Assembly (NCBI RefSeq): GCF_004297185.1
Contig: NZ_PGCL01000004.1
Coordinates: 1 to 64,000 of the forward strand
Length of the DNA stretch: 64,000 bases
Reading direction: 5' to 3'
Source: Methanofollis fontis
GTDB lineage: Archaea; Halobacteriota; Methanomicrobia; Methanomicrobiales; Methanofollaceae
This document shows, one piece after another, positions 1 through 64,000 of this stretch. Under the pieces are notes generated by a model. The model ran no database searches. It saw only the letters and a list, made by a program, of their open reading frames with translations, and had not been told where the DNA came from. Position 1 is the stretch's first letter; the number at the start of each line of letters is the position of its first letter. The position numbers and the translations under genes are program-made.

Positions 1-105
1 CGCTCTGCTGCTCGTGCTCACCATGACCGGGGACCTTCCGGGCCCCGCCCTATCGCAACGACTGCCTCCCCCCCGAGGGGGGAGGAGGAGCGACCGATAG
101 GGAGC
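1..105. repeat. Dispersed GC-rich intergenic repeat, copy 1
   Basis: Bases 1-32 match the reverse complement of 33904-33935. The following part, from CCTATCGCA near 50 to CGATAGG near 100, forms a hairpin-like unit around a run of C then G, and a similar unit bounded by the same ends lies near 36562-36605. Other family members lie at 31978-32095, 33805-33970 and 36385-36838. Confidence 0.5.
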
Positions 106-243
106 GGGGGAGAGGGGTCGATCCCGACCATCTCCTGTTGTCCCTCATCGGTGTCGCACAAACAAAAAGCCGCACATGTGCAGCGGCGGGTTCCGGGGTG
201 GAGACGGGACGCAAACCGGCAAAAGGGGCGAATTCCATCTTAA
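1..243 (+). CDS. Possible 3' end of an ArdC-like reading frame (partial)
   Basis: Frame 1 is open from the first base to a TAA at 241-243. Its first 32 bases are identical to the reverse complement of a stretch inside the 3' end of the ArdC-like gene at 33792-34784, and both give RSAARAHHDRG in the translated tail. This suggests, but does not prove, that an ardC paralogue or a remnant ends here on the plus strand with most of it outside the window. The same bases belong to a dispersed GC-rich repeat, so the match may be only a repeat copy and the frame may be non-coding. Confidence 0.25.
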   Translation, partial: RSAARAHHDRGPSGPRPIATTASPPRGEEERPIGSGGEGSIPTISCCPSSVSHKQKAAHVQRRVPGWRRDANRQKGRIPS

Positions 244-732
244 AACCTCCCAAAAACAAAACCGGATGGTTTAAGCCGGCTTCCTCCTCACATATCGTCT
301 ATAAAATATCTGATGGCCCATGAACCGTAAGAACAAAACTCCCACCAGAAAACAGACGCCGGAGGAGTCAGTGAGCCAGATCCTGATCAGGGCCATCGAA
401 CAATGGGAAACCCAGGGACGACGGCATAAGCGGTCCGGCTGAGACCGAACACACCCTTCCAGATTTCGGCCCAATTCGCACCGATTTCCGCCCGTTTTCC
501 CGCCCTTTTCGTCACCTCTCCCCACCATTCCGACCCATCGCTCCTGATCACGCTTCCGCACCCCTGGAACTCCAGATGAAACGGCACCATTTCTCCTCAA
601 ATCCCAAAAATACCCTCAGAACACCCCGATCCGAAAAACAGCCCGGAATATCGAGATCTAAACGCTCAAAATCGAAAACTACGCCCAGAATAGAGAGATT
701 GCCGCACAGGAGAAGAGGGGTTTTCACCCCCC
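244..732. other. Region without a confident gene
   Basis: One small minus-strand frame, 387-590 (67 codons), begins at an ATG preceded by GAGGAG only two bases upstream and could be a real short gene, but I recognise no domain and its composition is not persuasive. The last part holds a short hairpin (GAGGGG at 715-720 with CCCCTC at 729-734) that overlaps the stop codon of the 733-1236 gene and could help end its transcript. Nothing else was seen. Confidence 0.3.
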
Positions 733-1236
733 TCAGTTCAGGGCCGCGACCCCGTCCGCCCAGGTCTCGACGGTGGCGAGGATGGCGTCGTCCTCATACG
801 AGGTGATCCGCACGCTCTCGCGGGCGAAGGTGACGTAATAGGTCTCCCCGTTGGCGTCATGGCACCGCAGCTGGCAGCTGAAGGCGTCGGCGTCCGGGTT
901 CCGGACGGCGTCTCCGCCCATGGCCGCCTCCAGGGCGGCGTTGGCGGCGAGTTCGGTGGCGGCGGCGTTGAACCCGGACATATCCGGGGCCTTTGCGCTC
1001 ACCGACCCGACGACGCTGCCCTCGCCGTCCTCGTAGTTCACCCGAACGGTGTAGGACTGGCGGTTGCGCTCCACGCCCGGATGGGTGGACCCACCCTGCA
1101 CATACTCCACGCACCCCCAGGGGTTGGTGGCGATCACGTCGGCGATGATCCCCTCGAAGGTCGCAATATCGGCGATTGCGGCCGGGATCTGCCGGACGGC
1201 GGTCTTGGTGTTGCTGGTCTCGACAAAGTCTGCCAT
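733..1236 (-). CDS. Conserved hypothetical protein of the duplicated divergent module (copy A)
   Basis: This 167-residue protein is clearly homologous end to end with the equally long product of 26494-26997; conserved stretches include SGFNAAATEL, RNPDAD and the final ETWADGV-ALN. The start was set at the ATG at 1236 because the paralogue begins at the same residue (MADF) and AGGAG lies about seven bases upstream. No signal peptide, membrane segment or cofactor motif is visible. The sequence suggests two related beta-rich halves (an exposed YTVKVNYEDE-type strand and a YYV-F-R-S-RVTSYEDD strand). It faces, across a palindromic intergenic region, the small coiled-coil/membrane gene 1336-1578. 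Function unknown; a structural or envelope-associated role is speculation. Confidence 0.85.
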   Translation of the reverse strand: MADFVETSNTKTAVRQIPAAIADIATFEGIIADVIATNPWGCVEYVQGGSTHPGVERNRQSYTVRVNYEDGEGSVVGSVSAKAPDMSGFNAAATELAANAALEAAMGGDAVRNPDADAFSCQLRCHDANGETYYVTFARESVRITSYEDDAILATVETWADGVAALN

Positions 1237-1286
1237 GGTTTGGTACTCCTGCCAGCATGCTCCCGGGTGCATGACAGGCACACCAC

Positions 1287-1307
1287 AATATTACCATAAG
1301 TAATATT
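1287..1307. promoter_or_regulatory. Perfect palindrome in the divergent promoter (operator candidate)
   Basis: AATATTAC and GTAATATT are exact inverted half-sites separated by five bases. The right half overlaps an AT-rich TATA-like stretch about 30 bases before the ATG at 1336, which has no ribosome binding site and so may be leaderless. The paralogous module at 26424-26493 carries two sites with the same core ATTAC-N5-GTAAT (one of them with a mismatch), so this is likely the binding site of a shared regulator. Confidence 0.55.
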
Positions 1308-1335
1308 AATCTGCCTTATCAACACTGTATCGAGC

Positions 1336-1578
1336 ATGGAGGAGCGCAGCACCCGGGAGGTGGTGGCCGAGACCGCCCGGGACGTGAAATGGATCTGCCG
1401 GACGCTTGCACGGATGGAGGAGCAGGGCGACCGGACCGAGGAGCGCCTCCGCTCCCTGGAGGGCTGGCAGAGCGAAACGGTGGGGGAGGCGAGGCGGGAT
1501 AGGCAGATCGCCGCCGGGGCGGGGGGAGTTGTGGGGGGAGCGGTGGCGATCGTGCTGCAGATGATGGGGTGGGGGTGA
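1336..1578 (+). CDS. Small coiled-coil protein with C-terminal membrane segment (XhlA-like topology, copy A)
   Basis: The 80-residue product has a charged amphipathic N-terminal two thirds (DVKWICRTLARMEEQ, then RTEERLRSLEGW) that should form a coiled coil, followed by a glycine-rich hydrophobic C-terminal helix (about 58-78). It is homologous to the 70-residue product of 26211-26423, sharing DVKWI and the ER-R-LEGW block. The layout resembles haemolysin XhlA/holin-accessory proteins of phages, but that is a topology match only. It lacks an upstream ribosome binding site and has a TATA-like stretch about 30 bases ahead, consistent with leaderless translation. It is divergent from 733-1236 with a shared operator candidate. 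Confidence 0.7.
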   Translation: MEERSTREVVAETARDVKWICRTLARMEEQGDRTEERLRSLEGWQSETVGEARRDRQIAAGAGGVVGGAVAIVLQMMGWG

Positions 1579-1606
1579 AGGGTTACCCCTCTTTGCCCCG
1601 GGCACC

Positions 1607-1655
1607 ATCACGCACTGATCACGCATTATCACGCATTGATCACGCACTTATCACG
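1607..1655. repeat. Iterons upstream of orc1/cdc6 (replication origin candidate)
   Basis: ATCACGCA occurs at 1607, 1618, 1628 and 1639, with a fifth partial copy (ATCACG) at 1650; the spacing is 10-11 bases, so all copies face one side of the helix. A further isolated copy lies at 1728-1735, touching the initiator start codon. Phased direct repeats just ahead of an initiator gene are the arrangement of plasmid iterons. Whether the Orc1/Cdc6 protein itself binds them is inference. Confidence 0.65.
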
Positions 1656-1703
1656 GTGAGCCCCATCCCCCCACTTTCAACTTTCGCCCCACACGCGCCG
1701 CAC

Positions 1704-1735
1704 CCCTATATACCGCGACCGCCACCCATCACGCA
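1704..1735 (+). promoter_or_regulatory. Promoter of orc1/cdc6, probably leaderless
   Basis: CTATATA at about 1706-1712 lies some 25 bases before the ATG at 1735, the usual distance from an archaeal TATA box to the transcription start, and there is no purine-rich ribosome binding site. One iteron copy (1728-1735) overlaps the start, so initiator binding could repress its own gene. Confidence 0.5.
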
Positions 1736-2943
1736 TGACACATCACCCCCTCATGGCCGACCAGACGCTCTTCCGCGACCCCGACCTCTTCGACGCCGAC
1801 CACCTCCCCGAGACCTTCCACTACCGCGACACCCAGATGGAGGCCCTCGCCCTCTCCCTGCGCCCCGCCCTCCGCGGCGGTTCGCCCCTGAACACCGTGC
1901 TCCGCGGCCCGCCCGGCACCGGCAAGACCACCGCCGCCCGCTACATCTTCGCCCAGGTCGAGGAGACGACCTGCAGGGTCGTGCCCATCCTCGTCTCCTG
2001 CCAGGCGGAAAGGACGGCGCACACCGTCTACACCAAACTCTTCACCGCCCTCATCGGCCACCCGCCACCCTCCCACGGCACCTCCGGCACCAGCCTCCTC
2101 GCCGCGGTGGGCCGCACCCTTGCGGAGCGGGGGACGGTGCTCGTCGTCGGCCTGGACGACGCCAACTACCTCGCCCCGAAGGGAGTGCTGAACGAGGTGC
2201 TCGCCCGCATCCTCCGCCTGCACGAGAGTTATCCCGGGGCAAGGACCGGCGTGGTGATGACCGACTCCTCCACCGACACCGATCTCTCCCGCGTCCTCGA
2301 CCGTGCGACCTACTCCGTGCTCTGCCCGAACGAGGTCGCCTTCCACCCCTATACCGCAGAGGAGGTGCGGGGCATCCTTGGCGACCGCCTGCAGGTCGGG
2401 GTGTATCCGGGCGTTGTGCCGCCGGCGGTCCTGGACCTCGTCGTCGAACGGACGGTGGCCTGCGGAGACGTGCGGGTGGGGCTGCACCTCCTGAATGAGG
2501 CGGTGCTCCATGCCGAGCGGGCGGGGAGGACGGCGGTGGAGGTCGGGGACGTCGAGGCGGCGTTTGCGGTCGCCAGGCACACCCGCCTTACCGCCGGTGT
2601 GCAGACCCTCGCACCCCAGGAGAGGGCGGTGCTCTCTGTGCTTGCGGGCATGGTCCGGCGGGGGGAGGAGACGACCTCGGGCCGGGTGTATGAGGCGGTC
2701 GCGGCGGTCGAGCCGATGTGTTATACGAGGTTTTATGAACGGTTGAAGAGGCTGGAGGCGCTGGACCTGGTGACGAGGCGGCAGCGGAAGATCGGGCAGG
2801 GGTGGACGCGGGAGATCGTGGTGCGCGAGGGGGTGGAGGAGATGGTCGGGCCGGTGCCGGCAGGTTCATCGGGGGCGTCGTTACAGTCTGTTACAGGAGT
2901 TGCTGAGGATGAAAAATGTCGATATGAAGGTGGACGGGGATAG
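1735..2943 (+). CDS. Orc1/Cdc6-type AAA+ replication initiator
   Basis: The 402-residue protein has the archaeal Orc1/Cdc6 layout: an N-terminal segment, Walker A GPPGTGKT (58-65), Walker B VLVVGLDD (135-142), a sensor-1-like VVMTDSS (173-179), a helical lid region, and a C-terminal winged-helix domain (about 300-385). Such proteins bind origin DNA and load the replicative helicase. Its position directly behind phased iterons and inside an integrase-bearing element points to the element's own initiator rather than a chromosomal copy. The ATG at 1735 was chosen because of the TATA box 25 bases upstream; an in-frame ATG at 1753 is possible. The C-terminal tail overlaps the next gene by 35 bases. 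Confidence 0.9.
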   Translation: MTHHPLMADQTLFRDPDLFDADHLPETFHYRDTQMEALALSLRPALRGGSPLNTVLRGPPGTGKTTAARYIFAQVEETTCRVVPILVSCQAERTAHTVYTKLFTALIGHPPPSHGTSGTSLLAAVGRTLAERGTVLVVGLDDANYLAPKGVLNEVLARILRLHESYPGARTGVVMTDSSTDTDLSRVLDRATYSVLCPNEVAFHPYTAEEVRGILGDRLQVGVYPGVVPPAVLDLVVERTVACGDVRVGLHLLNEAVLHAERAGRTAVEVGDVEAAFAVARHTRLTAGVQTLAPQERAVLSVLAGMVRRGEETTSGRVYEAVAAVEPMCYTRFYERLKRLEALDLVTRRQRKIGQGWTREIVVREGVEEMVGPVPAGSSGASLQSVTGVAEDEKCRYEGGRG

Positions 2944-3088
2944 GCTGGTGATCACGGTCGATCTCTCACAGGAGTTTGGGGCGTCGAAGACCGGGAAGTC
3001 GATCACGATCGCCTCGACCGAGGGGAATGTGTCGGTGCCGGGGCGGGAGGAGATCAAGATCGGGGTGAATGTGTATAGGAAGAAGTGA
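2909..3088 (+). CDS. Small hypothetical protein downstream of orc1/cdc6
   Basis: The 59-residue product starts at an ATG preceded by a GGAG about ten bases upstream and overlaps the end of the initiator gene by 35 bases in another frame, indicating co-transcription and probably coupled translation. The sequence is beta-rich and hydrophilic (MKVDGDRLVITVDLSQEFG early, EIKIGVNVYRKK at the end) with no cysteines or membrane segment. I do not recognise the family. Its coupling to the initiator suggests a role in element copy control or replication, which is inference. Confidence 0.6.
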   Translation: MKNVDMKVDGDRLVITVDLSQEFGASKTGKSITIASTEGNVSVPGREEIKIGVNVYRKK

Positions 3089-3108
3089 GGTATTGTTGTG
3101 GCGCCGGG

Positions 3109-3300
3109 TCATGCGGCCGGGCTTTTCATGCGACGCCCCTTTTTTGCAGGCTGCTCTTTCACATATTTTGCAATGATCCCATCAACATCGGCCGGATTGA
3201 ACGAGACATCGGCATGCCAGGTGCCAAAACCGCCGTGAGCGTTGATGGCCTGGACCCACTCGGCACGATCTTGGACGCCGGGGGCGGAACCGTCTCACGA
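3109..3300 (-). pseudogene. C-terminal remnant of a restriction-type helicase
   Basis: The minus strand reads EWVQAINAHGGFGTWHADV followed by SFNPADVDGIIAKYVKE and a short basic tail to a stop at 3109-3111. The INAHGGFGTW block is like the conserved tail of type III/DEAD-box restriction helicase subunits, where an NHGGFGRW motif is common. Upstream the frame is closed by a TGA near 3295 and no helicase body follows, so only the tail survives. The family assignment rests on this one motif and is tentative. The rest of 3089-3403 shows nothing else. Confidence 0.4.
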
Positions 3301-3403
3301 CACCCGAGTAGAGGGAGGAGTCCTCAATTCTTTCTGGACATCCTGGGTGTGTGAAATCAATACGTACAAGTGTTCATACACACAACCGGAAAAAGAGCGA
3401 TCC

Positions 3404-3787
3404 ATGGTAGACCTCACGGTTAAAATGATCATCGAAGTCCAGATCCATATTATCATGGCGAGTAAACACCAGGAGGACGAAGGAACCGAGGGGCTTGTAC
3501 GTGACCACGGAACTCTCGATTATCTCGTCGATGAGATGAATTACATCAATGATTCATGCACTAAGGCCGCCCTGATGCTCCATGGCATTGCTTCCCGGCA
3601 CCCGTTTTATCAGGGAAATAAACGGACCGCACTCGCCATTGCAGAAATAATCCTCATGCTCGAAGGTGGATGGTATATTGCTGCTGAGGATGAGGCGATC
3701 GATCTCTATGTACGTGAAGTTGCGTGTTATCAGCATGACCTTAATGAAGTGAAATGCTGGCTTCAGAAAAACTGCCAAAAAATGTAG
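3404..3787 (+). CDS. Fic/Doc (death-on-curing) family protein
   Basis: The 127-residue protein carries HPFYQGNKRTA at 66-76, the Fic/Doc signature; Doc toxins use HxFx(D/N)(A/G)NKR to phosphorylate elongation factor Tu, while classical Fic enzymes end in GNGR and add AMP. Here the lysine is Doc-like but the usual D/N is a glutamine, so activity cannot be assumed. A longer frame exists upstream, but the ATG at 3404 fits the family start. No Phd-like antitoxin gene is seen on either side. Base composition is lower in GC than its left neighbours, suggesting separate acquisition. Length agrees with Doc proteins (about 126 residues). Confidence 0.75.
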   Translation: MVDLTVKMIIEVQIHIIMASKHQEDEGTEGLVRDHGTLDYLVDEMNYINDSCTKAALMLHGIASRHPFYQGNKRTALAIAEIILMLEGGWYIAAEDEAIDLYVREVACYQHDLNEVKCWLQKNCQKM

Positions 3788-3789
3788 GA

Positions 3790-4080
3790 TTAATGCTGGG
3801 CCAGGAGATCATATGCCCGCCTGTGCCTCTGCATCGAGAGTTCGAGGGCGGCCCGCTCGACGGGGGTGAGTCCTTTGTCTTCTTTACCGTGATCTACCAG
3901 TTTGAAGGCACTATCTAAGTTATATGTTGTAGTTTCACCGATGGTGAAGGTGCCGCGAGGGACAAAAGAGCCCGAGCTTCCAGCGACCATAGTAGAGTTT
4001 TCCGATGAGCGGAAACGATACGGTCCGATGGATTTCATGAATCCCTCTTCGTTATTCGAATTTATCATCCTTGGATACAT
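3790..4080 (-). CDS. Hypothetical protein of the serine protease cluster
   Basis: The 96-residue product begins at an ATG with a strong GAGGAGGTG just upstream, and the gene starts 18 bases after the stop of the SDH-type protease, so it is the last gene of a three-gene leftward set (5613 to 3790). It has a glycine/serine/threonine-rich middle (about 30-55) and a charged helical C-terminus (SMQRHRRAYDLLAQH). No motif or membrane segment is visible and I do not recognise the family. Possibly a substrate, adaptor or partner of the protease; this is only inferred from position. Confidence 0.6.
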   Translation of the reverse strand: MYPRMINSNNEEGFMKSIGPYRFRSSENSTMVAGSSGSFVPRGTFTIGETTTYNLDSAFKLVDHGKEDKGLTPVERAALELSMQRHRRAYDLLAQH

Positions 4081-4098
4081 GCTGGCACCTCCTCATTT

Positions 4099-5199
4099 TT
4101 ACTGGATTATCTTCCAGCCTTGTGACATAGGTGTTACGTTGATATTAATGTTCAGATCTGGATTCCTGATCGCATTGATCATAATTCTTGATCGATAGTC
4201 ACTTCGAATTCTCGTGCTCTCGACCGTTGCGTTAAAAAACTCATAATAAATAGGTTGTACAGGTACAACAGAGACGTTCTGTAAAAATTGCTGGTAGATC
4301 TGTTGAAGAAGATCGGGAGGGAGATTGGCCGGCACCTGTATCTGGGGCACCGGCCCGATCTGCTGGGATAGGACAGGGTTGGCCATAGCAACTTCAAAGG
4401 GATTGAATGGCTCATTACATCTCATCTCTCCTTCGAGATCTTTCCAGACTTCCCAGATGAGGGTTTCAAGGTCATCTGGAGCTTCTATGATAGGAAGCCC
4501 AATCTTTTTCGCCTCTGCTCGTCCAACCGGGTAGCCGTGATGATAAAAGGATTTATTGAGGGCTTCTGAGATCGCCCGCACTTTGTTCTGGTCGTCCATA
4601 TGGAGGCTGAGAAGTTTTTCTCCGAGGGAGAGAGCAAGGTTTGAACTTCGCTTTGCAGCTCCGATCGGAACTGTACCAACCTCTTTACAGAGGAGTTCGA
4701 AGGCACGTTCTTTCTGTGCCTGGTCTGTAATCCCAACATCAGACTGGACAAAGTCAATGAAATGCGAGAGGTCCTCGGCTGCAAAGTCCAGGCCTTCCCG
4801 TTTTCCCTCATTGTTCTTTTCCACATGGAGTTGTGGATCCACAGGGCCAAGGTTTGAGAAAGGGTGCATGATGATCTCGTCTGCACCGAGGGCGAGGAGC
4901 GTTGCAGCACTGTAGGCCTGGTATGGGAGGAGAACCCCGATTTTGTCGAACCGTTCTCTAAGCATACTGATTATGCGCCATGAGACAATCGGATCGCCTC
5001 CCTCGCTGACGATGAGGATATCGACCCCGTGTGCGGTCGTGGGAAGTCGTTGGATCTGCTCGCAAAACATCGGTATTGCATCAGATCCCATGCGCCCTCC
5101 ACCACCATCGCTACGGGAACTGGTGACATAGGTTATCAAAGGTCGCTTTCGTACTTCTTCGATCTGTTTATAGAGTTCTACCCGCTCGGCATAGCCCAT
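4099..5199 (-). CDS. SDH-family Clp-fold serine proteinase
   Basis: The 366-residue protein matches the SDH_sah family (serine dehydrogenase-type proteinases, relatives of SppA/ClpP). SEGGDP at 65-70 would form the oxyanion-hole strand and QAYSAATLLALGADEI around 94-109 carries the candidate nucleophile Ser97; HPFSNLGPVDPQ at 112-123 is the conserved following loop. No signal peptide is seen, although SppA relatives act at membranes. The C-terminal third is less conserved and rich in glutamine and asparagine. It sits between a two-helix membrane protein (5251-5613) and a small unknown (3790-4080) in the same direction, so it probably acts at the membrane with them. Confidence 0.75.
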   Translation of the reverse strand: MGYAERVELYKQIEEVRKRPLITYVTSSRSDGGGGRMGSDAIPMFCEQIQRLPTTAHGVDILIVSEGGDPIVSWRIISMLRERFDKIGVLLPYQAYSAATLLALGADEIIMHPFSNLGPVDPQLHVEKNNEGKREGLDFAAEDLSHFIDFVQSDVGITDQAQKERAFELLCKEVGTVPIGAAKRSSNLALSLGEKLLSLHMDDQNKVRAISEALNKSFYHHGYPVGRAEAKKIGLPIIEAPDDLETLIWEVWKDLEGEMRCNEPFNPFEVAMANPVLSQQIGPVPQIQVPANLPPDLLQQIYQQFLQNVSVVPVQPIYYEFFNATVESTRIRSDYRSRIMINAIRNPDLNININVTPMSQGWKIIQ

Positions 5200-5250
5200 A
5201 TACTACCCTTTGTCTGTCCCTATATGAAGGTACTGAAATTTTACTGGGCG

Positions 5251-5613
5251 TCAGTGTAGAAAGGCCACGATGAAAACACATCCAATCAAAAATCCTATCA
5301 CAAAGAGAACTATGCCCAGAGCGGCACTACCAGCACCGCAAGCCATCTTAAAGATCTCTAGGGCTCCAATAACGGCCATTATTGAAGAAAAAACAGCAAA
5401 AATTGCCCGGAATGAGGAAAAATCAGATTCGGGGCTGATCTCTTCGCAGACTTCGACGGTGGTCTCGAATACCTGACCAACAATGGCCTCGGGTTCGGCC
5501 TGGATGCCGGTCTTCAGAGCGATACCGGCAAATATCCCGGCGCAGAGTCCTTCAAAAAATATTTTAGTCTCTGGGGACTGGCCGGGGGAAGTTGTATGCC
5601 GTCTCCGTGCCAT
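5251..5613 (-). CDS. Small membrane protein upstream of the SDH proteinase
   Basis: The 120-residue product has a hydrophilic N-terminus, a weakly hydrophobic segment near 22-36 and two strong membrane helices near 70-86 and 96-118 (ALGIVLFVIGFLIGCVFIVA). It precedes the protease gene by 51 bases on the same strand. I do not recognise the family. The pairing suggests that it anchors or is processed by the Clp-fold protease; that is inference from position only. Confidence 0.6.
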   Translation of the reverse strand: MARRRHTTSPGQSPETKIFFEGLCAGIFAGIALKTGIQAEPEAIVGQVFETTVEVCEEISPESDFSSFRAIFAVFSSIMAVIGALEIFKMACGAGSAALGIVLFVIGFLIGCVFIVAFLH

Positions 5614-5682
5614 ATATGACGATCAGATCGCTCCTTCAAAATGCTTTGTGCTCAATTGGTCGGGCACGCCGGGAGGAGGCGG

Positions 5683-7365
5683 TCAGGAGGCGCACGAACC
5701 GACGACCGCCTCGATCAGTCTGGTGCCGGTCTCCTCCCGCTCGGCGATGCGGGCGTCGAGGGCGTCGCAGAGGGCCATGAGGGCGTCGACTTTGGCGACG
5801 ATGCGGTGTTGTTCGGGGAGCGGGGGGAGGGGGAATGGCATTTTTGAGAATCTATTTGCTCCAAGATGAGCAATGTTTGTTGTCTGTTTTGCGATTTTTA
5901 GAAACTTTCCAGCATGCAAGTAACACCTAAAGACGATCAATGCATACTCCGGGATAACAATCTTGAATGGTCGAAAACGAACTAACGTGTTCTGGAAACA
6001 TGCTCCTGGCACTTCATTTCGATATATCGCTGGCCTTCCCACTAATTCTCTACTCTGACCTTCATTTAATAAGATATCTCCAAACTGAAGTCTAAATATC
6101 TCATATTCTTTTGGTGAAAAATTCATCTCCAAAACATCATTGGTATCAATTCTATCTTCATAGACATTTGCAACGCGGAGATAGGGTCTCATATAAGGGC
6201 CGGTGTGGTTTTTAGGGGATCGTTGACGGCCTAGTTTTACTTCTCCTACAGCATGTGTGGACAACCATTCCCACAGATCTGGAATGCTGAAGAATCCCCG
6301 TGCATCTTCATTTGAATTCTTTTTTGATTGTTTTGACACATTATGAAACGGCACTTCAATTTGCTCTATATCTGAATGTGTAAACCGCCAATCAGATGTT
6401 AAAAACCCTTTAATTGCCAATGAAAATACCGTCTGCCGCAGCGCCGCCACGTTCTCGCGGGAGTCGAAGATCAGGTCGAAGTTCCCGGCGACAAGCGCCC
6501 AGGCGTCCTCGAACGCCTCCGCCTCTGAAAGGGCGGCGAGCGCCGCCGTGCCGAGGTTCGTGTGCGTCTCCCGCTGCTCTGCCTGCCGTGCTTCGAGGGC
6601 GTCGCAGAGAGCCATGAGGGTGTCGACCTTTGCGACGATGCGGTGCTGCTCGGGGAGCGGGGGGAGGGGGAATGGATTCCTTGAGAAATACTCTCTGGGA
6701 ACCCTCTTCTGACCTGCTGATCCGGTCATCTTTGAAACGCCATTATTTATGAATCCAGGAGATTTGAGATAAATCAATACGTAAAAAGGGTTTAAAAGGT
6801 CGCAATGTGAACGGAACACATGTAACTCAGTGGTTCCAGCTCCTATGCCGCCAATTAGATCATCTATTACAGCAGATTTTCCATTTTGAAAACAGGGAGT
6901 TATTTTTGCACAAACTACGTCATTGTTAGCAAAATGTGTATATCCACCATTCTTGATTTCTCTCCACTTACGAGGTTCAGAGCATATTTTTGATCCGTAC
7001 TTTTCAGAGATAAGAGTCATAGGAACAAAGGAGGTATCCATGTCATCCGGGATTCCTTTGTTTCTCGGATTAATTGTACCAATCTCTTCGAGCCTCGTCC
7101 ACACCCACCCCGCCGGCACCGCAAACGGCACCTCATCAACCGCCGGCAAAGGCTTCGCCTTCTTGATCACGCCCTCCCGCACCAGCCGCCGCTTCTCCGC
7201 CGCGATCCGCTCCAGCAGCACCGACGCCGGTTCGTCCGCCGGATCCTGCGGCACCAGGCGCCCCTGCACCGCCAGTTGCAGGATCAGTTGCCGCAGTTTC
7301 GCCACGCCCCCCGGCGCCGCAGCGAGGGCGGCGAAGTGGTCGAGGAGGAGGGCTTCAGGTCTCAT
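5683..7365 (-). CDS. hsdS: Type I restriction-modification specificity subunit HsdS
   Basis: The 560-residue protein has the two-repeat HsdS layout: an N-terminal helical region, target recognition domain 1, a conserved spacer, target recognition domain 2 and a second conserved spacer. The spacer sequence LPPLPEQHRIVAKVD followed by LMALCDALEAR occurs after the first domain and again near the C-terminus, each forming the coiled-coil ruler that sets the gap between the two half-sites. The ATG at 7365 is chosen over an upstream TTG at 7404. It is the last gene of a leftward set hsdR, hsdM, AlbA_2, hsdS. The recognition domains are more AT-rich than the spacers, as is common for exchanged specificity modules. 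Confidence 0.9.
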   Translation of the reverse strand: MRPEALLLDHFAALAAAPGGVAKLRQLILQLAVQGRLVPQDPADEPASVLLERIAAEKRRLVREGVIKKAKPLPAVDEVPFAVPAGWVWTRLEEIGTINPRNKGIPDDMDTSFVPMTLISEKYGSKICSEPRKWREIKNGGYTHFANNDVVCAKITPCFQNGKSAVIDDLIGGIGAGTTELHVFRSHCDLLNPFYVLIYLKSPGFINNGVSKMTGSAGQKRVPREYFSRNPFPLPPLPEQHRIVAKVDTLMALCDALEARQAEQRETHTNLGTAALAALSEAEAFEDAWALVAGNFDLIFDSRENVAALRQTVFSLAIKGFLTSDWRFTHSDIEQIEVPFHNVSKQSKKNSNEDARGFFSIPDLWEWLSTHAVGEVKLGRQRSPKNHTGPYMRPYLRVANVYEDRIDTNDVLEMNFSPKEYEIFRLQFGDILLNEGQSRELVGRPAIYRNEVPGACFQNTLVRFRPFKIVIPEYALIVFRCYLHAGKFLKIAKQTTNIAHLGANRFSKMPFPLPPLPEQHRIVAKVDALMALCDALDARIAEREETGTRLIEAVVGSCAS

Positions 7366-7404
7366 GGCATCTCTGTCTCCAATCATTCTCCAATCATTCT
7401 CCAA

Positions 7405-7609
7405 TACAGGTGTTCACATCTCGAATCATATCGGTTAATTGCGTGATTCCGGGCAGAATTATTGGAATCCATTCGACAATCTTCGACAATCCGATCCCCA
7501 ATCGTCCCCCAATCCCGGTTTCAAGATCTCGATGTATTAATGCTTATTTTGAAATTCAACTGATAATATTTGAGATCTTTTCGCCAATCTTCCCCAATAC
7601 TTCCGCCAA
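7405..7609 (-). other. Decayed extension with GATTGG repeats between AlbA_2 gene and hsdS
   Basis: Read on the minus strand the region is dotted with GATTGG (GGAGAATGATTGG twice near the hsdS end, more near 7480-7510 and 7570-7610). Directly after the TGA of the AlbA_2 gene the frame continues as LAEVLGKIGEKISNIIS before another stop, and a second frame reads ETGIGGRLGIGLSKIVEW. Repeated gly/ile linkers followed by a C-terminal winged helix are common in AlbA_2 ATP-binding proteins, so this looks like a broken-off linker or tail of that gene. Confidence 0.35.
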
Positions 7610-9292
7610 TCATGCATCATCCCGGGTGCCGGGGGTGAGCACCCACGTCGCTCCCCTCGTCCTCCCGACCGTCGTGATCGTCCCCTCCTTCCGCATCTCC
7701 TGAAGCAGATCCTTGATGAACCGGCGCTTTTGCTCCTCATTCAGAGCATCGGAAACCTTGTCCAGCAACAGGTTTTCTATCTCCCCTCTCTTCGCCTCAT
7801 GATACGCCAGGAGGTATTCCACCACCATATCCTTGAAATATGCCCTATCAAACGACCGATTTCGAATATAATCAGCCCGTGTATCGGTTTTTGCTGCCAC
7901 AATCTCCGAAACATACAGGTTCGGATGCCGCCCCTCGATCAGGTTCTTCTTCCGCAGGAGATCCCGCTCCTCCTTCGGGATCGGATACCCCTTCTGCACC
8001 CGATCGAGGGCGATCACATCCATAAGCGTCAGATCCTTATGCTCGATCAGCATCCGGGTGTAGCGCTCATCGATCACCCGGCCCGGAATCGTGACCTGCA
8101 CCATCCCCTCCTCATCGAGATCATAATCAGGCATCGGGAAATTGCGGTCCCACTGCTTCCGAAACATCCGCCTGATCCCGCTGCCGACGGTGTCGATCAT
8201 ATTCAACTCCACCATCGCATTCGCAAGGAAGGGATTCCGGTAGCGGTCAGGCGGCATATCGCGCTCGATCACATTCAGCACCGTCCCCGGAATAAACTCG
8301 CCGCGGTTGGTAAACATCAGAGAACCCGGCCGCTCGGTCACCGTGATGCGAGCCGCCTGCCGGTAATCCTGGTGGGCGATGCAGTTGTGCAGCGCCTCGC
8401 GGATCACCCAGGGGTCGTACTGCGTCACCTCCAGAGGAAAGAGGGTTTCCCCTGAAATATGGCGGACCGTAAGATTCCTGACCTTCTGAAAGACCCGGTC
8501 GACCGCGAGGATCAGCGGCGGCCCGAAATGGGCATAATCGACGTTATCCCCGCCCTCGTCCCTGAGCACCCAGACAATATGCGCAACGGCAGGCGAGAGG
8601 AGAGACGCCGCCTCGCTCCTGCCCAGAAGGATGAGTGCGGCATTCGTCACCCGGCCCTGAACACAGACCTTCGCCTCTGTAAGGAACGTACTGTCGTCCC
8701 ACTCATCGACCTCGTCTGCAAGATCCCGGTGTTTCTCCTTGTATTTCTCCCGCGCAAAGGCGATCGCATCGGGATCGAGATCCGCGAATGTTGCACTCTC
8801 GCAGACCTCCGCCGACCAGTCGTCCTGCGGGGCCTGCCGGCGTATTGCCTCGATCTCATAGAGGGCAAGCGGTTCGAGAGACTCATGGTTCCGGCCGTAG
8901 GCATAACCTTTCCACGTCGTCGGAACGCCACGCGGGGCCGGAGGGATCTGGAACATCACCACCCGTTTCCCCTCGACCATGAGTTCGTGAACGGCGGCAA
9001 ACGAGATACGGTGATTCGTATGCTGCGCAATCTCCTCCTTGAGACGATCGAGGCCCGGCGGGGTGAGGCGGTAGTGTGAGTCGACAATCGTCCTGGGCGG
9101 ACGGTCGGTGACGCCGAAGATCAGCCAGCCTGCCGGCTTCCCGTGCAGATTGGCCTCGTTGCTCAACGCCGAAAAATATTTGCCGATTTTGTCGAAACCA
9201 TAATCGGTTTTTGCTTCCTTGAACTCAATCCACTCGGTCTCGGCCGGAAGATCCATCATCTCCCGCAGTTGAGCATCCAGATCCCCCGGCAT
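7610..9292 (-). CDS. AlbA_2 (Schlafen-like) DNA-binding, ATP-binding protein
   Basis: The 560-residue protein starts with an AlbA_2/Schlafen domain (ETEWIEFKEAK near 18-28, then SALSNEANLHGKPAGWLIFG), followed by a middle region and a GHKL-type ATPase-like segment (EALHNCIAHQDYRQA near 300, GSGIRRMFRKQW later), the architecture of COG2865 proteins. Such proteins are often inserted in type I restriction loci, where they are thought to regulate or complement restriction. The ATG at 9292 is chosen because GGAGAGG precedes it; a GTG at 9313 overlapping the hsdM stop (ATGA-like) is the alternative. The family's usual repeat linker and C-terminal winged helix are missing. Confidence 0.8.
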   Translation of the reverse strand: MPGDLDAQLREMMDLPAETEWIEFKEAKTDYGFDKIGKYFSALSNEANLHGKPAGWLIFGVTDRPPRTIVDSHYRLTPPGLDRLKEEIAQHTNHRISFAAVHELMVEGKRVVMFQIPPAPRGVPTTWKGYAYGRNHESLEPLALYEIEAIRRQAPQDDWSAEVCESATFADLDPDAIAFAREKYKEKHRDLADEVDEWDDSTFLTEAKVCVQGRVTNAALILLGRSEAASLLSPAVAHIVWVLRDEGGDNVDYAHFGPPLILAVDRVFQKVRNLTVRHISGETLFPLEVTQYDPWVIREALHNCIAHQDYRQAARITVTERPGSLMFTNRGEFIPGTVLNVIERDMPPDRYRNPFLANAMVELNMIDTVGSGIRRMFRKQWDRNFPMPDYDLDEEGMVQVTIPGRVIDERYTRMLIEHKDLTLMDVIALDRVQKGYPIPKEERDLLRKKNLIEGRHPNLYVSEIVAAKTDTRADYIRNRSFDRAYFKDMVVEYLLAYHEAKRGEIENLLLDKVSDALNEEQKRRFIKDLLQEMRKEGTITTVGRTRGATWVLTPGTRDDA

Positions 9293-9309
9293 CGCCCTCT
9301 CCACCCCGA

Positions 9310-10758
9310 TCACTCCGCCCGCATGAGTGATTGGGTCAGTTCCTCCTTAAGTTTCTCTCTCGTCTCCTCCACCGCCGCCGACACCGCCCGGTAGCGGGCG
9401 AGCAGTTTCACCGGGTCACCGTTCTCCTCCACCGGCGTATTCGGGTTCTTGATATCCAGGTTGTAGTTGTTCCGCACGATCTCGGCGATCGGCACCCGCC
9501 AGGCGTGCTCGTTCTCCTCCCGGTGCTCCCACCACGCCTTCTCCGCCTCGAACTCCTCGATCCTGATCGGCTTCGTCTTCGAGTACGACTTATAGCCCTC
9601 GGGATACGGGTGCTCGTAGTACCAGACCTCCCGCGTCGGCTCCCCCTTCGTAAAGAAGAGCAGGTTCGTCCTGATCCCCGTATAAGGGTTGAACACCCCG
9701 TTCGGCAGACGCACGATCGTATGCAGGTTGCACTCCGAAAGGAGCTTCTCCTTCACCCGCGTCTTCACGCCCTCGCCAAAGAGCGTCCCGTCCGGCAGCA
9801 CAATCGCCGCCCGCCCCCCGTCCTTCAGCAGGTGAGCGATCAGCACCAGGAACAGGTCCGCCGTCTCCCGCGTCTGGAACGCAGACGGGAAATTGCTCTC
9901 GATCCCGTCCTCCTCCATCCCCCCGAACGGCGGGTTCGTCACCACCACGTCCACCCGGTCCCGCGGCCCATAGTCCCGCAGGGGCCGGGCCAGGGCGTTA
10001 TCGTGGCGGACCTGCACCGGCACATCGATCCCGTGCAGCATCATATTCGTCGTGCAGAGCAGGTGCGGCAGCGGCTTCTTCTCGATCCCGTGAATCGAAC
10101 GCTGGAGCAGTTGTTCGTCCTCCACCGTCTTCACCTGCGCCGACCTGATGTTATCGATCGTCGAGGTCAGAAAACCCCCGGTCCCGCACGCCGGGTCCAG
10201 CACGACCTCCCCCAGCTGCGGGTCCGCCATATCCACCATGAACTGCGTCACCGCACGCGGCGTATAATACTCGCCGGCATTCCCCGCACTCTGGAGGTCT
10301 TTCAGGATCTTCTCGTAGATATCGCCGAAGAGGTGGCGGTCCTTCGAACTGTTGAAATCGATCTCGTTGATCTTGTTCGCCACCTGCCGGATCAGCGTCC
10401 CGTTCTTCATATAGTTGTACGAGTCCGCAAACACGCCCCGGATCACATGCTCCACCCCGGAGCCGTCGAGCCGCGGCTGGAGATCCTTCAGCGTCGGAAA
10501 CAGGTCATTGTTCACGAAATCCAGCAGGGCGTCTCCCGTCACTCCCTCGGCATCCGCCGCCCAGGCCCGCCACCGCAACCGCCCCGGAATCGGCGAGACA
10601 TACCCGTCGTCGAGGAGTTCATACTCCTGCTCCCGGTCGTCAAAGATCTTCAAAAACAGCATCCAGCCGATCTGGCTGATCCGCTGGGCGTCGCCGTCCA
10701 CCCCGGCGTCTTTGCGCATAATGTCCTGAATGCCCTTGATGGTCGTGCTGATCGACAT
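9310..10758 (-). CDS. hsdM: Type I restriction-modification DNA methylase HsdM
   Basis: The 482-residue protein has the HsdM N-terminal helical domain followed by an N6-adenine methyltransferase domain: GEYYTPRAV at 162-170, the AdoMet-binding DPACGTGGF at 188-196, and the catalytic NPPFGG at 275-280. It would form the M2S methylase with HsdS and the full restriction complex with HsdR. It lies 55 bases after hsdR on the same strand, and its stop is immediately followed by the AlbA_2 gene. No damage is visible. Confidence 0.93.
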   Translation of the reverse strand: MSISTTIKGIQDIMRKDAGVDGDAQRISQIGWMLFLKIFDDREQEYELLDDGYVSPIPGRLRWRAWAADAEGVTGDALLDFVNNDLFPTLKDLQPRLDGSGVEHVIRGVFADSYNYMKNGTLIRQVANKINEIDFNSSKDRHLFGDIYEKILKDLQSAGNAGEYYTPRAVTQFMVDMADPQLGEVVLDPACGTGGFLTSTIDNIRSAQVKTVEDEQLLQRSIHGIEKKPLPHLLCTTNMMLHGIDVPVQVRHDNALARPLRDYGPRDRVDVVVTNPPFGGMEEDGIESNFPSAFQTRETADLFLVLIAHLLKDGGRAAIVLPDGTLFGEGVKTRVKEKLLSECNLHTIVRLPNGVFNPYTGIRTNLLFFTKGEPTREVWYYEHPYPEGYKSYSKTKPIRIEEFEAEKAWWEHREENEHAWRVPIAEIVRNNYNLDIKNPNTPVEENGDPVKLLARYRAVSAAVEETREKLKEELTQSLMRAE

Positions 10759-10813
10759 GAACCCTTAAACCTCGAACTCTCCAGAATGGTTGGCGCTCAC
10801 AGCAGATAGAAGG

Positions 10814-13117
10814 TTAGCACTCGGCCCCGTACAGGCAGGTCTCAAGCCGCCGGATCGCCGCAAGGTAGCGCTCCTTCCCGCCGAAGATCCCGTTCACGAT
10901 CTCCACCGGCGTCCCGATCCGGCTGATCGGGTCAACCCGCAGCACCTCCATGCTCTCCACGTCGGCCAGCCCCTCGTCGGCGTACTTCTCCAGGATGGCG
11001 TCGAGCACCGCCCTCGCCTGCTCCCCATACCGGGCGAAATACGACGCCTTCTTCACCCGCTCCGCCCGTTCCCGCCGGGACAACGGCGGCCGGTCAAAGG
11101 CCACATGGCAGATCAGATCGAAGGGATCGAACTCCCCGCCCACCTCCTCGGCAAGCGCCTCGAAGAGCACGCCCCGGTCCTCCAGTTCCTGCACCACCGC
11201 CATCTTCCGCTCGGCCCCCGTCCAGGAGGTCAGGAACTCGTCCAGCGAGGCATACTGTTTCGCCACCGCCCGCCTCGTATAGTCCTTCAGCGACTCGGTG
11301 ATCAGCCGCCCGTCCGCACCATAGTACTGCACCCGCTCGGCCACCACGCCCACCTCGACATCATGAACCACATAGCGTTTCCCTTTCGGGCGGTCCTGTT
11401 CGGTATCCCGCGTCGTGGGCACATGCCCCGGCTCGAACTCCTCATCGGGCAGCGGCGGCCCGTCCCACTCGGGATCGGAGAAATGCTCGGTCGCCCGGCG
11501 GAAGTCCATGATCGTGAAATAGTTCTTCCCGAAATCCTCGTTGATCCGCGTCCCCCGCCCGATGATCTGCTTGAACTCCGTCATCGAAGCGATCCTTCGA
11601 TCGATCACGATCAGTTTGCAGGTCTGCACGTCCACCCCGGTCCCGAGCAGCCGCGACGTCGTCGCAATCACCGGGTACCGGCTCTCCGGCATGATGAAAT
11701 TGTCCAGTTCCGCCTTCCCGTCGACCGAATCCCCGGTGATCCGCATCACATAGCGGTGACTCTTCGCCACAAACTCCGGCAGGGCGTTCACCAGGCCCTG
11801 CCGCATCCGCTCGGCGTGATTGATATTCTCGCAGAAGACGATCGTCTTGTCGTACGGGTTCGTGGCCCGGAGGAACGCCGCCACCCGCCCGGCGACCACC
11901 TCGGTCCGCCGCTCCAGCACCAGGCTCCGGTCGTAGTCGGTCAGGTTGAACTCCCGGTCCTCGATCTCGTTCCCGTAGCGGTCCCGCTGGCCCGGTTCGG
12001 GCCGCCACCCTTCGAGATCCTTGTCAAGATCGACCCGGATCACCCGGAACGGGGCGAGGAAACCGTCTTCGATCCCCTGCTTCAGGGAATACGTATAGAC
12101 CGGCTCGCCGAAATAGTGGATATTGGAGATGTACTTCGTCTCCTTCGGCGTCGCCGTCATCCCGATCTGGGTCGCCGAGGCGAAGTAGTCCAGCACCTCC
12201 CGCCACGCCGAGTCCTCGGCCGCGCTCCCGCGGTGGCACTCGTCCACCACCACCAGGTCGAAAAAGTCCGGCGAGAACTGCCGGTAGATGTCCTTCCACT
12301 CCTCCTCGCCGGTGACCGCCTGGTAGAGGGCAAGGTAGACCTCGTAACTCTTGTCCACCGAACGGTTCTGGATCTTTGTCATCGCCGTCCCGAACGGCTT
12401 GAAATCGTTCGTCCTCGTCTGGTCGACGAGGATATTCCTGTCGGCGAGGAAGAGGATCCGCTTCTTCGTGCCCGCCTTCCAGAGCCGCCAGATGATCTGG
12501 AACGCCGTATAGGTCTTCCCGGTGCCGGTGGCCATCACCAGGAGGATCCGGTCCTGCCCCTTTGCGATCGCCTCGACCATCCGGTTGATCGCTGCGATCT
12601 GGTAGTAGCGGGGCACCTTACCCGAACTGTCGACATAATAGTCCTGGGTGATGAGCCGTTTCTGGTCGGCGTCCAGCCCCTTCCACGCACAGTAGCGCTC
12701 CCAGAGGATTGCAGGCGAGGGAAACTCGTCAAGCCCGAGTTCCCGCTCGATCTTCGCGGACGTATGGGTCCGGTCGTGTATCAGGAAGCCGTCGCCGTTC
12801 GAACTGAAGACGAAGGGGGCGTCGAGCATGGCGGCGTATTCGAGGGCCTGCTGCATGCCATCGCCGATATCGTGGTTGTTGTCCTTCGCCTCGACAACGG
12901 CGAGGGGGAGGTTCGGTTTGTAATAGAGGACATAGTCGGCGAATTTCCGCGTCCCCCTGCGTGCCTTCGCCCCCTGGACGAGGACCTGGCCCCTGGTGAT
13001 GTTCACCTCTTCCCTGACCTGTGTCGCAAAGTTCCAGCCGCCGTTGCGGATCGCCGGCGTGATATATCTGGTCCGGATATCCTGTTCGCTTAGCGATTTT
13101 TTATCGGCGGTCACCAT
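10814..13117 (-). CDS. hsdR: Type I restriction endonuclease subunit HsdR (EcoEI-like)
   Basis: The 767-residue product has an N-terminal nuclease domain with ADYVLYY and AVVEAK at 60-78 (the PD-(D/E)xK residues), then a superfamily-2 translocase with Walker A ATGTGKT at 196-202, DECH at 292-295 and GMTATP at about 325. The C-terminal helical part would bind the methylase. An ATG at 13117 was chosen because it begins the conserved segment and leaves room for the divergent promoter of the EVE gene; a longer frame to 13234 lacks family similarity. First gene of the leftward type I operon. Confidence 0.9.
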   Translation of the reverse strand: MVTADKKSLSEQDIRTRYITPAIRNGGWNFATQVREEVNITRGQVLVQGAKARRGTRKFADYVLYYKPNLPLAVVEAKDNNHDIGDGMQQALEYAAMLDAPFVFSSNGDGFLIHDRTHTSAKIERELGLDEFPSPAILWERYCAWKGLDADQKRLITQDYYVDSSGKVPRYYQIAAINRMVEAIAKGQDRILLVMATGTGKTYTAFQIIWRLWKAGTKKRILFLADRNILVDQTRTNDFKPFGTAMTKIQNRSVDKSYEVYLALYQAVTGEEEWKDIYRQFSPDFFDLVVVDECHRGSAAEDSAWREVLDYFASATQIGMTATPKETKYISNIHYFGEPVYTYSLKQGIEDGFLAPFRVIRVDLDKDLEGWRPEPGQRDRYGNEIEDREFNLTDYDRSLVLERRTEVVAGRVAAFLRATNPYDKTIVFCENINHAERMRQGLVNALPEFVAKSHRYVMRITGDSVDGKAELDNFIMPESRYPVIATTSRLLGTGVDVQTCKLIVIDRRIASMTEFKQIIGRGTRINEDFGKNYFTIMDFRRATEHFSDPEWDGPPLPDEEFEPGHVPTTRDTEQDRPKGKRYVVHDVEVGVVAERVQYYGADGRLITESLKDYTRRAVAKQYASLDEFLTSWTGAERKMAVVQELEDRGVLFEALAEEVGGEFDPFDLICHVAFDRPPLSRRERAERVKKASYFARYGEQARAVLDAILEKYADEGLADVESMEVLRVDPISRIGTPVEIVNGIFGGKERYLAAIRRLETCLYGAEC

Positions 13118-13331
13118 TTGCGAAATCAGTCCTCTAAGGTTGGTAAATACCAATAGATGACTCCTGACAAAAATAAACTCTTGGATCGGGTTCTCTGAAG
13201 GTTTGTTCGGAGGAGGAGGCACTGTTCGGGGCATGGCAGAGCATCACCGGAATGAGTGCTTCCGTCGTCTGTACTCGCCCTGCTTTCTTTTCCCGACACC
13301 TTTTTCCGAACGGGAGGTGTATTGCCAGTAC

Positions 13332-13781
13332 ATGACCCGCTGGCTCGCCATCTCCAACCGCACAAACTCCGACGTCACAATACGAAAGCAGATCTGGGGC
13401 GTCCCGAAACGCTCCATCAACCAGATCAGCAAGACAAAGCCCGGCGACACCCTCCTCGTCTATGTCGGGCAGCAGGTGATCGACAGGGATACCACCCTCC
13501 CCCCGGCGATCACCGGGTGCTTCGAGATCACCTCGGAGGTCTATGAAGACGAAAAACCGATCTTCACCGCCCCGCCCAAACTCGGGAAGGAGGTCTTCCC
13601 CCTGCGGATTAAATTGAAGACGGTTCAGGTCTTCGACCCGCCCCTGGAGTTCAAGCCCCTGATCCCGCGGTTGCAGTTCATCACCAACAAAAAGCAGTGG
13701 TCCGGACACATCAGGGGGCAGGCGATGCGGGCGATCCCGGAGGAGGACTTTGCCTTGATAATGACACATTCGCATTCTTGA
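13332..13781 (+). CDS. EVE domain protein
   Basis: The 149-residue protein is an EVE domain almost end to end: it begins MTRWLAISNRTNSD and continues with IWGVPKRSINQISKTKPGD, the usual start of this PUA-like fold. EVE domains bind modified bases in DNA or RNA and are frequent next to restriction systems. The ATG at 13332 matches the family start; GGAGGTG lies 13 bases upstream, so an in-frame GTG at 13317 is also possible. It is divergent from hsdR and is followed within nine bases by a small membrane protein gene. A second EVE-like domain occurs in the PIN-GNAT protein at 14328-15845. Confidence 0.85.
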   Translation: MTRWLAISNRTNSDVTIRKQIWGVPKRSINQISKTKPGDTLLVYVGQQVIDRDTTLPPAITGCFEITSEVYEDEKPIFTAPPKLGKEVFPLRIKLKTVQVFDPPLEFKPLIPRLQFITNKKQWSGHIRGQAMRAIPEEDFALIMTHSHS

Positions 13782-13789
13782 GGGATCAA

Positions 13790-13996
13790 ATGCCATATAC
13801 GTTGATATTTGGGTTTGATATTGATACCATTGCCAATCTGGGCGTAGCCATTGGCACGATTTTAATGGCAGTTGTTACGCTTTATGACTGGGTGACTGCA
13901 TTAATCAAGCGCATAAAAGGGAGAGATGAATGGAAATGCGATTATAAATTAAGATTGGCAGATCTGTTCTATATCATGGTCAAGATAGTAAAATGA
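13790..13996 (+). CDS. Small membrane protein after the EVE gene
   Basis: This 68-residue product has one hydrophobic segment (about 15-38, LGVAIGTILMAVVTLYDWV) and a basic C-terminal half. Its ATG follows GAGGGA by four bases and lies nine bases beyond the EVE stop, so both are likely to be translated from one message. Its 3' end overlaps the convergent ASCH gene by 48 bases. Family unknown. Confidence 0.55.
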   Translation: MPYTLIFGFDIDTIANLGVAIGTILMAVVTLYDWVTALIKRIKGRDEWKCDYKLRLADLFYIMVKIVK

Positions 13997-14350
13997 TTGA
14001 GGAGGAATAAAATTATCATAACACTTTCTTGGATCAATAGGATTCTTGAATGGCATAAACTCACCAATCTCTATTGCAAAACCCTTTGACTTCCCCGCGA
14101 AATACTTGAAAAATTCGGATTCGTCCAGTCCGGACTGATCTTTTACAGTCTCCCACAGCAGATCCGGCCGGTCTTCCAGGATCTTACCTACCGTGAATTT
14201 GCCGATGATTTTTTTGACAGGATAACTTGAGTAAATATAAACCGAATTGATATCTTTTCTTCTAAAAATAGATCTCCGGAACTCGTATTTTTTTGTCCCT
14301 GCCATTATTCTGGAAGCGTAAACCGGTTTAATGGATAGTAAAACATTCAT
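13949..14350 (-). CDS. ASCH domain protein
   Basis: The 133-residue protein opens with LLSIKPVYASRIMAGTKKYEFRR, given here in two parts: LLSIKPVYASRI then AGTKKYEFRR, the GxKxxExR signature of ASCH domains. ASCH proteins are PUA-like RNA-binding folds; one characterised member (YqfB) removes the acetyl group of N4-acetylcytidine. The gene overlaps the 3' end of the PIN-GNAT-EVE gene by 23 bases, so the two are translated from one message. Substrate unknown; a role in processing or reading an acetylated nucleobase made by the partner is speculation. Confidence 0.8.
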   Translation of the reverse strand: MNVLLSIKPVYASRIMAGTKKYEFRRSIFRRKDINSVYIYSSYPVKKIIGKFTVGKILEDRPDLLWETVKDQSGLDESEFFKYFAGKSKGFAIEIGEFMPFKNPIDPRKCYDNFIPPQSFYYLDHDIEQICQS

Positions 14351-15845
14351 TTATTTCACCAATTTTTTTGATCATGCTGAATTTATCATCATCTATTTGC
14401 TGTATGGTTTGAGGTTGGCCATTTAATATGCTGGATTCTATCAATACTGATAATTTTACCGGATTCTTTAAATTCATATGGTGTTTAAATAGAATTATAG
14501 TAAGTGGTTTTTTGTAACCTTCAATTTCAGATTTGGAATAAACGCTCCGTTTACCGATGATTTCTATGATCTTCTCTGGGTTATCCTGTAAATAGTGGAC
14601 CTTTTCAATAACGCCCAAAGATGTAATTGATTTGATGTCCTGGGACCTATAAAATAATATAAGATCTCCTTCTTTCAATTTTTTGATTTTGCTATTGGTA
14701 AGATATGCTTTTTTAATCGTGTTACCCTCTACGATGAAGTCCCCCATGGACTCATCGAATGTGAGTTGTCTGCTTCCACCATCACAATATTCGGTGAACA
14801 GACGATGATGAAATTTCGGCCTTATAGGTGCGACAAATTTATTGACATTACTTCCATCATAGAATGAGGGATAATAATCTCGCGAGATCTCTAAAGGGGT
14901 AAGTTCCTTACAATCATCGCCAGTGGGATATAATTTCTTAATGAAAACATCTTCACCCATATCGCGAGGCAACACTCCCACATGTTTGAATCCAAACTGA
15001 TTTATCAGGTAAACCAGCCGATCTCCATCTTCTGTGAAATGTGTAAGATATACCTGAGAAAGATTACTTTTTGCTGCAATTCCAAAGGCGACCTTCAGTA
15101 GCAGTTCCCCTATCTTATTCCCCTCATGCGATACTTTTAATGTAGCAATTTTTAGGCGTTTCACCGACGGCTGCGGGGGATTAGAAGGGATCGGCTCCTC
15201 CTCGAATTTATAGATCATTAATGCGCCAAGGCTTCCATCATTCTTTTTGTAGTAATAACATTCACGCCCATCTCTTGCGACATTTGTAAACCATTCATCA
15301 AATTCTGGATAATCTTGCCTTAAAGTATCAAAAATAGGATCTTTTGGATCGAGATCACTTACAAAACCTTTTTTCAGCGCGAAAGGTCTGGGTACAGTTT
15401 CTGATGGCGGCAGATCCTTTTGAAAGTGTTCAATTGCTTCATAGGGGTAAAAAACCCTGTCCGATATGCCGAGATTCGAGGCTTTTAGATGGATTCCGTC
15501 GTCGTTGGTGATCAAAAAACCAACTGCATTTTTATATAGGGAGTAAAGAATCAGGTTATCAATCTCATCATTTTCACTCTTTGGCTCTCCAATTTTTTTG
15601 AAAAATTCTTCGTCTTTATCGGGTACAGGGGCATTTTCAAGAATTGGATAGGCTTCTACCTTGGAGAGAGTGATCCGTTTTCTCTCTTCGTTTCTATCCC
15701 TATGAATATCCTTTAATGATGCAGGGTGAAGCAGTACGTCTGTATGGGTCCTGCTGAGGATCTTTATCAGGTTACTGATCTCGGGAGAGACGTATCGATC
15801 GTCTTCACGGTAGATTAGAATGTTAGTATCGATTAAAACTCTCAT
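14328..15845 (-). CDS. PIN nuclease - GNAT acetyltransferase - EVE-like fusion protein
   Basis: The 505-residue protein combines three parts. Residues 1-140 are PIN-like: MRVLIDTNILIY gives Asp6, SENDEIDNLILY gives acidic residues near 93-96, and LITNDDGIHLKA gives Asp115/116. Residues 170-305 form a GNAT acetyltransferase with GNKIGELLLKVAFGIA at the acetyl-CoA-binding position and NQFGFKHVG near its end. Residues about 370-480 look like an EVE/PUA-like domain (KKLKEGDLILFYRS, SLGVIEKVHY). It is followed by an overlapping ASCH gene. The region is AT-rich compared with both flanks. A toxin that cleaves or acetylates tRNA is one possibility; no function is demonstrated here. Confidence 0.75.
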   Translation of the reverse strand: MRVLIDTNILIYREDDRYVSPEISNLIKILSRTHTDVLLHPASLKDIHRDRNEERKRITLSKVEAYPILENAPVPDKDEEFFKKIGEPKSENDEIDNLILYSLYKNAVGFLITNDDGIHLKASNLGISDRVFYPYEAIEHFQKDLPPSETVPRPFALKKGFVSDLDPKDPIFDTLRQDYPEFDEWFTNVARDGRECYYYKKNDGSLGALMIYKFEEEPIPSNPPQPSVKRLKIATLKVSHEGNKIGELLLKVAFGIAAKSNLSQVYLTHFTEDGDRLVYLINQFGFKHVGVLPRDMGEDVFIKKLYPTGDDCKELTPLEISRDYYPSFYDGSNVNKFVAPIRPKFHHRLFTEYCDGGSRQLTFDESMGDFIVEGNTIKKAYLTNSKIKKLKEGDLILFYRSQDIKSITSLGVIEKVHYLQDNPEKIIEIIGKRSVYSKSEIEGYKKPLTIILFKHHMNLKNPVKLSVLIESSILNGQPQTIQQIDDDKFSMIKKIGEINECFTIH

Positions 15846-15851
15846 AATATC

Positions 15852-16010
15852 TTACTTTTTGACAATATCCTTCATATGAATTAGATTTTTTGATTTTAGT
15901 GCCACTATACGGACTTGATTGTCTTCTCCAACTCGTACTTCAGCGTCACAAATGTCTTCATAGCTCAGATAATCACGTGTGAAAGATCTGATTTCACTTA
16001 ACCCAGGGAC
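15852..16010 (-). pseudogene. Truncated small gene ahead of the PIN-GNAT gene
   Basis: A minus-strand frame ends six bases before the PIN-GNAT start and reads RSFTRDYLSYEDICDAEVRV then KSKNLIHMKDIVKK. It has the AT-rich composition of the following gene but no ATG, GTG or TTG before it runs into the GC-rich membrane gene at 16010. This looks like the 3' part of a gene, perhaps a partner such as an antitoxin, cut off where the AT-rich island joined the element backbone. Confidence 0.4.
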
Positions 16011-16240
16011 TATTTCCCCGCATTCCTCACCCCCACGACCGCCATCACCCAGTAAAACGCGAACATCACCACCACGTACACGTTCCCGGTCACCGCCCCA
16101 TACGCCACCCAGAACAGGTTCCCGATCACCCAGGCACCAAACCCACACGCCCGCACGCCAGGACTCCGCCCGGCCACCAGCACCGCTCCCGCCATCCCGA
16201 GCACCACCGCCGGCGTCTGGAGGGGGTCGAGGGGGATCAT
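16010..16240 (-). CDS. Small membrane protein, last gene of the PrimPol operon
   Basis: The 76-residue product has two to three hydrophobic segments (about 9-24, 32-50 and 53-70: NVYVVVMFAFYWVMAVVGV). Its ATG overlaps the PrimPol stop codon as ATGA (16237-16240), which shows translational coupling. The family is not recognised. It ends exactly where the GC-rich backbone meets the AT-rich PIN-GNAT island. Confidence 0.65.
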   Translation of the reverse strand: MIPLDPLQTPAVVLGMAGAVLVAGRSPGVRACGFGAWVIGNLFWVAYGAVTGNVYVVVMFAFYWVMAVVGVRNAGK

Positions 16241-18999
16241 GCGATCCCCTTCTGCACATTCCAGGCCCGCACCAGGCGGGCATAACAACCCTCGCACAAC
16301 CGCGTCCGGCGGTCCTCAGAAACGAACACCGCCCGCCCCTCCCCGCAGAGGGTGCAGCGCCCCAGATCGGTCGAGACCCGCGTAAACTCGGCGTGCTCCA
16401 GCACGCCCGGCAGGGGGTCCTGCAAGATCCTCTCAGCACTTCCACCGTTTTTCAGCGGGTTACGGGGGGCGGCGTCAGCCAGAGGTCCGAGGTGTGCCGC
16501 CCGTTCCCGGCGTTCTCCATGTTCCGCCGAGATTGGTGGATCGCTCTCATCATTCCGGGGTTCACACCCACACCCACACACACCCGCACCCACACCGGTC
16601 CGCTCATGTGCGTGTGTGTGTTGCTGTACTCCAGTACTGAGAGAGAGACGCGTCTCTCTATCTGTACTAGTACTAAGCGATCCAGAACCGTTCCCCACAC
16701 TCTCGACCTCGCGTCCGGCGCTGCCATCCCGCGGCAAACCTGCTGGAATGCTGGAAGGATCAGAGGGGCCGGGACCACCGTCCCGGTCGTCGTCGTCCCC
16801 CTCATCGATCCACACCCCGGCCCCGAATGCCCAGCGGCGATAGACCGCGGGATCGAAGGAGAAGAGGTGCTCCCTCCGGCGGACCACCTGCCCGGGCCCG
16901 TCCTCGGTGATCATCGTATCAAAGTAACTCACCGCTGGGCACTTCTCCAGGAGACCGGAGTAGGTGGTGCCGCGGCTGGTGTAGCCGTTGAGGATCCGGT
17001 AGGTCTGGTGGTAGGAAAGCCCCAGGGCCGACTGCAACATGCGGATCGTGAACTGGGTCCAGCCCATCGCCGCCACCGTCTCCAGGGCGGCGGCCTCGTT
17101 CTTCGTGAGTTTTGTCTCCTGCCCGCCGGACTCGCCGTTGATCGCCGCATAGATCCGGGCGGCGGTCTCGAAGTCCTGCCGATTCGCCCGGATGCCGCCG
17201 TCGTACTCCTCCCGCTGGAAGCGGTGGAGCAGGGCCGAGGCCTTGATCAGGTCAAAAAGGATGCCCGGGTTGCGGCGGTTGGCCGTGACCGTGAACTGGA
17301 TCCGCCCGGCATAGGGGACCGAGACATGGAGGCGCTCCTCCTTGAGAATATCCCAGACCGCCCGGCAGATGGGGAGGTCTGCGTCCTCGCCGTCGCCACC
17401 GTCCTCTCTTGCCTCGGCCTCCTTCATGTGGGCGAGCACCCGGGCGTCCTGCTCGACTGAGTCGTCGATCCAGACCGTGAGCATGCGGTTCATCACCTGG
17501 TCGTCGCCCGGGTCCTCGACGCGGGCGAGCCACCAGACGCAGCGGTCCGGTATCCGGCAGACCTGCAGCTTGCGGTCCGGGGTGACGGTGCGGTGCTCGA
17601 TCCGCTGCCTGAAGTTTGCCGTGGCGGCCTTCAGAACCTCCTGGAGGTCGTCGGATAACGACACGTCATCGAAGAGGAAGACCGTGCCGGCCCGGAGGTC
17701 GTCATGGTAGTAGAGCGCCTTGTTGGAGACGCTGCCGGCCATGCGGTAGCCCTCCGGCACCTGCCGGAGCATCGTGGTGCAGGCATGACTCTTCCCCTTC
17801 CCGGAGGTGCCGGAGACCGAGACGTGCAATCCATTCGTGTTCTCCACCGACTGCGAGGCCAGGGACATCACCAGGCACTCGGCGACGATGCGGTCGCCCA
17901 CGTGCTCGCGGTTGAAGGTGTCCAGCAGGAACCGGAGGGGGTCGGCGTAGGTGAGGATCTCCATCGCCCACTCGCGGACCTCAGGCGCCGGGGAAGGGGG
18001 CGGGGGAGGTGGCGGCACCTCCTCCCTCTTTTTCTTTGGCTCGTGTTTCTCACGCAGTTCGGGCCAGCGCTGCACCCCGCCGCCGCAGGAGGCATGGTGG
18101 CAGCCGGCGTGGACCGCTCCGCTCGGGAACTGTATGGCAAAGGCGCCGTCGTGGTGGGCGCCTGAGAACGGGCAGTCCTCGAGCACATAGAGCGTGCCCC
18201 CCTGCCAGGGGCGGGTGCTCCGCACGCCGATGCCGTGCTCACTGAGCCAGCGCCCCAGGTCGATCCCCTTCGAGGTCGGCGCCGGGGCCTCGGTCGGGAG
18301 GAGGGCGGCGATCGACCGCAGGAGATCGAGAGAGACCGCCTCCACCTCCCCGGGCACCGAGAGCATTCGTGCCCGGCGGTGCGGGCGTTCCGGGGTGTGG
18401 TCCCCTTTTCGGGAGCACGTCCCATAGAGTTTCCAGATCCGGGCGGGGTTCGAGTTGGCGGTGTCCACGGTGACGTGCTCATCCGAGAAGAGGGCGTCCA
18501 GGGTGGTGAGCACGCCCTTCACGAGCCCCCCGTCGTCGTTTGCGAGGTCCACCGCATAGAGCAAATGCGCCCCGTTGCCCGAGTCGGCCCGGATGGGGGC
18601 GGGGAAGCCCCGGTCGCTGAGCCAGAGGGCGATCTCGTCCGCTTTGCGCAATGCCGCCTCGTGCTCGTCGTCCGTCGAGGAGACCCCGCTCGGCCGCACC
18701 GGGTCGAGGTCGACCGGGAGCCAGCGGCGAGAGAGGATGTCGGCGTCAGAGGTCGTGGGATCGCTCCGGGAGAGCCGCATCTTCACCCGGTTCGCCCGCC
18801 GGGCGAGCAGCGCCGGGTCCACGCGGTTCAGGGTGATATAGATCCCCTTCAGGTCCGGGTCGGCGTCCAGGGCCGCCACGGCCTCCGCACATCGCGTGAG
18901 ATCGTCAAAGTAGCCGGAGTGGGTGAAGCGGTCCGAGAGGGCCCGCACCTCCACCACATCCCCGGGCGGCACCAGGGCCGCGAGGGCTGTGGCGATCAT
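16237..18999 (-). CDS. PrimPol (archaeo-eukaryotic primase) fused to a helicase/ATPase
   Basis: The 920-residue protein has an N-terminal AEP primase-polymerase with the three catalytic motifs: VDLDP (DxD at 97-99), SGNGAHLLY (140-148) and VDTANSNPARIWKLYGT beginning at 178. A Cys/His cluster (C276, H282, H283, C300, H301, H302, C305) resembles a zinc site. After a proline-rich linker (about 329-340) comes a P-loop ATPase with GTSGKGKS (397-404) and VFLFDD (440-445), and a C-terminal CTLC...CEGC zinc knuckle. Such fusions prime and unwind plasmid or virus DNA. Overlaps ATGA with both the preceding and following genes. A low-complexity patch near 780-850 is rich in Thr/Ser/Gly. Confidence 0.88.
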   Translation of the reverse strand: MIATALAALVPPGDVVEVRALSDRFTHSGYFDDLTRCAEAVAALDADPDLKGIYITLNRVDPALLARRANRVKMRLSRSDPTTSDADILSRRWLPVDLDPVRPSGVSSTDDEHEAALRKADEIALWLSDRGFPAPIRADSGNGAHLLYAVDLANDDGGLVKGVLTTLDALFSDEHVTVDTANSNPARIWKLYGTCSRKGDHTPERPHRRARMLSVPGEVEAVSLDLLRSIAALLPTEAPAPTSKGIDLGRWLSEHGIGVRSTRPWQGGTLYVLEDCPFSGAHHDGAFAIQFPSGAVHAGCHHASCGGGVQRWPELREKHEPKKKREEVPPPPPPPSPAPEVREWAMEILTYADPLRFLLDTFNREHVGDRIVAECLVMSLASQSVENTNGLHVSVSGTSGKGKSHACTTMLRQVPEGYRMAGSVSNKALYYHDDLRAGTVFLFDDVSLSDDLQEVLKAATANFRQRIEHRTVTPDRKLQVCRIPDRCVWWLARVEDPGDDQVMNRMLTVWIDDSVEQDARVLAHMKEAEAREDGGDGEDADLPICRAVWDILKEERLHVSVPYAGRIQFTVTANRRNPGILFDLIKASALLHRFQREEYDGGIRANRQDFETAARIYAAINGESGGQETKLTKNEAAALETVAAMGWTQFTIRMLQSALGLSYHQTYRILNGYTSRGTTYSGLLEKCPAVSYFDTMITEDGPGQVVRRREHLFSFDPAVYRRWAFGAGVWIDEGDDDDRDGGPGPSDPSSIPAGLPRDGSAGREVESVGNGSGSLSTSTDRETRLSLSTGVQQHTHAHERTGVGAGVCGCGCEPRNDESDPPISAEHGERRERAAHLGPLADAAPRNPLKNGGSAERILQDPLPGVLEHAEFTRVSTDLGRCTLCGEGRAVFVSEDRRTRLCEGCYARLVRAWNVQKGIA

Positions 19000-19340
19000 G
19001 GATACCCCTCCGCCACCAGGGGAAAGAGCGGTGCCGAGACCGCCTCCCCCCGGGCCACCCTCTGCACACTGACAAGCGGCGCAATGAAGTGCCCCGCCAC
19101 GGTGAAGACCTTCACCGCCCGGCCCGTGAGATTCATGGAGGCATAGCCGACGATTGCCGTCTCGGTGACCACCGCCCCGCCCGCCCTCTCCTCGGCGACG
19201 GTCATCGTCACCGGGGCCGGGTGGCCGTGGAAGAGCAGGGTCCGCAGGTCCTCGGCGGCGATCCGGTAGTGCTCGCCCCCGATGACAAGGTGGAGGTTCT
19301 CCCGTGCGCCGAGGCGCAGGGTCCCGATCTCCTCGTTCAT
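18996..19340 (-). CDS. Hypothetical protein of the PrimPol operon
   Basis: The 114-residue product starts at an ATG that overlaps the stop of the preceding gene (ATGA, 19337-19340) and its stop overlaps the PrimPol start (18996-18999). It is beta-rich: LRLGARENLHLVIGGEHYRI near the start and GRAVKVFTVAGHFIAPLVSV near the end. The second half resembles the product of 35518-35778 in element B (GRAVNVRYAGRMF then LLRVV), so the two may be distant paralogues. Probably a replication accessory protein; function not recognised. Confidence 0.7.
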   Translation of the reverse strand: MNEEIGTLRLGARENLHLVIGGEHYRIAAEDLRTLLFHGHPAPVTMTVAEERAGGAVVTETAIVGYASMNLTGRAVKVFTVAGHFIAPLVSVQRVARGEAVSAPLFPLVAEGYP

Positions 19341-19612
19341 GCGGACGCCTCCTCCTGCGTCACCACAGTGACCGCATAGGCGTGCCCCTTTGTCCGGTGG
19401 ACGTGGATCTCGCTGATCGCCCCGCCGAATTTCTTCACATTGGCCGCGATCGTGGGGGGCACCAGGTAGAGGGGCAACAGTTCGGCGGCATGGACCTCTC
19501 TCGATGCACTTAATACGCCGGACACCGACGTGGTGGTGGCGGTCCTCTCTGAACCAGTGTTGGCGCACGATTCTATCCGGGGGCTGCCATTCATCGGGTT
19601 GTCGCCCTGCAT
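19337..19612 (-). CDS. Hypothetical protein of the PrimPol operon
   Basis: The 91-residue product begins at an ATG preceded by GAGGGA five bases upstream. The N-terminal 40 residues are Ser/Thr-rich and probably disordered; the C-terminal half (ELLPLYLVPPTIAANVKKFG, then ISEIHVHRTKGHAYAVTVVT) looks like a small folded domain. It overlaps the upstream 47-residue gene by 22 bases and the downstream gene by ATGA. Family unknown; position suggests a role with the PrimPol. Confidence 0.6.
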   Translation of the reverse strand: MQGDNPMNGSPRIESCANTGSERTATTTSVSGVLSASREVHAAELLPLYLVPPTIAANVKKFGGAISEIHVHRTKGHAYAVTVVTQEEASA

Positions 19613-19734
19613 TTCTGTCCCTCGCTCTGGTATGTCTTCAGTCTGGCCGTACCGTCCTCGATCCACCTCTCCCAGACCATCCTGGCAATCGGGTCGGGCA
19701 TGTGGTCAAGGACCTCCTGAGAGATCTCTTTCAT
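19591..19734 (-). CDS. 47-residue hypothetical protein, first gene of the PrimPol operon
   Basis: A short frame, MKEISQEVLDHMPDPIARMV onwards to KCRATTR, lies directly upstream of and overlapping the 19337-19612 gene. AGGAGA occurs about 14 bases before its ATG. The first part is an amphipathic helix with WERWIEDG in the middle. It has the same strand and overlap style as the following genes, which supports it being real. No family is recognised. Confidence 0.5.
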   Translation of the reverse strand: MKEISQEVLDHMPDPIARMVWERWIEDGTARLKTYQSEGQKCRATTR

Positions 19735-19865
19735 GGTTTCTTCGACTCTCCTGGGCGGGCCGCCTCAGGTCAAAACAGATCAGGGGGACCGGCGACACCG
19801 CACCGATGAGAGAGTGGGGGAGAGGGGATAAAAAGTGGGGGTAAATGGGCTGAAAGGGCGAAAGT

Positions 19866-19877
19866 CAAATTTATAGG
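19866..19877 (-). promoter_or_regulatory. TATA-like box upstream of the PrimPol operon
   Basis: On the minus strand CCTATAAATTTG at 19866-19877 is the best TATA-box match upstream of the operon starting at 19734; transcription would begin near 19840 and leave a leader of roughly 100 bases, rich in C and T runs. It lies just beyond the 3' end of the DUF6979 gene. Confidence 0.4.
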
Positions 19878-19883
19878 GCAGAT

Positions 19884-20282
19884 TTATCTATTCCTTCGTG
19901 CGAAATTGTCCGGGTCGACGATCAGATCTTGTTGCCACAATTCATACACCACATCAAGTTGTCCTTGATGGGCTGTATCCGAGATTTTTGCCCATAGATC
20001 AGACTGTGTGGGCAGATTATTTGATTTTGCCAAGAGGCGGACCGCACTCACGGCATATTGTTTGTTCTTTTTAGATCGGGTGTACGCGCCAGGGGGAACC
20101 CCCTTCACCATTCCCTCTTCACAGAGTCCTAAAAATGAATCTCTCGGGCACCCTTTGTTCCGTGTGGATTCTGATCGTGATACCTCCATCGCACCCTTTT
20201 CCCACGCCTCATTCGGGTCTTGAACTGATCCAGATTGAATTATTTCAACGGCACGAACTGCAGTTTTTCCAAAAACTCCCAT
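19884..20282 (-). CDS. DUF6979-like protein
   Basis: The 132-residue protein matches my memory of DUF6979: GKTAVRAVEIIQSG near the start, PNEAWEKGAMEV, then KGCPRDSFLGLCEEGMVKGV at about 50-69 and YTRSKKNKQYA. GGAGG precedes the ATG at 20282 by five bases, which is why this start is preferred to the one at 20294. No catalytic motif is known to me for this family; it is scattered in bacterial and archaeal accessory DNA. The gene stands alone, with AT-rich composition unlike the PrimPol operon. Confidence 0.65.
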   Translation of the reverse strand: MGVFGKTAVRAVEIIQSGSVQDPNEAWEKGAMEVSRSESTRNKGCPRDSFLGLCEEGMVKGVPPGAYTRSKKNKQYAVSAVRLLAKSNNLPTQSDLWAKISDTAHQGQLDVVYELWQQDLIVDPDNFARRNR

Positions 20283-20430
20283 TTCATCCTCCACGTTGCA
20301 GTGAATGAAAAGAGGTTCTTGTCGTGCATAAATGTATTTCCTGGCATCAAGATGCCCTGTAATCTAAATTAATATTTTTTCAGAGGTTAAAATCAAAATG
20401 CGTATATATTGCAATGGATTATTCAGTCAT

Positions 20431-20913
20431 ATGTCAATAAGGCAACTATCTGTGTTAGCAATCCTTCTTTGTGTTTCGGCCGCGTTTATATCCGGCTGCA
20501 CCGGAAGCAGTTCTGGTGTGGAAAAGACGCAGAGTTCAAATGACGCAGTAACTTCTGTTCTGACAACTGTTCCGACAACTGTTTCTCCCCCCACCGTTGA
20601 AGAGGTTTTTTCAGACTATTATTATTCATATCTCCTGATGAACGAAGATGCTATCTGGGATTTGTTGTCAGCCGATGCACAGTCAAAGGAATCAAAAGAT
20701 TCGATCTATAACACAATCTACGGCATATACTCTCAAGGAACCAAGCCATATGATTATGAAATAACAAATATTGATGAAACCGGGGCCAAAGCAATAGTGT
20801 ATGTTTCCATCAAATCAAAAGTTCAGGGATATAAAATAACCTCTGATCTGGAGGTACCATTTGTATTCGAAGATGAAACTTGGAAAATAGATGACTTTGT
20901 TGTGTTGATATAA
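20431..20913 (+). CDS. Putative lipoprotein
   Basis: The 160-residue product has a lipoprotein signal: MSIRQLSVLAILLCVSAAF, then ISGC with the candidate lipidated Cys at residue 23, a Ser/Thr-rich linker (about 24-57), and a folded C-terminal domain of about 100 residues with the look of an NTF2-like or DUF4878-type fold (VEEVFSDYYYSYLLMNEDAI, then FEDETWKIDDFVV). It would be anchored on the outer face of the membrane. An upstream ATG at 20398 is in frame, but the shorter start gives the better signal peptide. Confidence 0.7.
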   Translation: MSIRQLSVLAILLCVSAAFISGCTGSSSGVEKTQSSNDAVTSVLTTVPTTVSPPTVEEVFSDYYYSYLLMNEDAIWDLLSADAQSKESKDSIYNTIYGIYSQGTKPYDYEITNIDETGAKAIVYVSIKSKVQGYKITSDLEVPFVFEDETWKIDDFVVLI

Positions 20914-20981
20914 TGGTCAGTGTGTGGTTCTTCTCACCCCTGCCTCATTTTTAATCAAGGATACAAATCAGTGTTATTGTG

Positions 20982-21347
20982 TTACGTATGGAATGTTGTA
21001 AGGAAAAATATGGCAAAGCCATAACCAAATAAAAATCCCGTAATTATCCTCAACGTGTTCGTGCTTTCTCTTTTGTTGAAGTTTTGAGTGAACCCATCAA
21101 CAAGCATGGGAATCATGAATAAAACTGCCACAATTGTAGGGATAAATGATAGGGAATACATCCAGCAGAGAACGCCTGATAGCATTCCAAATAAAATTCC
21201 CTGGCACCGAGCACACAGAATGTTTTCGAAACCGAAAAAATAGGTTGTTCTTTCTTCTTTTCTGTGGCACAGACAGAGTAACATGGTTCTTCCAAGAATG
21301 GATATCCGGAGATTTGGACCAATTTGATTGTCCCAGGCATACTTCAT
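20982..21347 (-). CDS. DUF2085 membrane protein
   Basis: This 121-residue protein fits DUF2085: LLCLCHRKEERTTYFFGFEN, then ILCARCQGILFGML, membrane helices, a PMLVDGFTQ motif and the final REST-NTLRIITGFLFGYG block. The Cys/His residues (CLCH, CARC) may bind metal. Three to four membrane segments are expected. The ATG at 21347 is preferred to a TTG two codons upstream. The function of the family is unknown. Confidence 0.8.
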   Translation of the reverse strand: MKYAWDNQIGPNLRISILGRTMLLCLCHRKEERTTYFFGFENILCARCQGILFGMLSGVLCWMYSLSFIPTIVAVLFMIPMLVDGFTQNFNKRESTNTLRIITGFLFGYGFAIFFLTTFHT

Positions 21348-21423
21348 TTGCAAAATATCAATCCTACCATGTAGTAAAAAATGATCAAGTATATATTTAG
21401 GTATATTGTAATCTAGATATCTG

Positions 21424-21612
21424 ATGGCTGGCGAAACAGATTACTGCTGCGGCATAGTGGGAGCGTTTATCGGAGCATTTGCGCTTGCATATGTGCTCGC
21501 AGCATATACGCCGATACCAGGCGATTGGATTGGACCGATAGTCATAGTGTTTCTACTTCTGGCAATCTTCGGTCAAATAGTGATATACTGGAATACGCTT
21601 CGCTCAAAATAA
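21424..21612 (+). CDS. Small two-helix membrane protein
   Basis: The 62-residue product has two hydrophobic segments (about 9-28 and 37-56) separated by YTPIPGDWIGP, and a short charged tail. It stands alone between a DUF2085 gene (divergent) and a PH-domain gene (convergent). No family is recognised. Confidence 0.55.
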   Translation: MAGETDYCCGIVGAFIGAFALAYVLAAYTPIPGDWIGPIVIVFLLLAIFGQIVIYWNTLRSK

Positions 21613-21670
21613 TTGATTTATATTATGTATGGATCCCGCGATTTTCACGTTCATATCAAGACTGCATCTT

Positions 21671-22201
21671 CTACTGATTTAGTATCCTTGCTTTCTGTTC
21701 GATAAATTCTTCATCTGATAATATGCCTTTTTCTTTAAGGGACGCCAACTTTTCGAGTTTCGAAATGATGTCATCCTGAGCCACAGGTGTATTTTGTGGT
21801 GCGCTTGCATGCCCCATCTTGCCGGTGATTCGTGCCCTGACATATTCTGCAAAGGGTTTCACTTCTCCTTTCTGGATATTTTCTATCCTTGCATTGTTAC
21901 CAGAGGCAAAAATGGTAATTTCTCCAAGTATGAGGCCTGTTTTATACTGGATGCTAGTTATTTTATCATAGGGAAAATCTTCTACACGTAATCCGTAGAT
22001 TAATCCCTTATCAATGAAAATGAGACGTTTGTCCGTTGCAACGAGGATGCCTGTACCACCATGGTAAAACCCCTGGACTAATTTTTCGAGGTTTTCATCC
22101 TCCCAAAGGATACTGGGCAATGCTTTAACTTCTTTCCTGTAAAGGAAACCACCGGCCCCAATCTGCTTAATTTGTTCATTTATCTCCTCTTGTGTGGCCA
22201 T
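21671..22201 (-). CDS. PH-domain (YokE-like) protein with C-terminal SHOCT domain
   Basis: The 176-residue protein has a bacterial-type PH domain (about 25-130: GTGILVATDKRLIFIDKG, then DFPYDKITSIQYKTGLILGE) followed by a linker and a SHOCT helix pair at the C-terminus (ISKLEKLASLKEKGILSDEE). This pairing is common in short-chain oligomerising proteins of unknown role in bacteria, archaea and their phages. It stands alone, downstream of the integrase on the same strand. Confidence 0.8.
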   Translation of the reverse strand: MATQEEINEQIKQIGAGGFLYRKEVKALPSILWEDENLEKLVQGFYHGGTGILVATDKRLIFIDKGLIYGLRVEDFPYDKITSIQYKTGLILGEITIFASGNNARIENIQKGEVKPFAEYVRARITGKMGHASAPQNTPVAQDDIISKLEKLASLKEKGILSDEEFIEQKARILNQ

Positions 22202-22301
22202 ATTATCAACAGGCGAATTTAAGATTTTTAATAGAAAAATATTGTGATTTTAATCTGAGATTGCCAATAAATGCCCCGACCACAAAAAAAAGGAGTCTTG
22301 A

Positions 22302-23516
22302 TCAGATCTTCCTCTCCAGGTCAGCCCGTAGCTGCTTGAGGAGGAGGTCGTACTCCTGCGATCCCCTGGCGACCGTGAGGCACTCGTCCATGCTCTCGGC
22401 CGCCTCCTCGGTGATGGACCGCCCACAGGTGCTGCAGAAGTGCGAGGACGGGCCGTTGATGGTCTGGCAGTGCGGGCACTGGCGGGGCTCGAGCCTGGGG
22501 CGCCGGTGCCTGGTGCCGTCCCGGGCGATCCCGTAGGTCCGCAGGATCTCCTGGTCGATGTCCTGGCCCGTGAGGTGGGCATAGGTCTTGAACATCGGGG
22601 TGGTGATGTTGCCCCACATCATCAGTTTGATCACGCTCTCCGAGATCCCCTCGGTGATCATGTGGGTGATCCGGGAGTGGCGGAAGATGTGCGGGGTGAT
22701 GTGTTTCGTAATCTCGGCACGCTTGGCGAGGCGGGTGAGCTGCTTCTGCACGGTGGCGTGGGTGAGGGGCCGGCCGCGCTGGTTCACAAACACGAGGGCA
22801 TCGCCGACGGGGTGGAACGGGTAGTCGTTCCGCCAGGTGGCAAGGTGCTCCCGGGCCATGACCAACCTGACGTAGCGGGGTTTGCCGGTCTTGAAGTTGA
22901 CATTGACGACGGCCCCATACTGGTCCATGAGCACGTCCTTCCAGGCGAGGGTGCCCATCTCGCCGATCCGGAACCCGCCTTCGTAGAGCATCATGATGAG
23001 GGCACGGTCCCGGCTCCAGAGGGTGGCGGCCATCATGGCCGTCACCTCGGCGGGTGTGAGCAGGTCGGAGGCCTCTTTGGTCATGGTGTCCTTGGTCGGA
23101 ACCTTGAGGCGATGGATCTTTCGGTCAGGGAGGTCGGTGTAACCGTTCTCGATCGCCCACCCATAGAACTGTTTGAGAATGACGATGTGGTCGACGATGG
23201 TGTTTCGCTTGAAGGGTCTGCCGCGGGCGCTGGTGGCGGTTTTGAGGACAGAGATGCCCTTGTAGATGTCGGCCATGCTGTTCTCCAGGTATGGCCCGAT
23301 GAAGCGTCGCCACCCGACGAGGGTGAAGACGAGCTTGTTTGTTCGGCCTGCACCGATGTTGTTGCAGGACTGCGATTCGGCGATGAACTCACGGATCAGG
23401 TCGGCGTCACACGCGGTGAGCGTGCCGTTGGAAAGACCACGGTTGATGGAGTTCTCCGCATACTCGCTCTTGACGCAATGGAAAGAGCTGTCTGAAAGCG
23501 TTGGCGCACTTTTCAT
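22302..23516 (-). CDS. Tyrosine recombinase (integrase) of element A with C-terminal zinc ribbon
   Basis: The 404-residue protein has a SAM-like N-terminal DNA-binding region and a catalytic domain with the tyrosine-recombinase residues (numbered from the upstream ATG at 23522): Arg185 in EGGFRIGEMG, the box-II HIFR at 278-281 in HIFRHSRITHM, and Tyr314 in FKTYAHLTG. A C-terminal CPHC...CSTC zinc ribbon (349-366) is an extra shared with the second integrase (37084-38286), to which it is similar throughout. The gene begins about 60 bases from an 11-base copy of the tRNA-Glu 3' end. The ATG at 23516 is preferred because GAAGG is then seven bases upstream. Confidence 0.9.
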   Translation of the reverse strand: MKSAPTLSDSSFHCVKSEYAENSINRGLSNGTLTACDADLIREFIAESQSCNNIGAGRTNKLVFTLVGWRRFIGPYLENSMADIYKGISVLKTATSARGRPFKRNTIVDHIVILKQFYGWAIENGYTDLPDRKIHRLKVPTKDTMTKEASDLLTPAEVTAMMAATLWSRDRALIMMLYEGGFRIGEMGTLAWKDVLMDQYGAVVNVNFKTGKPRYVRLVMAREHLATWRNDYPFHPVGDALVFVNQRGRPLTHATVQKQLTRLAKRAEITKHITPHIFRHSRITHMITEGISESVIKLMMWGNITTPMFKTYAHLTGQDIDQEILRTYGIARDGTRHRRPRLEPRQCPHCQTINGPSSHFCSTCGRSITEEAAESMDECLTVARGSQEYDLLLKQLRADLERKI

Positions 23517-23574
23517 ATGCATGCCTTCGGTCAGGGCGGGAAAAAGGGTATTGGCTTTGGACCGAAAGTCAGAA

Positions 23575-23585
23575 TGCTGCTATGG
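23575..23585. other. Attachment-site candidate (partial tRNA-Glu 3' end)
   Basis: TGCTGCTATGG is identical to 38330-38340, which is the reverse complement of the last 11 bases of tRNA-Glu(CTC). It lies about 60 bases from the start of an integrase gene, just as the intact tRNA lies 44 bases from the second integrase. It is read as the junction between element A and element B. The identity does not extend further on either side. Confidence 0.6.
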
Positions 23586-23629
23586 TGCACGCAAGATGAA
23601 GTTAAAATCCCCCACTTCGGAGGGATTGA

Positions 23630-24085
23630 ATGGAACTCATCAACCGTGAACGAGAACACCGCCCCCCCAACGAGGATCTCCTCCGGGGCACCACCGAAAC
23701 GTCTTTTCTGAACGGCAAAGCGGTCACCACCCGCACCGACCCCATCCGGGATCTCGAATACCAGCGCACCCTTGTAAAGACGGCGCTCGCCGACATCGAA
23801 CGGCTCATCGTCCGGCAGGAACAGCAGACAACCGAAGAGGTCGAAGAAGAATACCTCCTCATCCGTCGCCACGACAAACGGGACATCCGGCTCCTGAATC
23901 TCTCCAACGCCGAGAAACGGGCCGCCGAAGTGGGGCGCCGCCTCGGCGCGCAGGAGAACTATCAGAACCTCTGCGACTCACGGGACCGGCTGCTCGTCGA
24001 ACTCGCCCGCCTCCGCATCGAAATTGAGTTTCAACGCCGGGAGTTCGTTCGCGCCCTCGCCGAGCAGGGGGCGCCCTATGTATAA
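23630..24085 (+). CDS. Coiled-coil hypothetical protein, first gene of element B
   Basis: The 151-residue product begins at an ATG with CGGAGGGATT upstream. Residues about 45-140 are almost wholly charged and helical with heptad character (VKTALADIERLIVRQEQQT, then RRLGAQENYQNLCDSRD), so a long coiled coil is expected. It is the first gene of a rightward set that overlaps or nearly abuts through 26207. No family is recognised; the next gene overlaps it by eight bases. Confidence 0.65.
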   Translation: MELINREREHRPPNEDLLRGTTETSFLNGKAVTTRTDPIRDLEYQRTLVKTALADIERLIVRQEQQTTEEVEEEYLLIRRHDKRDIRLLNLSNAEKRAAEVGRRLGAQENYQNLCDSRDRLLVELARLRIEIEFQRREFVRALAEQGAPYV

Positions 24086-24302
24086 ACGCTCCTGCCCCCG
24101 CTGCGGCCGGGTCGAATACTCCCACCGCCGGGATGACGACGACGACCTCTGCGGCGGCTGCGGCCGGCGCTGCCGGGTCGTGTACCTCACGGAAAAGGAA
24201 TGGGAAGACGAGATCCCGCTGCCGCCCCTCTCCGGTCGCCACGCTCTCCGCGCCCTGGCCGTCGATCCCCGCCAGGTACCCCTCTGCCCGCAGGAGGGAT
24301 GA
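24078..24302 (+). CDS. Small zinc-ribbon protein
   Basis: The 74-residue product opens MYKRSCPRCGRVEYSHRRDD and continues CGGCGRRC, giving two CxxC knuckles that should bind one zinc. Its ATG overlaps the end of the preceding coiled-coil gene by eight bases. The C-terminal half has no recognisable features. Zinc ribbons of this kind are frequent in archaeal plasmids and viruses, usually as small nucleic-acid-binding proteins. Confidence 0.6.
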   Translation: MYKRSCPRCGRVEYSHRRDDDDDLCGGCGRRCRVVYLTEKEWEDEIPLPPLSGRHALRALAVDPRQVPLCPQEG

Positions 24303-24305
24303 CCC

Positions 24306-24650
24306 CTGTGTGACCCGGAGGACCTGGCGCGAGAGATCGACGCCTACGAGCGGAGCGCCGGCGTCACCGTCACCCTCATCTGGCGGGCGGCGGTCTGGCC
24401 CGACCAGAAACCCTGGTGGAACGTCTCCTTTCTCAAAGAAGAACAACGACGGATGCGTTCGCACTCCGTCAGCACCCTCTCCTCCACCTGGGCGGAGGAA
24501 CTCGTCATCAATCTGCTCGCCGTCTCGAAGCGGGATCTCACGATGATCGCCCGCACCGGCTCGGCGCTCCTGGTCTGGTGGATGGAGGGGGAGCGGGAAC
24601 GCCACGCCATGATCCGCTTCCCGGCGGGGGCGGGGGTGGGCGGCGGCTGA
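24306..24650 (+). CDS. Hypothetical protein with unclear start codon
   Basis: The frame carries a plausible protein: DPEDLAREIDAYERSAGVTV, then a Trp-rich segment (AAVWPDQKPWWNVSF) and a helical region (AEELVINLLAVSKRDLTM). The only in-frame ATG is at 24453, inside this sequence; upstream the best candidate is a CTG at 24306, nine bases after AGGAGG. A four-codon frame ATG...TGA (24299-24313) overlaps the same ribosome binding site, so coupling or unusual initiation is possible. The gene ends 24 bases before the next ATG. No family is recognised. Confidence 0.45.
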   Translation: MCDPEDLAREIDAYERSAGVTVTLIWRAAVWPDQKPWWNVSFLKEEQRRMRSHSVSTLSSTWAEELVINLLAVSKRDLTMIARTGSALLVWWMEGERERHAMIRFPAGAGVGGG

Positions 24651-24674
24651 GCGCAGACAGCGGAGTGTCCTCCG

Positions 24675-26207
24675 ATGTCCACCGCCGACAGCATCCGGCA
24701 CCTCATCGGCGAGAACGGGCCCCTGAGTTCGGCGGACCTCGCCGCCGCCCTCGGGTGCACCGACCGGCACGTCCGCCGGGTGATAGCGGACATGCCGGAC
24801 ATCTCCCCGGTCCGGCACGGGCGGGCGGTGAGATATACTACTACCCTCTCGGCCCTGCACGAGCGGGCCGTGCCGCCGGCGGATCGGGGGACCGGCCGGA
24901 TCTGGCGGGTGTTCCAGGCGAAGAATAGCGGACATGACCCCGGACCGAAGGGCGGACATAGCGGACATCGGACCGGTCCCGCTCCCCCTCGCGGCCCTCT
25001 CCCGCCGCCGTCCGTGGATCGGAGGGGCGGAGGGTATGGTGAACCCCCTGCCGCGGGAGCGTGTGCGTCGTCGTCGCCCGATCCCCGGTCGGGTCGTGCT
25101 CCGCCGGAGGGGTCCGCCGTCTGCACCGGCTGCCCGCTCGCCCTGGGCGACGTGGAGCACGACCAGGTGCAGTTCGTGCTGGTGGACCGCCTCTTCCACG
25201 ACCTGGTGCTGCGGACCGCCGCCGCCCGTTCGTGGTCGGTGCGGGAGGTGCGGGGGACCGCCTGGATCACCCCCGGCCCCGCCCTCACCCTCCAGGTGGG
25301 CGAGGTCGGCGACGCCGTCACCTTCTACTCCGCCGACCCGGACGGGGCCGACATCCCCGGCTGGCTCGTCGAGCACTTCGGCGACCTCCACCCGGAGGCC
25401 TCCGTCCTGGCCGCAGCGGTCCGCCGCCCGGCGCAGCTCACCCGCGACGAACTCACCGTGATCGTCACCGACGAGGAGACGAAGGCGGCGGTCCGGGCGG
25501 TGCTCAAAGGTCAGTTCGCCGGGGACGGCACCTACCGGCGGCCCGCCCCGAACGCCGCCACGCCGGGGCTGAAGATCTACGAGCGGGAGGGGACGATGCG
25601 GATCGAGACCGACGCCCGCAACCAGTATCAGGCGAACACCGCCCTCGCCGTCCGGCAGGAGGTGCTCACGGTACTTGCGGACCTGCGGGACCGCCCCGGC
25701 CTCTTCGCCGACTGGCTCACCCGCTGGTGGGGGCCGGACACCCGCCCGGTGCTGATCGACACCAACGATCTCGCCGCCCGGATTGCGGCGGACCTGCGGG
25801 AGAACCCCCGCCCTGTCATCGCCGCCACGCCGGAGAGCGCCGAGCCGTCGGGGGGGTCCGCCCTCGCCGCCCTCTTCGACGAGGTGGCGGCCCTCGAGGG
25901 GTGGGAGATCGAGAGGGTGGTGGGCTCGCTCTGCCGTCACCTCCGCCTCGAACGGTTGGCGGCGCTCTGTTTTCTCGCAGCCTTCGGGTGCTGGTCGGCC
26001 CGGCGGTTCCGGGCCCCGGTGTATTACGAGGACCTGCTGCGCTACCTCCGGGACGAGGACCCGCCGCCCGACCTGGCGGCGGTGCGGGCGGCCTGCGACG
26101 CCCTCCGGGAGCGGGGGATACTCGAGTATGACCGGCGGCTCGATATCAGGTTCAGCCGGACCGGGACGCGGCTCGGGAAGAAATTGGTGGCGAAGTGGGA
26201 GGGCTGA
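24675..26207 (+). CDS. Large protein with winged-helix domains at both ends (replication or control protein candidate)
   Basis: The 510-residue product starts with a winged helix-turn-helix (DSIRHLIGENGPLSSADLAA, then LGCTDRHVRRVIADM) and a long Pro/Gly-rich linker (about 85-145). The middle (about 150-330) is a beta-rich region of unknown family. The C-terminus (about 420-510) looks like a second winged helix (YYEDLLRYLRDED..., LRERGILEYDRRLDI). No Walker, primase or nuclease motif is visible. It ends the rightward operon of element B; as B has no other obvious initiator, a role as replication initiator or master regulator is possible but unproven. Confidence 0.65.
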   Translation: MSTADSIRHLIGENGPLSSADLAAALGCTDRHVRRVIADMPDISPVRHGRAVRYTTTLSALHERAVPPADRGTGRIWRVFQAKNSGHDPGPKGGHSGHRTGPAPPRGPLPPPSVDRRGGGYGEPPAAGACASSSPDPRSGRAPPEGSAVCTGCPLALGDVEHDQVQFVLVDRLFHDLVLRTAAARSWSVREVRGTAWITPGPALTLQVGEVGDAVTFYSADPDGADIPGWLVEHFGDLHPEASVLAAAVRRPAQLTRDELTVIVTDEETKAAVRAVLKGQFAGDGTYRRPAPNAATPGLKIYEREGTMRIETDARNQYQANTALAVRQEVLTVLADLRDRPGLFADWLTRWWGPDTRPVLIDTNDLAARIAADLRENPRPVIAATPESAEPSGGSALAALFDEVAALEGWEIERVVGSLCRHLRLERLAALCFLAAFGCWSARRFRAPVYYEDLLRYLRDEDPPPDLAAVRAACDALRERGILEYDRRLDIRFSRTGTRLGKKLVAKWEG

Positions 26208-26210
26208 ACC

Positions 26211-26423
26211 TCACAGTCCGAAGAGGCGGAGGAGGAGGGCGCCGATGTTCAGGCGGGGGCGGTGCTCGGTACCGGCGTGCTCCCGTCGCCAGCCTTCCAG
26301 TTCCCGCACCCGCTCTTCGAGTTCGTCGTGTGTCTCCTTGATCTCGTCGAGGGACTCCCGTATCCATTTCACGTCGCAGGCCACCTCGAAGAGCATGTCC
26401 CGGACGGTGGTGTCGTCAGGCAT
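26211..26423 (-). CDS. Small coiled-coil protein with hydrophobic C-terminus (copy B)
   Basis: The 70-residue product is homologous to that of 1336-1578, sharing ACDVKWIRESL and EERVRELEGWRREHA, but its C-terminal hydrophobic segment is short (LNIGALLLRLFGL). The ATG at 26423 has no ribosome binding site and follows a TATA-like stretch near 26445-26460 at about 27 bases, consistent with a leaderless message. It is convergent with and only three bases from the 510-residue gene, and divergent from 26494-26997. Role unknown; see the copy-A entry. Confidence 0.7.
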   Translation of the reverse strand: MPDDTTVRDMLFEVACDVKWIRESLDEIKETHDELEERVRELEGWRREHAGTEHRPRLNIGALLLRLFGL

Positions 26424-26425
26424 AA

Positions 26426-26474
26426 AATTACTATCGGTAATTGAGATATATTAATATATTATCACCAGTAATAT
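26426..26474. promoter_or_regulatory. Two palindromic operator candidates in the copy-B divergent promoter
   Basis: Site 1 (26426-26442) is AATTAC, five bases, GTAATT, placed between the TATA-like stretch and the ATG of 26423. Site 2 (26456-26474) is ATATTA, seven bases, TAATAT, which aligns with ATTAC-N5-GTAAT with one mismatch. Copy A has a perfect site of the same core at 1287-1307. The conserved core across two diverged copies suggests a common regulator. Confidence 0.55.
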
Positions 26475-26493
26475 GTGCATGAGGTGAAGTACT

Positions 26494-26997
26494 ATGGCCG
26501 ATTTCACGCAGACCTCTGTAACCAAGACCGCCGTGCGGGAACTTCCCGCCCCGATTGCCGACGCCGCCACCTTCGCTGGCATCATCGCCGACATCATTGC
26601 AAACAACCCCTGGGGCTGCACCCCCTATACCTCGGGCGGGGTGGAGCACGCCGCCGTGGAGAAGGCGAGCGAGTCCTACACCGTGAAGGTGAACTATGAG
26701 GACGAGGAGGGCGCCGTGATCGGCGACGCCGCCGTGGATTGTCCCTCGCTCTCGGGCTTCAACGCCGCCGCCACCGAACTCCAGGGGAACGAGGCCCTCG
26801 AGACCGCCGTGGGCGGGGACGTCGTGCGCAACCCGGACGCCGACACCTTCAACTGCCGGCTGAAGTGCCACGCCGCCAACGGCGAGCTGTATTATGTCTC
26901 GTTCACCCGCAAGTCGGTGCGGGTCACGTCCTATGAGGACGACTCCATCCTCACGACCATCGAGACCTGGGCGGACGGTGTGACGGCTCTCAACTGA
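26494..26997 (+). CDS. Conserved hypothetical protein of the duplicated divergent module (copy B)
   Basis: The 167-residue product is the paralogue of 733-1236, with identical length and long shared blocks (NPWGC near 35-39, SGFNAAATEL, RNPDAD, TSYEDD, ETWADGV). GAGGTGA precedes the ATG by six bases. The protein is acidic, has three cysteines at most per half and no signal peptide or membrane helix. The module pairs it with the divergent coiled-coil/membrane protein 26211-26423. Abundant structural or secreted-shell proteins can look like this, but nothing in the sequence proves it. Confidence 0.85.
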   Translation: MADFTQTSVTKTAVRELPAPIADAATFAGIIADIIANNPWGCTPYTSGGVEHAAVEKASESYTVKVNYEDEEGAVIGDAAVDCPSLSGFNAAATELQGNEALETAVGGDVVRNPDADTFNCRLKCHAANGELYYVSFTRKSVRVTSYEDDSILTTIETWADGVTALN

Positions 26998-27123
26998 GGG
27001 CCACCCCCCTTCCTCCGGTTTTGTTCCGTCCCTCTTTGTCACCACCGGGCCGCTGAGGGGGCGGCCCTCCCCCCTCTGGGGTTTTCTCGAACCTGACTAT
27101 CCTTGCATGAGGTGAAAAATAGA

Positions 27124-29106
27124 CTAGTTTAAGGATTTCAATAGGAGTTGTATGAGTGGTAATGCCGCTTTGACCCCTTCAGATAATGTTTGTGTTGTGT
27201 CAATGGTTTCTTTAATCCCCCTTAACCATGCTTTTACCTTTTCCAGAGTTGGCTCCTGTGGAGGCATTGGCATGATCCCTTTTTCAAACACACTTTCACT
27301 TTCCAACACTGACATAATTGCATCGAGTTTTTGTTGCGTATTTGAATCAAAGAGAGACAATAGTTCATGCAATGTTTCATATTTTATTGACATCTCACGA
27401 AGTTTTGCCTCTGCTTCGGCGTTGGCCTTTGCAAGATATTTAATCCGGTTTTTCTGATCATTATATTCTAAAATATGTTCTATAAAAGGCTCATCAGAAA
27501 TTATCTCTATAAAACTGGCGTCTGCCAAATCCCCTCTATTTGATTCTAAAGCCCTACGGATTTGCTCTCTTAAGGGATGATTTAGAATAATGTTTTTAAC
27601 TGTGTTTATGTCGTTTTTTGATAGTCCGATCTTGTAAGTTACTAATTTTGCATAGTCTTCTATTGTTAGTTTACTTCGAGTTGTGGTCATCGAATATTTT
27701 AATATGGCCTCACTAACCATTTGTTGGTCTTCTGTGTCAAATTCAACACCAGTATAAGCGATAAAATAATTCAATAAAGAACGTGGCTGTAGTACGAGGC
27801 CAAGTTTATTATTATGTCTTTGGTACAGCCCATCTACTATGGCTAATAAGTTATCAAAAGTAATGAACCAGGGTCCAAATATTTCTCCAGTATTGCCTCC
27901 AGATATAGATCCTCTAGCACAATCTACAAAACCAATGCAATGAGCATCATGGGCTACCTGTTGCTTGGAGCGATTTTTTTCTTTTCCAACGAGATTTATG
28001 GTATCTACTATATAGGATTCAGTTACATCATTTATTTCACATTTGATCGTATTTGGAATCTCTTGTACCGTCATTTTATTAAACGAAAATTCCCAACCCC
28101 TTAAAAATTCGTAATAATCATCCCAATTTGTGATCCCATCTATTTCATTCTGATTTATGAAATCTTCAACAAATTGATTCATAATTGTGGGGCGTGCCTT
28201 TGAAGAGGATAAACCACCCATCTCGTGGTTCGATCCCTCTATTAATCTCCACATTTCATCTTTTGTCTTTGATAAGTAATATAGGGGAATATTCCTCTTC
28301 TTACAATACTCAACAATAGTTAATGTCAATGGGTGTCGAGGATCCGTTTTACAAAAAAGAGATACTAAAAATGAGGTATCTAATACTAAATACCTAAGAT
28401 TTTCAACAATATTAATGGATGGAAGAGATTTTGCTTGAAACATAATGTGCATACAGATTGTTGAGTAATATGAATTGAATACCAATTTTTGTAACTGTGG
28501 ACTATTCGATCTTAAGTATTCAATAATTAATTGAGAGAACTTTTTCGCTGAGTCGGGCAATAAGCCAGATTGACTAACATTGTTCTCAATTATTTTTTGT
28601 ATATCAATTTCCTGAAGAGACTCCAGTTGAAACTCTAAATTCTCAGATGTGGATGCAACATGAGTAAGTAGTCGAAGTATTATGTTCTCAAAAATGGGTT
28701 TAGCATCTCTATCAAGATAAATATCATAGTCAGGCATTTGTTCTTTCAAAAAGGTATTAAATTCATCCCATATTGGAGATACTTGTGTTGAAAAATTATT
28801 TATTGGTATTTTTTTGTCCATTCTATATTTCATCCCATTTACTTGACTTAGTACCCCGTCATCAATTAATTCTTCAATTACAACAATGGCATCTTCTTTT
28901 TCAATCCTACACTTGATCGAATTTTTGATTTTTATTATCATTTCATCCAACAGGATTATGTCGCCAACATCATAATCTGTCAATGCCGCCAAAAAAAATG
29001 ATTTACAGATTTCACTTTTTATTCTCACCACATTGTTATCAGTCAGTATGAGTAATCTTGCAACGATTTCATTATTCATTTCTTCATCAATGTTACAGGC
29101 ATCCAT
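27124..29106 (-). CDS. Large protein with a central PIN-like nuclease domain
   Basis: The 660-residue AT-rich gene product has an N-terminal helical region (1-225) and a PIN-like core from about 235: LRYLVLDTSFLVSLFC, STIVEYCKKR-like helix, LSKTKDEMWRLIEG, and later AHDAHCIGFVDCARG and WFITFDNLLAIVDG, which supply the acidic residues expected of a PIN metal site. The C-terminal third is helical, with a coiled coil near 560-600 (AKANAEAEAKLREMSIKYET). It stands alone in element B with composition unlike the backbone. Large PIN-containing proteins occur in defence islands; defence is an inference from context. Confidence 0.55.
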   Translation of the reverse strand: MDACNIDEEMNNEIVARLLILTDNNVVRIKSEICKSFFLAALTDYDVGDIILLDEMIIKIKNSIKCRIEKEDAIVVIEELIDDGVLSQVNGMKYRMDKKIPINNFSTQVSPIWDEFNTFLKEQMPDYDIYLDRDAKPIFENIILRLLTHVASTSENLEFQLESLQEIDIQKIIENNVSQSGLLPDSAKKFSQLIIEYLRSNSPQLQKLVFNSYYSTICMHIMFQAKSLPSINIVENLRYLVLDTSFLVSLFCKTDPRHPLTLTIVEYCKKRNIPLYYLSKTKDEMWRLIEGSNHEMGGLSSSKARPTIMNQFVEDFINQNEIDGITNWDDYYEFLRGWEFSFNKMTVQEIPNTIKCEINDVTESYIVDTINLVGKEKNRSKQQVAHDAHCIGFVDCARGSISGGNTGEIFGPWFITFDNLLAIVDGLYQRHNNKLGLVLQPRSLLNYFIAYTGVEFDTEDQQMVSEAILKYSMTTTRSKLTIEDYAKLVTYKIGLSKNDINTVKNIILNHPLREQIRRALESNRGDLADASFIEIISDEPFIEHILEYNDQKNRIKYLAKANAEAEAKLREMSIKYETLHELLSLFDSNTQQKLDAIMSVLESESVFEKGIMPMPPQEPTLEKVKAWLRGIKETIDTTQTLSEGVKAALPLIQLLLKSLN

Positions 29107-29243
29107 TTTTCCTTCCGTAATTGAACTTTTATCATCTCAACTATTGCTGCCAGGGGATTATTTCTGATAAGTAAATTCTTATCTGCTTTCGTAATTATAA
29201 TCGTTTTGAATTATTACTTCCTGAATTAAAAGAGAAAGTTTGG

Positions 29244-29355
29244 ATAATTTCGGCTCTGTTGAAAACCTCCTTTTAGGGTTCATGCCACTTTCCTCCATCG
29301 ATGATCAGACAATATCTGGGGGTTGTGGGAAGCATTTCAACAGAGCCATAATTTC
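29244..29355. mobile_element. Miniature inverted-repeat element (96 bases, IS6-like ends)
   Basis: GGCTCTGTTGAAA at 29252-29264 and its exact reverse complement TTTCAACAGAGCC at 29335-29347 bound a 96-base unit, and both sides are flanked by ATAATTTC (29244-29251 and 29348-29355), an 8-base direct repeat expected of target duplication. The terminal sequence and 8-base duplication are those of the IS6 family. No transposase fits inside, so it needs one in trans. It lies in the non-coding gap 29107-29512, which otherwise holds only the promoter region of the PIN-like gene. Confidence 0.8.
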
Positions 29356-29512
29356 TCAGAATTATGAAGAATACTCAACTCCGCCCATGTCATCTCAGAA
29401 TGCTCGCAGCATTCCATTTCCCTCTTTATGCTGTCCTGATGTGGGATGGAAAACTGCCTTTCCGTTCCTATTCCTCTCTGGAGATAGGAAAGGTTTGGGT
29501 AGAGGTAAAGGT

Positions 29513-29653
29513 TCACTCTTTCCTGTTCTTGTTACCTTTGCAAACGCTCCACGGGGGCAGGGTGTCGGTGTCGTCGTCGAGGGTGAGAACCTTCCCGCAC
29601 CCGAGGCAGGTGTATCTCCCGGCTCCGGGTCTGTCGCCGCATGTGTATGGCAT
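29513..29653 (-). CDS. Small zinc-ribbon protein, degenerate copy
   Basis: The 46-residue product, MPYTCGDRPGAGRYTCLGCG then KVLTLDDDTDTLPPWSVCKG, is paralogous to 29792-29935. In the neighbour and in the family the second knuckle is LPPCxxC; here the first of these cysteines is a tryptophan and the C-terminus diverges, so the second zinc knuckle is probably lost. Confidence 0.65.
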   Translation of the reverse strand: MPYTCGDRPGAGRYTCLGCGKVLTLDDDTDTLPPWSVCKGNKNRKE

Positions 29654-29723
29654 GAAGAAAGAGCGGGCGGCGGAATCCATAAAGACGGGCCGTGCGTGGG
29701 GTGAAAGTGTGCGGGGAGTGTGT

Positions 29724-29744
29724 TGACGGCCCGCCGTGTTTGCT
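29724..29744. repeat. Short copy of the dispersed GC-rich repeat
   Basis: These 21 bases are identical to 31978-31998 and most of them recur inverted at 36819-36835. The segment sits between the two zinc-ribbon genes. Confidence 0.55.
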
Positions 29745-29791
29745 TATATGATCCAAAAAAAGAGGGGGAAGTTCGGTGAAATGGTGGGGTG

Positions 29792-29935
29792 CTAGTACGC
29801 CTTCCTGAAATCACAGCGTTCACACCGGCTACAGGGGGGCAAGCGGTCGGTGTCGTCGTCGAGGTAGAGATCTTCACCACAGTGGAGGCAGACATATCTG
29901 CCCTTTCCAGGTTTTTCGCCACAGGTGTATGGCAT
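29792..29935 (-). CDS. Small zinc-ribbon protein
   Basis: The 47-residue product begins MPYTCGEKPGKGRYVCLHCG, continues EDLYLDDDTDRLPPCSRCER and ends CDFRKAY. The CGEKPGKGxYxCxxCG and LDDDTDxLPPCxxC pattern is that of small rubredoxin-like zinc-ribbon proteins found widely in bacteria and archaea; CLHC and CSRC would bind zinc. It lies 138 bases upstream of a paralogue on the same strand, with a short copy of the dispersed repeat (29724-29744) between them. Confidence 0.75.
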   Translation of the reverse strand: MPYTCGEKPGKGRYVCLHCGEDLYLDDDTDRLPPCSRCERCDFRKAY

Positions 29936-30129
29936 ACAGAATCAAACAACAATAGCAAGGATAAATTTATTGAAAGCATCTCGAACCTCTCTGATGACCA
30001 ATTCAATCCCTTAAAAGTGAGAAAGACAATACAGATCACCCTCCCCCACTCTGAGCCCCACCATCACCGACGATGGCAAAACACAGTGGGGAATGTATGT
30101 AAACAGGAGCGTCGATAGTATCCTCAGAT

Positions 30130-31146
30130 ATGATCTCGCGAGCCGTCCAACCAGGATCATCCAGCCCCCTCCATTCTGAAAAATCATTCTTTATCAATCA
30201 GGTCGGGTTGGACCAGCCACTCGAAACCTATGTCCCTGCAGATATTCTTGCAATCGCCGAGGCCGAAGGGCAGCGTGCAATCCCCCAGATCGCCAAGAAC
30301 CCTGCGTTGATAAAAGAGATCGAAGCACTCTCCAGCAACCTCCCGTCGCAGCACCGCTTTATCAATAGGGACAGTCGGAACCTCGACTGCATTCCCGATG
30401 AAAGTGTTCACCTCGTCGTCACCTCGCCGCCGTACTGGATTCTCAAAAAATACCCTGAAAAGGATGAACAACTCGGCCAGATTGCAGATTACGAACATTT
30501 TTTGGATGAACTGGATCGGGTCTGGCAACATATCTATCGGGTCCTCGTCCCCGGCGGTCGGCTGGTCATCGTCGTCGGGGATGTCTGCCTCCCCCGCAGG
30601 ATAGTCGGGCGCCACATGGTCATGCCCCTCCATGCCTCCATACAGGAGCACTGCCGGAAGATCGGGTTTGACAACCTGGCGCCGATCATCTGGTATAAGA
30701 TCGCAAACGCCTGTTTCGAGGCAAAATCGCCAGGCTCGTTCCTGGGCAAACCCTATGAACCGAACGCGATTGTCAAAAACGATATCGAATACATCCTCTT
30801 CCAGAGAAAACCAGGGGGTTATCGGAAACCCACTCAGGCGGCCCGGTTGTTGTCGGTCATCTCCGAAGAGAATCATAAGGCGTGGTTCCGGCAGATCTGG
30901 GACCTCAAGGGGGCCTCGACCCGTGAGCATCCTGCACCCTACCCACAGGAACTGGCAGAACGGCTTGTGCGGATGTTTTCGTTTGTTGGTGACACGGTGC
31001 TCGATCCCTTCGGCGGAACGGGAACAACCGCTCTTGCTGCAGGGCGGTGGGGGCGAAACAGCATCACCGTCGAGATAGAAGAAAAATATTTCTCAATGGA
31101 GATTGATCGGTTTATTCATCAGTTTAAACAGTCTCGATTATTCTGA
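30130..31146 (+). CDS. DNA methyltransferase, N4-cytosine type (TSPPYW)
   Basis: The 338-residue protein has the catalytic motif TSPPYW at 98-103 near the N-terminus and the AdoMet-binding motif DPFGGTGTT near residue 300, the class-beta order. SPPYW is typical of N4-cytosine methylases, though some N6-adenine enzymes share it. Between them lies VPGGRLVIVVGDVC and a target recognition region. It is directly followed by the XhoI/PaeR7I-like restriction enzyme gene, so it should protect that site. Confidence 0.85.
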   Translation: MISRAVQPGSSSPLHSEKSFFINQVGLDQPLETYVPADILAIAEAEGQRAIPQIAKNPALIKEIEALSSNLPSQHRFINRDSRNLDCIPDESVHLVVTSPPYWILKKYPEKDEQLGQIADYEHFLDELDRVWQHIYRVLVPGGRLVIVVGDVCLPRRIVGRHMVMPLHASIQEHCRKIGFDNLAPIIWYKIANACFEAKSPGSFLGKPYEPNAIVKNDIEYILFQRKPGGYRKPTQAARLLSVISEENHKAWFRQIWDLKGASTREHPAPYPQELAERLVRMFSFVGDTVLDPFGGTGTTALAAGRWGRNSITVEIEEKYFSMEIDRFIHQFKQSRLF

Positions 31147-31159
31147 TAGGGGCATGTTC

Positions 31160-31927
31160 ATGGTGAACGAACGGATTCTTCAAGAGATTTCACGAGATGA
31201 CTATTTTTCCGATGCGGTGCGGTATTTCTGGGATAAACGGGCGTCACAGGCGGAGGACCAGAATAACCGGGGGGTGAAAGATCAGGGCAGCCGTTCGGAG
31301 GCGACGGGCGGAAAGCACATGGACGGGTTTTTCTCCCTCATCGAAACGTTGTTGCTGGATGTTGGTGTGCCTGCGGAGGATATCTGCACACGGAAGAGAA
31401 ACCTGGACCTTCCCGGATTTTTTCGCGCTGAAAAACAGTGGGATCTGATTGTCATTAAACACCGCCCTGAAGGAGAGAAAGAACTGGTTGCGGTTCTTGA
31501 ACTGAAGTCTCAGAAGGGGCCGTCGTTCGGGAACAACATCAACAACCGGACCGAGGAAGTGTTGGGGAGTGCGTATGATCTCTGGACAGCCTACCGAGAA
31601 GGTGCCTTCAAGACGTCACCATCTCCCTGGTTGGGATATATGCTCTTGCTGGAGGACTGCGACAAGTCCCGGAAGAGCGTGAGAAATAACGAGCCGCACT
31701 TTGATGTTTTCCCTGAGTTTAAGAACGCCTCCTATGCTGAACGCTATCATCAGACCTGCCTGCGGCTGGTGCGGGAGCGGGTCTATTCTGAGGTGTGTTA
31801 TCTGCTGGCGGACCAGGAGGAGAAGATGAAGGCCAGGAATTATTCTGAACCAGATGAGATGTTGGCAGGGACGCGGTTCCTGCGGTCCCTGTGCTCGCAT
31901 CTGAATAATTTTTATGAACTGAAGTGA
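31160..31927 (+). CDS. XhoI/PaeR7I-family type II restriction endonuclease
   Basis: The 255-residue protein carries the conserved core of the XhoI family: WDLIV with Asp95, then VLELKSQKGPSFGNNINNR from 112, giving the PD-(D/E)xK residues Asp95, Glu114 and Lys116, then EEVLGSAYDLWTAYREGAF. Characterised members cut CTCGAG; that target is an inference here. The ATG at 31160 is chosen because TAGGGG lies seven bases upstream; 31154 is also possible. The gene starts 13 bases after the methylase stop. Confidence 0.88.
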   Translation: MVNERILQEISRDDYFSDAVRYFWDKRASQAEDQNNRGVKDQGSRSEATGGKHMDGFFSLIETLLLDVGVPAEDICTRKRNLDLPGFFRAEKQWDLIVIKHRPEGEKELVAVLELKSQKGPSFGNNINNRTEEVLGSAYDLWTAYREGAFKTSPSPWLGYMLLLEDCDKSRKSVRNNEPHFDVFPEFKNASYAERYHQTCLRLVRERVYSEVCYLLADQEEKMKARNYSEPDEMLAGTRFLRSLCSHLNNFYELK

Positions 31928-31977
31928 TTTCTGATCTCTTTTTCTCTTTCTTTGTGGGAAGTGATGGTGTGGGCCGC

Positions 31978-32095
31978 TGACGGCCCGCCGTGTTTGCTCG
32001 CCCTGCTCGCGGCACACCGCGGGCCTCCTTCTGTACGCTGTCCTGGTGCGGGGGGACGCCCGCGGCTTCGTCGCTTTGCTCTTCACCGCCGGCAT
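31978..32095. repeat. Dispersed GC-rich intergenic repeat, copy 2
   Basis: The stretch beginning CGGCCCGCCGTGTTTGCTCG matches, with small differences, the reverse complement of about 36720-36838. It lies after the restriction enzyme gene in a non-coding gap and is much richer in GC than the AT-rich gene that follows. Confidence 0.6.
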
Positions 32096-32165
32096 ATTGC
32101 TGAATCGACATACTTTGATCTATGTGCATATTCATGTCCAAGACACTTTTAGGATATGCTCACGG

Positions 32166-33152
32166 TCAATCGAATTTCTTGATCACTTTCATTAAAGTCC
32201 ACTTATCTATTTCGAGATCTTGTGCTTCATTATAGAATCTTTCATGTTTGAATTCGCAACAAACACGCTGATTAAAGTCCCATCTGGATAATTGCGAGGC
32301 GAGGTTCTTAATAAATTTTCCAGAGATTATTGCTCCATTGTCCAAATAAAATTTGAATCGGCGCTCCTTTTGCCCTAATGTATCTAATTTGCCTGACAAT
32401 TTTTCATAAGTTATTGGAAATGTATCAATATTCGTGAGAATTTCAAATGTCCTTGAAGAAAATTCTTTCTTTATAACTTTTTTTTCAAACTTTTCACACC
32501 CTAATTCATCATAAAACGAGATATCAAGCTGATTCTTTGCAATCTGCTCTATGAATTTTTTATATTTGGAAAACACCCGAAAACCCAAATCTTCACGAAG
32601 CCTTTTCAGTTTTTCTAAGTCATTTGAGCAATCGAAAATATCATTTATTGTTTCTAAGGCATCAACTATTTGAGTTGCCTCATTGGAATATGACAGAATA
32701 TTCAATGAGTCACTAAATACAATCCGAAATGACCCTGAACTTGTTGCAGCCACGTTCACTGTAGACAATTGAGTGATATGCCTCGGTATTCTCCCTTTCG
32801 AAGATTCTCCCCCACCATTCCTCCTATGTACTACCGACGTGAGAAGTTCTTGATATGTAGTTAATACTCCTCCAAGTACAGCCGCAGGTATTTCATTTGA
32901 AAACGAATTTATTGAGAAATTTTCATTTTTTGAGAGTTTTAAATCAAATAATGAACGATGCTTTAATTTAAATGCCTCATTTAATTCATTTAGCAATATT
33001 GAGCGTCTATTTACTACGCTTTGAAGGCTAAATTTAAGGGCCTTATCTGAAGGATACATCTCGACATATTGGTTATAATGGCTGATACTTTCATCAACTA
33101 CAGCCAAATCTTCCTTTATTATTTGGATAGATCTAGGGTCTGAGGAGTACAT
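32166..33152 (-). CDS. Hypothetical partner of the DUF6932-like protein
   Basis: The 328-residue AT-rich product has an N-terminal helical region (about 1-75, EDLAVVDESISHYNQYVEMY and following), a middle beta/alpha part with TVNVAATSSGSFRIVFSDSL near 150, and a helical C-terminal half. No catalytic motif, signal or membrane segment is visible. Its start overlaps the stop of the upstream gene by one base, so the two are translated together and probably act as a pair, in the manner of a toxin-antitoxin or small defence system. I do not recognise the family. Confidence 0.6.
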   Translation of the reverse strand: MYSSDPRSIQIIKEDLAVVDESISHYNQYVEMYPSDKALKFSLQSVVNRRSILLNELNEAFKLKHRSLFDLKLSKNENFSINSFSNEIPAAVLGGVLTTYQELLTSVVHRRNGGGESSKGRIPRHITQLSTVNVAATSSGSFRIVFSDSLNILSYSNEATQIVDALETINDIFDCSNDLEKLKRLREDLGFRVFSKYKKFIEQIAKNQLDISFYDELGCEKFEKKVIKKEFSSRTFEILTNIDTFPITYEKLSGKLDTLGQKERRFKFYLDNGAIISGKFIKNLASQLSRWDFNQRVCCEFKHERFYNEAQDLEIDKWTLMKVIKKFD

Positions 33153-33682
33153 TACTGTGAAACCTCCTCAAGTAGTGTCATTTTGTATTCCTCTGATAGG
33201 GTGTCAAGAATTACCAGACCTCGTTTTATCGTCTCACTCTCATCAGTGGAAAAAAATTCTTTCCATCTCTGCACCTCAGCAAATGTAATGTTGTATCTTC
33301 TATCTGTTTCTGGATACACGGGAATATATATTGTATGATGATAAAGAATCTGATATCCATTGTTTATTAAAAAGAATCTATCAAATTCGTCTTGTTCAGG
33401 GTGCCCATTGTATTTTAGACCATCATAAAGAACTACCATATCTATGTCTCCTGGATTGAGTTTAGCAGATGTAAAACTCCCCCCCATCCATTTTTCAATT
33501 GTGATTTTAAAAGTCGATAAAAATCCAGCATATCCTATAAAATCGGAAAAAATCGTGCTTCGTGTTTCTGATTCTGGGAATTCGGTAACAAATCTATTTT
33601 TATATTCCCTTAATGTTGCGGGGTAATATCCTGGGGGCAAATATCCATTTTCAACAAAATCCGGGATCTGGCTCTCTACCAT
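33152..33682 (-). CDS. DUF6932-like nucleotidyltransferase-fold protein
   Basis: The 176-residue protein begins with FVENGYLPPGYYPATLREYK, typical of DUF6932, and has GGSFTSAKLNPGDIDMVV at 67-84: GS followed by DxD (Asp79, Asp81), the metal-binding pattern of minimal nucleotidyltransferases. Proteins of this kind modify or bind nucleic acids and several are toxins or antitoxins. The downstream 328-residue gene overlaps it by one base. Both genes are AT-rich and sit between a restriction locus and the ArdC operon. Confidence 0.65.
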   Translation of the reverse strand: MVESQIPDFVENGYLPPGYYPATLREYKNRFVTEFPESETRSTIFSDFIGYAGFLSTFKITIEKWMGGSFTSAKLNPGDIDMVVLYDGLKYNGHPEQDEFDRFFLINNGYQILYHHTIYIPVYPETDRRYNITFAEVQRWKEFFSTDESETIKRGLVILDTLSEEYKMTLLEEVSQ

Positions 33683-33791
33683 GTTTTATTGCCTCAATCA
33701 CTGTTTTAAAATCACAAAACATAATAAATCTTCGATGTTTGTTGGAAATATTTTTTATATGTGACATCTTCACAACACCGACTCGATAAAA

Positions 33792-34784
33792 TTATTCACG
33801 ATATTGGTGGGCCCCGGCGGTCGGTGCGCCGCGAGCCGGGCGAGCAAGCACGGACCGCCGGCGGGGGCGGGCGGCGGGATAGAGCGTAACCGGGGCCGAA
33901 GCGCCCCGGTCATGGTGAGCACGAGCAGCAGAGCGTCCCCCCCAGGGAAGAGGCCGAAGCGCCCCGGTCAGCCAGTCCGCCGCCCGCTGCGCATCGCTCG
34001 CCGCCCGCACCACATCGGCCGCCGTCCCCTCCCGGATCCGCCGGAGCCACCCCGCGATATAGGCCGCCTGGTTCTCGGCCACCGGCGGCGTATCGATCCC
34101 GCAGATCGCACACAGAAACGCCGCCCCCATCTCGGCTGTCAGTTCCTCGCGGGAATAGCGTTCGCTCCCGAAGCGGGCCGCCCTGGTGATCCCCTCCCGA
34201 TCCAGGCGGTGGGCCGCCCCGGTCCAGTGCGTCAGTTCGTGAAAAAAGGTCGAATAATAGGCGGCGGCGCTCTCGAACCGCTCCGGCCCCGGCATGGTGA
34301 TCACGTCCCGCCCCGGATAATACGCCGGTTCGCCCGCCCGCACCCGCGGCTCATTCCGCCGGATCACCTCCTCGCACGAGGCCACCGGCTCCGGGGCGGC
34401 GAGGCCCTCCGGCTCGATGCCGTCGCACTGGCCGAGGTGGAACACCTTATAGTAGCGCACAAGGGGCCGCTCCCGTCGGGCCACCACCCGCCGCACCTCG
34501 CCGGTCGCCGGGTCGCGCACTTTTCGCTCCTCGTCGTACTTCCAGAGCACCACCAGACCGGCGGCCCGCTCGCCCTTCCGCACATGCCCGCCCGCCCGCT
34601 GGATCTGCCGGTAGGTACCCCACCAAGAATGACCGGCCAGCAGCACCCGGTTGATCCCGCGGTAGGGTCGGCGGGTGGCGAGGTTGCACGGCGTCATGCC
34701 CTGCCAGGTCTGCCGCCAGGGCACCGTCCCCGACTCAAGAGAGGAGATGATGCGGTCCCGCACCATCTCATAGACCGAGGCCAT
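33792..34784 (-). CDS. ardC: ArdC-like antirestriction protein (ssDNA-binding plus zincin domains)
   Basis: The 330-residue protein has the ArdC N-terminal single-strand-binding domain (VPWRQTWQGM, GINRVLLAGHSWWGTYRQIQ, GGHVRKGERA) and a C-terminal metallopeptidase-like domain with FFHELTHWTGAAHRL (HExxH-like HELTH) and EELTAEMGAAFLC. ArdC proteins protect plasmid DNA from host restriction on entry. After AADWLTG the last 55 or so residues come from a dispersed repeat and do not look like the family. The ATG at 34784 overlaps the upstream stop as TGATG. A similar tail sequence lies at the left edge of the window. Confidence 0.82.
   Translation of the reverse strand: MASVYEMVRDRIISSLESGTVPWRQTWQGMTPCNLATRRPYRGINRVLLAGHSWWGTYRQIQRAGGHVRKGERAAGLVVLWKYDEERKVRDPATGEVRRVVARRERPLVRYYKVFHLGQCDGIEPEGLAAPEPVASCEEVIRRNEPRVRAGEPAYYPGRDVITMPGPERFESAAAYYSTFFHELTHWTGAAHRLDREGITRAARFGSERYSREELTAEMGAAFLCAICGIDTPPVAENQAAYIAGWLRRIREGTAADVVRAASDAQRAADWLTGALRPLPWGGRSAARAHHDRGASAPVTLYPAARPRRRSVLARPARGAPTAGAHQYRE
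33805..33970. repeat. Dispersed GC-rich repeat, copy 3, inside the ardC 3' end
   Basis: About 105 bases (33810-33915) match the reverse complement of 36385-36490 closely. Next to it the 19-base GGCCGAAGCGCCCCGGTCA occurs at 33894-33912 and again at 33952-33970 as a direct repeat. The repeat supplies the C-terminal coding part and stop codon of ardC. Confidence 0.65.
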
Positions 34785-34942
34785 CAGGGCCACCGCCGGA
34801 AATCATATTCGACACTGCAGCGCCCGCACCGCACCACGCCCCGGCGGACGGTGAAAAACTCGCCGACCGCACCGCAGCGGGGGCAGCGGTCGGAGAGGAC
34901 CGCCCGCCGTTCCCGGATCTCGGCAACGCTCATCCGGGCCAT
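34784..34942 (-). CDS. Small zinc-ribbon protein of the ArdC operon
   Basis: A 52-residue product, MARMSVAEIRERRAVLSDRC then PRCGAVGEFFTVRRGV and CGRCSVEYDFRRW, has CPRC and CGRC knuckles for one zinc. Its ATG overlaps the upstream stop and its stop overlaps the ardC ATG, both as TGATG, so the operon is tightly coupled. Confidence 0.65.
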   Translation of the reverse strand: MARMSVAEIRERRAVLSDRCPRCGAVGEFFTVRRGVVRCGRCSVEYDFRRWP

Positions 34943-35373
34943 CACCGACACCCCCCGGCCCGCCGCGGCGGGTTGGCGGCATCCCCGAACCCCCGCTGCA
35001 GGCCCTCGTCCATGCTGTCGCTGCGGTCCGGCGTGACGCTCCGGACCGGCGTGTCCGGCACCCCGAGGCGGGCGGACAGGCGTTCCCCGGCGGCCACGGC
35101 CCTGACCTGCGCCAGAGAGGAATACATCGGCGCCAGGTGACGGGTGAGGAGGACCTGCACGCCCCGCCCGCTCCGGGTCGGTGCGACGCTTCCCGCCTCG
35201 TCGATCACGTCCACGTCGTCCCCCCGCCGGATCTCATAGACCGGCACCCCCCGCCCTTCGGAGAGGAGCAGGGCGGCGTCCGTCATGCCGACCACCAGAT
35301 CGCCGCCGCCCCAGGCCATCAGGTTGATCCTGAGGGCGCCGCCGGCCCTGGTGATTGTTCCGACGCTCCGCAT
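34942..35373 (-). CDS. Hypothetical protein of the ArdC operon
   Basis: The 143-residue product starts at an ATG with GGAGGG seven bases upstream. The first 90 residues are beta-rich (SVGTITRAGGALRINLMAW, VPVYEIRRGDDVDVIDEAG), while the last 40 are Arg/Asp-rich and probably disordered. It overlaps the following zinc-ribbon gene as TGATG. Its general look and operon place resemble the small beta-rich gene at 18996-19340 of element A, but I cannot claim homology. Confidence 0.6.
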   Translation of the reverse strand: MRSVGTITRAGGALRINLMAWGGGDLVVGMTDAALLLSEGRGVPVYEIRRGDDVDVIDEAGSVAPTRSGRGVQVLLTRHLAPMYSSLAQVRAVAAGERLSARLGVPDTPVRSVTPDRSDSMDEGLQRGFGDAANPPRRAGGCR

Positions 35374-35517
35374 TACGCATCCCTCCGGGGGAGGAGTGCA
35401 TACGCCGGCCCGCCCTCGTAGGGCGAGGGGACGAGAGCACAAAAAAGATAGCGGGGAAGGTCAGATACTCCCTGCTCTTCACGAGCGTTCGGGGTGGTGG
35501 TTCTGTCGCCAAACATT

Positions 35518-35778
35518 TCACGCCACCTCGAAGACTGCCGCTTTTCCACCGTTCTGAACCACTCGCAGGAGGTCGGCCCACGCCGCCGTGAACATCCGCC
35601 CGGCGTAGCGCACGTTGACCGCCCGCCCGCTCTTTGACCGTGCAACCCTGCCGACCCTGCGCCCGTCCTTCATGGAGCGGAGGGCGTGGTCGTCGAAGAA
35701 GAAGCCGCCGATACCGTCGAGGACGCAGATCATCCGCCCCTCGAAAAGACCTATCCGGCCGATTTTTTCAAATCCCAT
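35518..35778 (-). CDS. Hypothetical protein, first gene of the leftward ArdC operon
   Basis: The 86-residue product starts at an ATG with GGAGGTG six bases upstream. It is beta-rich (GRIGLFEGRMICVLDGIGGF, then SKSGRAVNVRYAGRMFTAAW). The GRAVxVxxAG pattern recurs in 18996-19340 of element A, so the two may be distantly related accessory proteins. It is divergent from the excisionase-like gene, with palindromes between them. Confidence 0.6.
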   Translation of the reverse strand: MGFEKIGRIGLFEGRMICVLDGIGGFFFDDHALRSMKDGRRVGRVARSKSGRAVNVRYAGRMFTAAWADLLRVVQNGGKAAVFEVA

Positions 35779-35810
35779 GTTTCTCACCTCCGGGGGCGGT
35801 CCCCCCGCCC

Positions 35811-35875
35811 CCTATACCGTTATAGGTCGTTATGTATAATAAATGTTTCTTATGGTATGTTATGGTATATTGTAG
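35811..35875. promoter_or_regulatory. Divergent control region with palindrome and direct repeats
   Basis: CCTATA, four bases, TATAGG (35811-35826) is an exact inverted repeat close to the ribosome binding site of the leftward operon. Towards the right gene TTATGGTAT occurs twice in a row (near 35850-35870), followed by TATATT some 15-20 bases before the ATG at 35885. The arrangement suggests control of both directions by the excisionase-like protein. Confidence 0.45.
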
Positions 35876-35884
35876 GCAACATTT

Positions 35885-36091
35885 ATGGACCATAGCGACC
35901 AAACCCTTTGCATGGCAGAGATCGAGCGGATGTATAACCTCACCGACGCATCCGAATACCTCGGCAGCGACCCCCGCAAACTGCGCCGCCTCATCGCCGA
36001 CGGAAAACTCCCGGCGGTCAAGGTGGGCCGGACCTGGTGCATCAAGGAGAGCACGATCAAGAAAATTCAGGACGGGGAGTTAGAGGTTTAA
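35885..36091 (+). CDS. Excisionase-like helix-turn-helix (HTH_17) protein
   Basis: The 68-residue product contains YNLTDASEYLGSDPRKLRRL then ADGKLPAVKVGRTWCIKEST, the MerR-like excisionase/HTH_17 pattern: helix-turn-helix followed by a wing. Such proteins act as recombination directionality factors or as small repressors. There is no ribosome binding site and a TATA-like stretch lies close upstream, so the message may be leaderless. It is divergent from the ArdC operon. Confidence 0.75.
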   Translation: MDHSDQTLCMAEIERMYNLTDASEYLGSDPRKLRRLIADGKLPAVKVGRTWCIKESTIKKIQDGELEV

Positions 36092-36131
36092 AAAGCAATT
36101 ATTTTCATCTACTAATTATAATGCCAATCAC

Positions 36132-36344
36132 ATGGCTATCACTGTTAATTCAACACTCCTGTCTATATTTATCGCATTGCTGGCGGGAGCAATGGGAGGT
36201 ATTTTTGTGGGTTCATATAATTCGTTGGTAGAACGTTTATCCGACCCGTGTAAGGAAAGATTTCACCGAGGGGTCATCATACTATATTTTGCATTAATAA
36301 TCTTTTGTCTAATAATGCTGGTTCTATCCTCCCAGGCATCGTGA
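36132..36344 (+). CDS. Small two-helix membrane protein
   Basis: The 70-residue product has hydrophobic segments at about 8-28 (LLSIFIALLAGAMGGIFVGS) and 47-66 (VIILYFALIIFCLIMLVLS) joined by a charged loop. It follows the excisionase-like gene by 40 bases on the same strand. Family unknown; holin-like topology is possible but not diagnostic. Confidence 0.55.
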   Translation: MAITVNSTLLSIFIALLAGAMGGIFVGSYNSLVERLSDPCKERFHRGVIILYFALIIFCLIMLVLSSQAS

Positions 36345-36384
36345 TCTTTTCATCATATTCCATTTTTCGCAGGATATGCTTGGC

Positions 36385-36838
36385 CGCTTGTGCCAACCAT
36401 GACCGGGGACCTTTCGGCCCCCGGTGATGCTCCATCCCGCCGCCCACCCCCGCCGGCGGTCCGTGCTTGCTCGCTCCTGCTCGCGGCGCACCGACCGCCG
36501 GGCGGTTCTCGTTCACTCGCTCCCGCTCGCGTCACGAAAACCGCCCTCCCTCCAGAGCACCTATCGCAGCTGACTGCCCCGGAGGGGAGGAGCCGCCGAT
36601 AGGCGGCGGGCGGGGGATGCCGACGTCGCCCGGAGGGGATGCTCGCCCATCCCCGGAGGGGGACCGTCGGGCCGAGCGGAGCACGGTGCCTCTGGCACGG
36701 TGCGGAGCGAGGAATCGGTACAGCCGCCGACAAGGAGCGAACAGCGACGCCGGCGGGGGCGTCCCCCGCAGCCAGGCCCGGCCCGAAAGCGGCCCGCGGT
36801 GTGCCGCGAGCACGGGCGAGCAAACACGGCGGGCCGGA
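36385..36838. repeat. Dispersed GC-rich repeats, copies 4 and 5, in a long non-coding stretch
   Basis: Bases 36385-36490 match 33810-33915 in inverted orientation; 36562-36605 is a hairpin unit bounded by CCTATCG and CGATAGG like that at 50-105; and 36720-36838 matches 31978-32095 in inverted orientation. Open frames across this region on both strands are Arg/Pro/Gly-rich products of the repeat and are not taken as genes. Confidence 0.65.
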
Positions 36839-37081
36839 CTACGCCCCCGCCTTTTCCTGTTCACCCGCCCAATGCGTCCTGTAAAAGCGGATCGCATACA
36901 CAATCTGCCACACATAGAACACGAACGCGGCACAATAGAGCACGAAACAGAAGAGATCCGGGGCGTGGAAAACACATCCCAGAAACACGACAGACAGCAA
37001 AAGAACGCACACGCGGATAGGGAACGTCCACTCCCACGTCGTTTTCACCACGAACTTCAAATCCAATTCATCCCGGTCCAT
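36839..37081 (-). CDS. Small membrane protein downstream of integrase 2
   Basis: The 80-residue product has two hydrophobic segments (about 20-38 FPIRVCVLLLSVVFLGCVF and 42-62 LFCFVLYCAAFVFYVWQIV) and a charged C-terminus. Its ATG lies three bases after the integrase stop, with GAGGGGTG spanning the junction, so it is probably co-translated with the integrase. Its 3' end abuts the dispersed repeat. Family unknown. Confidence 0.6.
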   Translation of the reverse strand: MDRDELDLKFVVKTTWEWTFPIRVCVLLLSVVFLGCVFHAPDLFCFVLYCAAFVFYVWQIVYAIRFYRTHWAGEQEKAGA

Positions 37082-37083
37082 CG

Positions 37084-38286
37084 TCACCCCTCACGCGCCG
37101 AGTCCATCAACACCCGCACCACCGCCGGGTTCGCCTTCAGGAGCGTCTTCAACTCGTTCATCACATCCTCAGCGTTCATCGGACGACCGCAACTGTAACA
37201 ATATCGGGCCGCCGGGGGGTTCACGATCTCGCAATACTGGCATTTCACCCCCTCGACACCCTGCCACAACTCGCCGCCACCCACGATCCCGTTCTTCTCC
37301 AGGACCGCCCGATCGATATCGCACCCCGTCAGATGGGTATAGGTCGCAAACTCCGTCGCCGCCACCGTCCCCCACATCATCAACTTGATCACCGTCTCCG
37401 GGTAGCCCTCCTGGATCATATGGGTGATCCGCGAGTGGCGGAAGGTATGCGGCGTCACATGCCGACCGAGCCCGGCCCGCTTCACCACCTCCCTGAGCAG
37501 GGCCGCCACCGCCGCATAGGTCAGGGCCTTGTTCGACCGGCTCAGGAACACCAGGTTATCCCCCTCCGCCCTGAACGGATACACCGACCGCCACTGGATC
37601 AACGGTTCGCGGGCCAGCACCAGACGGATATACCGGGGCCGGTTCGTCTTGAAGTTCACATTCGCCACAACGCCGTTCTGATCGAAGACCAGGTTCCCCC
37701 AGGTCAGCGTCCCGATCTCGCCGGCCCGAAACCCGCCTTCATATAGCGTCGTCACGAGCGCACGGTCCCGCACCGACCGGGCCGCCGCGATGACCCGCTC
37801 CACCTCGGAGGGCGATAAAAGGTCGGCGGCGGTCTTGGTCATCCGGTCCTTTGCGGGGGTCTTAATCCTCCGGAGTTTCTCGGTGGAGATGTCGATATAC
37901 TCTTTGAACGCAAGCCACCGATAGAATTGTTTCAGGATGGTGACATAATCCCGAATGGTGTTCTGTTTATAGGGTGTGCCCCGTCGGCTGGTCCCGCACC
38001 GCAGAAGATTGATGCCGTTGAGAAGGTCGGTGAGGTCGTTGTCGAGATAGGGACCGAGGTATCGTCTCCATCCGACGAGATGGTGCATGATTTTGTGTAA
38101 GCGGACCGTGCTAACGTTGTGATAGGCCGCTATTTCTGCCAGGTATTCACGAATTAAAGAATAATCCTGTTCAGAAATCGTGTTGCTCAAAAGACTTTTT
38201 TTGAGGGACTCGTTCAATGAGTTAATTTTAATACGATGAAAATTACTATCAAGAATTGTGGGTGCTTCTGCTCTCAACTTCGTCAC
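37084..38286 (-). CDS. Tyrosine recombinase (integrase) of element B with C-terminal zinc ribbon
   Basis: The 400-residue protein is a paralogue of the element A integrase, with the same order of parts: N-terminal DNA-binding region, Arg in EGGFRAGEIGTL, box II in HTFRHSRITHMI, tyrosine in YTHLTG, and a C-terminal CQYC...CYSC zinc ribbon. Translation appears to start with GTG at 38286. The gene begins 44 bases beyond the 3' end of tRNA-Glu and is transcribed in the same direction, the normal layout for an element integrated in the 3' part of a tRNA gene. Confidence 0.92.
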   Translation of the reverse strand: MTKLRAEAPTILDSNFHRIKINSLNESLKKSLLSNTISEQDYSLIREYLAEIAAYHNVSTVRLHKIMHHLVGWRRYLGPYLDNDLTDLLNGINLLRCGTSRRGTPYKQNTIRDYVTILKQFYRWLAFKEYIDISTEKLRRIKTPAKDRMTKTAADLLSPSEVERVIAAARSVRDRALVTTLYEGGFRAGEIGTLTWGNLVFDQNGVVANVNFKTNRPRYIRLVLAREPLIQWRSVYPFRAEGDNLVFLSRSNKALTYAAVAALLREVVKRAGLGRHVTPHTFRHSRITHMIQEGYPETVIKLMMWGTVAATEFATYTHLTGCDIDRAVLEKNGIVGGGELWQGVEGVKCQYCEIVNPPAARYCYSCGRPMNAEDVMNELKTLLKANPAVVRVLMDSAREG

Positions 38287-38329
38287 CGAGAGCGAATAAG
38301 GCCCTAAAAGATTTTAACTTTATCTAAAG

Positions 38330-38404
38330 TGCTGCTATGGGGATTTGAACCCCAGTCGCAGGAGTGAGAGTCCTGCATGATTGGCCGGTCTACACTATAG
38401 CAGC
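38330..38404 (-). tRNA. tRNA-Glu (CTC), integration target
   Basis: The minus strand folds as a cloverleaf: acceptor GCTGCTA with TAGCAGC and discriminator A, anticodon stem-loop CAGGA-CTCTCAC-TCCTG giving anticodon CTC, and T arm TGGGG-TTCAAAT-CCCCA. Its last 11 bases are repeated at 23575-23585. The gene is intact after integration. Confidence 0.93.
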
Positions 38405-38572
38405 ATGGCGCACCTGAGTGCTCTACAATATTGGATATGAGCGTATTTAACCATTCCGCTCTGCGCCGCCCGATTCCTCGCCGCCCGCCATATCGAGTTC
38501 AACGTCGCGCAGAAGCGGAACGGCGTTCCCTATCCACGATCCTTATGTAGTCACCTGACAGATATTTGAGGA

Positions 38573-39685
38573 ATGAGTGGTCTTGACGATCAGATCAAGG
38601 AGATCGAGGACGAGCTCCAGCGCACCGTATATAACAAGGCCACATCCAAGCATATCGGACGCCTGAAGGCAAAGCTCGCCAAGATCAAGGAAGATGCCGT
38701 CCAGCGGGCGATGAAGTCCTCGGGCGGCGGGGAAGGGTATTCGGTCAAAAAATCCGGCGACGGGACCGTGGTGCTCGTCGGGTTCCCATCGGTCGGGAAA
38801 TCGACGCTCCTCAACCAGCTTACCGACCAGAAGAGCGAGATCGGCGCCTATGCCTTCACCACCCTGACGGTCGTTCCGGGACTGCTGGAGCACAAGGGGG
38901 CAAAGATCCAGATCCTGGATATTCCGGGCCTGATCGCCGGTGCCGCCATGGGAAAGGGACGCGGCAAGGAGGTGATCGCCGTGGTGCGGAGCGCCGACCT
39001 GATCATCATCCTGGGCGACGTTTACAACGGGATCCATATCGATGTGCTGATGAAGGAACTCTATGACGCCGGTATCCGGATCAACACCCCGAAGCCCGAC
39101 ATCACCATCAAAAAGACCGGGAACGGCGGCATACGTCTCAACTATGTCGGCGATGAGGCGCTGGACATCGAGGAGGTCCGCTCCATCCTCGCCGAGAACA
39201 AGATCATGAACGCCGATGTGCTCATCCGCGGTTCGATCTCCCAGGAGGACTTCATCGACGCCATGATCGGCAACCGGGTGTATGTGCCGGCATTCATCGC
39301 CATCAACAAGGTGGACCTCGTCGATGAAAAGACCAGAAGCGAGATCGAGACCGACCTCACCGAACGCTTCGGCGAGCACCCCCACATGATCTCGGCGCAC
39401 TCCGGTTACAACATCGAGGAGCTCAAGGACGCCATCTTCGACCACCTCGGGTTCATGCGGATCTATATGAAACCGGTCGGCGGACCGGCAGACCTCGAGG
39501 AACCGATGATCGTCAGGTCGGGATCGACCATCGAAGACATCTGCCGCCGCCTCCACCGCGAATTTGTCGAGAAGTTCAGGTATGCAAAAATCTGGGGCAA
39601 ATCCGTGAAGCACGATGCCCAGCGGGTCGGCCTCCAGCACACCCTCGCCGACGGCGACATCGTGACGGTCGTCACGCGGTTCTGA
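38573..39685 (+). CDS. DRG/OBG-family GTPase with TGS domain
   Basis: The 370-residue protein has an N-terminal helical arm, a GTPase domain with G1 GFPSVGKST (about 71-79), G3 DIPG, G4 NKVD, and the S5D2L-type insertion of the DRG family, and ends in a TGS domain (MKPVGGPADLEEPMIVR and following). Archaeal DRG proteins are thought to act on ribosomes. TGAGGA lies next to the ATG. It is the first clear chromosomal gene right of the integration site. Confidence 0.92.
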   Translation: MSGLDDQIKEIEDELQRTVYNKATSKHIGRLKAKLAKIKEDAVQRAMKSSGGGEGYSVKKSGDGTVVLVGFPSVGKSTLLNQLTDQKSEIGAYAFTTLTVVPGLLEHKGAKIQILDIPGLIAGAAMGKGRGKEVIAVVRSADLIIILGDVYNGIHIDVLMKELYDAGIRINTPKPDITIKKTGNGGIRLNYVGDEALDIEEVRSILAENKIMNADVLIRGSISQEDFIDAMIGNRVYVPAFIAINKVDLVDEKTRSEIETDLTERFGEHPHMISAHSGYNIEELKDAIFDHLGFMRIYMKPVGGPADLEEPMIVRSGSTIEDICRRLHREFVEKFRYAKIWGKSVKHDAQRVGLQHTLADGDIVTVVTRF

Positions 39686-39734
39686 GGAGCAGGGTCGATG
39701 TTGTCGGGGGGATACCCCCGACGGCTATATATGG

Positions 39735-40541
39735 GTGAGCGGGAACCCGGTGACGGGTATGATCGATCCCGAAGGGGTTGCCGTCGCCTTTCTGCTGACG
39801 CTCATCGCCGGACTCTCCACCTGTATCGGAAGTCTTCTCGTCCTTTTTACACGACGAACGAGCACCCGGCTTCTCTCTTTCTCCCTGGGGTTCTCGGCCG
39901 GAGTGATGATCTATGTCTCCTTCACCGAACTCCTGCCTGCGGCACATCAGGCCGCAGGGAACGAATGGGCAGTTCTATGTGCCTTTTTCGCCGGGATCGC
40001 CGGGATCGCCGCCATCGACCATATCATCCCCTACCCCCAGAACCCCCATGAAGCCCGGCGGGTGGAGGAGGCGGAGAAGGGGACCGATCCATCCCTCTAT
40101 CGCACCGGCCTCCTCGCCGCCCTCGCAATCGCACTCCACAACGTCCCGGAGGGGATGGCCACCTTCTATGCCGCCACCGCCGACCTGCGGATCGGAGTGC
40201 CGATTGCCGTCGCGATCGCCATCCATAACATCCCGGAGGGGATCGCCGTCTCGGTGCCGATCTGCTGTGCCACCGGCAGCAGGTGGCGGGCATTCGGGTA
40301 CGCCCTCATCTCCGGACTCGCAGAGCCCGCCGGTGCCCTGATCGCCTTCCTGATCCTTCTGCCATTCCTCTCTGCGAGAGTCCTCGGCCTGCTCTTCGCC
40401 TCTGTCGCCGGGATCATGATCTTCGTCGCCCTCGACGAACTCCTGCCGGCCGCTCGGGAGTACGGAGAGGCCCACCTCGCCGTCTATGGTCTGGTGATCG
40501 GGATGGGCATGATGGGGGCCGTGCTGATCATCACGGGTTGA
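39735..40541 (+). CDS. zupT: ZIP-family metal transporter
   Basis: The 268-residue membrane protein has about eight membrane segments and the ZIP signatures ALHNVPEGMATF and AIHNIPEGIAVS, whose His/Asn/Glu residues bind the transported metal, as in ZupT. A charged cytoplasmic loop (about 95-125) separates helices 3 and 4. Likely imports zinc or other divalent metals. It is convergent with trm1, overlapping its 3' end by 11 bases. Confidence 0.88.
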   Translation: MSGNPVTGMIDPEGVAVAFLLTLIAGLSTCIGSLLVLFTRRTSTRLLSFSLGFSAGVMIYVSFTELLPAAHQAAGNEWAVLCAFFAGIAGIAAIDHIIPYPQNPHEARRVEEAEKGTDPSLYRTGLLAALAIALHNVPEGMATFYAATADLRIGVPIAVAIAIHNIPEGIAVSVPICCATGSRWRAFGYALISGLAEPAGALIAFLILLPFLSARVLGLLFASVAGIMIFVALDELLPAAREYGEAHLAVYGLVIGMGMMGAVLIITG

Positions 40542-41643
40542 CGCCCAGGACGGCCGCCTCGACCACATCTGCCGGCGCATCGGTCCGCACCCCGGTACCG
40601 GCATAGTGCGTCCGCGTCGCCCCGTAGCCGGCGGCCCGCAGACGCTCAAGCATAACGGCCATCGTCGGCGGCGAGGCCCGGAGGTGCTTTGCGACCTCAT
40701 GATAGTCATAATAGGAGGAGGTCGGGAGTTCCTCGGCCAGCAGGGGGAGCAGACGCGAGAGGTAGCGCTCGGTCCCGAACCCCATGCCGGGCAGCAGGCC
40801 TGCCATCTGCCCGATCAGATCGGGGTCATTCACCCCGCCGAGCCAGAGGGGGCCGATCGGGCGGAGAGATGAACCGCATCCGGGGCAGACGGCGGCGGGA
40901 GGGATGAGGCCGACCGCCTCCTCACGGTGGATATCATTTGTGCACTGCATCACATACCCGATCCGCCCGAGGGTGCGGTCGGCGTGCCGCACGCCCCGGC
41001 GCACCCGCAGGTGGAGTCGGACGAAGTGCTCTCGGGCAAAGCAGAAGAGGGGCTCGATACCGCGGTCATACTTGACCATCTCCCGGGCCACGAACCCGAG
41101 GAGTATGCGCAGACCCACCTCGCTGTGGTAGTCGGTGTTCATCGGGCGGGCGAAGTAGCGGCGCATCCCGGCCTTCAGGTGAGCGCCGCAGAGGGGGGCG
41201 GTATCGGTAGCGGTGACGCAGAGGTAGCGCCGTGCACTCCGGCAGGCCGCATCCACAAAGGGCGCTGGCGTCCCGAAGGGGTCGAGGTCGACGGCATCGA
41301 AACGGCGGGTGCTCATCAGGGCATTGGCGTCGCCGCAGGTCACCTCGACCCCCTCTCCGGCATTTCTCCTGATCTCGGCGGCGGCACCGGGATCGATGTC
41401 ATTGATCGTCACCGGCGTGCCGCTCTCATTCGCCACCCGCAGCCCCCGCACGCCGGTCGCCCCCATGGCGTCGAGATAGTCGGACGGTCGCACCGCCGCA
41501 CAGAAAAGGACGGTGGCGTCCCGGTTCGCCTCCATCCGTCGGTTATAGAAGATCGGGGCCGAACCGGGAGGGAAGGCCGCATTCTCATCCTGAACCGGTG
41601 CAAAAAATGACGTCCTCCCCTCAGTGACCAGGACACGCTCCAT
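40531..41643 (-). CDS. trm1: tRNA (guanine26-N2)-dimethyltransferase Trm1
   Basis: The 370-residue protein has the Trm1 motifs: YNRRMEANRD near the start, DAMGATGVRGLRVA for AdoMet binding, INDIDPGAA, and the catalytic VDLDPFGTPAPFVDAA. A C-terminal CPGC segment (CPGCGSSLRPIGPLWLG) fits the zinc-binding part. It methylates G26 of tRNAs. The ATG at 41643 is chosen because the longer frame would run into the promoter shared with tRNA-Arg. Confidence 0.93.
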   Translation of the reverse strand: MERVLVTEGRTSFFAPVQDENAAFPPGSAPIFYNRRMEANRDATVLFCAAVRPSDYLDAMGATGVRGLRVANESGTPVTINDIDPGAAAEIRRNAGEGVEVTCGDANALMSTRRFDAVDLDPFGTPAPFVDAACRSARRYLCVTATDTAPLCGAHLKAGMRRYFARPMNTDYHSEVGLRILLGFVAREMVKYDRGIEPLFCFAREHFVRLHLRVRRGVRHADRTLGRIGYVMQCTNDIHREEAVGLIPPAAVCPGCGSSLRPIGPLWLGGVNDPDLIGQMAGLLPGMGFGTERYLSRLLPLLAEELPTSSYYDYHEVAKHLRASPPTMAVMLERLRAAGYGATRTHYAGTGVRTDAPADVVEAAVLGVNP

Positions 41644-41707
41644 CGTGCCAGAAAGGTGGCGGCTCACAAACCTTAATACCTTGCCGGCGACCACAGTATA
41701 GAGCACG

Positions 41708-41782
41708 GGGCTTGTGGCCTAGCCAGGACATGGCGTCAGCCTCCTAAGCTGAACGCCGGGGGTTCAAATCCCCCCAAGCCCG
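41708..41782 (+). tRNA. tRNA-Arg (CCT)
   Basis: Acceptor GGGCTTG pairs with CAAGCCC, discriminator G; the anticodon loop CTCCTAA between TCAGC and GCTGA gives CCT; the T arm is GGGGG-TTCAAAT-CCCCC. A TATA-like TTAATA lies about 33 bases upstream. Confidence 0.93.
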
Positions 41783-41850
41783 TCCCTTTTGCTTCGAAAA
41801 AATTCGCAGTCATCCGCATCTTTATCCGCCCTGATGTCCATGGTGGAGGC

Positions 41851-44100
41851 ATGGAGCGGATCGCACTCATCCTCCTCATCGCCACCATTGTCATCCTGAT
41901 GACGAGCGGATGCACAGGCAATGGCGGCGACAAACCGTCGGATACTGATTCCCCCCTGCTCTCCGGCAGCGGCGCCTTTTCTGAATACTATCAACCCCTG
42001 CCGCTCGAGGTCAATCCCTCGGCGCCGCAGTATCCCCTGCCGCTCGACCTCGCCACCGTCACCAACCGTGGGGAGGCGACGACCGCCCTCTCCCTGGACC
42101 GGAACGCCACCGCCATGCTCGTCCAGAACGGGTTTGTGGTCGTCGAAAACCCGTTCAACCGGAGGGAGACAGACATCGTACGCCCCTACTCCGTCCTGAA
42201 GACACGGGGAGTCCCGGTGTTTGTGACCGCCGACTCGGTCCTCCACCTCTACCACATCCAGTTCGACGAGACGATGCGGACCATCGAGGAGGAGCGGTTC
42301 TATGACGACCTCTGGGCCCTTGACGCCGCCCTGCTCAATGCCTCGATCGAGAGGCTCGCCACCGCCACAGGTGATGAGAGAGAGGCGGCGTTGCGGAACG
42401 CCGCCTATTTCGGCGTGGCGCAGGCGCTGCTCGCACCTGCACCTGACCAGATCAGCGATGACACCGGGTTTTTGCAGGAGGATGCAGGGCACTATGCCGC
42501 CACCACGCTGCCGGCGGAGGTCGCCTCCATCGTCGACGCCGAACTCGCCCTGATCCGTGCACACGGCGGTCTTTCGGAGAGCCCGATCTTCACCTACACC
42601 GAGGACTACTCCCAGTATGTGCCGAGGGGCCACTATACCCGGTCCGAACGGCTGAAAAACTACTTCCTGGCGATGATGTGGCACGGACGCCTGGCATTCC
42701 TGCTCACCGGCGGCGAAGAGGGTTCGATCGTCAGCGCCGAGGAAGCAGCGGTCCAGACGGCGGCCGCCGCACAGATCGCCGCCGCAACCGATGCCGACCC
42801 CGCCCTGATGGAGCGCTGGAACCGGATCTATACGGTCACCGCCTTCTATGCCGGATACTCCGATGACCTAGGCCCGGCCGACTATATCGAGGCGATGAAG
42901 ACCGCCTTCGGCAGCGCGAAACCCACCCTCACGGCCGACGAGATCGCCAGCCTGCAGGAGGAACTCCGCTCCCATGCCCCGCCGGCGATCTATAGCGGTA
43001 CCGGCGATCAGGTGGTCTCCACCGAGGCGGAGGCCAGGCAGGCCCTCAACGCCACCATGGGGTTCCGGTTCATGGGGCAGCGGTTTGTCCCGGACTCCTA
43101 TGTCTTCTCAGAACTGGTCTACCCCTATGCCGGGTCGTTCACCGGCACCGGTGACGCCTTCACGATGGTCGAGGGCGAACGGGCGATCCCGACGGCCCTC
43201 GACGTCATGGCCCTGCTGGGCTCAGAGCGGGCTGCCGGACTCCTGGACGAGGGGGAGGACAGCAGGTACCTCAACTATACCGAGGTCTCAGAACGGCTGG
43301 AGGGCGAGTTCGCCGCCGTGAACGAGAGCGGCTGGACCAGAAACCTCTACTGGGGCTGGCTCCACGCTCAGCGCCCCCTCCTCGAGACCTTCGGGGAGGG
43401 GTATCCGGCCTTCATGCAGACCCCTGCATGGAGAGAGAAGGAACTGACGACCTCACTCGCCTCATGGACCGAACTCCGCCACGACACCATCCTCTACGCC
43501 AAGCAGAGCTACACCTTCGGCAAGGCGATCGCCGTCGAACCGATGGAGCAGGAGGTCTCAGGGTACGTGGAACCGGTGCCGGAGGTCTACACCCGCCTCC
43601 ATGCCCTCACCGTCATGACGCGCCAGGGTCTCGCGGACCTGGACGCCCTCGACGGGGTGTCAGAGCGCCGCCTGCAGAGCCTCGAGTCGGTCCTCGAACG
43701 CCTCGCCGACATCTCGGCACGTGAACTGAACGGCGAGGACCTCACCCCCGCCGACCACGCCTTTATCAGGAATGTCGGCGATGTGCTCGACGGCGCCCTC
43801 ACCGATGTCGATGAGCAGGGGAAGACGACCGCGATCGTTGCCGACGTCCACACCAATCCCTTCCATGACCTCGTCCTCGAGGAGGGGGTCGGCTATACCG
43901 ACCTCGTCGTTGTCGCCTGCCCCACCAGGGACGGATCGGCCTTCCTTGCCGCAGGACCGGTCCTCTCCTACTACGAGTTCACCGTCCCCCTCTCTGGTCG
44001 ACTCACCGACGAGGCCTGGCAGGCGATGCTCCGCACAGACCCGCCCGACCGCCCCTGGTGGACGGCGGGCTATGCCTCCCTCCGCTCCGGCCAATCTTGA
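41851..44100 (+). CDS. DUF3160 lipoprotein
   Basis: The 749-residue protein starts with a lipoprotein signal (IALILLIATIVILMTSGC, lipidated Cys near 21) followed by a Ser/Asp linker. The remainder is the DUF3160 domain, with its conserved PVFVTADSVLHLYHIQFDE near 120-138, and further helical regions up to YAKQSYTFGK and WWTAGYASLR near the C-terminus. It is outside the membrane. DUF3160 proteins are common in Methanomicrobiales and their function is unknown to me. Confidence 0.85.
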   Translation: MERIALILLIATIVILMTSGCTGNGGDKPSDTDSPLLSGSGAFSEYYQPLPLEVNPSAPQYPLPLDLATVTNRGEATTALSLDRNATAMLVQNGFVVVENPFNRRETDIVRPYSVLKTRGVPVFVTADSVLHLYHIQFDETMRTIEEERFYDDLWALDAALLNASIERLATATGDEREAALRNAAYFGVAQALLAPAPDQISDDTGFLQEDAGHYAATTLPAEVASIVDAELALIRAHGGLSESPIFTYTEDYSQYVPRGHYTRSERLKNYFLAMMWHGRLAFLLTGGEEGSIVSAEEAAVQTAAAAQIAAATDADPALMERWNRIYTVTAFYAGYSDDLGPADYIEAMKTAFGSAKPTLTADEIASLQEELRSHAPPAIYSGTGDQVVSTEAEARQALNATMGFRFMGQRFVPDSYVFSELVYPYAGSFTGTGDAFTMVEGERAIPTALDVMALLGSERAAGLLDEGEDSRYLNYTEVSERLEGEFAAVNESGWTRNLYWGWLHAQRPLLETFGEGYPAFMQTPAWREKELTTSLASWTELRHDTILYAKQSYTFGKAIAVEPMEQEVSGYVEPVPEVYTRLHALTVMTRQGLADLDALDGVSERRLQSLESVLERLADISARELNGEDLTPADHAFIRNVGDVLDGALTDVDEQGKTTAIVADVHTNPFHDLVLEEGVGYTDLVVVACPTRDGSAFLAAGPVLSYYEFTVPLSGRLTDEAWQAMLRTDPPDRPWWTAGYASLRSGQS

Positions 44101-44127
44101 AATATCCCGCCGTCGCATTTTTTTCAG

Positions 44128-44988
44128 ATGTACGGCTATATCGCCATCACCCGCCCGGTCAACGCCATTGTCGCCGGGCTTGCAGGCGTCCTCGGCTACC
44201 TCATCGCCACCGGCACCGTGGTGCCGGAGTCCGCCGTGCTGATCGGGATCATCGGCCTGATCACCGCCGCCGGCAACACCATCAACGACTACTACGACGC
44301 TGCCATCGATGCCGTCAACCGTCCTGACCGCCCCATCCCATCGGGCGCCGTCTCAGAGCGGGGCGCCCTCCTCTGGGCGGGAGCCCTGTTTCTCGGCGGG
44401 ATCCTGCTCGCCCTCCCCACCAACCCCCTCTGCTGGGGGATCGCCGCCGTCAACTCCATCCTTCTCGTGCTGTATGCGGCCAGACTGAAGGCCACCCCCT
44501 TCCTCGGAAACCTGACCGTCGCCTACCTCTCGGCCTCGATCTTCCTCTTCGGCGGTGCGCTCGTCGGCATCGACGGCCTCACCGCAAATCTGCCGGTGGC
44601 CGGCGTCACCCTGCTGGCGATGCTTGCACGGGAGATTCTCAAGGACGCCGAGGATATCGAGGGCGACCGCGCCGGCGGGGCGAGGACCCTGCCGATGATC
44701 GTGGGTGTGGAGTGGAGCATCATCCTCGCCTTCGCCTTCGCCCTGGCCGCCGCCGTCCTCTCGATGCTCCCGGTCTTCAGGTGGTGGGGCCTCCCCTACC
44801 TCGTTGCCATCGGCGCCCTGAACCTCGCCGTCCTCGTCCGCTCCCTGCGGGTGCGGGGGTGCACCCTGCCTGCCTGTGTCCGGGCCTCTGGCGTCACCAC
44901 CACCCTGAAGAGCGGGATGTTCCTCTCCCTGGTAATCTTCACCGCAGCTGCGCTCCTTTCCGAAACCTTTTATGGTGCGGGGGCATGA
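44128..44988 (+). CDS. Digeranylgeranylglyceryl phosphate synthase (UbiA family)
   Basis: The 286-residue membrane protein has the two Asp-rich motifs of UbiA prenyltransferases, NDYYDAAIDAVNRPDRPIPS near 53-72 and KDAEDIEGDRAGGARTLP near 172-189, with about eight membrane helices. In archaea this member transfers the second geranylgeranyl chain to geranylgeranylglyceryl phosphate in ether lipid synthesis. It starts 27 bases after the DUF3160 gene. Confidence 0.9.
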   Translation: MYGYIAITRPVNAIVAGLAGVLGYLIATGTVVPESAVLIGIIGLITAAGNTINDYYDAAIDAVNRPDRPIPSGAVSERGALLWAGALFLGGILLALPTNPLCWGIAAVNSILLVLYAARLKATPFLGNLTVAYLSASIFLFGGALVGIDGLTANLPVAGVTLLAMLAREILKDAEDIEGDRAGGARTLPMIVGVEWSIILAFAFALAAAVLSMLPVFRWWGLPYLVAIGALNLAVLVRSLRVRGCTLPACVRASGVTTTLKSGMFLSLVIFTAAALLSETFYGAGA

Positions 44989-45004
44989 TCGTACCTGAGA
45001 CTCT

Positions 45005-45415
45005 ATGAAGGTTTACCAGAGCGGAGACACCTATATCGCCCCAAAAGGATCTTTTTTTGACGGGAATGTCCACATCCCCGGCGACTTCATCGTTCCGCCT
45101 GAGACCCATATCTGGGGAAAACTCGACGTCGACGGCTGCCTGGAACTCGGCGCCCTTTCAACGGTCGGAAAGGACGTCACCTGCACATCAGGCGTTATCG
45201 GGAGGAACGTCAGGATCAAGGGCTCCCTCACGGTCAAAGATAATATCACCCTCTCCGACAACGCCATCGTGAAATCCGTCGCCGCCGGAGGCGATATCAT
45301 CCTCCGACCCGGGGTGAAGGTCGGCGAGGTCAGGAGCGACGCCACGATCTATGTCTACGGGCGGATCACGAGCACCCGCCTGTTCGGCAGAAATGTGAAG
45401 GTTATGGGGAACTAG
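45005..45415 (+). CDS. Bactofilin-like polymer-forming protein
   Basis: The 136-residue protein consists of short beta repeats (GNVHIPGDFIVPPETHIWGK, GVIGRNVRIKGSLTVKDNI, ITSTRLFGRNVKVMG) that should fold as a right-handed beta helix, as in bactofilins and polymer-forming cytoskeletal proteins. Bactofilins assemble into filaments; archaeal members are little studied. It follows the prenyltransferase gene by 16 bases and overlaps the convergent DUF116 gene by 14. Confidence 0.75.
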   Translation: MKVYQSGDTYIAPKGSFFDGNVHIPGDFIVPPETHIWGKLDVDGCLELGALSTVGKDVTCTSGVIGRNVRIKGSLTVKDNITLSDNAIVKSVAAGGDIILRPGVKVGEVRSDATIYVYGRITSTRLFGRNVKVMGN

Positions 45416-46079
45416 GCCCGGAAAGACCGACCTGTGCGATCTCTCCGAGATCGCTCCAGTCGAGCACCGTCTCGACGCATCCGTCCTTCATGGTGACGAC
45501 GCCCATTCCCACAAGCCCGATGCGGTCACAGAGTTCGAGGCCCTCTTTTACCTCCATCAGGCATCCGACGCCGATGATCGCCTCGGGCTGATATTTTTTC
45601 ACCATCCGTTTCAGGAAGGTCGAACCCGGAACGATGAATACCCGGTAGCCCATCTCCTGAAGACGGTCGATCTCATGACCGATATCACAGCGTCCGCAGC
45701 GGCGGCAGACCAGTCCTTCTGGGGTGAGGTGGGCCGGGCATTCGCCTGAACGCAGGCACTGGGGCAGATAGATTGCCCGTTTTTCCACCGGCGTATCCCC
45801 GAACTGCTTCATGTTCATCGTATTGTGGAGCCTGATGAAGAAACGGATGAGGTCCTTGTCGTCAAACCCGAAAAATTTGCATATCCCCTTGATCACTCCT
45901 TCGAGCAGCACCAGACCGCTTTTCATCAGGCGGGGGAAATAAAACTCCCCGCTCTGGATGGAAAGGGCGGCGATAACCAGAAGGACGGCGGAAAAGAGGA
46001 TCACACCCGCGATCAGGAAGAACGTGACCTCACCGATGAGCATCATCACCTGCGACCAGATCGGGGTATCGAAGAACAT
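45402..46079 (-). CDS. DUF116 protein with N-terminal membrane segment
   Basis: The 225-residue protein has an N-terminal hydrophobic region (about 8-38) and a Cys-rich DUF116 domain: LPQCLRSGECPAHLTPEGL, then CRRCGRCDIG (candidate metal or Fe-S ligands), VPGSTFLKRM, and AIIGVGCLMEVKEGLEL. DUF116 proteins are typical of methanogens and acetogens; function unknown to me. Convergent with the bactofilin-like gene. Confidence 0.87.
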   Translation of the reverse strand: MFFDTPIWSQVMMLIGEVTFFLIAGVILFSAVLLVIAALSIQSGEFYFPRLMKSGLVLLEGVIKGICKFFGFDDKDLIRFFIRLHNTMNMKQFGDTPVEKRAIYLPQCLRSGECPAHLTPEGLVCRRCGRCDIGHEIDRLQEMGYRVFIVPGSTFLKRMVKKYQPEAIIGVGCLMEVKEGLELCDRIGLVGMGVVTMKDGCVETVLDWSDLGEIAQVGLSGPSSP

Positions 46080-46102
46080 GCAACAGAATGAGGAGGGATT
46101 GG

Positions 46103-47128
46103 TTAAATACTTCTTCTTCCGGGCATCCGCCTGTACGGAGGCCGCAGCACACCCTCTTCGGTGACGATCGCTGTCACCAGGTCGAGGGGGGTGGCGTCGA
46201 AGGCGAGGTTCGTGCAGCGAACACCCTCCGGCACCGTCCGCCGCCCATTAAAGACGGCGATCTCGTCGGCGCTCCGCTCCTCGATGGTGACCTCCGCCTC
46301 CGAGCGCTCAGGATCGAAGGTCGAGAGGGGAGCGGCCACATAGAAGGGGATATTGTGGTGACGGGCCGAGACGGCGTGCATGTAGGTGCCGACCTTGTTG
46401 AAGACGGCATCCCGCGTGATCCGGTCCGCCCCTACGACGACGCAGTCGATCTCGCCCCGCCGCATCAGGAAGGAGGCGGCCGAGTCCGGGATCACCCGCA
46501 CCGCAATGCCGTCCTCGGCCAGCTCCCATGCGGTGAGCCGCGCACCCTGGAGCAGGGGGCGGGTCTCACAGGCCGTCACCGACAGGCTTTTTCCGGCCTC
46601 TGCCGCCGAACGGATCACGCCGAGCGCCGTCCCCCATGCGGCGCAGGCGAGGGCGCCGGCATTGCAGTGGGTGAGCACCCGTGCACCGTCCGGGATGAGG
46701 GCGGCGCCGTGGGCACCGATCCGGCGGCAGGTTTCTTCGTCCTCCCGGGCGATGGCATCGGCCTCCTCGACCGCAACACTAACCGCATCCCCGACGGTGT
46801 TGCTCCCCGAAATGGCGGCGAGCACCCGATCGATCCCCCACCCGAGGTTCACCGCCGTGGGGCGGGTGGCCCGCAGGGCGTCGGCGGCGGCGGTGACCGC
46901 CGCCAGAAATGCATCGCGGCCGGGGTCCCGGTTCAGCATGGCGGCGAGGGCGACACCATAGCCCCCGGCCACACCGAGGGCCGGGGCGCCCCGCACCTCG
47001 AGGCGGCGGATCGCCAGGCACAGACGCTCGACGTCGGTGCACACCACAATCTGCCGTTCGGTCGGGAGGCGGGTCTGATCGATCAGATGGATCGCCTCCC
47101 CTTCGCGCCAGATCGTGCGGGGGATCAT
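46103..47128 (-). CDS. mtnA: S-methyl-5-thioribose-1-phosphate isomerase-like protein (MtnA/eIF2B family)
   Basis: The 341-residue protein carries family motifs RRLEVRGAPALGVAGGYGVA, THCNAGALACAAWGTA (catalytic Cys), and VVVGADRITRDAVFNKVGTY (catalytic Asp). MtnA isomerises methylthioribose 1-phosphate; in archaea relatives act on ribose 1,5-bisphosphate, so the substrate is not certain. Its ATG overlaps the stop of the HdrA-like gene (ATGA, 47125-47128), so the two are co-translated. Confidence 0.87.
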   Translation of the reverse strand: MIPRTIWREGEAIHLIDQTRLPTERQIVVCTDVERLCLAIRRLEVRGAPALGVAGGYGVALAAMLNRDPGRDAFLAAVTAAADALRATRPTAVNLGWGIDRVLAAISGSNTVGDAVSVAVEEADAIAREDEETCRRIGAHGAALIPDGARVLTHCNAGALACAAWGTALGVIRSAAEAGKSLSVTACETRPLLQGARLTAWELAEDGIAVRVIPDSAASFLMRRGEIDCVVVGADRITRDAVFNKVGTYMHAVSARHHNIPFYVAAPLSTFDPERSEAEVTIEERSADEIAVFNGRRTVPEGVRCTNLAFDATPLDLVTAIVTEEGVLRPPYRRMPGRRSI

Positions 47129-48408
47129 TCTTGCGCCCTCAAGACGTCGGTATAGGCCCGCATCGCCGCCGCACCGCCCATCGCCACGCAGTCCGGGATG
47201 TCCTTCGGTGCGACAACGGTCCCGGCCACATAGATGCCGGGGCGGATCGTCGCCACGGTGTTCGTCTTCTCGTCGAGGGTGTGGACAAAACCGGTCTTTT
47301 CAAGGCTGATGCCGAAGCGTTCGGCCACCTCGGCCGCCCCGACCGGCGGCTCCATCCCCACCGAGAGCACGACAAGGTCCGGGCGGAGGGTGGTGACCTC
47401 GGCGGTCTCGGTGTCCTCGACCTGCATCTCAATGCCGGAATCGTTCCTGAGGATCTCCCCGGGGAGGCCGCGCACGAACCGCACCCCCATATCGACGGCG
47501 CGGTTGTAGTACTCCTCGTAGCCCTTGCCGTAGGCGCGGATATCCATGTAGAGCACCGTCACCTCGGTCTCGGGGTGGTGCTCCCTGATCAGCATGGCGT
47601 TCTTCATCGCCGCCATGCAGCAGACGCACGAGCAGTAGGGGCGGTCGACCTGCATGTCGCGTGACCCCACGCACTGGAGGAAGACCACCGATCGCGGCAC
47701 CCGCCCGTCGGAGAGGCGCCTGAGCGCCCCGCCCGTCGGACCGCTGGCATTGATCATTCGCTCGAACTCAAGGCTCGTGATCACGTCCGGGATGTTCAGA
47801 TAGCGGAGGTTCCCCTTCTTTGCCGGATCAAACGTGGCATAGCCGGTGGTGATGACTACGGCCGCCGCCCGGACCGTAGACTCCTCCTCGCCGTCCTCAT
47901 CGTCGTGCAGCACCGCATCCCGCCCACAGGCGTCATAGCAGAGTCCACAGTCGATGCAGTGCTCGGCATCGCGGATGGTGATGTTCGGGACAGACTGGGG
48001 CATGGGCCGATAGATCGCCTTTCGCACGCCGATACCGGCGTCGAAACGGTTGTAGACCTCCACCGGGCAGACATCGGTGCAGTCGCCGCAGCCGTTGCAC
48101 CGCTCCTCGTCCACATAGCGGGGGTGGCGCCTGAGCCGCACGGTAAAATCGCCGACCTCGCCCTCGATCCCCACAACCTCGGTGCAGGTGTGAAGCGTGA
48201 TCAGGGGATGGCGCTCCACCTCCACCATCTTGGGGGAGAGGATGCACATCGAGCAATCGTTGGTCGGGAAGGTCTTGTCGAGCATCGCCATGTGCCCGCC
48301 GATCGATGGTTCGCGCTCGATCAGCCTGACCCGCACCCCATGGCCGGCGAGATCGAGGGCGGCCTGGATGCCGGTGATCCCGCCACCGACCACCACTGCC
48401 TCATTCAC
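47125..48408 (-). CDS. HdrA-like FAD/Fe-S oxidoreductase, short form
   Basis: The 427-residue protein begins with a FAD-binding VVVGGGITGIQAALDLAGHG and contains HdrA landmarks: IGGHMAMLDKTFPTNDCS, two ferredoxin-type clusters CNGCGDCTDVCPVE and CIDCGLCYDACG (the proline after the last Cys is missing in the second), and YCSCVCCMAAMKNAML. Compared with full heterodisulfide reductase subunit A (about 650 residues) it lacks the N-terminal Fe-S region and the C-terminal ferredoxin domain. The GTG at 48408 is chosen; it overlaps the carbonic anhydrase stop by eight bases. No hdrB/hdrC genes are nearby. Confidence 0.85.
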   Translation of the reverse strand: MNEAVVVGGGITGIQAALDLAGHGVRVRLIEREPSIGGHMAMLDKTFPTNDCSMCILSPKMVEVERHPLITLHTCTEVVGIEGEVGDFTVRLRRHPRYVDEERCNGCGDCTDVCPVEVYNRFDAGIGVRKAIYRPMPQSVPNITIRDAEHCIDCGLCYDACGRDAVLHDDEDGEEESTVRAAAVVITTGYATFDPAKKGNLRYLNIPDVITSLEFERMINASGPTGGALRRLSDGRVPRSVVFLQCVGSRDMQVDRPYCSCVCCMAAMKNAMLIREHHPETEVTVLYMDIRAYGKGYEEYYNRAVDMGVRFVRGLPGEILRNDSGIEMQVEDTETAEVTTLRPDLVVLSVGMEPPVGAAEVAERFGISLEKTGFVHTLDEKTNTVATIRPGIYVAGTVVAPKDIPDCVAMGGAAAMRAYTDVLRAQE

Positions 48409-48892
48409 CGAGATACCCCCCGGCCAGGTCCATATAGACACGGGCATTCTCCAGGATCGACTCACGCTCGGCGCCGGTCACCTCACGGACCACTTTTCCA
48501 GGTACCCCGAGCACGAGCGATCCCGGCGGGACGACCCGCCCCTCGGTGACAACCGCACCTGCGCCGATGATCGAACCCTCGCCGACAACCGACCCGTTCA
48601 TCACGATTGCCCCCATGCCGACGAGGACGTCGTCAGAGATGGTGCAGCCGTGGACGATCGCCCCGTGACCGATCGAGACCCTGTCCCCGATGATGGCGGG
48701 ATGGCCCGCGGAGACATGGACGGTAGCGTTGTCCTGGACATTGGACCCGGCCCCGACGACAATCCGGTCGCGGTCGCCGCGGAGCACGGCACCGAACCAG
48801 ATGCCCGAACCGTCGCCGATCGTGACATCGCCAAGCAGCGTGGCGTTTTCGGCGACAAAGACCCGATCGCCGATGCGCAGATTGTGGTTCAT
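48401..48892 (-). CDS. Gamma carbonic anhydrase family protein
   Basis: The 163-residue protein is a left-handed beta helix of hexapeptide repeats (VFVAENATLLGDVTIGDGSG, IGHGAIVHGCTISDDVLVGM, GAIVMNGSVVGEGSIIGAGA) with histidines placed as in gamma carbonic anhydrases (HVSAGHP, SIGHGAIVHG). Trimers bind zinc or iron between subunits. It opens the leftward operon with the HdrA-like and MtnA genes, divergent from coaD. Confidence 0.88.
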   Translation of the reverse strand: MNHNLRIGDRVFVAENATLLGDVTIGDGSGIWFGAVLRGDRDRIVVGAGSNVQDNATVHVSAGHPAIIGDRVSIGHGAIVHGCTISDDVLVGMGAIVMNGSVVGEGSIIGAGAVVTEGRVVPPGSLVLGVPGKVVREVTGAERESILENARVYMDLAGGYLGE

Positions 48893-48922
48893 ACTAATAG
48901 TACAGGTAGCCCATGACTATGA

Positions 48923-49387
48923 ATGAAGATTATGGTAGGGGGGACCTTTTCACCCCTCCACGCCGGGCACAAAAAACTGATATCGCGGTCCTTCGAACTC
49001 GCCGGACCGCGCGGCCGGGTGGTGATCGGCCTCTCCTCAGACGCCTTCGCCGGGAGAAAGAGCCATCCAGTCATGCCCTATGCCGAGCGTGAAGGCGCCC
49101 TCAGAACCTATATCCAATCCCTCGGCACAGAAACCCCCTGGGAGATCGAGGCGCTGAACGACCGTTACGGATCGGCCCTCGAGACCGATTTCGATATCCT
49201 GGTGGTCTCTGAGGAGACGCTGCCGGCCGGGATCGAGATCAACCGCCTCCGCCGGGCAAAGGGGATGCCGATGGTCGAGATCCACCAGATCGCCTGTGTT
49301 CTCGCAGAGGACGGGCGCTGGATCTCCTCCACCCGGATCATCAGGGGCGAGATCGACGACGAAGGCCATGTGATCGGCTGGGAGTAG
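48923..49387 (+). CDS. coaD: Phosphopantetheine adenylyltransferase, archaeal type
   Basis: The 154-residue protein has the nucleotidyltransferase motifs GGTFSPLHAGHKKLI (HxGH at about 14-17) and ISSTRI (about 135-140). It transfers AMP to 4'-phosphopantetheine in coenzyme A synthesis. Length and sequence match the archaeal PPAT group. It stands alone between two leftward operons. Confidence 0.9.
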   Translation: MKIMVGGTFSPLHAGHKKLISRSFELAGPRGRVVIGLSSDAFAGRKSHPVMPYAEREGALRTYIQSLGTETPWEIEALNDRYGSALETDFDILVVSEETLPAGIEINRLRRAKGMPMVEIHQIACVLAEDGRWISSTRIIRGEIDDEGHVIGWE

Positions 49388-49472
49388 GGCCCTCCACGCC
49401 CCCCCTTCAGGGGCGATCAGGATGGATGGGTGAGGGCAGAAGGCCGGTACCGATTCGTACAAAATAGAGAGA

Positions 49473-49934
49473 TCAGATAATGTGCCCGGCGATGTCCTCG
49501 GTGAGGTACCACTCGCAGTAGGTGCAGTGGAGCCCCTTCGCCGTCACCTCGAACCGGCTCCGCACCGGTTCGTTGGTATTGGTGATGCAGCCCGGGTTCG
49601 GGCAGCGGATGACGCCATAGAGGACGTCCGGGATCTCGACACCCTTCTTGTCGAAGACCAGATAGTCCCTGATGATATTGATGGTGGCGTTCGGTGCGAT
49701 GAGGGCGATCCGGTCCACCTCCTCCTTGCAGAGTTCCCTGTTCTCTATCTTGACGATATCCTTCTTTCCGGCCTTGCCGCTTGCCACATTCGTTGCAATG
49801 GAGAGAATCTCGTGAGTCGTGCCGGTGATCCCCAGGATCCGCAGCACATTGAAGGCCTCACCGGCCGTGATGTGGTCGATGACCGTGCCGTTCCGGATCG
49901 GGCTGATCTGGAGCGTCCGGCGGTTTCCGGTCAT
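49473..49934 (-). CDS. pyrI: Aspartate carbamoyltransferase regulatory subunit
   Basis: The 153-residue protein has the PyrI allosteric domain (ISPIRNGTVIDHITAGEAFN) and the C-terminal zinc domain with four cysteines in CPNPGC and CTYCEWYL. It binds nucleotide effectors and holds PyrB trimers together. Its ATG overlaps the pyrB stop (ATGA, 49931-49934). End of the leftward operon. Confidence 0.95.
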   Translation of the reverse strand: MTGNRRTLQISPIRNGTVIDHITAGEAFNVLRILGITGTTHEILSIATNVASGKAGKKDIVKIENRELCKEEVDRIALIAPNATINIIRDYLVFDKKGVEIPDVLYGVIRCPNPGCITNTNEPVRSRFEVTAKGLHCTYCEWYLTEDIAGHII

Positions 49935-50827
49935 CCCATCACCTCCATCAGCAGGGCCATGCGGATCGGGATGCCGTTTCTGGCCTGTTCAAAGTAACGG
50001 GCGTGCGGGAGGGTGTCCACCCGCGAATCGATCTCGTCCACCCGCGGCAGGGGGTGAAGGACGATCATCCGCTCCCGCACCCCCTCCAGGAGTTCGGGGG
50101 TCACCCGGTAACTCGAGGCAACGGCATAATAGGAAGCGGTGTCGGGAAAACGCTCCCGCTGGATGCGGGTGACATACATCACGTCGAGGGTGTGCGCAAA
50201 CTCCGTGATGTCGGTGTGCACCACCACCTCCACGCCGGCATCCCTGAGGCCCTCGATGACGTTCTGGGGCATCTCAAGGCTCCCGGGAGCGAGGGTGTGG
50301 ATGGTGGCGTTGTACTCGGCCAGGGCATAGGCCAGCGAGTGGGCCGTCCGCCCGTAGCGGAGATCACCGAGCAGGCCCACATCGATGCCGTCGAGGGGCA
50401 TCGCCTGCCGGATCGTATAGAGGTCGATGAGGGTCTGGGAGGGGTGCTGCCCGGCGCCGTCGCCGGCGTTCAGCACCGGCACCGAGGAGAACTCGGCCGC
50501 AAGGCGCGCCGCCCCCTCCCTGGGGTGGCGGAGCACGATGGCATCGGCATACCCGCTCACCACCCTGATAGTGTCGGCCAGGGTCTCGCCCTTGGAGACC
50601 GAACTCGCCTCCACACCGCCCATGTCGATCGACCGCCCGCCAAGACGGGCCATCGCCGCCTCAAACGACATTCTTGTTCGCGTGGAGGGCTCGAAGAAGA
50701 GCACCCCCAGGATCCTGTCGGCGAGGGCGGTGCGGTCATAGCGCCCCGCATCGATCGTCCCGGCGCTGTCGAGGAGGGCATCGATCTCCTCCTTCTCAAA
50801 TTCCCGTATTGAGATGATATGCCGCAT
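49931..50827 (-). CDS. pyrB: Aspartate carbamoyltransferase catalytic subunit
   Basis: The 298-residue protein has the carbamoyl-phosphate motif STRTRMSF, DGAGQHPSQTLIDL and HPLPRVDEI, as in PyrB. It joins carbamoyl phosphate and aspartate in pyrimidine synthesis. The ATG at 50827 begins the family sequence MRHIISIREF and lies one base after the stop of the TrmI gene, so the operon is coupled. Confidence 0.95.
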   Translation of the reverse strand: MRHIISIREFEKEEIDALLDSAGTIDAGRYDRTALADRILGVLFFEPSTRTRMSFEAAMARLGGRSIDMGGVEASSVSKGETLADTIRVVSGYADAIVLRHPREGAARLAAEFSSVPVLNAGDGAGQHPSQTLIDLYTIRQAMPLDGIDVGLLGDLRYGRTAHSLAYALAEYNATIHTLAPGSLEMPQNVIEGLRDAGVEVVVHTDITEFAHTLDVMYVTRIQRERFPDTASYYAVASSYRVTPELLEGVRERMIVLHPLPRVDEIDSRVDTLPHARYFEQARNGIPIRMALLMEVMG

Positions 50828-50828
50828 C

Positions 50829-51554
50829 TTATCGCCTTGCAATCGTGATATAGCCCGAATGACCGACACGCGTGGAGGGGCGGGTGCCGCGGGACCCCCG
50901 CGTCATCTCCCGCTCCATGCACTCATAGGTGTGCACCTCTGAAAAGAGGTTTGCGGCGGCGTCGTAGGCCACCGACATCTGCTCGAGAAACGGGGTGTAA
51001 CAGGCGCAGTAGCCCCCGCTCCGCAGGAGGCGGTGGGCATGGGCGAGGTGCTCGGCCCGCACCGGCAGGTCGAGGTGGACGACGTCAAAGAGACCCTCGA
51101 CCTCGAGCACGTCGCAGGCCCGCACCTCCACATTATCAAGCCCGGCATCCCTGATGTTCGCCTCCGCCTTTCGGGCGAACTCGGGGCGGACCTCGCAGGT
51201 GACGACGCATCGTGCGATGCTGCCGAAATAGATCGCCGCAATCCCGCTCCCGGTGCCGGCATCAAGGACGGTGTCCTCCCGGTTCATGCCGGTGTAGGCG
51301 ATCACCATGCCGATGTCCTTGGGGAGCATCGGCGCCCCTGTCCGGGAGGCATGGGAGAAAAAGTCGGTCGGGCGGGGGCGGCGGACCACAAACTCCGTCC
51401 CGAGATGGGTGGCGACGATATCGCCGTAGTCGCCACCGACGAGGGCGGCGAGGTCGAGTATGCCGAGATCGGTGGAGAGCGTCCCCTCACCGGCACGCAC
51501 ATAATATTCTCTCGTCCCGGAGACGAGGACCAGCCGCTCCCCCGCCTCGATCAT
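50829..51554 (-). CDS. trmI: tRNA (adenine-N1)-methyltransferase, TrmI type
   Basis: The 241-residue protein has an N-terminal beta domain and a class I methyltransferase domain with DAGTGSGIAAIYFGSIA for AdoMet binding, TCEVRPEFARKAEANI, and DVVHLDLP. Archaeal TrmI methylates A57/A58 in tRNA. It overlaps the NAC gene start by four bases and is followed at once by pyrB. Confidence 0.9.
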   Translation of the reverse strand: MIEAGERLVLVSGTREYYVRAGEGTLSTDLGILDLAALVGGDYGDIVATHLGTEFVVRRPRPTDFFSHASRTGAPMLPKDIGMVIAYTGMNREDTVLDAGTGSGIAAIYFGSIARCVVTCEVRPEFARKAEANIRDAGLDNVEVRACDVLEVEGLFDVVHLDLPVRAEHLAHAHRLLRSGGYCACYTPFLEQMSVAYDAAANLFSEVHTYECMEREMTRGSRGTRPSTRVGHSGYITIARR

Positions 51555-51895
51555 GCCCCGGTCAGACGCAGGATCGCCTCTGCGATGTCGCCGCCGGCGG
51601 CCTTCAATGCCTCCCGGGCAGCGTCGGCACCGGCGCCGGTCTGCTCCATCACCAGTTTGACGTCGTCTTCAGGGATCTCAAGCTCTGCCGGTTCGAAGCG
51701 GGCGTCACCGGTGATCTGGTAGGTGGTGACCCCCTGCATGATGGTCGCAACCACCTCGGCCTGATCGAAGACATAGTCCCCGGCACCGGTCTCGATGACG
51801 ATGCGCCGCACGTCCTCCAGGGTCTCCATCTCCATGCCGAGCTGCTTCATCATCTGCTTCATTTTCTTTGGATTGATCTTGCCGCCTGGAAACAC
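51551..51895 (-). CDS. nac: Nascent polypeptide-associated complex protein (archaeal NAC)
   Basis: The 114-residue protein starts MFPGGKINPKKMKQMMKQLG, continues through the NAC domain and ends in a UBA domain (DDVKLVMEQTGAGADAAREA). The archaeal homodimer binds ribosomes and nascent chains. Its stop overlaps the trmI start. It follows the PUA gene by two bases. Confidence 0.93.
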   Translation of the reverse strand: MFPGGKINPKKMKQMMKQLGMEMETLEDVRRIVIETGAGDYVFDQAEVVATIMQGVTTYQITGDARFEPAELEIPEDDVKLVMEQTGAGADAAREALKAAGGDIAEAILRLTGA

Positions 51896-51897
51896 GC

Positions 51898-52374
51898 TCA
51901 GGTTCCTCCTTTCCTTACGTTTACCGCTACTCCGTAATTAAATGCCAGCATTTCTGCTCCGGACAGCACCGCCTCGCCGGTGGCGATCACCTCGTCGCCG
52001 GCGCCGACCACGATCACCTCGTCGCCCGCACGGATGCCGGGGTCAGCCGCCACCACATGCCTGGCAAAGGCGTTCTTGCCCCGGGCGATGAACTCGGTCA
52101 CCTCGGCGGCGATCTCCACCCGGTAGGCCGGCGGGGGGATGGCCCGCGCCAGGCGGCGGGCGCCCTCGATGCTGAGGGTGAACCGCCCGTCCCGCGCCCT
52201 GACTGTTACAATCCGCTGCCCGCCGTCCGTCACCTGCCGGACCCGTCTGGTCTTCGACCTGATAAAGCGGCAACCGGCGGGAAAGAGCGCCACGCCCGCA
52301 CCCCGCCCGAACTGGAAATCAGCAGTCGTTCTGACCTGCTGCTCCGCGCTGTTTCCTGATGATTTCGTTGACAC
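51898..52374 (-). CDS. PUA domain protein
   Basis: The 158-residue protein has an N-terminal domain (VRTTADFQFGRGAGVALFPA, then FTLSIEGARRLARAIP) and a C-terminal PUA domain (KNAFARHVVAADPGIRAGDE, GDEVIATGEAVLSGAEML). A GTG at 52374 with AAGGAG nine bases upstream is chosen because the ADFQFGRGAG block belongs to the family and no ATG, GTG or TTG lies nearer before it; this makes the gene overlap the upstream DHH gene by 56 bases. A later GTG at 52293 would lose conserved sequence. Probably an RNA-binding protein. Confidence 0.75.
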   Translation of the reverse strand: MSTKSSGNSAEQQVRTTADFQFGRGAGVALFPAGCRFIRSKTRRVRQVTDGGQRIVTVRARDGRFTLSIEGARRLARAIPPPAYRVEIAAEVTEFIARGKNAFARHVVAADPGIRAGDEVIVVGAGDEVIATGEAVLSGAEMLAFNYGVAVNVRKGGT

Positions 52375-53713
52375 GAGAAACAAACTCCTTTTCCATTTTC
52401 TGCGGGATATAGGCCCCGGCCGCGATGGCATGACCGCCGGCGGCACCGCCGAAGGGACCGCAGGCCTCCACCAGCGCCTCCTGCAGGTCGATGCCTGACG
52501 CCACCATCGCATCGGTCGCCCGCATCGAGACCTTGGTGAGCGTCGAATCCTCGGGGAGGGAGCACATCACCAGGATCGGCTTGTCCCGGTTCAGCCGCGA
52601 GAGCGCCATGCCGGCCCCGATCCCGACGACCGTGTCCGGGAACCTGTCGCCGACATGGAGGTGCTGCACGCCCTCACCCTCGGTCACCCCATGCTCAATA
52701 ATATGGTTCATCAGTTCCCGGATCGTCGAGCGGTGGTGGCTGAGCATGTGCTCAGCCTCCCGGAGCGCCTCCCCCCGGTCGCCGGCGCAGATGGCGCTCC
52801 CCACGTCGGGCCGCGCCCAGCGCCCGCAGGCGTTCAGCAGGGTGGAGTACTCGGCGGCGTTGTGCAGGGCCGTCCGTTCTGCCTCGTCCGGGAAGAGATA
52901 TACCTCGGCGCAGAGCCGTTCGACGCTCCCGCCGTGGGCGACGATCTGCTCGGCGAGGGCGGAGGTCACCGCCTGCCGCTCGTCCGCGGAAAGGTCCTCC
53001 CAGACCCGCAGGCGGCCCCGGGCGGTCCGTTCGGGCACGCCGATATCCTTGAGCAGGCGGCGGACCGCCGGCGGACTGGTGGTGATCCCCTCGATATGGG
53101 GATCGTCGGTGTAGGCGATCGCCGTGGCCAGGGGGCGGGTGGAGATCCCGTAACAGTTGAGGTCGCGGCGGGCCTCGACATTGCCGTAGGCGATCCCCTC
53201 CCCGGCGATCTCCCGCGCCAGCCCGATGAGCCCGCAGTCCTCACGCGCCATCATGTCCCCCACATTCCCGATCACGGCGAGTTTGGCCAGGTCGCGGTTG
53301 TCGGCGTCGATCGACTCCGCCACCAGGTAGGCGGCACCGGCCGCGGAGAACTTTGTATGGCCGTAGGGCAGGGCGTTCACCTGCAGATAGGGGGTGTCCA
53401 CGTCCTGCGTCACATGATGGTCCACGATCACCACCTCATCGGCGGTGAGGCCGCGCTCCTCGAGCAGGTTCTGCTGGCCGGCACCGAGATCGGAGAATAC
53501 CTTGAGGGAGTCGTCCTCCGGCACCCGGTGCATCATCAGGGGTTCGAGCTGCCGGACGAACACCGGCGTCGCCTCGATACCGGCGCGGGTGATCGCCTGC
53601 ATCAGGATCGACATGCTCGTGATCCCATCGGCATCGATATGCGAGATGACCGTCACCTGTTCGGCCCCGAGGATCTGCTCGGTTGCCGTCCGCACGTCGC
53701 CCTCAAGACTCAT
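52319..53713 (-). CDS. DHH-family (RecJ-like) phosphoesterase
   Basis: The 464-residue protein has the DHH motifs VISHIDADGI (22-31), FSDLGAG and VIVDHHV (95-101), and a DHHA1-type C-terminus ending in GGAAGGHAIAAGAYIP. Archaeal members (RecJ/GAN-like) are single-strand exonucleases that associate with the replication GINS complex; the exact subgroup is not settled. The ATG at 53713 starts the conserved sequence; the frame upstream overlaps the divergent nnr gene and is rejected. Confidence 0.88.
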   Translation of the reverse strand: MSLEGDVRTATEQILGAEQVTVISHIDADGITSMSILMQAITRAGIEATPVFVRQLEPLMMHRVPEDDSLKVFSDLGAGQQNLLEERGLTADEVVIVDHHVTQDVDTPYLQVNALPYGHTKFSAAGAAYLVAESIDADNRDLAKLAVIGNVGDMMAREDCGLIGLAREIAGEGIAYGNVEARRDLNCYGISTRPLATAIAYTDDPHIEGITTSPPAVRRLLKDIGVPERTARGRLRVWEDLSADERQAVTSALAEQIVAHGGSVERLCAEVYLFPDEAERTALHNAAEYSTLLNACGRWARPDVGSAICAGDRGEALREAEHMLSHHRSTIRELMNHIIEHGVTEGEGVQHLHVGDRFPDTVVGIGAGMALSRLNRDKPILVMCSLPEDSTLTKVSMRATDAMVASGIDLQEALVEACGPFGGAAGGHAIAAGAYIPQKMEKEFVSRVNEIIRKQRGAAGQNDC

Positions 53714-53792
53714 GCCAGAGGATCTCTGCATGCGGGCAGATATAACCGACTCTACCGGCCCACAGTGAAGCGCAACCTTTCTATCGGCAGGG

Positions 53793-55214
53793 ATGCTACC
53801 TGCCGGTATGCAGGATGCCTTCTCATTTGATCTCAGGGACCTCGCCGGCTTTTGCGAGGGCGGAATCATCACGCCGGAGCGGATGCGCGCCGTGGACCAG
53901 AACGCCATCGCCCTCGGCGTCCCGGGGATCAGGCTGATGGAGGCGGCGGCAGCGGCCCTTGCCGTCGCCGTGAGGGAGTCCGACCCCGAACGGGTGCTCC
54001 TGCTCTGCGGGCGCGGCAACAACGGCGGCGACGGTCTGGCGGCCGCCCGTCACCTGCAGGACCTGGAGTGCACGGCGGTCATTCCTGCAGACGGGAGGGC
54101 GACACCCGAGTTTCTCCTCCAGAGGGAGGCGCTGCTCCACGCCGCCGTGGACCTCCGGGAGGTGCGGACACCGGTCGAGGTGGAGGCGCTCGAACCCCTC
54201 TTCAGGGAGGCCGACGTGATCGTCGACGCCATGCTCGGGACCGGGGCGTCCGGGACGGTGCGCCAGCCCCTCTCCGCCATGGTCCGGCTGATGAACGAGA
54301 GCGCCGCCCGGGTGGTGGCGGCCGATGTGCCGACACCTGACGCCCGCTCAGACCTGGTGCTCGCCTTCCACCGCCCGAAGACAGCAGGGGCGCGAACCGC
54401 CGGGATCGGCATCCCGGTCGCCGCCGAGATCTGCACCGGCCCGGGCGACCTCCTCTGCCTCCGCCCCAAGGGGCCGACGGCGCACAAGGGGGCAGGCGGC
54501 GAGGTGCTCGTCGTGGGCGGCGGCCCCTACCAGGGCGCACCCTTCCTTGCCGGCATGGCTGCACTGCGCGCCGGCGCCGATATCGTGCGGGTGGCCTCGC
54601 CGGTCTATGTCCCCTGCCCCGACCTGATCCATGTCCCCCTCTCCGGCACGCTGGTGGGCGAGGAGCACAGCGACCTGCTCATACCCATAGCAGAACGGGC
54701 CGATGTGGTGCTCTGCGGGAACGGCCTCGGGCCCGGCAGCCACGGTGTGGTGAAGGCCCTCGCCCCCCATGCGAAAAAACTCGTGATCGACGCCGACGCC
54801 CTCCGCACCCCCCTGCCGGCCGGGGCGGAGACGATCTACACCCCGCACGCCGCCGAGTTCAGGCGCGCCTTTGGTCGCCCCCTGCCGGCGGGAATGCGGG
54901 AGCGAGCGGAGACGGTGCGCGACGCCGCCCCCGAGGACTCTGCAATCCTCCTCAAGGGGGCCGTCGATATCATCTCCGACGGCAGAAGGGTCCGCTTCAA
55001 CCGCAGCGGCTGCCCGGCGATGACCGTCGGGGGCACCGGCGACGTGCTCGCCGGGGTGGCGGCCGCCCTCTTCTGCAGGCTCCCGGCCTTTGAGGCCGCC
55101 TGCGCTGCCGCCCATGCAAACGGTCTCGCCGGAGAGCGCGCCGCCGGCGGACGGGACGCCGGGCTGATCGCAACAGAGATGCTCCCCTGGATCGCAGAAG
55201 TACTCTATGGTTGA
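53793..55214 (+). CDS. nnr: Bifunctional NAD(P)H-hydrate epimerase / ADP-dependent dehydratase
   Basis: The 473-residue protein joins an N-terminal YjeF epimerase domain (LLCGRGNNGGDGLAAARHL near 70-88, ADVIVDAMLGTGASG) and a C-terminal ribokinase-like dehydratase domain (GPTAHKGAGGEVLVVGGGPY, CGNGLGPGS, GGTGDVLAGVAAALF). It repairs hydrated NADH and NADPH. The start may be the ATG at 53808. Its end overlaps moaC by eight bases. Confidence 0.92.
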   Translation: MLPAGMQDAFSFDLRDLAGFCEGGIITPERMRAVDQNAIALGVPGIRLMEAAAAALAVAVRESDPERVLLLCGRGNNGGDGLAAARHLQDLECTAVIPADGRATPEFLLQREALLHAAVDLREVRTPVEVEALEPLFREADVIVDAMLGTGASGTVRQPLSAMVRLMNESAARVVAADVPTPDARSDLVLAFHRPKTAGARTAGIGIPVAAEICTGPGDLLCLRPKGPTAHKGAGGEVLVVGGGPYQGAPFLAGMAALRAGADIVRVASPVYVPCPDLIHVPLSGTLVGEEHSDLLIPIAERADVVLCGNGLGPGSHGVVKALAPHAKKLVIDADALRTPLPAGAETIYTPHAAEFRRAFGRPLPAGMRERAETVRDAAPEDSAILLKGAVDIISDGRRVRFNRSGCPAMTVGGTGDVLAGVAAALFCRLPAFEAACAAAHANGLAGERAAGGRDAGLIATEMLPWIAEVLYG

Positions 55215-55683
55215 GTTTACCCATATCGCTGATGACCGCGCCCGGATGGTGGACGTTTCGGCAAAGCCCGACGTCGTCAGGGAGGCGGTGGCGGCCGGCC
55301 GGATCCGCCTCCGCCCAGAGACGCTGGCGGCGATCCGCGAGGGAACGGTGCTGAAGGGGAACGTGCTGGCCACCGCCCGCGTCGCCGCCACCCTGGCGGT
55401 GAAGGACACGCCCCGGATCATCCCGATGTGCCACCCCCTCGCCCTTGGAGGGGTGGAAGTGGACTTTGCAGAGGTCGAAGGCGCCATCGAGGCGAGGGTG
55501 CGGGTGCGCTCCTACGGGCGGACCGGCGTTGAGATGGAGGCGCTCACCGGCGTCTCGGCCGCCCTGCTCACCGTCTGGGACATGGTGAAGTCGGCGGAGA
55601 AGGACGAAGACGGGCAGTACCCCTGGACCGGGATCGAGGGGATCGCGGTGATCGAGAAGCGGAAGGGGCCGGCCGGACCGTGA
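55207..55683 (+). CDS. moaC: Cyclic pyranopterin monophosphate synthase MoaC
   Basis: The 158-residue protein has MoaC motifs MVDVSAKPDVVREAVA, TLKGNVLATAR-type segment and IIPMCHPLAL, then GRTGVEMEALTGVSAALLTV and KSAEKDE. It forms the pyranopterin of molybdopterin, needed here for formylmethanofuran dehydrogenase and similar enzymes. Overlaps the nnr gene by eight bases. Confidence 0.93.
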   Translation: MVEFTHIADDRARMVDVSAKPDVVREAVAAGRIRLRPETLAAIREGTVLKGNVLATARVAATLAVKDTPRIIPMCHPLALGGVEVDFAEVEGAIEARVRVRSYGRTGVEMEALTGVSAALLTVWDMVKSAEKDEDGQYPWTGIEGIAVIEKRKGPAGP

Positions 55684-55785
55684 TTTTAATATCTGACGGA
55701 CGCATACCAGTACAGAACTGCGGGATCCGTCCCGTTCAGGAATGTGGTGCATCGCAGATGCGCCGAACCTCAAGGTGAAAAATCC

Positions 55786-56376
55786 ATGGCAAAGTCAATG
55801 TATGCCTACGTCCGCGAGGCGTGGAAGAACCCGGAGAAATCCGAGGTTAAGCGTCTTCTCTGGGAGCGGATGCAGACCTGGAGGCGGGAGGGTGCGGTGG
55901 TCCGCATCGCCCGCCCGACCCGTATCGACCGTGCACACACCCTTGGCTACAAGGCAAAGCAGGGCGTCATCGTCGTCCGTGCCCGCGTCCGCCGCGGCGG
56001 TCGCCGCAAGTCCCGCTATATCCGCGGTCGCCGCACCGCCCGGATGGGCATGCGCCGGATCACCTCGGGCAAGAGCATCCAGCGGATCGCCGAGGAGCGC
56101 TCCGCCCGGAAGTACCCGAACATGGAGGTGCTCAACTCCTACTGGGTCGGTCAGGACGGCCGCTACAAGTGGTATGAGGTCATCCTGGTCGACGGCAGCC
56201 ACCCGTCCGTCATGAGCGACCCGCACCTTGCATGGATCGGTCAGGCGAACCAGCGCGGCCGTGCCGACCGCGGTAAGACGATGGCCGGACGCAAGGGCCG
56301 CGGCCAGCGCCGCAAGGGCACCGGCACCGAGAAGACCCGCCCGAGCATCCGCGCCCACGGCAACCGCGGAAAGTAA
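55786..56376 (+). CDS. rpl15e: Large ribosomal subunit protein eL15
   Basis: The 196-residue basic protein begins [20 protein letters not shown] and has the eL15 sequence ([40 protein letters not shown]). The ATG at 55786 follows AGGTGA by eight bases. A TATA-like TTTAATAT lies near 55684. First gene of a long rightward translation and RNA-processing series. Confidence 0.97.
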
Positions 56377-56404
56377 CCACCCCCATTTTTTTTGGAGCGC
56401 ACCG

Positions 56405-57040
56405 ATGGCGTACGCTGATGCCTGCGTGCATCCCTATCCTTCCGGCGATTCCTCGCTTCCACGCATGGCCCTCGAGGCGCGTGAGTGCGGATATTCGATC
56501 ATCGTCTCGGATGTCGGGGAAGGGGAGTTTTATGGCGTGCGTGCCGTCCGGGGCGTGATCGTCCGTGAACGAACCGCAAAGGACGCCATCCGGGCGGTGC
56601 GGCGGGCGCCCGACGATGCCATCGTCTCGGTGTGTGCGGGCGATGCAGGCTTCACCAGATCGATGGTCTCTTTTCCGGGCGTCCATATCCTCAAGGGGGT
56701 GCACCTGGCAGGAAAGTTCGCCTTTGACCATGTGGCGGCGAGGACCGCCGCAGAGAAGGGAGTCTGCGTGGAGATCGACCTTGCGCCCATCATCGCCTAT
56801 CGCGGTCGGGAGCGGCAGCGGGTGCTCGCATGCTATGCTGACATCCTCCACCTCCAGCGCCGCTACGGTTTCGGGCTCTGCATCGGGAGCAATGCCCGAT
56901 CGGTCCTCGGTCAGCGGAGCGTCCGGGAGGCATCAGGGCTCTGCTCGCTCTTCGGGATGCGGGAGGAGGAGTGCATCGCCGCCTTCTCCTCGGTTGAGGG
57001 GCTGCTTGAGCCCTCAGGGCCGGTGCGGGTGGTGCCATGA
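56405..57040 (+). CDS. rnp3: Ribonuclease P protein component 3 (Rpp30)
   Basis: The 211-residue protein has the Rpp30 TIM-barrel-like pattern: MAYADACVHPYPSGDSSLPR at the start, ILKGVHLAGKFAFDHVAART and VCVEIDLAPIIAYRGRERQR, and ISSNARS-type GSNARSVLGQRSVREA. It helps the RNase P RNA to cleave tRNA leaders, with Rnp2 encoded next. Overlaps rnp2 by four bases (ATGA). Confidence 0.92.
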   Translation: MAYADACVHPYPSGDSSLPRMALEARECGYSIIVSDVGEGEFYGVRAVRGVIVRERTAKDAIRAVRRAPDDAIVSVCAGDAGFTRSMVSFPGVHILKGVHLAGKFAFDHVAARTAAEKGVCVEIDLAPIIAYRGRERQRVLACYADILHLQRRYGFGLCIGSNARSVLGQRSVREASGLCSLFGMREEECIAAFSSVEGLLEPSGPVRVVP

Positions 57041-57516
57041 GGCCGCGACCCAAGGCCCTGCGATGGAAGCGGCGATACCTGCTCGTCCGCATCCTGCCGC
57101 CCTGGCAGGAGGTCGACGGTAAGGCCCTCTATCTGGCGATCAATGAGGCGGTCACCAGCCTCTTCGGCGATGCCCGTGCGGCCGAGATCGGTGCCGCCGT
57201 CGTCCGGAGCGGCGACGGACATGCGATCGTCCGCTGTGTCCGCGGGACGGAGGGGGATCTCGGCGTGGCCTGCGCAACCGTCACTGCAGTCGGGGAGCAC
57301 CCTGTCGCCCTCAGGAGTGTCGCCACCTCCGGAACGATCGCCGCGCTCAGGCGGCGGATGGAGGGAAGCGTCCATGCCACGTCCCCGCATGAGGAGAGGG
57401 ACGAGAACGGAAGGCAGATGTTCCGCTATGGCGGGCATAAAATTGATGTACTGCAAGAGGGTAATAAGAGGCAGGGCATCATCTTTTTGTCAGATTACAC
57501 AGGAGAGGAGATCTAA
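57037..57516 (+). CDS. rnp2: Ribonuclease P protein component 2 (Pop5)
   Basis: The 159-residue protein begins MRPRPKALRWKRRYLLVRIL and follows the Pop5 fold (YLAINEAVTSLFGDARAAEI, GHAIVRCVRGTEGDLGVACA, SVATSGTIAALRRR). It pairs with Rnp3. Its stop overlaps the psmA start by one base. Confidence 0.92.
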   Translation: MRPRPKALRWKRRYLLVRILPPWQEVDGKALYLAINEAVTSLFGDARAAEIGAAVVRSGDGHAIVRCVRGTEGDLGVACATVTAVGEHPVALRSVATSGTIAALRRRMEGSVHATSPHEERDENGRQMFRYGGHKIDVLQEGNKRQGIIFLSDYTGEEI

Positions 57517-58271
57517 TGCAACCACAATATCAGATGGGATATGACCGGGCCATCACGGTCTTCAGTCCGGACGGCCGCCTCTATCAGGTGGAGTATGCAC
57601 GCGAGGCGGTGAAGAGGGGGACCACCGCCGTCGGCATCAAGTGCAGCGAGGGTGTGATCCTCCTTGTCGACAAGCGGGTTTCCTCCCGCCTTCTCGAACC
57701 CTCGTCGATCGAGAAGATCTACAAGATCGACGAGCATATCGGCGTCGCATCGTCCGGCCTTGTCGGCGATGCCCGCCTGCTGGTGGACCGCGCCCGCGTG
57801 GAGGCCCAGATCAACCGCGTCACCTATGACGAGAGCATCGACGTCGAGAGTCTGGCCAAGAAGATCTGCGACCATATGCAGGTCTACACCCAGTTCGGGG
57901 GCGCCCGCCCCTACGGCACGGCCCTGCTGATCGCCGGCATCTCCGAAGGCGAGGTCCGCCTCTTCGAGACCGACCCCTCGGGCACGCTCCTCGAGTACAA
58001 GGCGACGGGCATCGGTATCGGCCGCCCGGCCGCCATGAAGATCTTCGAGGAGGAGTACGACCCGGCCATGACGATCAGCGGCGCCGTCCATCTCGGCCTG
58101 AAGGCCCTGCATGCCGCCACCGAGGGCAAGTTCGATGTCGGCACCGTGGAGATCGGGGTCATCGAGACGCAGAACCCGGTCTTCCGCAAGATGGAACCGG
58201 CCGAGGTCAAGGCATTCGTCGACGAGGTCGAGTTCTCGCCATCTGAAACCGGCGCCGACCAGGGTGAGTGA
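57516..58271 (+). CDS. psmA: Proteasome alpha subunit
   Basis: The 251-residue protein has the alpha-subunit signature YDRAITVFSPDGRLYQVEYA near the start, followed by REAVKRGTTAVGIK and the 20S core strands. It forms the outer gates of the archaeal proteasome. A charged C-terminal tail follows. Co-linear with rnp2 and the SBDS gene. Confidence 0.96.
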   Translation: MQPQYQMGYDRAITVFSPDGRLYQVEYAREAVKRGTTAVGIKCSEGVILLVDKRVSSRLLEPSSIEKIYKIDEHIGVASSGLVGDARLLVDRARVEAQINRVTYDESIDVESLAKKICDHMQVYTQFGGARPYGTALLIAGISEGEVRLFETDPSGTLLEYKATGIGIGRPAAMKIFEEEYDPAMTISGAVHLGLKALHAATEGKFDVGTVEIGVIETQNPVFRKMEPAEVKAFVDEVEFSPSETGADQGE

Positions 58272-58276
58272 GAGGG

Positions 58277-58981
58277 ATGATCCCGCTGGAGCGGGCGGTG
58301 ATCGCCCGTCTCGAGAGCCATGGCGAACGTTTTGAGATCGGGGTCGAACCCGATCTCGCCATGCGGATCAGGCAGGGCGAGGAGATCCCGATCGAAGACG
58401 CTGTTGCCGCCGAATCGGTCTTTGAAAGTTTTTCCCATGGCGAACGCGCCTCGGATGAGGCGCTCCTGAAGGTCTTTGGCACCACCGAATTCGAAACGGT
58501 CGCACGCCGGATCCTCAGCAAGGGCGAGATTCACCTGACATCCGACCAGCGGCGCCGGATGATCGAGGAGAAGCGGCGCAAGGTCATCACCTTCATCTCC
58601 AGAAACGCCGTCAACCCGCAGACAAAACTCCCCCACCCTCCGCAGCGGATCGAGATGGCGATGGAGGAGGCGCGGGTGAACATCGATCCCTTCAAGCACG
58701 TGGACGAACTGGTGAAGGATACGGTGAAGGCCCTGCGCCCGATCCTCCCGATCCGCTTCGAGGAACTCAGACTTGCCGTGCGGATTCCCGCCGACCATGC
58801 CCCCCGCGCCTATGGCGAGATGCAGTCGGCGGCAACGGTCGAACGGGAGGAATGGCAGTCGGATGGTTCGTGGATCTGCGTCTGCCGCATCCCGGCGGGT
58901 ATTCAGTCCGAGTTCTATGCAGTCGTCAACCGTCTCTCCAGGGGGGAGGGAGAGGTGAAGGTGCTGGAGCAAGTATATTAA
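58277..58981 (+). CDS. SBDS ribosome maturation protein
   Basis: The 234-residue protein has the SBDS layout: N-terminal FYSH domain (DLAMRIRQGEEIPIEDAVAA, ASDEALLKVFGTTEFETVAR, GEIHLTSDQRRRMIEEKRRK), a central helical domain (NPQTKLPHPPQRIEMAMEEA) and a C-terminal ferredoxin-like domain. It releases aIF6 from the large subunit. An overlapping GTG at 58268 is an alternative start. Confidence 0.92.
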   Translation: MIPLERAVIARLESHGERFEIGVEPDLAMRIRQGEEIPIEDAVAAESVFESFSHGERASDEALLKVFGTTEFETVARRILSKGEIHLTSDQRRRMIEEKRRKVITFISRNAVNPQTKLPHPPQRIEMAMEEARVNIDPFKHVDELVKDTVKALRPILPIRFEELRLAVRIPADHAPRAYGEMQSAATVEREEWQSDGSWICVCRIPAGIQSEFYAVVNRLSRGEGEVKVLEQVY

Positions 58982-59024
58982 CCAAAACGGCTAACCTTAG
59001 TAAGCATATCAGGGGTAATCCAGA

Positions 59025-59315
59025 ATGGCGAGGCGTAAACAGAAGGCAAAAGGCAAAGTCACCGGAAGTGCAGGGAGATTCGGCCCGAGATACGGCAGAT
59101 TCATCCGCAAGCGCGTGCTCCAGGTTGAGCGCGTCCAGAAGGCCACGCACACCTGCCCGCGCTGCGACCACAAGGCCGTGCGCCGTGTCGGGACCGGCAT
59201 CTGGCAGTGTCGCAAGTGCGGCTTCAAGTTCGCTGGCGGCGCCTATGCCCCGCAGACGCCGTCCCTCCGTGTCGCCCTCCGTACCATCGAGCGTGCGATC
59301 GAGACCCAGGAGTAA
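59025..59315 (+). CDS. rpl37ae: Large ribosomal subunit protein eL43 (L37Ae)
   Basis: The 96-residue protein has a basic N-terminus and the zinc motif [11 protein letters not shown]...[11 protein letters not shown]. The neighbours (rpoP, Brix, Pcc1, prefoldin) are the usual archaeal context. The ATG at 59025 follows a GGGGT stretch. Confidence 0.97.
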
Positions 59316-59320
59316 GCGGC

Positions 59321-59455
59321 GTGGCAAGTTCATATAAATGTGCGCGGTGCAAGCAGAAGGTGGAAATCGACCAGAACGTCAGATGCCCCTACTGTGGACA
59401 CCGCATCCTGTTTAAGGAGCGCGGGGCTGCGATCAAAGAGCTGAAGGCTCGATGA
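59321..59455 (+). CDS. rpoP: DNA-directed RNA polymerase subunit P
   Basis: A 44-residue protein starting at GTG (59321): [20 protein letters not shown] then [19 protein letters not shown] and CPYC bind the zinc of this Rpb12-like subunit. It starts five bases after the L37Ae stop and overlaps the Brix gene by four. Confidence 0.93.
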
Positions 59456-59850
59456 CCGTCGTCACCACCTCCAGAAAAGCAGCAAATGACCTCCGGGCGC
59501 TCGCACGGCACCTCGCCTTTGCGACGGGCGCCCGTTATCTGCCCCGCGGAAAGACCGGTTTTGCGGCGCTTTCCGACGAGGCGGTGATCCTTTTTACGCG
59601 GGAGCATGGTTCAGTCCACCTTCAGGTGCTTGAAGAGGGTGATGTGATCCATGATTTCACGATCCGGCGGGCATCGATAATCGAACGGGAGGGCACCATC
59701 CAGCGGCGCCTCCGGATTGCCGACCAATCGGTTTATGATGTCCTGAAAGTATATTGTGATGCAGAACTGACCGGGGCGACCGAACCCGGGATCGTCTTCG
59801 ACGGACAGCAGAAAAAACGGATCGTGCTGGAGGTGGGGGACGATGCATGA
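59452..59850 (+). CDS. Brix-domain ribosome biogenesis protein
   Basis: The 132-residue protein begins [20 protein letters not shown] and continues [16 protein letters not shown], the short archaeal Brix (Imp4-like) form, which acts in rRNA processing. It overlaps rpoP and pcc1 starts by four and eight bases. The C-terminal half is less conserved. Confidence 0.82.
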
Positions 59851-60085
59851 GGCAGTCTTCTCCTTCACCTCCCCGCAGGCGACCCTCCTCCACCGCGTCC
59901 TCGCCCCTGAGGCCGGTGAGGTGGCGGGGTCGCGGTCCTGTGAGGAGGTCATGCTGGAGGGGGATGATCGCCTTGTTCTCAGGGTGCAGGCGGCCGATGT
60001 CCATGCCCTTCGGGCGGCCCTGAACATGTGGCTCCGGTTGATAACCGTTGCAGACGAATTACAGGAGATGATCATACATGAGTAG
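59843..60085 (+). CDS. pcc1: KEOPS complex subunit Pcc1
   Basis: The 80-residue protein is the Pcc1 dimerisation fold: [20 protein letters not shown], then LVLRVQAADVHALRAALNMW and RLITVADEL. Pcc1 supports Kae1 in forming t6A in tRNA. It overlaps the Brix and prefoldin genes by eight bases each. Confidence 0.88.
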   Translation: MHEAVFSFTSPQATLLHRVLAPEAGEVAGSRSCEEVMLEGDDRLVLRVQAADVHALRAALNMWLRLITVADELQEMIIHE

Positions 60086-60434
60086 TGTTCCACCCAAGGT
60101 CCAGCAGCAGCTCGGAATGCTGCAGCAGATCCAGCAGCAGCTCCAGACCGTGGCAGGGCAGAAGGCCCAGTACGAGATGGCGGTGAAGGAGACGAACCGC
60201 GCCATCGAGGAGCTGAAGGAGGTTTCCGACGAGTCGCCGGTGTACGTGAACGTCGGGACCGTGATGATGCAGAAAGAGAAGGAGAAGGTGCTCGCCGAAC
60301 TGACCGAGAAGGCAGAAACGCTGGACCTGCGAATCAAGTCCCTTGAGAAACAGGAGAAGGCGATGCAGGCGAAGTTCGAGCAGCTCCAGGCCCAGATCAA
60401 GCAGGCGATGAGCGGCAGCCCTCAGGCCTCTTAA
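60078..60434 (+). CDS. pfdB: Prefoldin beta subunit
   Basis: The 118-residue protein is a two-helix coiled coil joined by a beta hairpin: VQQQLGMLQQIQQQLQTVAG, then VYVNVGTVMMQKEKEKVLAE and LDLRIKSLEKQEKAMQAKFE. It forms the archaeal prefoldin chaperone with the alpha subunit. Last gene of the rightward series; a T-rich stretch follows it. Confidence 0.95.
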   Translation: MSSVPPKVQQQLGMLQQIQQQLQTVAGQKAQYEMAVKETNRAIEELKEVSDESPVYVNVGTVMMQKEKEKVLAELTEKAETLDLRIKSLEKQEKAMQAKFEQLQAQIKQAMSGSPQAS

Positions 60435-60895
60435 TCGATATTTTTTCTTGTTCTGATATTTGTCCCGCTGGACGGCAGGTGCCGTCTCACTATTCAGGTG
60501 CCGGGCATTATGTGCCTTCTGTGCAGTACAGCCCATGTCATCCTGTTTCACTCGTTTGCCAGGGAAAGGGCGCCCCGCCCACTGAAGGGGATTGCTCTGT
60601 CCCGGCCCTGTGCTGACGGGAGGTTCCACCCCCCGGTCGCTGCGATAGGGGCGGGACGGTTCCTGGCGGTGTTTCCGGGAGATGCGCCGCCCCATATACC
60701 AGATCCAACGATTGATGAAAATAGAGAAAGGCAATCGAGAACCCACACTCCCAGAGTTTTCTCAATCCACTCCCAATGGCAGTAACGGGGCGAATCGCCG
60801 GTGCAGGGCACCCACATGAACAAGCACAGAGGCGGATTCCCCAATATAGTGTAGAAAATAGAAAATTCGACGAAAAATAAGGGGGTCTCCCCCCT
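60435..60895. other. Non-coding gap between prefoldin and leuA
   Basis: The start (TATTTTTTCTT near 60441-60451) would serve as a terminator of the rightward operon. Around 60615-60660 a C-rich/G-rich stretch with GCTGCGATAGGGGCGG resembles in reverse the CCTATCGCA units of the dispersed repeat family at the left edge of the window. The open frames here have no recognisable content. Nothing else was seen. Confidence 0.35.
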
Positions 60896-62437
60896 TCAGG
60901 GAGAGGGTTTTTTCTCCGCCACCCTCTGCAGGAGGTTGATGGCATTCACCATGGCGTCCACCGAGGCGATCACGACGTCGTCTGAGGAGGACGATGCATC
61001 GAAGATGTGGCCCGTGGCGTCCTCGACGGTAATGGTCACATGGCCGATGGCGTCGGTGCCGCCCGAGATCGATTCCACCGCAAACTCCTTCAGGTGGACC
61101 GGTTCGGGCAGGCAGTGGATGATCGCCTTCATGGCGGCGTCCACCGGGCCGTTGCCGGTGCTGCACGCCACCTTCTCCTCGCCGTTCACCGTCAGGTTCA
61201 CCGAGGCGGTCGGCATCACATGGTTGCCGGTGAGGATGGCGATGTCCCTGAGGCTGACGGCCGGAGCGACGCCGCCCATGCCGGTCACTTCCTCGGCGAT
61301 CGCATAGAGGTCGGCATCGGTGATCCGCCGTCCCCGTCCGGCGATCCACTTCATCTTCTCCATGATCCGGTCCAGTTCGGCATCGGAGGGAGCGATATGG
61401 ACGTCGGCCAGGCTCTGCCTGACGGCATGGCGACCGGCATGCTTGCCCAGTTTCAGCCGCCGCCGGTGCCCGACCATCTCCGGGGTCATGATCCCGGGCT
61501 CGAAGGTGTCGGGGCGCTCCAGCACGCCGTGCGAGTGGATCCCGCTCTCATGGGAGAAGGCGTTCTCACCGACGACCGGCTGGCAGGGCGGGATGCTGAT
61601 GCCCGCATACCTGGAGACGAGGCGGGAGGTCTCGACCAGGCGCTCGGTGATCACCTCGGTCTCGATCCCGTAGATCCGTTCCAGGGCCATCACCGTCTGG
61701 GCGAGGTCGGCGTTTCCGGCCCGTTCACCCATGCCGTTCACCGTCACCTGGACCTGCGAGGCGCCGGCCTCCACGGCGGCCAGGGTGTTTGCCAGTGCCA
61801 GCCCGAAGTCGTTGTGGCAGTGGACGTCGATGGGCGCCCGCACCTCCCGCACCACGCGGGCGATGAGGTCACGCATCACCGTTGGGGTCATCACCCCGAC
61901 GGTATCCGGGATGTTCACGGTCGTGGCCCCGGCCTCAACCGCTGTCCGGCATACCTCGATCAGGTACGGCCAGTCGGTGCGGGTGGCGTCCATGGCCGAG
62001 AAGAGGCATCTATCGAAGTGTTCCCTCGCATAGGCGACGGTCGTCGCCGTGGCGTCGATCACCTCGGTCCGGCTCTTCCTGATGGTGTGCTCCCGCTGGA
62101 TGTCGGACGTGGGGATGAAGACATGGATCATGTCGACGCCGGCGTCGATGCAGGCGTCCACGTCATCCTTTCGCATCCTGGAGAGTCCGCATACCTGTGC
62201 ACCCGTTCCGGCGGCGGCGATCGTCCTGACCGCCTCCAGTTCGTCGGCCGAGGAGGCAGGGAAGCCGGCCTCGATGGTGCGGACTCCGATGGCAGCGATC
62301 TGGCGTGCAATCTCGACCTTTTGATCGATGGTGAAGGATACGCCCGGCGTTTGTTCGCCGTCGCGGAGCGTGGTGTCGAAAATAGCGATGTTCTTACGTG
62401 CATTCCCGGGGGTGAAGAAAACGATACCCCCTTGTAC
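60896..62437 (-). CDS. leuA: 2-isopropylmalate synthase / citramalate synthase family
   Basis: The protein has the DRE-TIM metallolyase core FDTTLRDGEQTPGVSFTIDQ, HCHNDFGLALANTLAAVEAG, GMGERAGNADLAQ, and the C-terminal LeuA regulatory domain, so it makes 2-isopropylmalate (leucine) or citramalate (isoleucine). The start is unresolved: the conserved sequence begins right after NARKNIAIF, a TATA-like TTTATATCC lies near 62486-62494, and no in-frame ATG, GTG or TTG lies between. The listed start (a GTA at 62437) is only a placeholder; see findings. Confidence 0.85.
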   Translation of the reverse strand, partial: VQGGIVFFTPGNARKNIAIFDTTLRDGEQTPGVSFTIDQKVEIARQIAAIGVRTIEAGFPASSADELEAVRTIAAAGTGAQVCGLSRMRKDDVDACIDAGVDMIHVFIPTSDIQREHTIRKSRTEVIDATATTVAYAREHFDRCLFSAMDATRTDWPYLIEVCRTAVEAGATTVNIPDTVGVMTPTVMRDLIARVVREVRAPIDVHCHNDFGLALANTLAAVEAGASQVQVTVNGMGERAGNADLAQTVMALERIYGIETEVITERLVETSRLVSRYAGISIPPCQPVVGENAFSHESGIHSHGVLERPDTFEPGIMTPEMVGHRRRLKLGKHAGRHAVRQSLADVHIAPSDAELDRIMEKMKWIAGRGRRITDADLYAIAEEVTGMGGVAPAVSLRDIAILTGNHVMPTASVNLTVNGEEKVACSTGNGPVDAAMKAIIHCLPEPVHLKEFAVESISGGTDAIGHVTITVEDATGHIFDASSSSDDVVIASVDAMVNAINLLQRVAEKKPSP

Positions 62438-62565
62438 CGGTTGTGTCTGCGTCTGTGCGAGACATACACAAAAAACGACCTTCGGATATAAATAGATGAG
62501 TACGATTGCATCGGAGCCCACCGATACCTTTAATAACAAGTCTAACCCACCTATGTAGCGCAATA

Positions 62566-62670
62566 CCCGCCTTAACTCAGACTGGTAGAGTGCGCGGCTG
62601 TAGTTTGGTTTACCGTCACGGTGACCGCGCGGCTACCGCGATGTCCCCGGTTCGAATCCGGGAGGCGGGA
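62566..62670 (+). tRNA. tRNA-Tyr (GTA) with an intron
   Basis: Acceptor CCCGCCT pairs with AGGCGGG, with the archaeal C1:G72 pair; D arm ACTC/GAGT; T arm CCCGG-TTCGAAT-CCGGG. The anticodon stem CGCGG pairs with CCGCG and the loop reads CTGTAG before an intron of about 31 bases at the usual position 37/38, giving anticodon GTA and a mature length near 74. Exact splice points were not proved. Confidence 0.85.
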
Positions 62671-62682
62671 TATCTGCAACGA

Positions 62683-62755
62683 GCCCAGGTAGTGTAGTGG
62701 CCTATCATGATGCCCTGTCACGGCATCGACACGGATTCGAATTCCGTCCTGGGCG
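62683..62755 (+). tRNA. tRNA-Asp (GTC)
   Basis: Acceptor GCCCAGG pairs with CCTGGGC, discriminator G; anticodon arm ATGCC-CTGTCAC-GGCAT gives GTC; T arm ACGGA-TTCGAAT-TCCGT. It follows tRNA-Tyr by 12 bases, so both are probably one transcript. Confidence 0.94.
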
Positions 62756-62827
62756 TTCTTCCTTTTTGTTGAAATTGTCCATTCAAGGCATTTTCAGAAT
62801 GTTTTTGCAAGAATTCAAAAAAGATTC

Positions 62828-64000
62828 TCAGTCGGTTTCGGCAATTACGAGATCGATCCGCTTTCCAAGCCCCTTTTCCACGTCCTGCAGGGCATCGCGG
62901 AGTCCCCAGATCTCAAGGTCGCATTCCCCCCCGGGCGTGACCACGATCCTGAACATATTCCCGTTCTTTTCAAAGACCGCGTCCCGCACGAATCCCCGAT
63001 GACTCCGGTCGAGGTTCTCGGCGATACGGAGGATCGATGAGAGGATGCGGACTGTCCGGGCGTCACCGCCGGCGACACCGGCGGCCTCCAGCACCTTCTT
63101 TGTCGGGGGCTTTTTCCGGTGGAATCGGGCCGTCTGGGCGATGATCCGCACCTCTCTCCTGCTCAGCCCCGGCAGGGATGCGTTCTCGATGATATAGCAG
63201 GAATGGTTCTGGTGGCCGCGGAACGAGATGAGGGTGCCGGCATCATGGAGGAGGGCGGCATATTCGAGGAGCTCCCGCTCGGTCTCGCCGAGCGAGTGGA
63301 GGCCCACCTCCCCCCCGGTATCGAAGAGACGGAGGGCGAGGCGCACCACCTCGCACGAATGCCCCTCGTCGGCCCGGCAGAGGCGGGCGAGCTGCAGCAC
63401 ACCCTGCCGGCGCACGGGCAGCGGTGTGCCCTGCGGGAAGCCGTCGATACCGCTGAGATAATCGATGAGCAGTCCCTCCCTGACGCCCCGGTCAGAGATC
63501 CGCATCTCCGGTATACCGATCTCGGCCATCAGCACCTCCAGGATCACCGCTCCGCCGACGATGATGTCGGCGCGTTCCGGGTTCATGCCGGCGACGACCC
63601 GCCGTTCGGCAAGGGTCATGCCGATCAGGCGGCGGATCGTGCTGCAGAGGCCGTTATAGGTGAGCACATTTTTGTCCCCGGCAATCGCCGCCAGGTTCTC
63701 GATCGTCCCTGAGCTGCCGAAGGCGGACAAGGTGCCGATATCGCCGAAACCACCGAGGGCGCCGCGCACCCCCTCGAGCACATGCACCCGCATCGCCGCA
63801 TGGGTGTCTGGACCGTATCGCCCGTCGCCGTCAGGGGGAAAGAGGGCGGAGAGGCGGATCGCCCCGAGCCTGAGGCTTGCACGGTGGCGGGAGGAGTGGT
63901 GGGTGCCGACCGAGACCTCGGTCGAACCGCCGCCGATATCGATGAAGACCGCCTCTTCATCCCCGACACCGCCGCCCGACGCCACGCCCAGGTGGATGAG
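62828..64000 (-). CDS. Exopolyphosphatase / pppGpp phosphatase (Ppx/GppA family), start outside window
   Basis: The fragment enters at the right edge and reads VFIDIGGGSTEVSVG, the ATP-binding phosphate-2 motif of Ppx/GppA, then FGSSGTIENLAAIAG, and a C-terminal HD-like helical domain (SLGETERELLEYAALLHDAG, RSHRGFVRDAVF). It hydrolyses polyphosphate or guanosine pentaphosphate. The N-terminal part, with the first phosphate motif, lies beyond base 64000. Confidence 0.88.
   Translation of the reverse strand, partial: LIHLGVASGGGVGDEEAVFIDIGGGSTEVSVGTHHSSRHRASLRLGAIRLSALFPPDGDGRYGPDTHAAMRVHVLEGVRGALGGFGDIGTLSAFGSSGTIENLAAIAGDKNVLTYNGLCSTIRRLIGMTLAERRVVAGMNPERADIIVGGAVILEVLMAEIGIPEMRISDRGVREGLLIDYLSGIDGFPQGTPLPVRRQGVLQLARLCRADEGHSCEVVRLALRLFDTGGEVGLHSLGETERELLEYAALLHDAGTLISFRGHQNHSCYIIENASLPGLSRREVRIIAQTARFHRKKPPTKKVLEAAGVAGGDARTVRILSSILRIAENLDRSHRGFVRDAVFEKNGNMFRIVVTPGGECDLEIWGLRDALQDVEKGLGKRIDLVIAETD

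Follow-up and report, generated by a model that had tools for sequence, protein, structure and literature searches.

What maintains a divergent pair of genes, together with the palindromes lying between them, and which process the pair serves are the questions raised by the window, the 64,000-nucleotide stretch of the Methanofollis fontis genome analysed here. Two modules, A and B, each combine the gene for a 167-residue protein with that for a small coiled-coil protein (cc family) read in the opposite direction (Table 1). The coordinates, the gene pair and the palindromes reported in the initial annotation proved correct and far beyond chance: the core ATTAC-N5-GTAAT is present in A, B has one perfect and one single-mismatch site, and the window holds three operator sites versus 0.61 expected from shuffles. 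The two longer proteins are, as had been noted, equal in length and highly similar (68% identity), and the corresponding genes, with a dN of 0.27 and a dS of 0.77 between A and B, are therefore under purifying selection. Modules A and B were thus recovered as described, but the total in this genome is five rather than two, comprising A, the diverged B and, on contigs C1, C2 and C3, three further modules nearly identical to A, in which the 167-residue protein is 98%–99% identical to that of A. Comparison within the genome delimits the near-identical unit to just ~1.15–1.6 kb, beyond which the flanks differ. The hydrophobic C-terminus attributed to both small proteins is strong in A but weak in B (best 17-residue hydropathy of 2.15 and 0.55, respectively). 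Over the 2.36-Mb genome, the 17-bp pattern WATTACN5GTAATW occurs six times, and its reversed control does not occur; each of the five modules has one of these sites in front of it, and the remaining site falls within a cas6-like gene.

Table 1. Features of the two modules, of their carrier element and of the predicted regulator (positions refer to the window unless a locus is named)
Feature	Position	Strand	Remarks
Module A, 167-residue orphan family protein	736..1236 (stop codon to 733)	-	Near-universal in Methanomicrobiales; AlphaFold2 pLDDT 88.8
Leader hairpin of the 167-residue gene	1251..1279	-	Loop CCCGGG; directly before Shine-Dalgarno GGAG; predicted mRNA 5' end
Operator A	1287..1307		AATATTACCATAAGTAATATT = AATATTAC-N5-GTAATATT; overlap with the TATA region presumed for the two divergent promoters
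Module A, small coiled-coil protein (cc family)	1336..1578	+	80 aa; hydrophobic C-terminus
Tandem 10-11-bp iteron-like repeats	1602..1654		GCACTGATCAC type; downstream of cc, ahead of the Cdc6-like gene
Orc1/Cdc6-like AAA+ initiator of the carrier element	1735..2943	+	Pfam AAA_22, Cdc6_lid, Cdc6_C
Primase-polymerase/helicase-like replication protein	16237..18999	-	920 aa; motifs of primase and ATPase recognized by eye
Module B, small coiled-coil protein	26211..26423	-	70 aa; shortened hydrophobic end
Operator B, site 1	26426..26442		AATTACTATCGGTAATT; perfect core
Operator B, site 2	26458..26472		ATTATCACCAGTAAT; ATTAT-N5-GTAAT, one mismatch; half-site variant as in the host HcyBio promoter
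Module B, 167-residue orphan family protein	26494..26997	+
HTH(XRE)-2xCBS regulator	L193:3262-3816 (G048); L229 (G000 C3:16382-16930); L214-L235

The 167-residue family was found in 126 of 135 good Methanomicrobiales genomes, often in multiple copies (up to 15 matches within one genome), and had no match outside this order in a phylum sample of 392 genomes. It matched nothing in Pfam, NCBIfam, PHROGs, PADLOC or PDB sequence searches, scans of phage records and IMG/VR yielded no virus or plasmid relatives, and neither module protein is described in the libraries searched, in agreement with the lack of a described function remarked on initially. The AlphaFold2 model, obtained from 12 homologues (pTM 0.79), produced no Foldseek match with E < 0.001 in PDB or BFVD, the TM-scores by query length being at most ~0.3. 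The protein is acidic (pI about 4.2), its invariant residues include W40, C42, C125, H126 and a C-terminal ETWAD, and domain profile searches recognized no DNA-binding domain in either module protein. Two assignments were not supported, namely that to phage structural proteins, with no homologue in phage and virus collections and no fold match, and that to toxin–antitoxin pairs, the genes being divergent rather than co-directional and matching no toxin or antitoxin family. The internal stop of homologue L050, the single stop-containing homologue inspected, was likewise dismissed as a functional feature, as this is a decayed copy in which both conserved cysteines are gone.

Profile searches and neighbour analysis showed that the pair co-occurs in other Methanomicrobiales genomes, in the families f1, f3, f4 and f5. 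The cc gene is present at 26 of the 28 f1 loci (divergent at 25) and at 24 of the 27 f5 loci (divergent at 19), and adjoins the 167-residue gene at the single f3 locus and at 20 of 22 f4 loci; it was never found beside that gene at the 79 f6 loci or the two f2 loci tested. At many f6 loci, the 167-residue gene is instead followed on the same strand by a gene whose product has a hydrophobic N-terminal segment in Methanoregulaceae and a signal-like N-terminus in Methanospirillum, and 45 of 159 copies of the gene lack all three partner types. The type of partner tracks the gene tree, with 16 changes versus at least 67 in 200 label shuffles. Apart from Methanospirillum and Methanoregulaceae, some genus labels on the genomes of relatives are our assumption from family size and G+C content. 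The initial view of pair, orientation and operator as one selected unit, with the palindrome conserved upstream of homologues, describes f1 well, where the operator scores at least 11 of 12 at 23 of 28 loci, but does not extend to f6, all 79 loci of which lack both the pair and the operator, none being found at Methanospirillum modules. Where pairs have been split (L077, L085, L088 and others), a site can persist at each gene, at about -67 of the 167-residue gene and shortly upstream of the start of its partner. Among Methanoculleus-family modules, just five of 22 have a good operator (at least 10 of 12) and many pairs are without one, so that the pair can evidently do without it. A module remnant at L201 (G089 C2:362500-369000, ~1870-3240) retains the operator and the leader, the start of its 167-residue gene being joined, in another frame, to a RecG-like C-terminal protein.

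The supposition that the operator is private to the module was not borne out, the identical dyad being present at the genes for HcyBio, AdoMet synthetase and a protein combining an XRE-type helix-turn-helix with CBS domains (XRE-CBS). In a tally made by hand over 26 genomes, 67 operator sites were counted, of which 31 belong to modules or to the remnant of one, 18 are located at the homocysteine biosynthesis gene HcyBio/L-ASST (13 read directly and five deduced from CBS matches), two at AdoMet synthetase and two, probably three, at a gene whose HTH_3 product contains two CBS domains; the 13 sites elsewhere are at chance level (12 for the control pattern). In M. fontis, the HcyBio site is TATTATTGTGAGTAATA, with the same half-site variant as the second site of B, and the XRE-CBS site is AATCACCTTGAGTAATA, both being one- or two-mismatch variants of the operator. 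A version of the operator (ATTAC/ATCAC-N5-GTAAT; score 9–11 of 12) was present at every one of the 19 XRE-CBS orthologues whose start could be read, nearly always 17–21 bases upstream of the start codon; the regulator is apparently autoregulated, and its predicted regulon includes HcyBio, NIF3, which is often divergent from HcyBio, and AdoMet synthetase in several Methanomicrobiales families. Since the operator is common to the modules, HcyBio, AdoMet synthetase and XRE-CBS, the module is predicted to belong to a host methionine/SAM regulon, and the inserts appear to be wired into the sulfur-amino-acid control of the cell. The f6 genomes have the XRE-CBS gene and the HcyBio site, their 167-residue genes being without operator; the XRE-CBS gene was not found in the three Methanospirillum genomes and one Methanocorpusculum genome checked. 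HcyBio proteins of the Methanomicrobiales studied contain two CBS domains. In Methanosarcina, the CBS domain of the HcyBio subunit allows control by SAM, and the NIL domain of its partner binds methionine (PMC12068725); by analogy with this CBS control, SAM is the predicted ligand of the regulator. Exact operators outside modules and HcyBio occur at L205 (3265, 10896) and L208 (3224); both loci contain primase-polymerase homologues, so that other element genes may join the regulon.

These relationships set the module apart from the systems it resembles. L-aspartate semialdehyde sulfurtransferase genes (MA1821/MA1822 type, HcyBio PF01837 plus CBS; PMC12068725) have ATTAC-N5-GTAAT in common with the module in many genomes, but encode a metabolic enzyme unrelated in sequence to the module proteins. 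The bacterial regulators MetJ, MetR and SahR (PMC4239095) carry out the same predicted task, sulfur-amino-acid control, whereas XRE-CBS would be a different, archaeal regulator that also takes in a module of mobile elements. No description of the operator, the regulator or the module was found in the open-access literature surveyed. The comparison places, as a new element, an orphan mobile-element module under a putative host metabolic operator, and predicts for Methanomicrobiales a methionine/SAM regulon with its regulator, targets and binding site.

Two other readings of the palindrome have to be weighed against control by a host regulator. One of the module proteins might itself bind the palindrome and repress the pair, the likeness to a host regulon being borrowed or coincidental; elements often bring their own repressor, and the concentration of exact sites at modules in M. 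fontis (five of six) is in line with this. We nonetheless consider such self-sufficiency decidedly unlikely, given that neither protein has a recognized DNA-binding domain, that the longer one is strongly acidic and that HcyBio bears the same site in 18 of 26 genomes, including some whose modules are site-less. It is more improbable still that the palindrome is merely a bidirectional TATA box for the two divergent genes. The palindrome is AT-rich, the presumed TATA element falls within it or next to it, and TAATATTA is identical on both strands, but the whole dyad is kept at each gene of split pairs, lies upstream of the TATA box at HcyBio and directly precedes the start codon of XRE-CBS.

Promoter geometry and the leader of the 167-residue gene suggest how control by the host regulator might operate. 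Binding should repress this gene, whose presumed TATA region overlaps the dyad; the dyad of HcyBio is instead placed upstream of the TATA box, where the regulator might activate, and the sign of regulation may differ between the two. The leader contains a predicted hairpin, the best averaging -12.7 kcal/mol versus -8.1 in shuffled leaders (letters shuffled singly, not by dinucleotide), and hairpins of -8 kcal/mol or better were found in 107 of 123 homologues versus 25 of 50 shuffled leaders. It adjoins the Shine-Dalgarno sequence in most homologues; copy B has no hairpin. The CCCGGG loop is carried by the f1/f3/f4/f5 group and, being self-complementary, makes loop–loop dimers possible. TATA-like boxes tend to sit 20–26 bases upstream of the hairpin, with much scatter, and the hairpin therefore probably coincides with the mRNA 5' end. 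One pair changed on both sides in the aligned group, and Methanospirillum leaders gave no consensus fold, their stems being unaligned; with covariation this scant, it is mainly energy and position that argue for the hairpin, which had no Rfam match. In the leaders of the window (1251-1279) and homologues L011-L191, structure is kept more than sequence. A role of the hairpin as a recombination site instead of an RNA leader was rejected; it is not the boundary of the copies, because identity between those of the M. fontis genome continues through it.

The genes surrounding the modules point to plasmid-like carriers. A Cdc6-like gene is found near 29 of 47 cc-type modules, a primase-polymerase homologue near 17 of 47, and one or the other at 32 of the 47 cc-type loci with long flanks; elsewhere, such neighbours occur at 16 of 26 Methanospirillum loci and seven of 49 others, compared with three of 20 controls, which are shorter loci. 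Most partnered copies appear to reside on integrated plasmid-like elements that encode Orc1/Cdc6-like and primase-polymerase proteins and bring defence cargo. The replication protein in the window had no Pfam match, and its N-terminal third shares 35%–45% identity with the DNA polymerase of a Bacteroides phage and with a stretch of archaeal plasmid. Between it and the initiator gene, the cargo comprises, among others, genes of type I restriction and a candidate defence gene recognized by PADLOC; the latter (14328-15845) encodes a PIN-like/EVE-domain protein matching the candidate family PDC-M11A (E 3e-158). The neighbours of the copy on C2, read by eye, resemble a type I CRISPR-cas set, and over positions 1-19000 of the window, L007, L008, L009, L052 and L055 the cargo is variable, including type I restriction genes, CRISPR-cas-like genes and HEPN/MNT-like pairs. 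Integrated archaeal plasmids and mobile elements with an archaeo-eukaryotic-type primase and Orc1/Cdc6 likewise encode an initiator, a primase-polymerase and cargo, but the module itself is not described for them in the papers found, and the carriers reported here were recognized by their initiator and replication genes.

Taken together, comparison of the genomes argues for the conservation and linkage of the module, its co-regulation through one operator and its membership of the regulon; we infer which regulator acts, with what ligand and in which direction, and that the two proteins act jointly. Accessory to integrated plasmid-like elements of Methanomicrobiales that carry an Orc1/Cdc6-like initiator, a primase-polymerase and defence cargo, the module would be held by a host HTH(XRE)-CBS regulator on the ATTAC-N5-GTAAT dyad of the common promoter region, the same regulator controlling itself, HcyBio and, in two genomes seen, AdoMet synthetase. 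A fall in what the CBS pair binds, most probably SAM or a related compound, would open both module promoters, and the hairpin predicted to lead the mRNA of the 167-residue gene, just before the Shine-Dalgarno sequence, should protect the transcript or boost its translation. The outcome would be an abundant acidic, cytosolic 167-residue protein of unmatched fold, and the coiled coil cc could be tethered to the membrane by its hydrophobic tail; that the 167-residue protein acts there through cc is a guess. This reading as a whole, an accessory module under the host methionine/SAM regulon, we hold to be probable, with real room for doubt. It would link an unnamed, order-wide archaeal family without fold match to a metabolic signal, exemplify how defence-carrying mobile elements can be connected to a metabolic switch of their host and, through that link, make the function of the orphan family directly testable. 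A bolder version, in which an element effector senses host SAM or methionine through the host regulator and, when SAM falls upon starvation or viral interference with methylation, delivers a membrane-tethered coiled coil and an abundant new-fold protein to protect the element or the host, is speculative and rather unlikely.

What the proteins themselves do admits two further explanations. The 167-residue protein could be a subunit that builds the coat or sheath of vesicles or particles produced by the element, its partner serving as membrane anchor. Its predicted strong expression, unmatched fold and multi-copy genes would fit, as would the hydrophobic segments or signal-like N-termini of partners from three lineages; the protein has no viral relatives or fold match to viral proteins, however, and many Methanoregula-like copies have neither a known partner nor element genes nearby, which makes a structural role quite unlikely. 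The initial reading of the small protein as XhlA- or holin-like could be extended to a provirus lysis cassette, in which the 167-residue protein would be a lysis or virion component. Like the XhlA-type small phage membrane proteins (PF10779; PHROG hemolysin and unknown families), cc has a short coiled coil followed by a hydrophobic C-terminus, evident in A. Weak matches in PHROG link cc to unnamed phage families (E 2e-6) and one of its members to a hemolysin family (E 0.0016), and the replication proteins of the carriers are of phage/plasmid type. The best XhlA match, in one of 15 cc members, nevertheless reached 13.4 bits (E 0.09) with a Pfam gathering cut-off of 34.7 bits; B has no convincing membrane segment, no lysis or virion gene was recognized among the annotated neighbours in the part of the surroundings scanned, and the longer family, near-universal in the order, had no relative in phage records or in two scans of IMG/VR. 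Unlike XhlA-type proteins, cc is encoded divergently from an unrelated orphan protein under a common operator. The holin reading is weak, and a lysis cassette very unlikely.

Several smaller features concern the carriers and their assembly. The iteron-like repeats beside module A also occur in L055 and are a possible origin or set of iterons. A conserved TTCACTTTCACCCC-like motif precedes the TATA box of Cdc6-like genes (window ~1672-1735 and L008-L087) and is a possible origin-recognition element. No consistent tRNA neighbour or flank that would point to insertion of the carrier element into tRNA genes was found. The ends of contigs C4 (window 1-162) and C2 (L007:12471-12632) have a near-identical 162-bp stretch in common, and the assembly therefore probably broke at a repeat beside the module.

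Follow-up and report, generated by a model that had tools for sequence, protein, structure and literature searches.

The closest described counterpart of the locus analysed here is PDC-M63AB, one of the PADLOC candidate systems, which are reportedly set out in a preprint by Payne et al.; it consists of two genes on a mobile element with gene A adjacent to gene B, and includes a prophage copy in E. coli NILS69. Two further arrangements resemble it in position. In phage lambda, rexA and rexB occupy the position directly after cI, and EcoprrI/PrrC places an effector gene, that of the anticodon nuclease PrrC, within a type I restriction-modification (R-M) operon. Type VII HEPN-MNT systems (HepT/MntA) pair a small GS...DxD nucleotidyltransferase, MntA, with a protein partner, HepT, to which it attaches nucleotide, and RosmerTA joins RmrT to the HTH-ImmA antitoxin RmrA, HTH-ImmA proteins being proven antitoxins in that system (PMC10440598).

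The window (the whole 64,000-nucleotide stretch of DNA from the archaeon Methanofollis fontis that we analysed) carries two genes, A and B, which match both protein models of PDC-M63AB. As this family is already listed by PADLOC as a predicted defence candidate, the archaeal pair is a further PDC-M63 member and not a new family. It differs from the listed system in being archaeal, in lying on an apparently integrative island, in having a histidine at the third catalytic-acid position of A and in the distance of its matches; the large protein B, which an earlier note on this DNA had called unrecognised, matches PDC-M63B at E 4e-9. One relative from another B subfamily (L004) was not caught by the PADLOC models.

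Gene organisation and genomic context

The pair and its signals lie on the minus strand as follows.

33152..33682, minus strand: gene A, 176-aa DUF6932 protein, predicted minimal nucleotidyltransferase, PADLOC PDC-M63A (open reading frame and profile matches)
32166..33152, minus strand: gene B, 328-aa partner of A, PADLOC PDC-M63B (open reading frame and profile match)
33163..33169, minus strand: Shine-Dalgarno sequence GAGGAGG of B, with GGAGG ~10 nt ahead of B (sequence)

The earlier note had proposed two genes sharing a one-base overlap and a foreign composition, and both observations hold: the A stop codon overlaps the B start codon in TAATG, and the pair has 34.8% GC compared with 58.9% for the window and 64.2% for its chromosome-like part (38500-64000). 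Homologous pairs in three related archaea (L158-L160) have 35-39% GC inside loci of 56-57% GC, and by composition these too look foreign in their hosts.

Within the window the pair is flanked by an XhoI-type R-M system on one side and an ArdC-like gene on the other. The former, adjoining the pair at 30130-31927, is a complete XhoI/PaeR7I-type set of an N6_N4 methylase and an XhoI-family endonuclease, and the latter (33792-34793) encodes an ArdC-like anti-restriction protein (ArdcN plus zincin) beside these restriction genes. Tyrosine recombinases are encoded at 22302-23522 and 37084-38286, and since the second adjoins a tRNA-Glu gene (~42 bases away), the arrangement suggests that the pair sits in an integrated element, whose other end is possibly off the contig. 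A search of the window for a repeat of the tRNA-Glu end, as expected of an attachment site, found none; one near-match occurs on another contig, and the contig of the pair begins at the window start.

Several other features of the island were observed. At 5683-13234 an AlbA/Schlafen-type protein separates the specificity subunit of a type I R-M locus from its R subunit, and no M subunit for this locus was found among the open reading frames scanned. An AT-rich 505-aa frame (14328-15845) with a PIN-like start, MRVLIDTNILIYRE, recognised by eye, has no Pfam match and is overlapped at its end by a 133-aa frame that appears by eye to be ASCH-like. Another AT-rich frame (34% GC, 660 aa, 27124-29106) likewise has no Pfam match. 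Related GC-rich intergenic sequences are repeated across the island at 1-47, 31980-32080, 33800-33960 and 36380-36500.

Gene A encodes a predicted nucleotidyltransferase

The earlier note took the small protein for a DUF6932-like nucleotidyltransferase with a GS...DxD motif, and profile searches bear this out far beyond chance (E 9.8e-25 to Pfam DUF6932, PF22014; E 2.9e-19 to PADLOC PDC-M63A). Two sites bear on its predicted catalysis.

33440..33481, minus strand: catalytic motif of A, GSFTSAKLNPGDID, GS(x9)DID, residues 68-81 (alignment of 57 relatives)
33335..33337, minus strand: His116 of A, third catalytic-acid position (alignment, codon checked)

Conservation of the DxD residues had been set beforehand as a test, and both aspartates are invariant in 57/57 diverse relatives (D79, D81), together with R41, G68, S69 and P77; these active-site residues are the same in phages, bacteria and archaea alike. 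The third catalytic acid is Asp in 41 relatives, Glu in 12 and His in 4, so that the third carboxylate of pol-beta/MNT enzymes is present as D or E in 53/57 and absent from the window protein. The other three histidine copies (L008, L009 and L011) are archaeal and ~30% identical to window A. Because its third catalytic acid is replaced by His116, the window enzyme may, judging from the alignment, have weak activity or none.

The AlphaFold2 model of A (pLDDT 93) finds MNT proteins among its best-ranked solved folds, including 2rff and 7ae9, though the matches are weak (E 0.07 and above). Polbeta, DNA_pol_B_palm and NTP_transf_2 each gave low-score matches to at most five relatives of A. We take A to be an MNT-type nucleotidyltransferase by prediction, the activity of the window copy being uncertain.

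Gene B encodes a partner protein with a predicted three-part fold

A Pfam scan of B gave nothing above cut-off; matches to ribosomal S15 and LeuD fell below it and were taken as coiled-coil or chance similarity. Pfam found no HEPN domain in B or in 42 aligned B relatives, and neither Pfam nor the PADLOC models found an HTH or peptidase domain in B. The AlphaFold2 model (pLDDT 87) predicts three parts.

32961..33128, minus strand: N-terminal helical hairpin of B, residues 9-64 (AlphaFold2: two long helices, pLDDT mostly >90)
32430..32951, minus strand: core alpha/beta domain of B, residues 68-241, containing the invariant Gly140-Ser141 (AlphaFold2 and alignment)
32175..32411, minus strand: C-terminal OB-fold domain of B, residues 248-326 (Foldseek on the predicted structure)

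Foldseek related the C-terminus to IF-1 and SSB-type OB folds (probability ≤1.00, E 0.007-0.03). Gly140-Ser141 are the sole invariant residues across B relatives, and no conserved polar catalytic set was found in the B alignment. The core is distantly common to another predicted PADLOC defence family, PDC-M32A: one locus (L154) encodes at 1378-2523 (minus strand) a PDC-M32A-type protein which has the B-like core and lacks the hairpin, is followed by an open reading frame for a different partner of 134 aa, and has no A homologue within its 4-kb locus. In predicted structure B also resembles a phage DUF6575 protein (E 5e-12), and a DUF6575 protein is part of an E. coli defence system selected experimentally (PMC9519451).

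Linkage and distribution of the pair

Using B alone as the query on phage contigs, we found A directly upstream in 51/51 distinct intact B loci, which upholds the earlier proposal of a genuine two-gene system. The 5/5 genomes of the archaeal phylum that match window B also carry A adjacent, and the distance matrices of A and B correlate at r = 0.94 over 51 non-redundant pairs, a value reached in 0/5000 permutations. A and B are an inseparable two-gene module. The window proteins themselves are distant queries: direct scans of viral contigs with its A and B, and a tblastn search of phages and plasmids with its B, gave no match, and closer relatives used as queries did match.

In lambdoid phages and prophages (mEpX1, PhiR30_1, Erwinia phage 59, E. 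coli strains and K. pneumoniae) the pair comes immediately after cI or an equivalent regulator, and the likeness to RexAB is in this position only. S24-type or other HTH genes precede the pair in most of the phage loci inspected; in the streptococcal satellite phage Javan304 the gene of a DNA-binding regulator lies upstream of it, and it is also present on a conjugative Paenarthrobacter plasmid. Two archaeal relatives lie in type I R-M loci, one between hsdM and hsdS (L157) and another after hsdM-hsdM-hsdS-DUF4145 (L158). The first of these recalls EcoprrI/PrrC, from which the window pair differs in that PrrC is an anticodon nuclease and in that its own R-M neighbour is of type II.

An A-first search revealed a second DUF6932 clade, whose members come for the most part from cyanobacteria and gammaproteobacteria and have a comparable layout, usually with overlapping genes. 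The partner protein in this clade has a helical N-terminus and an HTH, sometimes followed by an ImmA/IrrE peptidase that matches the RmrA models of RosmerTA, and the two partner types form separate groups in the A tree (100/100 support). RmrA-type partners of this kind occur only in the sister clade, and window B differs from them in having neither HTH nor peptidase. One phage locus (L033, 5965-7186) encodes, directly 3' of a LexA/CI-like repressor, a DUF6932 protein that groups with the B-partner clade and has an ImmA/IrrE peptidase in place of B. Comparison of the B hairpin with the HTH partners by hhalign was weak (probability 50), that of B with the L033 ImmA partner was not significant, and we do not claim a common N-terminal hairpin for B and the HTH partners.

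Discussion

Our preferred reading, held tentatively and just short of what we would call probable, is that A and B form a PDC-M63-type module that is obligate and toxin-antitoxin-like, in which A is a toxin-like nucleotidyltransferase restrained by B. The A active site is invariant, whereas in B only a Gly-Ser is invariant and no set of polar catalytic residues is conserved, which makes A the likelier of the two to be the effector enzyme; this catalytic conservation, together with the antitoxin-type alternative partners of A, leads us to favour A as the toxin-like component and B as its restraint and sensor. In the uninfected cell B would bind A through its N-terminal hairpin, which we propose from the predicted structure as the A-docking element, and would keep the nucleotidyltransferase inactive. 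An infection cue would then free A, perhaps nucleic acid or an SSB-like state sensed by the OB-fold end of B, or alternatively failure of the neighbouring restriction system. Freed A would attach nucleotide to some RNA or protein essential to the host, growth would stop and spread of the virus would be blocked. In lysogens the pair, placed at the rex position, would serve to exclude superinfecting phages, and in archaea it would be a backup beside restriction systems.

The reverse polarity, a type VII-like arrangement in which B is a toxin that binds nucleic acid through its OB fold and A the antitoxin that attaches nucleotide to it, as MntA does to HepT, is the main rival, though unlikely on present evidence. 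MNT proteins are the highest-ranked meaningful solved folds for A, two of them (7ae9 and 6m6u) coming from HEPN/MNT complexes, and the presence of MNT antitoxins among the best structural neighbours of the A model suggests this polarity. B itself could also be the effector, given that relatives of its core occur in another predicted defence system in which no nucleotidyltransferase was seen, and its likeness to the DUF6575 protein points the same way. Against this, no polar active-site set is conserved in B, which also lacks a HEPN domain, and the other partners of DUF6932 proteins are of the HTH and HTH-ImmA antitoxin types. Membership of the window pair in HEPN-MNT was rejected for want of a HEPN toxin partner. 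Broken loci speak on both sides: among loci flagged as interrupted or split, to which the tally was confined, A is intact and B lost in two (L008 and L147), and A is lost and the partner intact in four (L060, L066, L069 and L071), an asymmetry of 4 to 2 that is too small to decide polarity. Raw internal-stop counts, over-counted as matches ran past gene ends, were not used.

We give still less credence to a regulatory or lysogeny-maintenance pair without any part in defence, in which A would modify a regulator, of the phage or of the host, and B would serve as its scaffold. It would suit the placing of the pair beside cI or an HTH repressor, as seen in most phage loci, and also the only published test that we found, in which deletion of PDC-M63AB from E. 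coli NILS69 had no effect versus ten phages (PMC12409345), a null result that speaks against our preferred reading but may be a matter of phage choice. It does not suit those archaeal pairs that lie in type I R-M operons or beside other R-M genes with no repressor.

That the archaeal pair is merely a decaying or catalytically dead passenger of the island is very improbable: His116 and the AT-rich foreign DNA would fit such a fate, but both open reading frames are intact with ribosome sites present, and the histidine recurs in the three other archaeal copies at ~30% identity. No more credible is a signalling pair, in which A would make a nucleotide second messenger for B as receptor-effector, as in CBASS, because although the two-gene layout fits, the match of the A profile to the CD-NTase 6e0k is marginal and not significant (E 0.14), A has 176 aa compared with 296 aa for 6e0k, and Pfam finds no known effector or ligand-binding domain in B; membership in CBASS was rejected, no CBASS model matching.

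The literature that we searched yielded no mention of DUF6932 by name and no measured toxicity or defence for any DUF6932 pair, and the published papers in it (preprints lay outside the search) contained no description of the DUF6932 partner types, the rex-position pattern, the embedding in archaeal restriction operons or the His variant. For a gene pair that had not been characterised, the analysis supplies a hypothesis that can be tested. It shows one nucleotidyltransferase family with two or more kinds of partner, each linked to a single clade, and the same pair turning up where lambda has rex, in a satellite phage, on plasmids and within restriction operons of archaea. With rather more doubt than attaches to our preferred reading of the pair itself, we propose that DUF6932 may be a widespread toxin-like nucleotidyltransferase with interchangeable partners (HTH, HTH-ImmA or the OB-fold sensor M63B), of which the M63B form would serve for superinfection exclusion at the rex position and as a backup in archaeal restriction operons, some archaeal copies working with His in place of the third catalytic acid. 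Should the toxin-like reading prove true, it would supply PDC-M63 with a mechanism and account for the genes that mEpX1-type phages carry next to cI, and it would make an archaeal defence module accessible to study.
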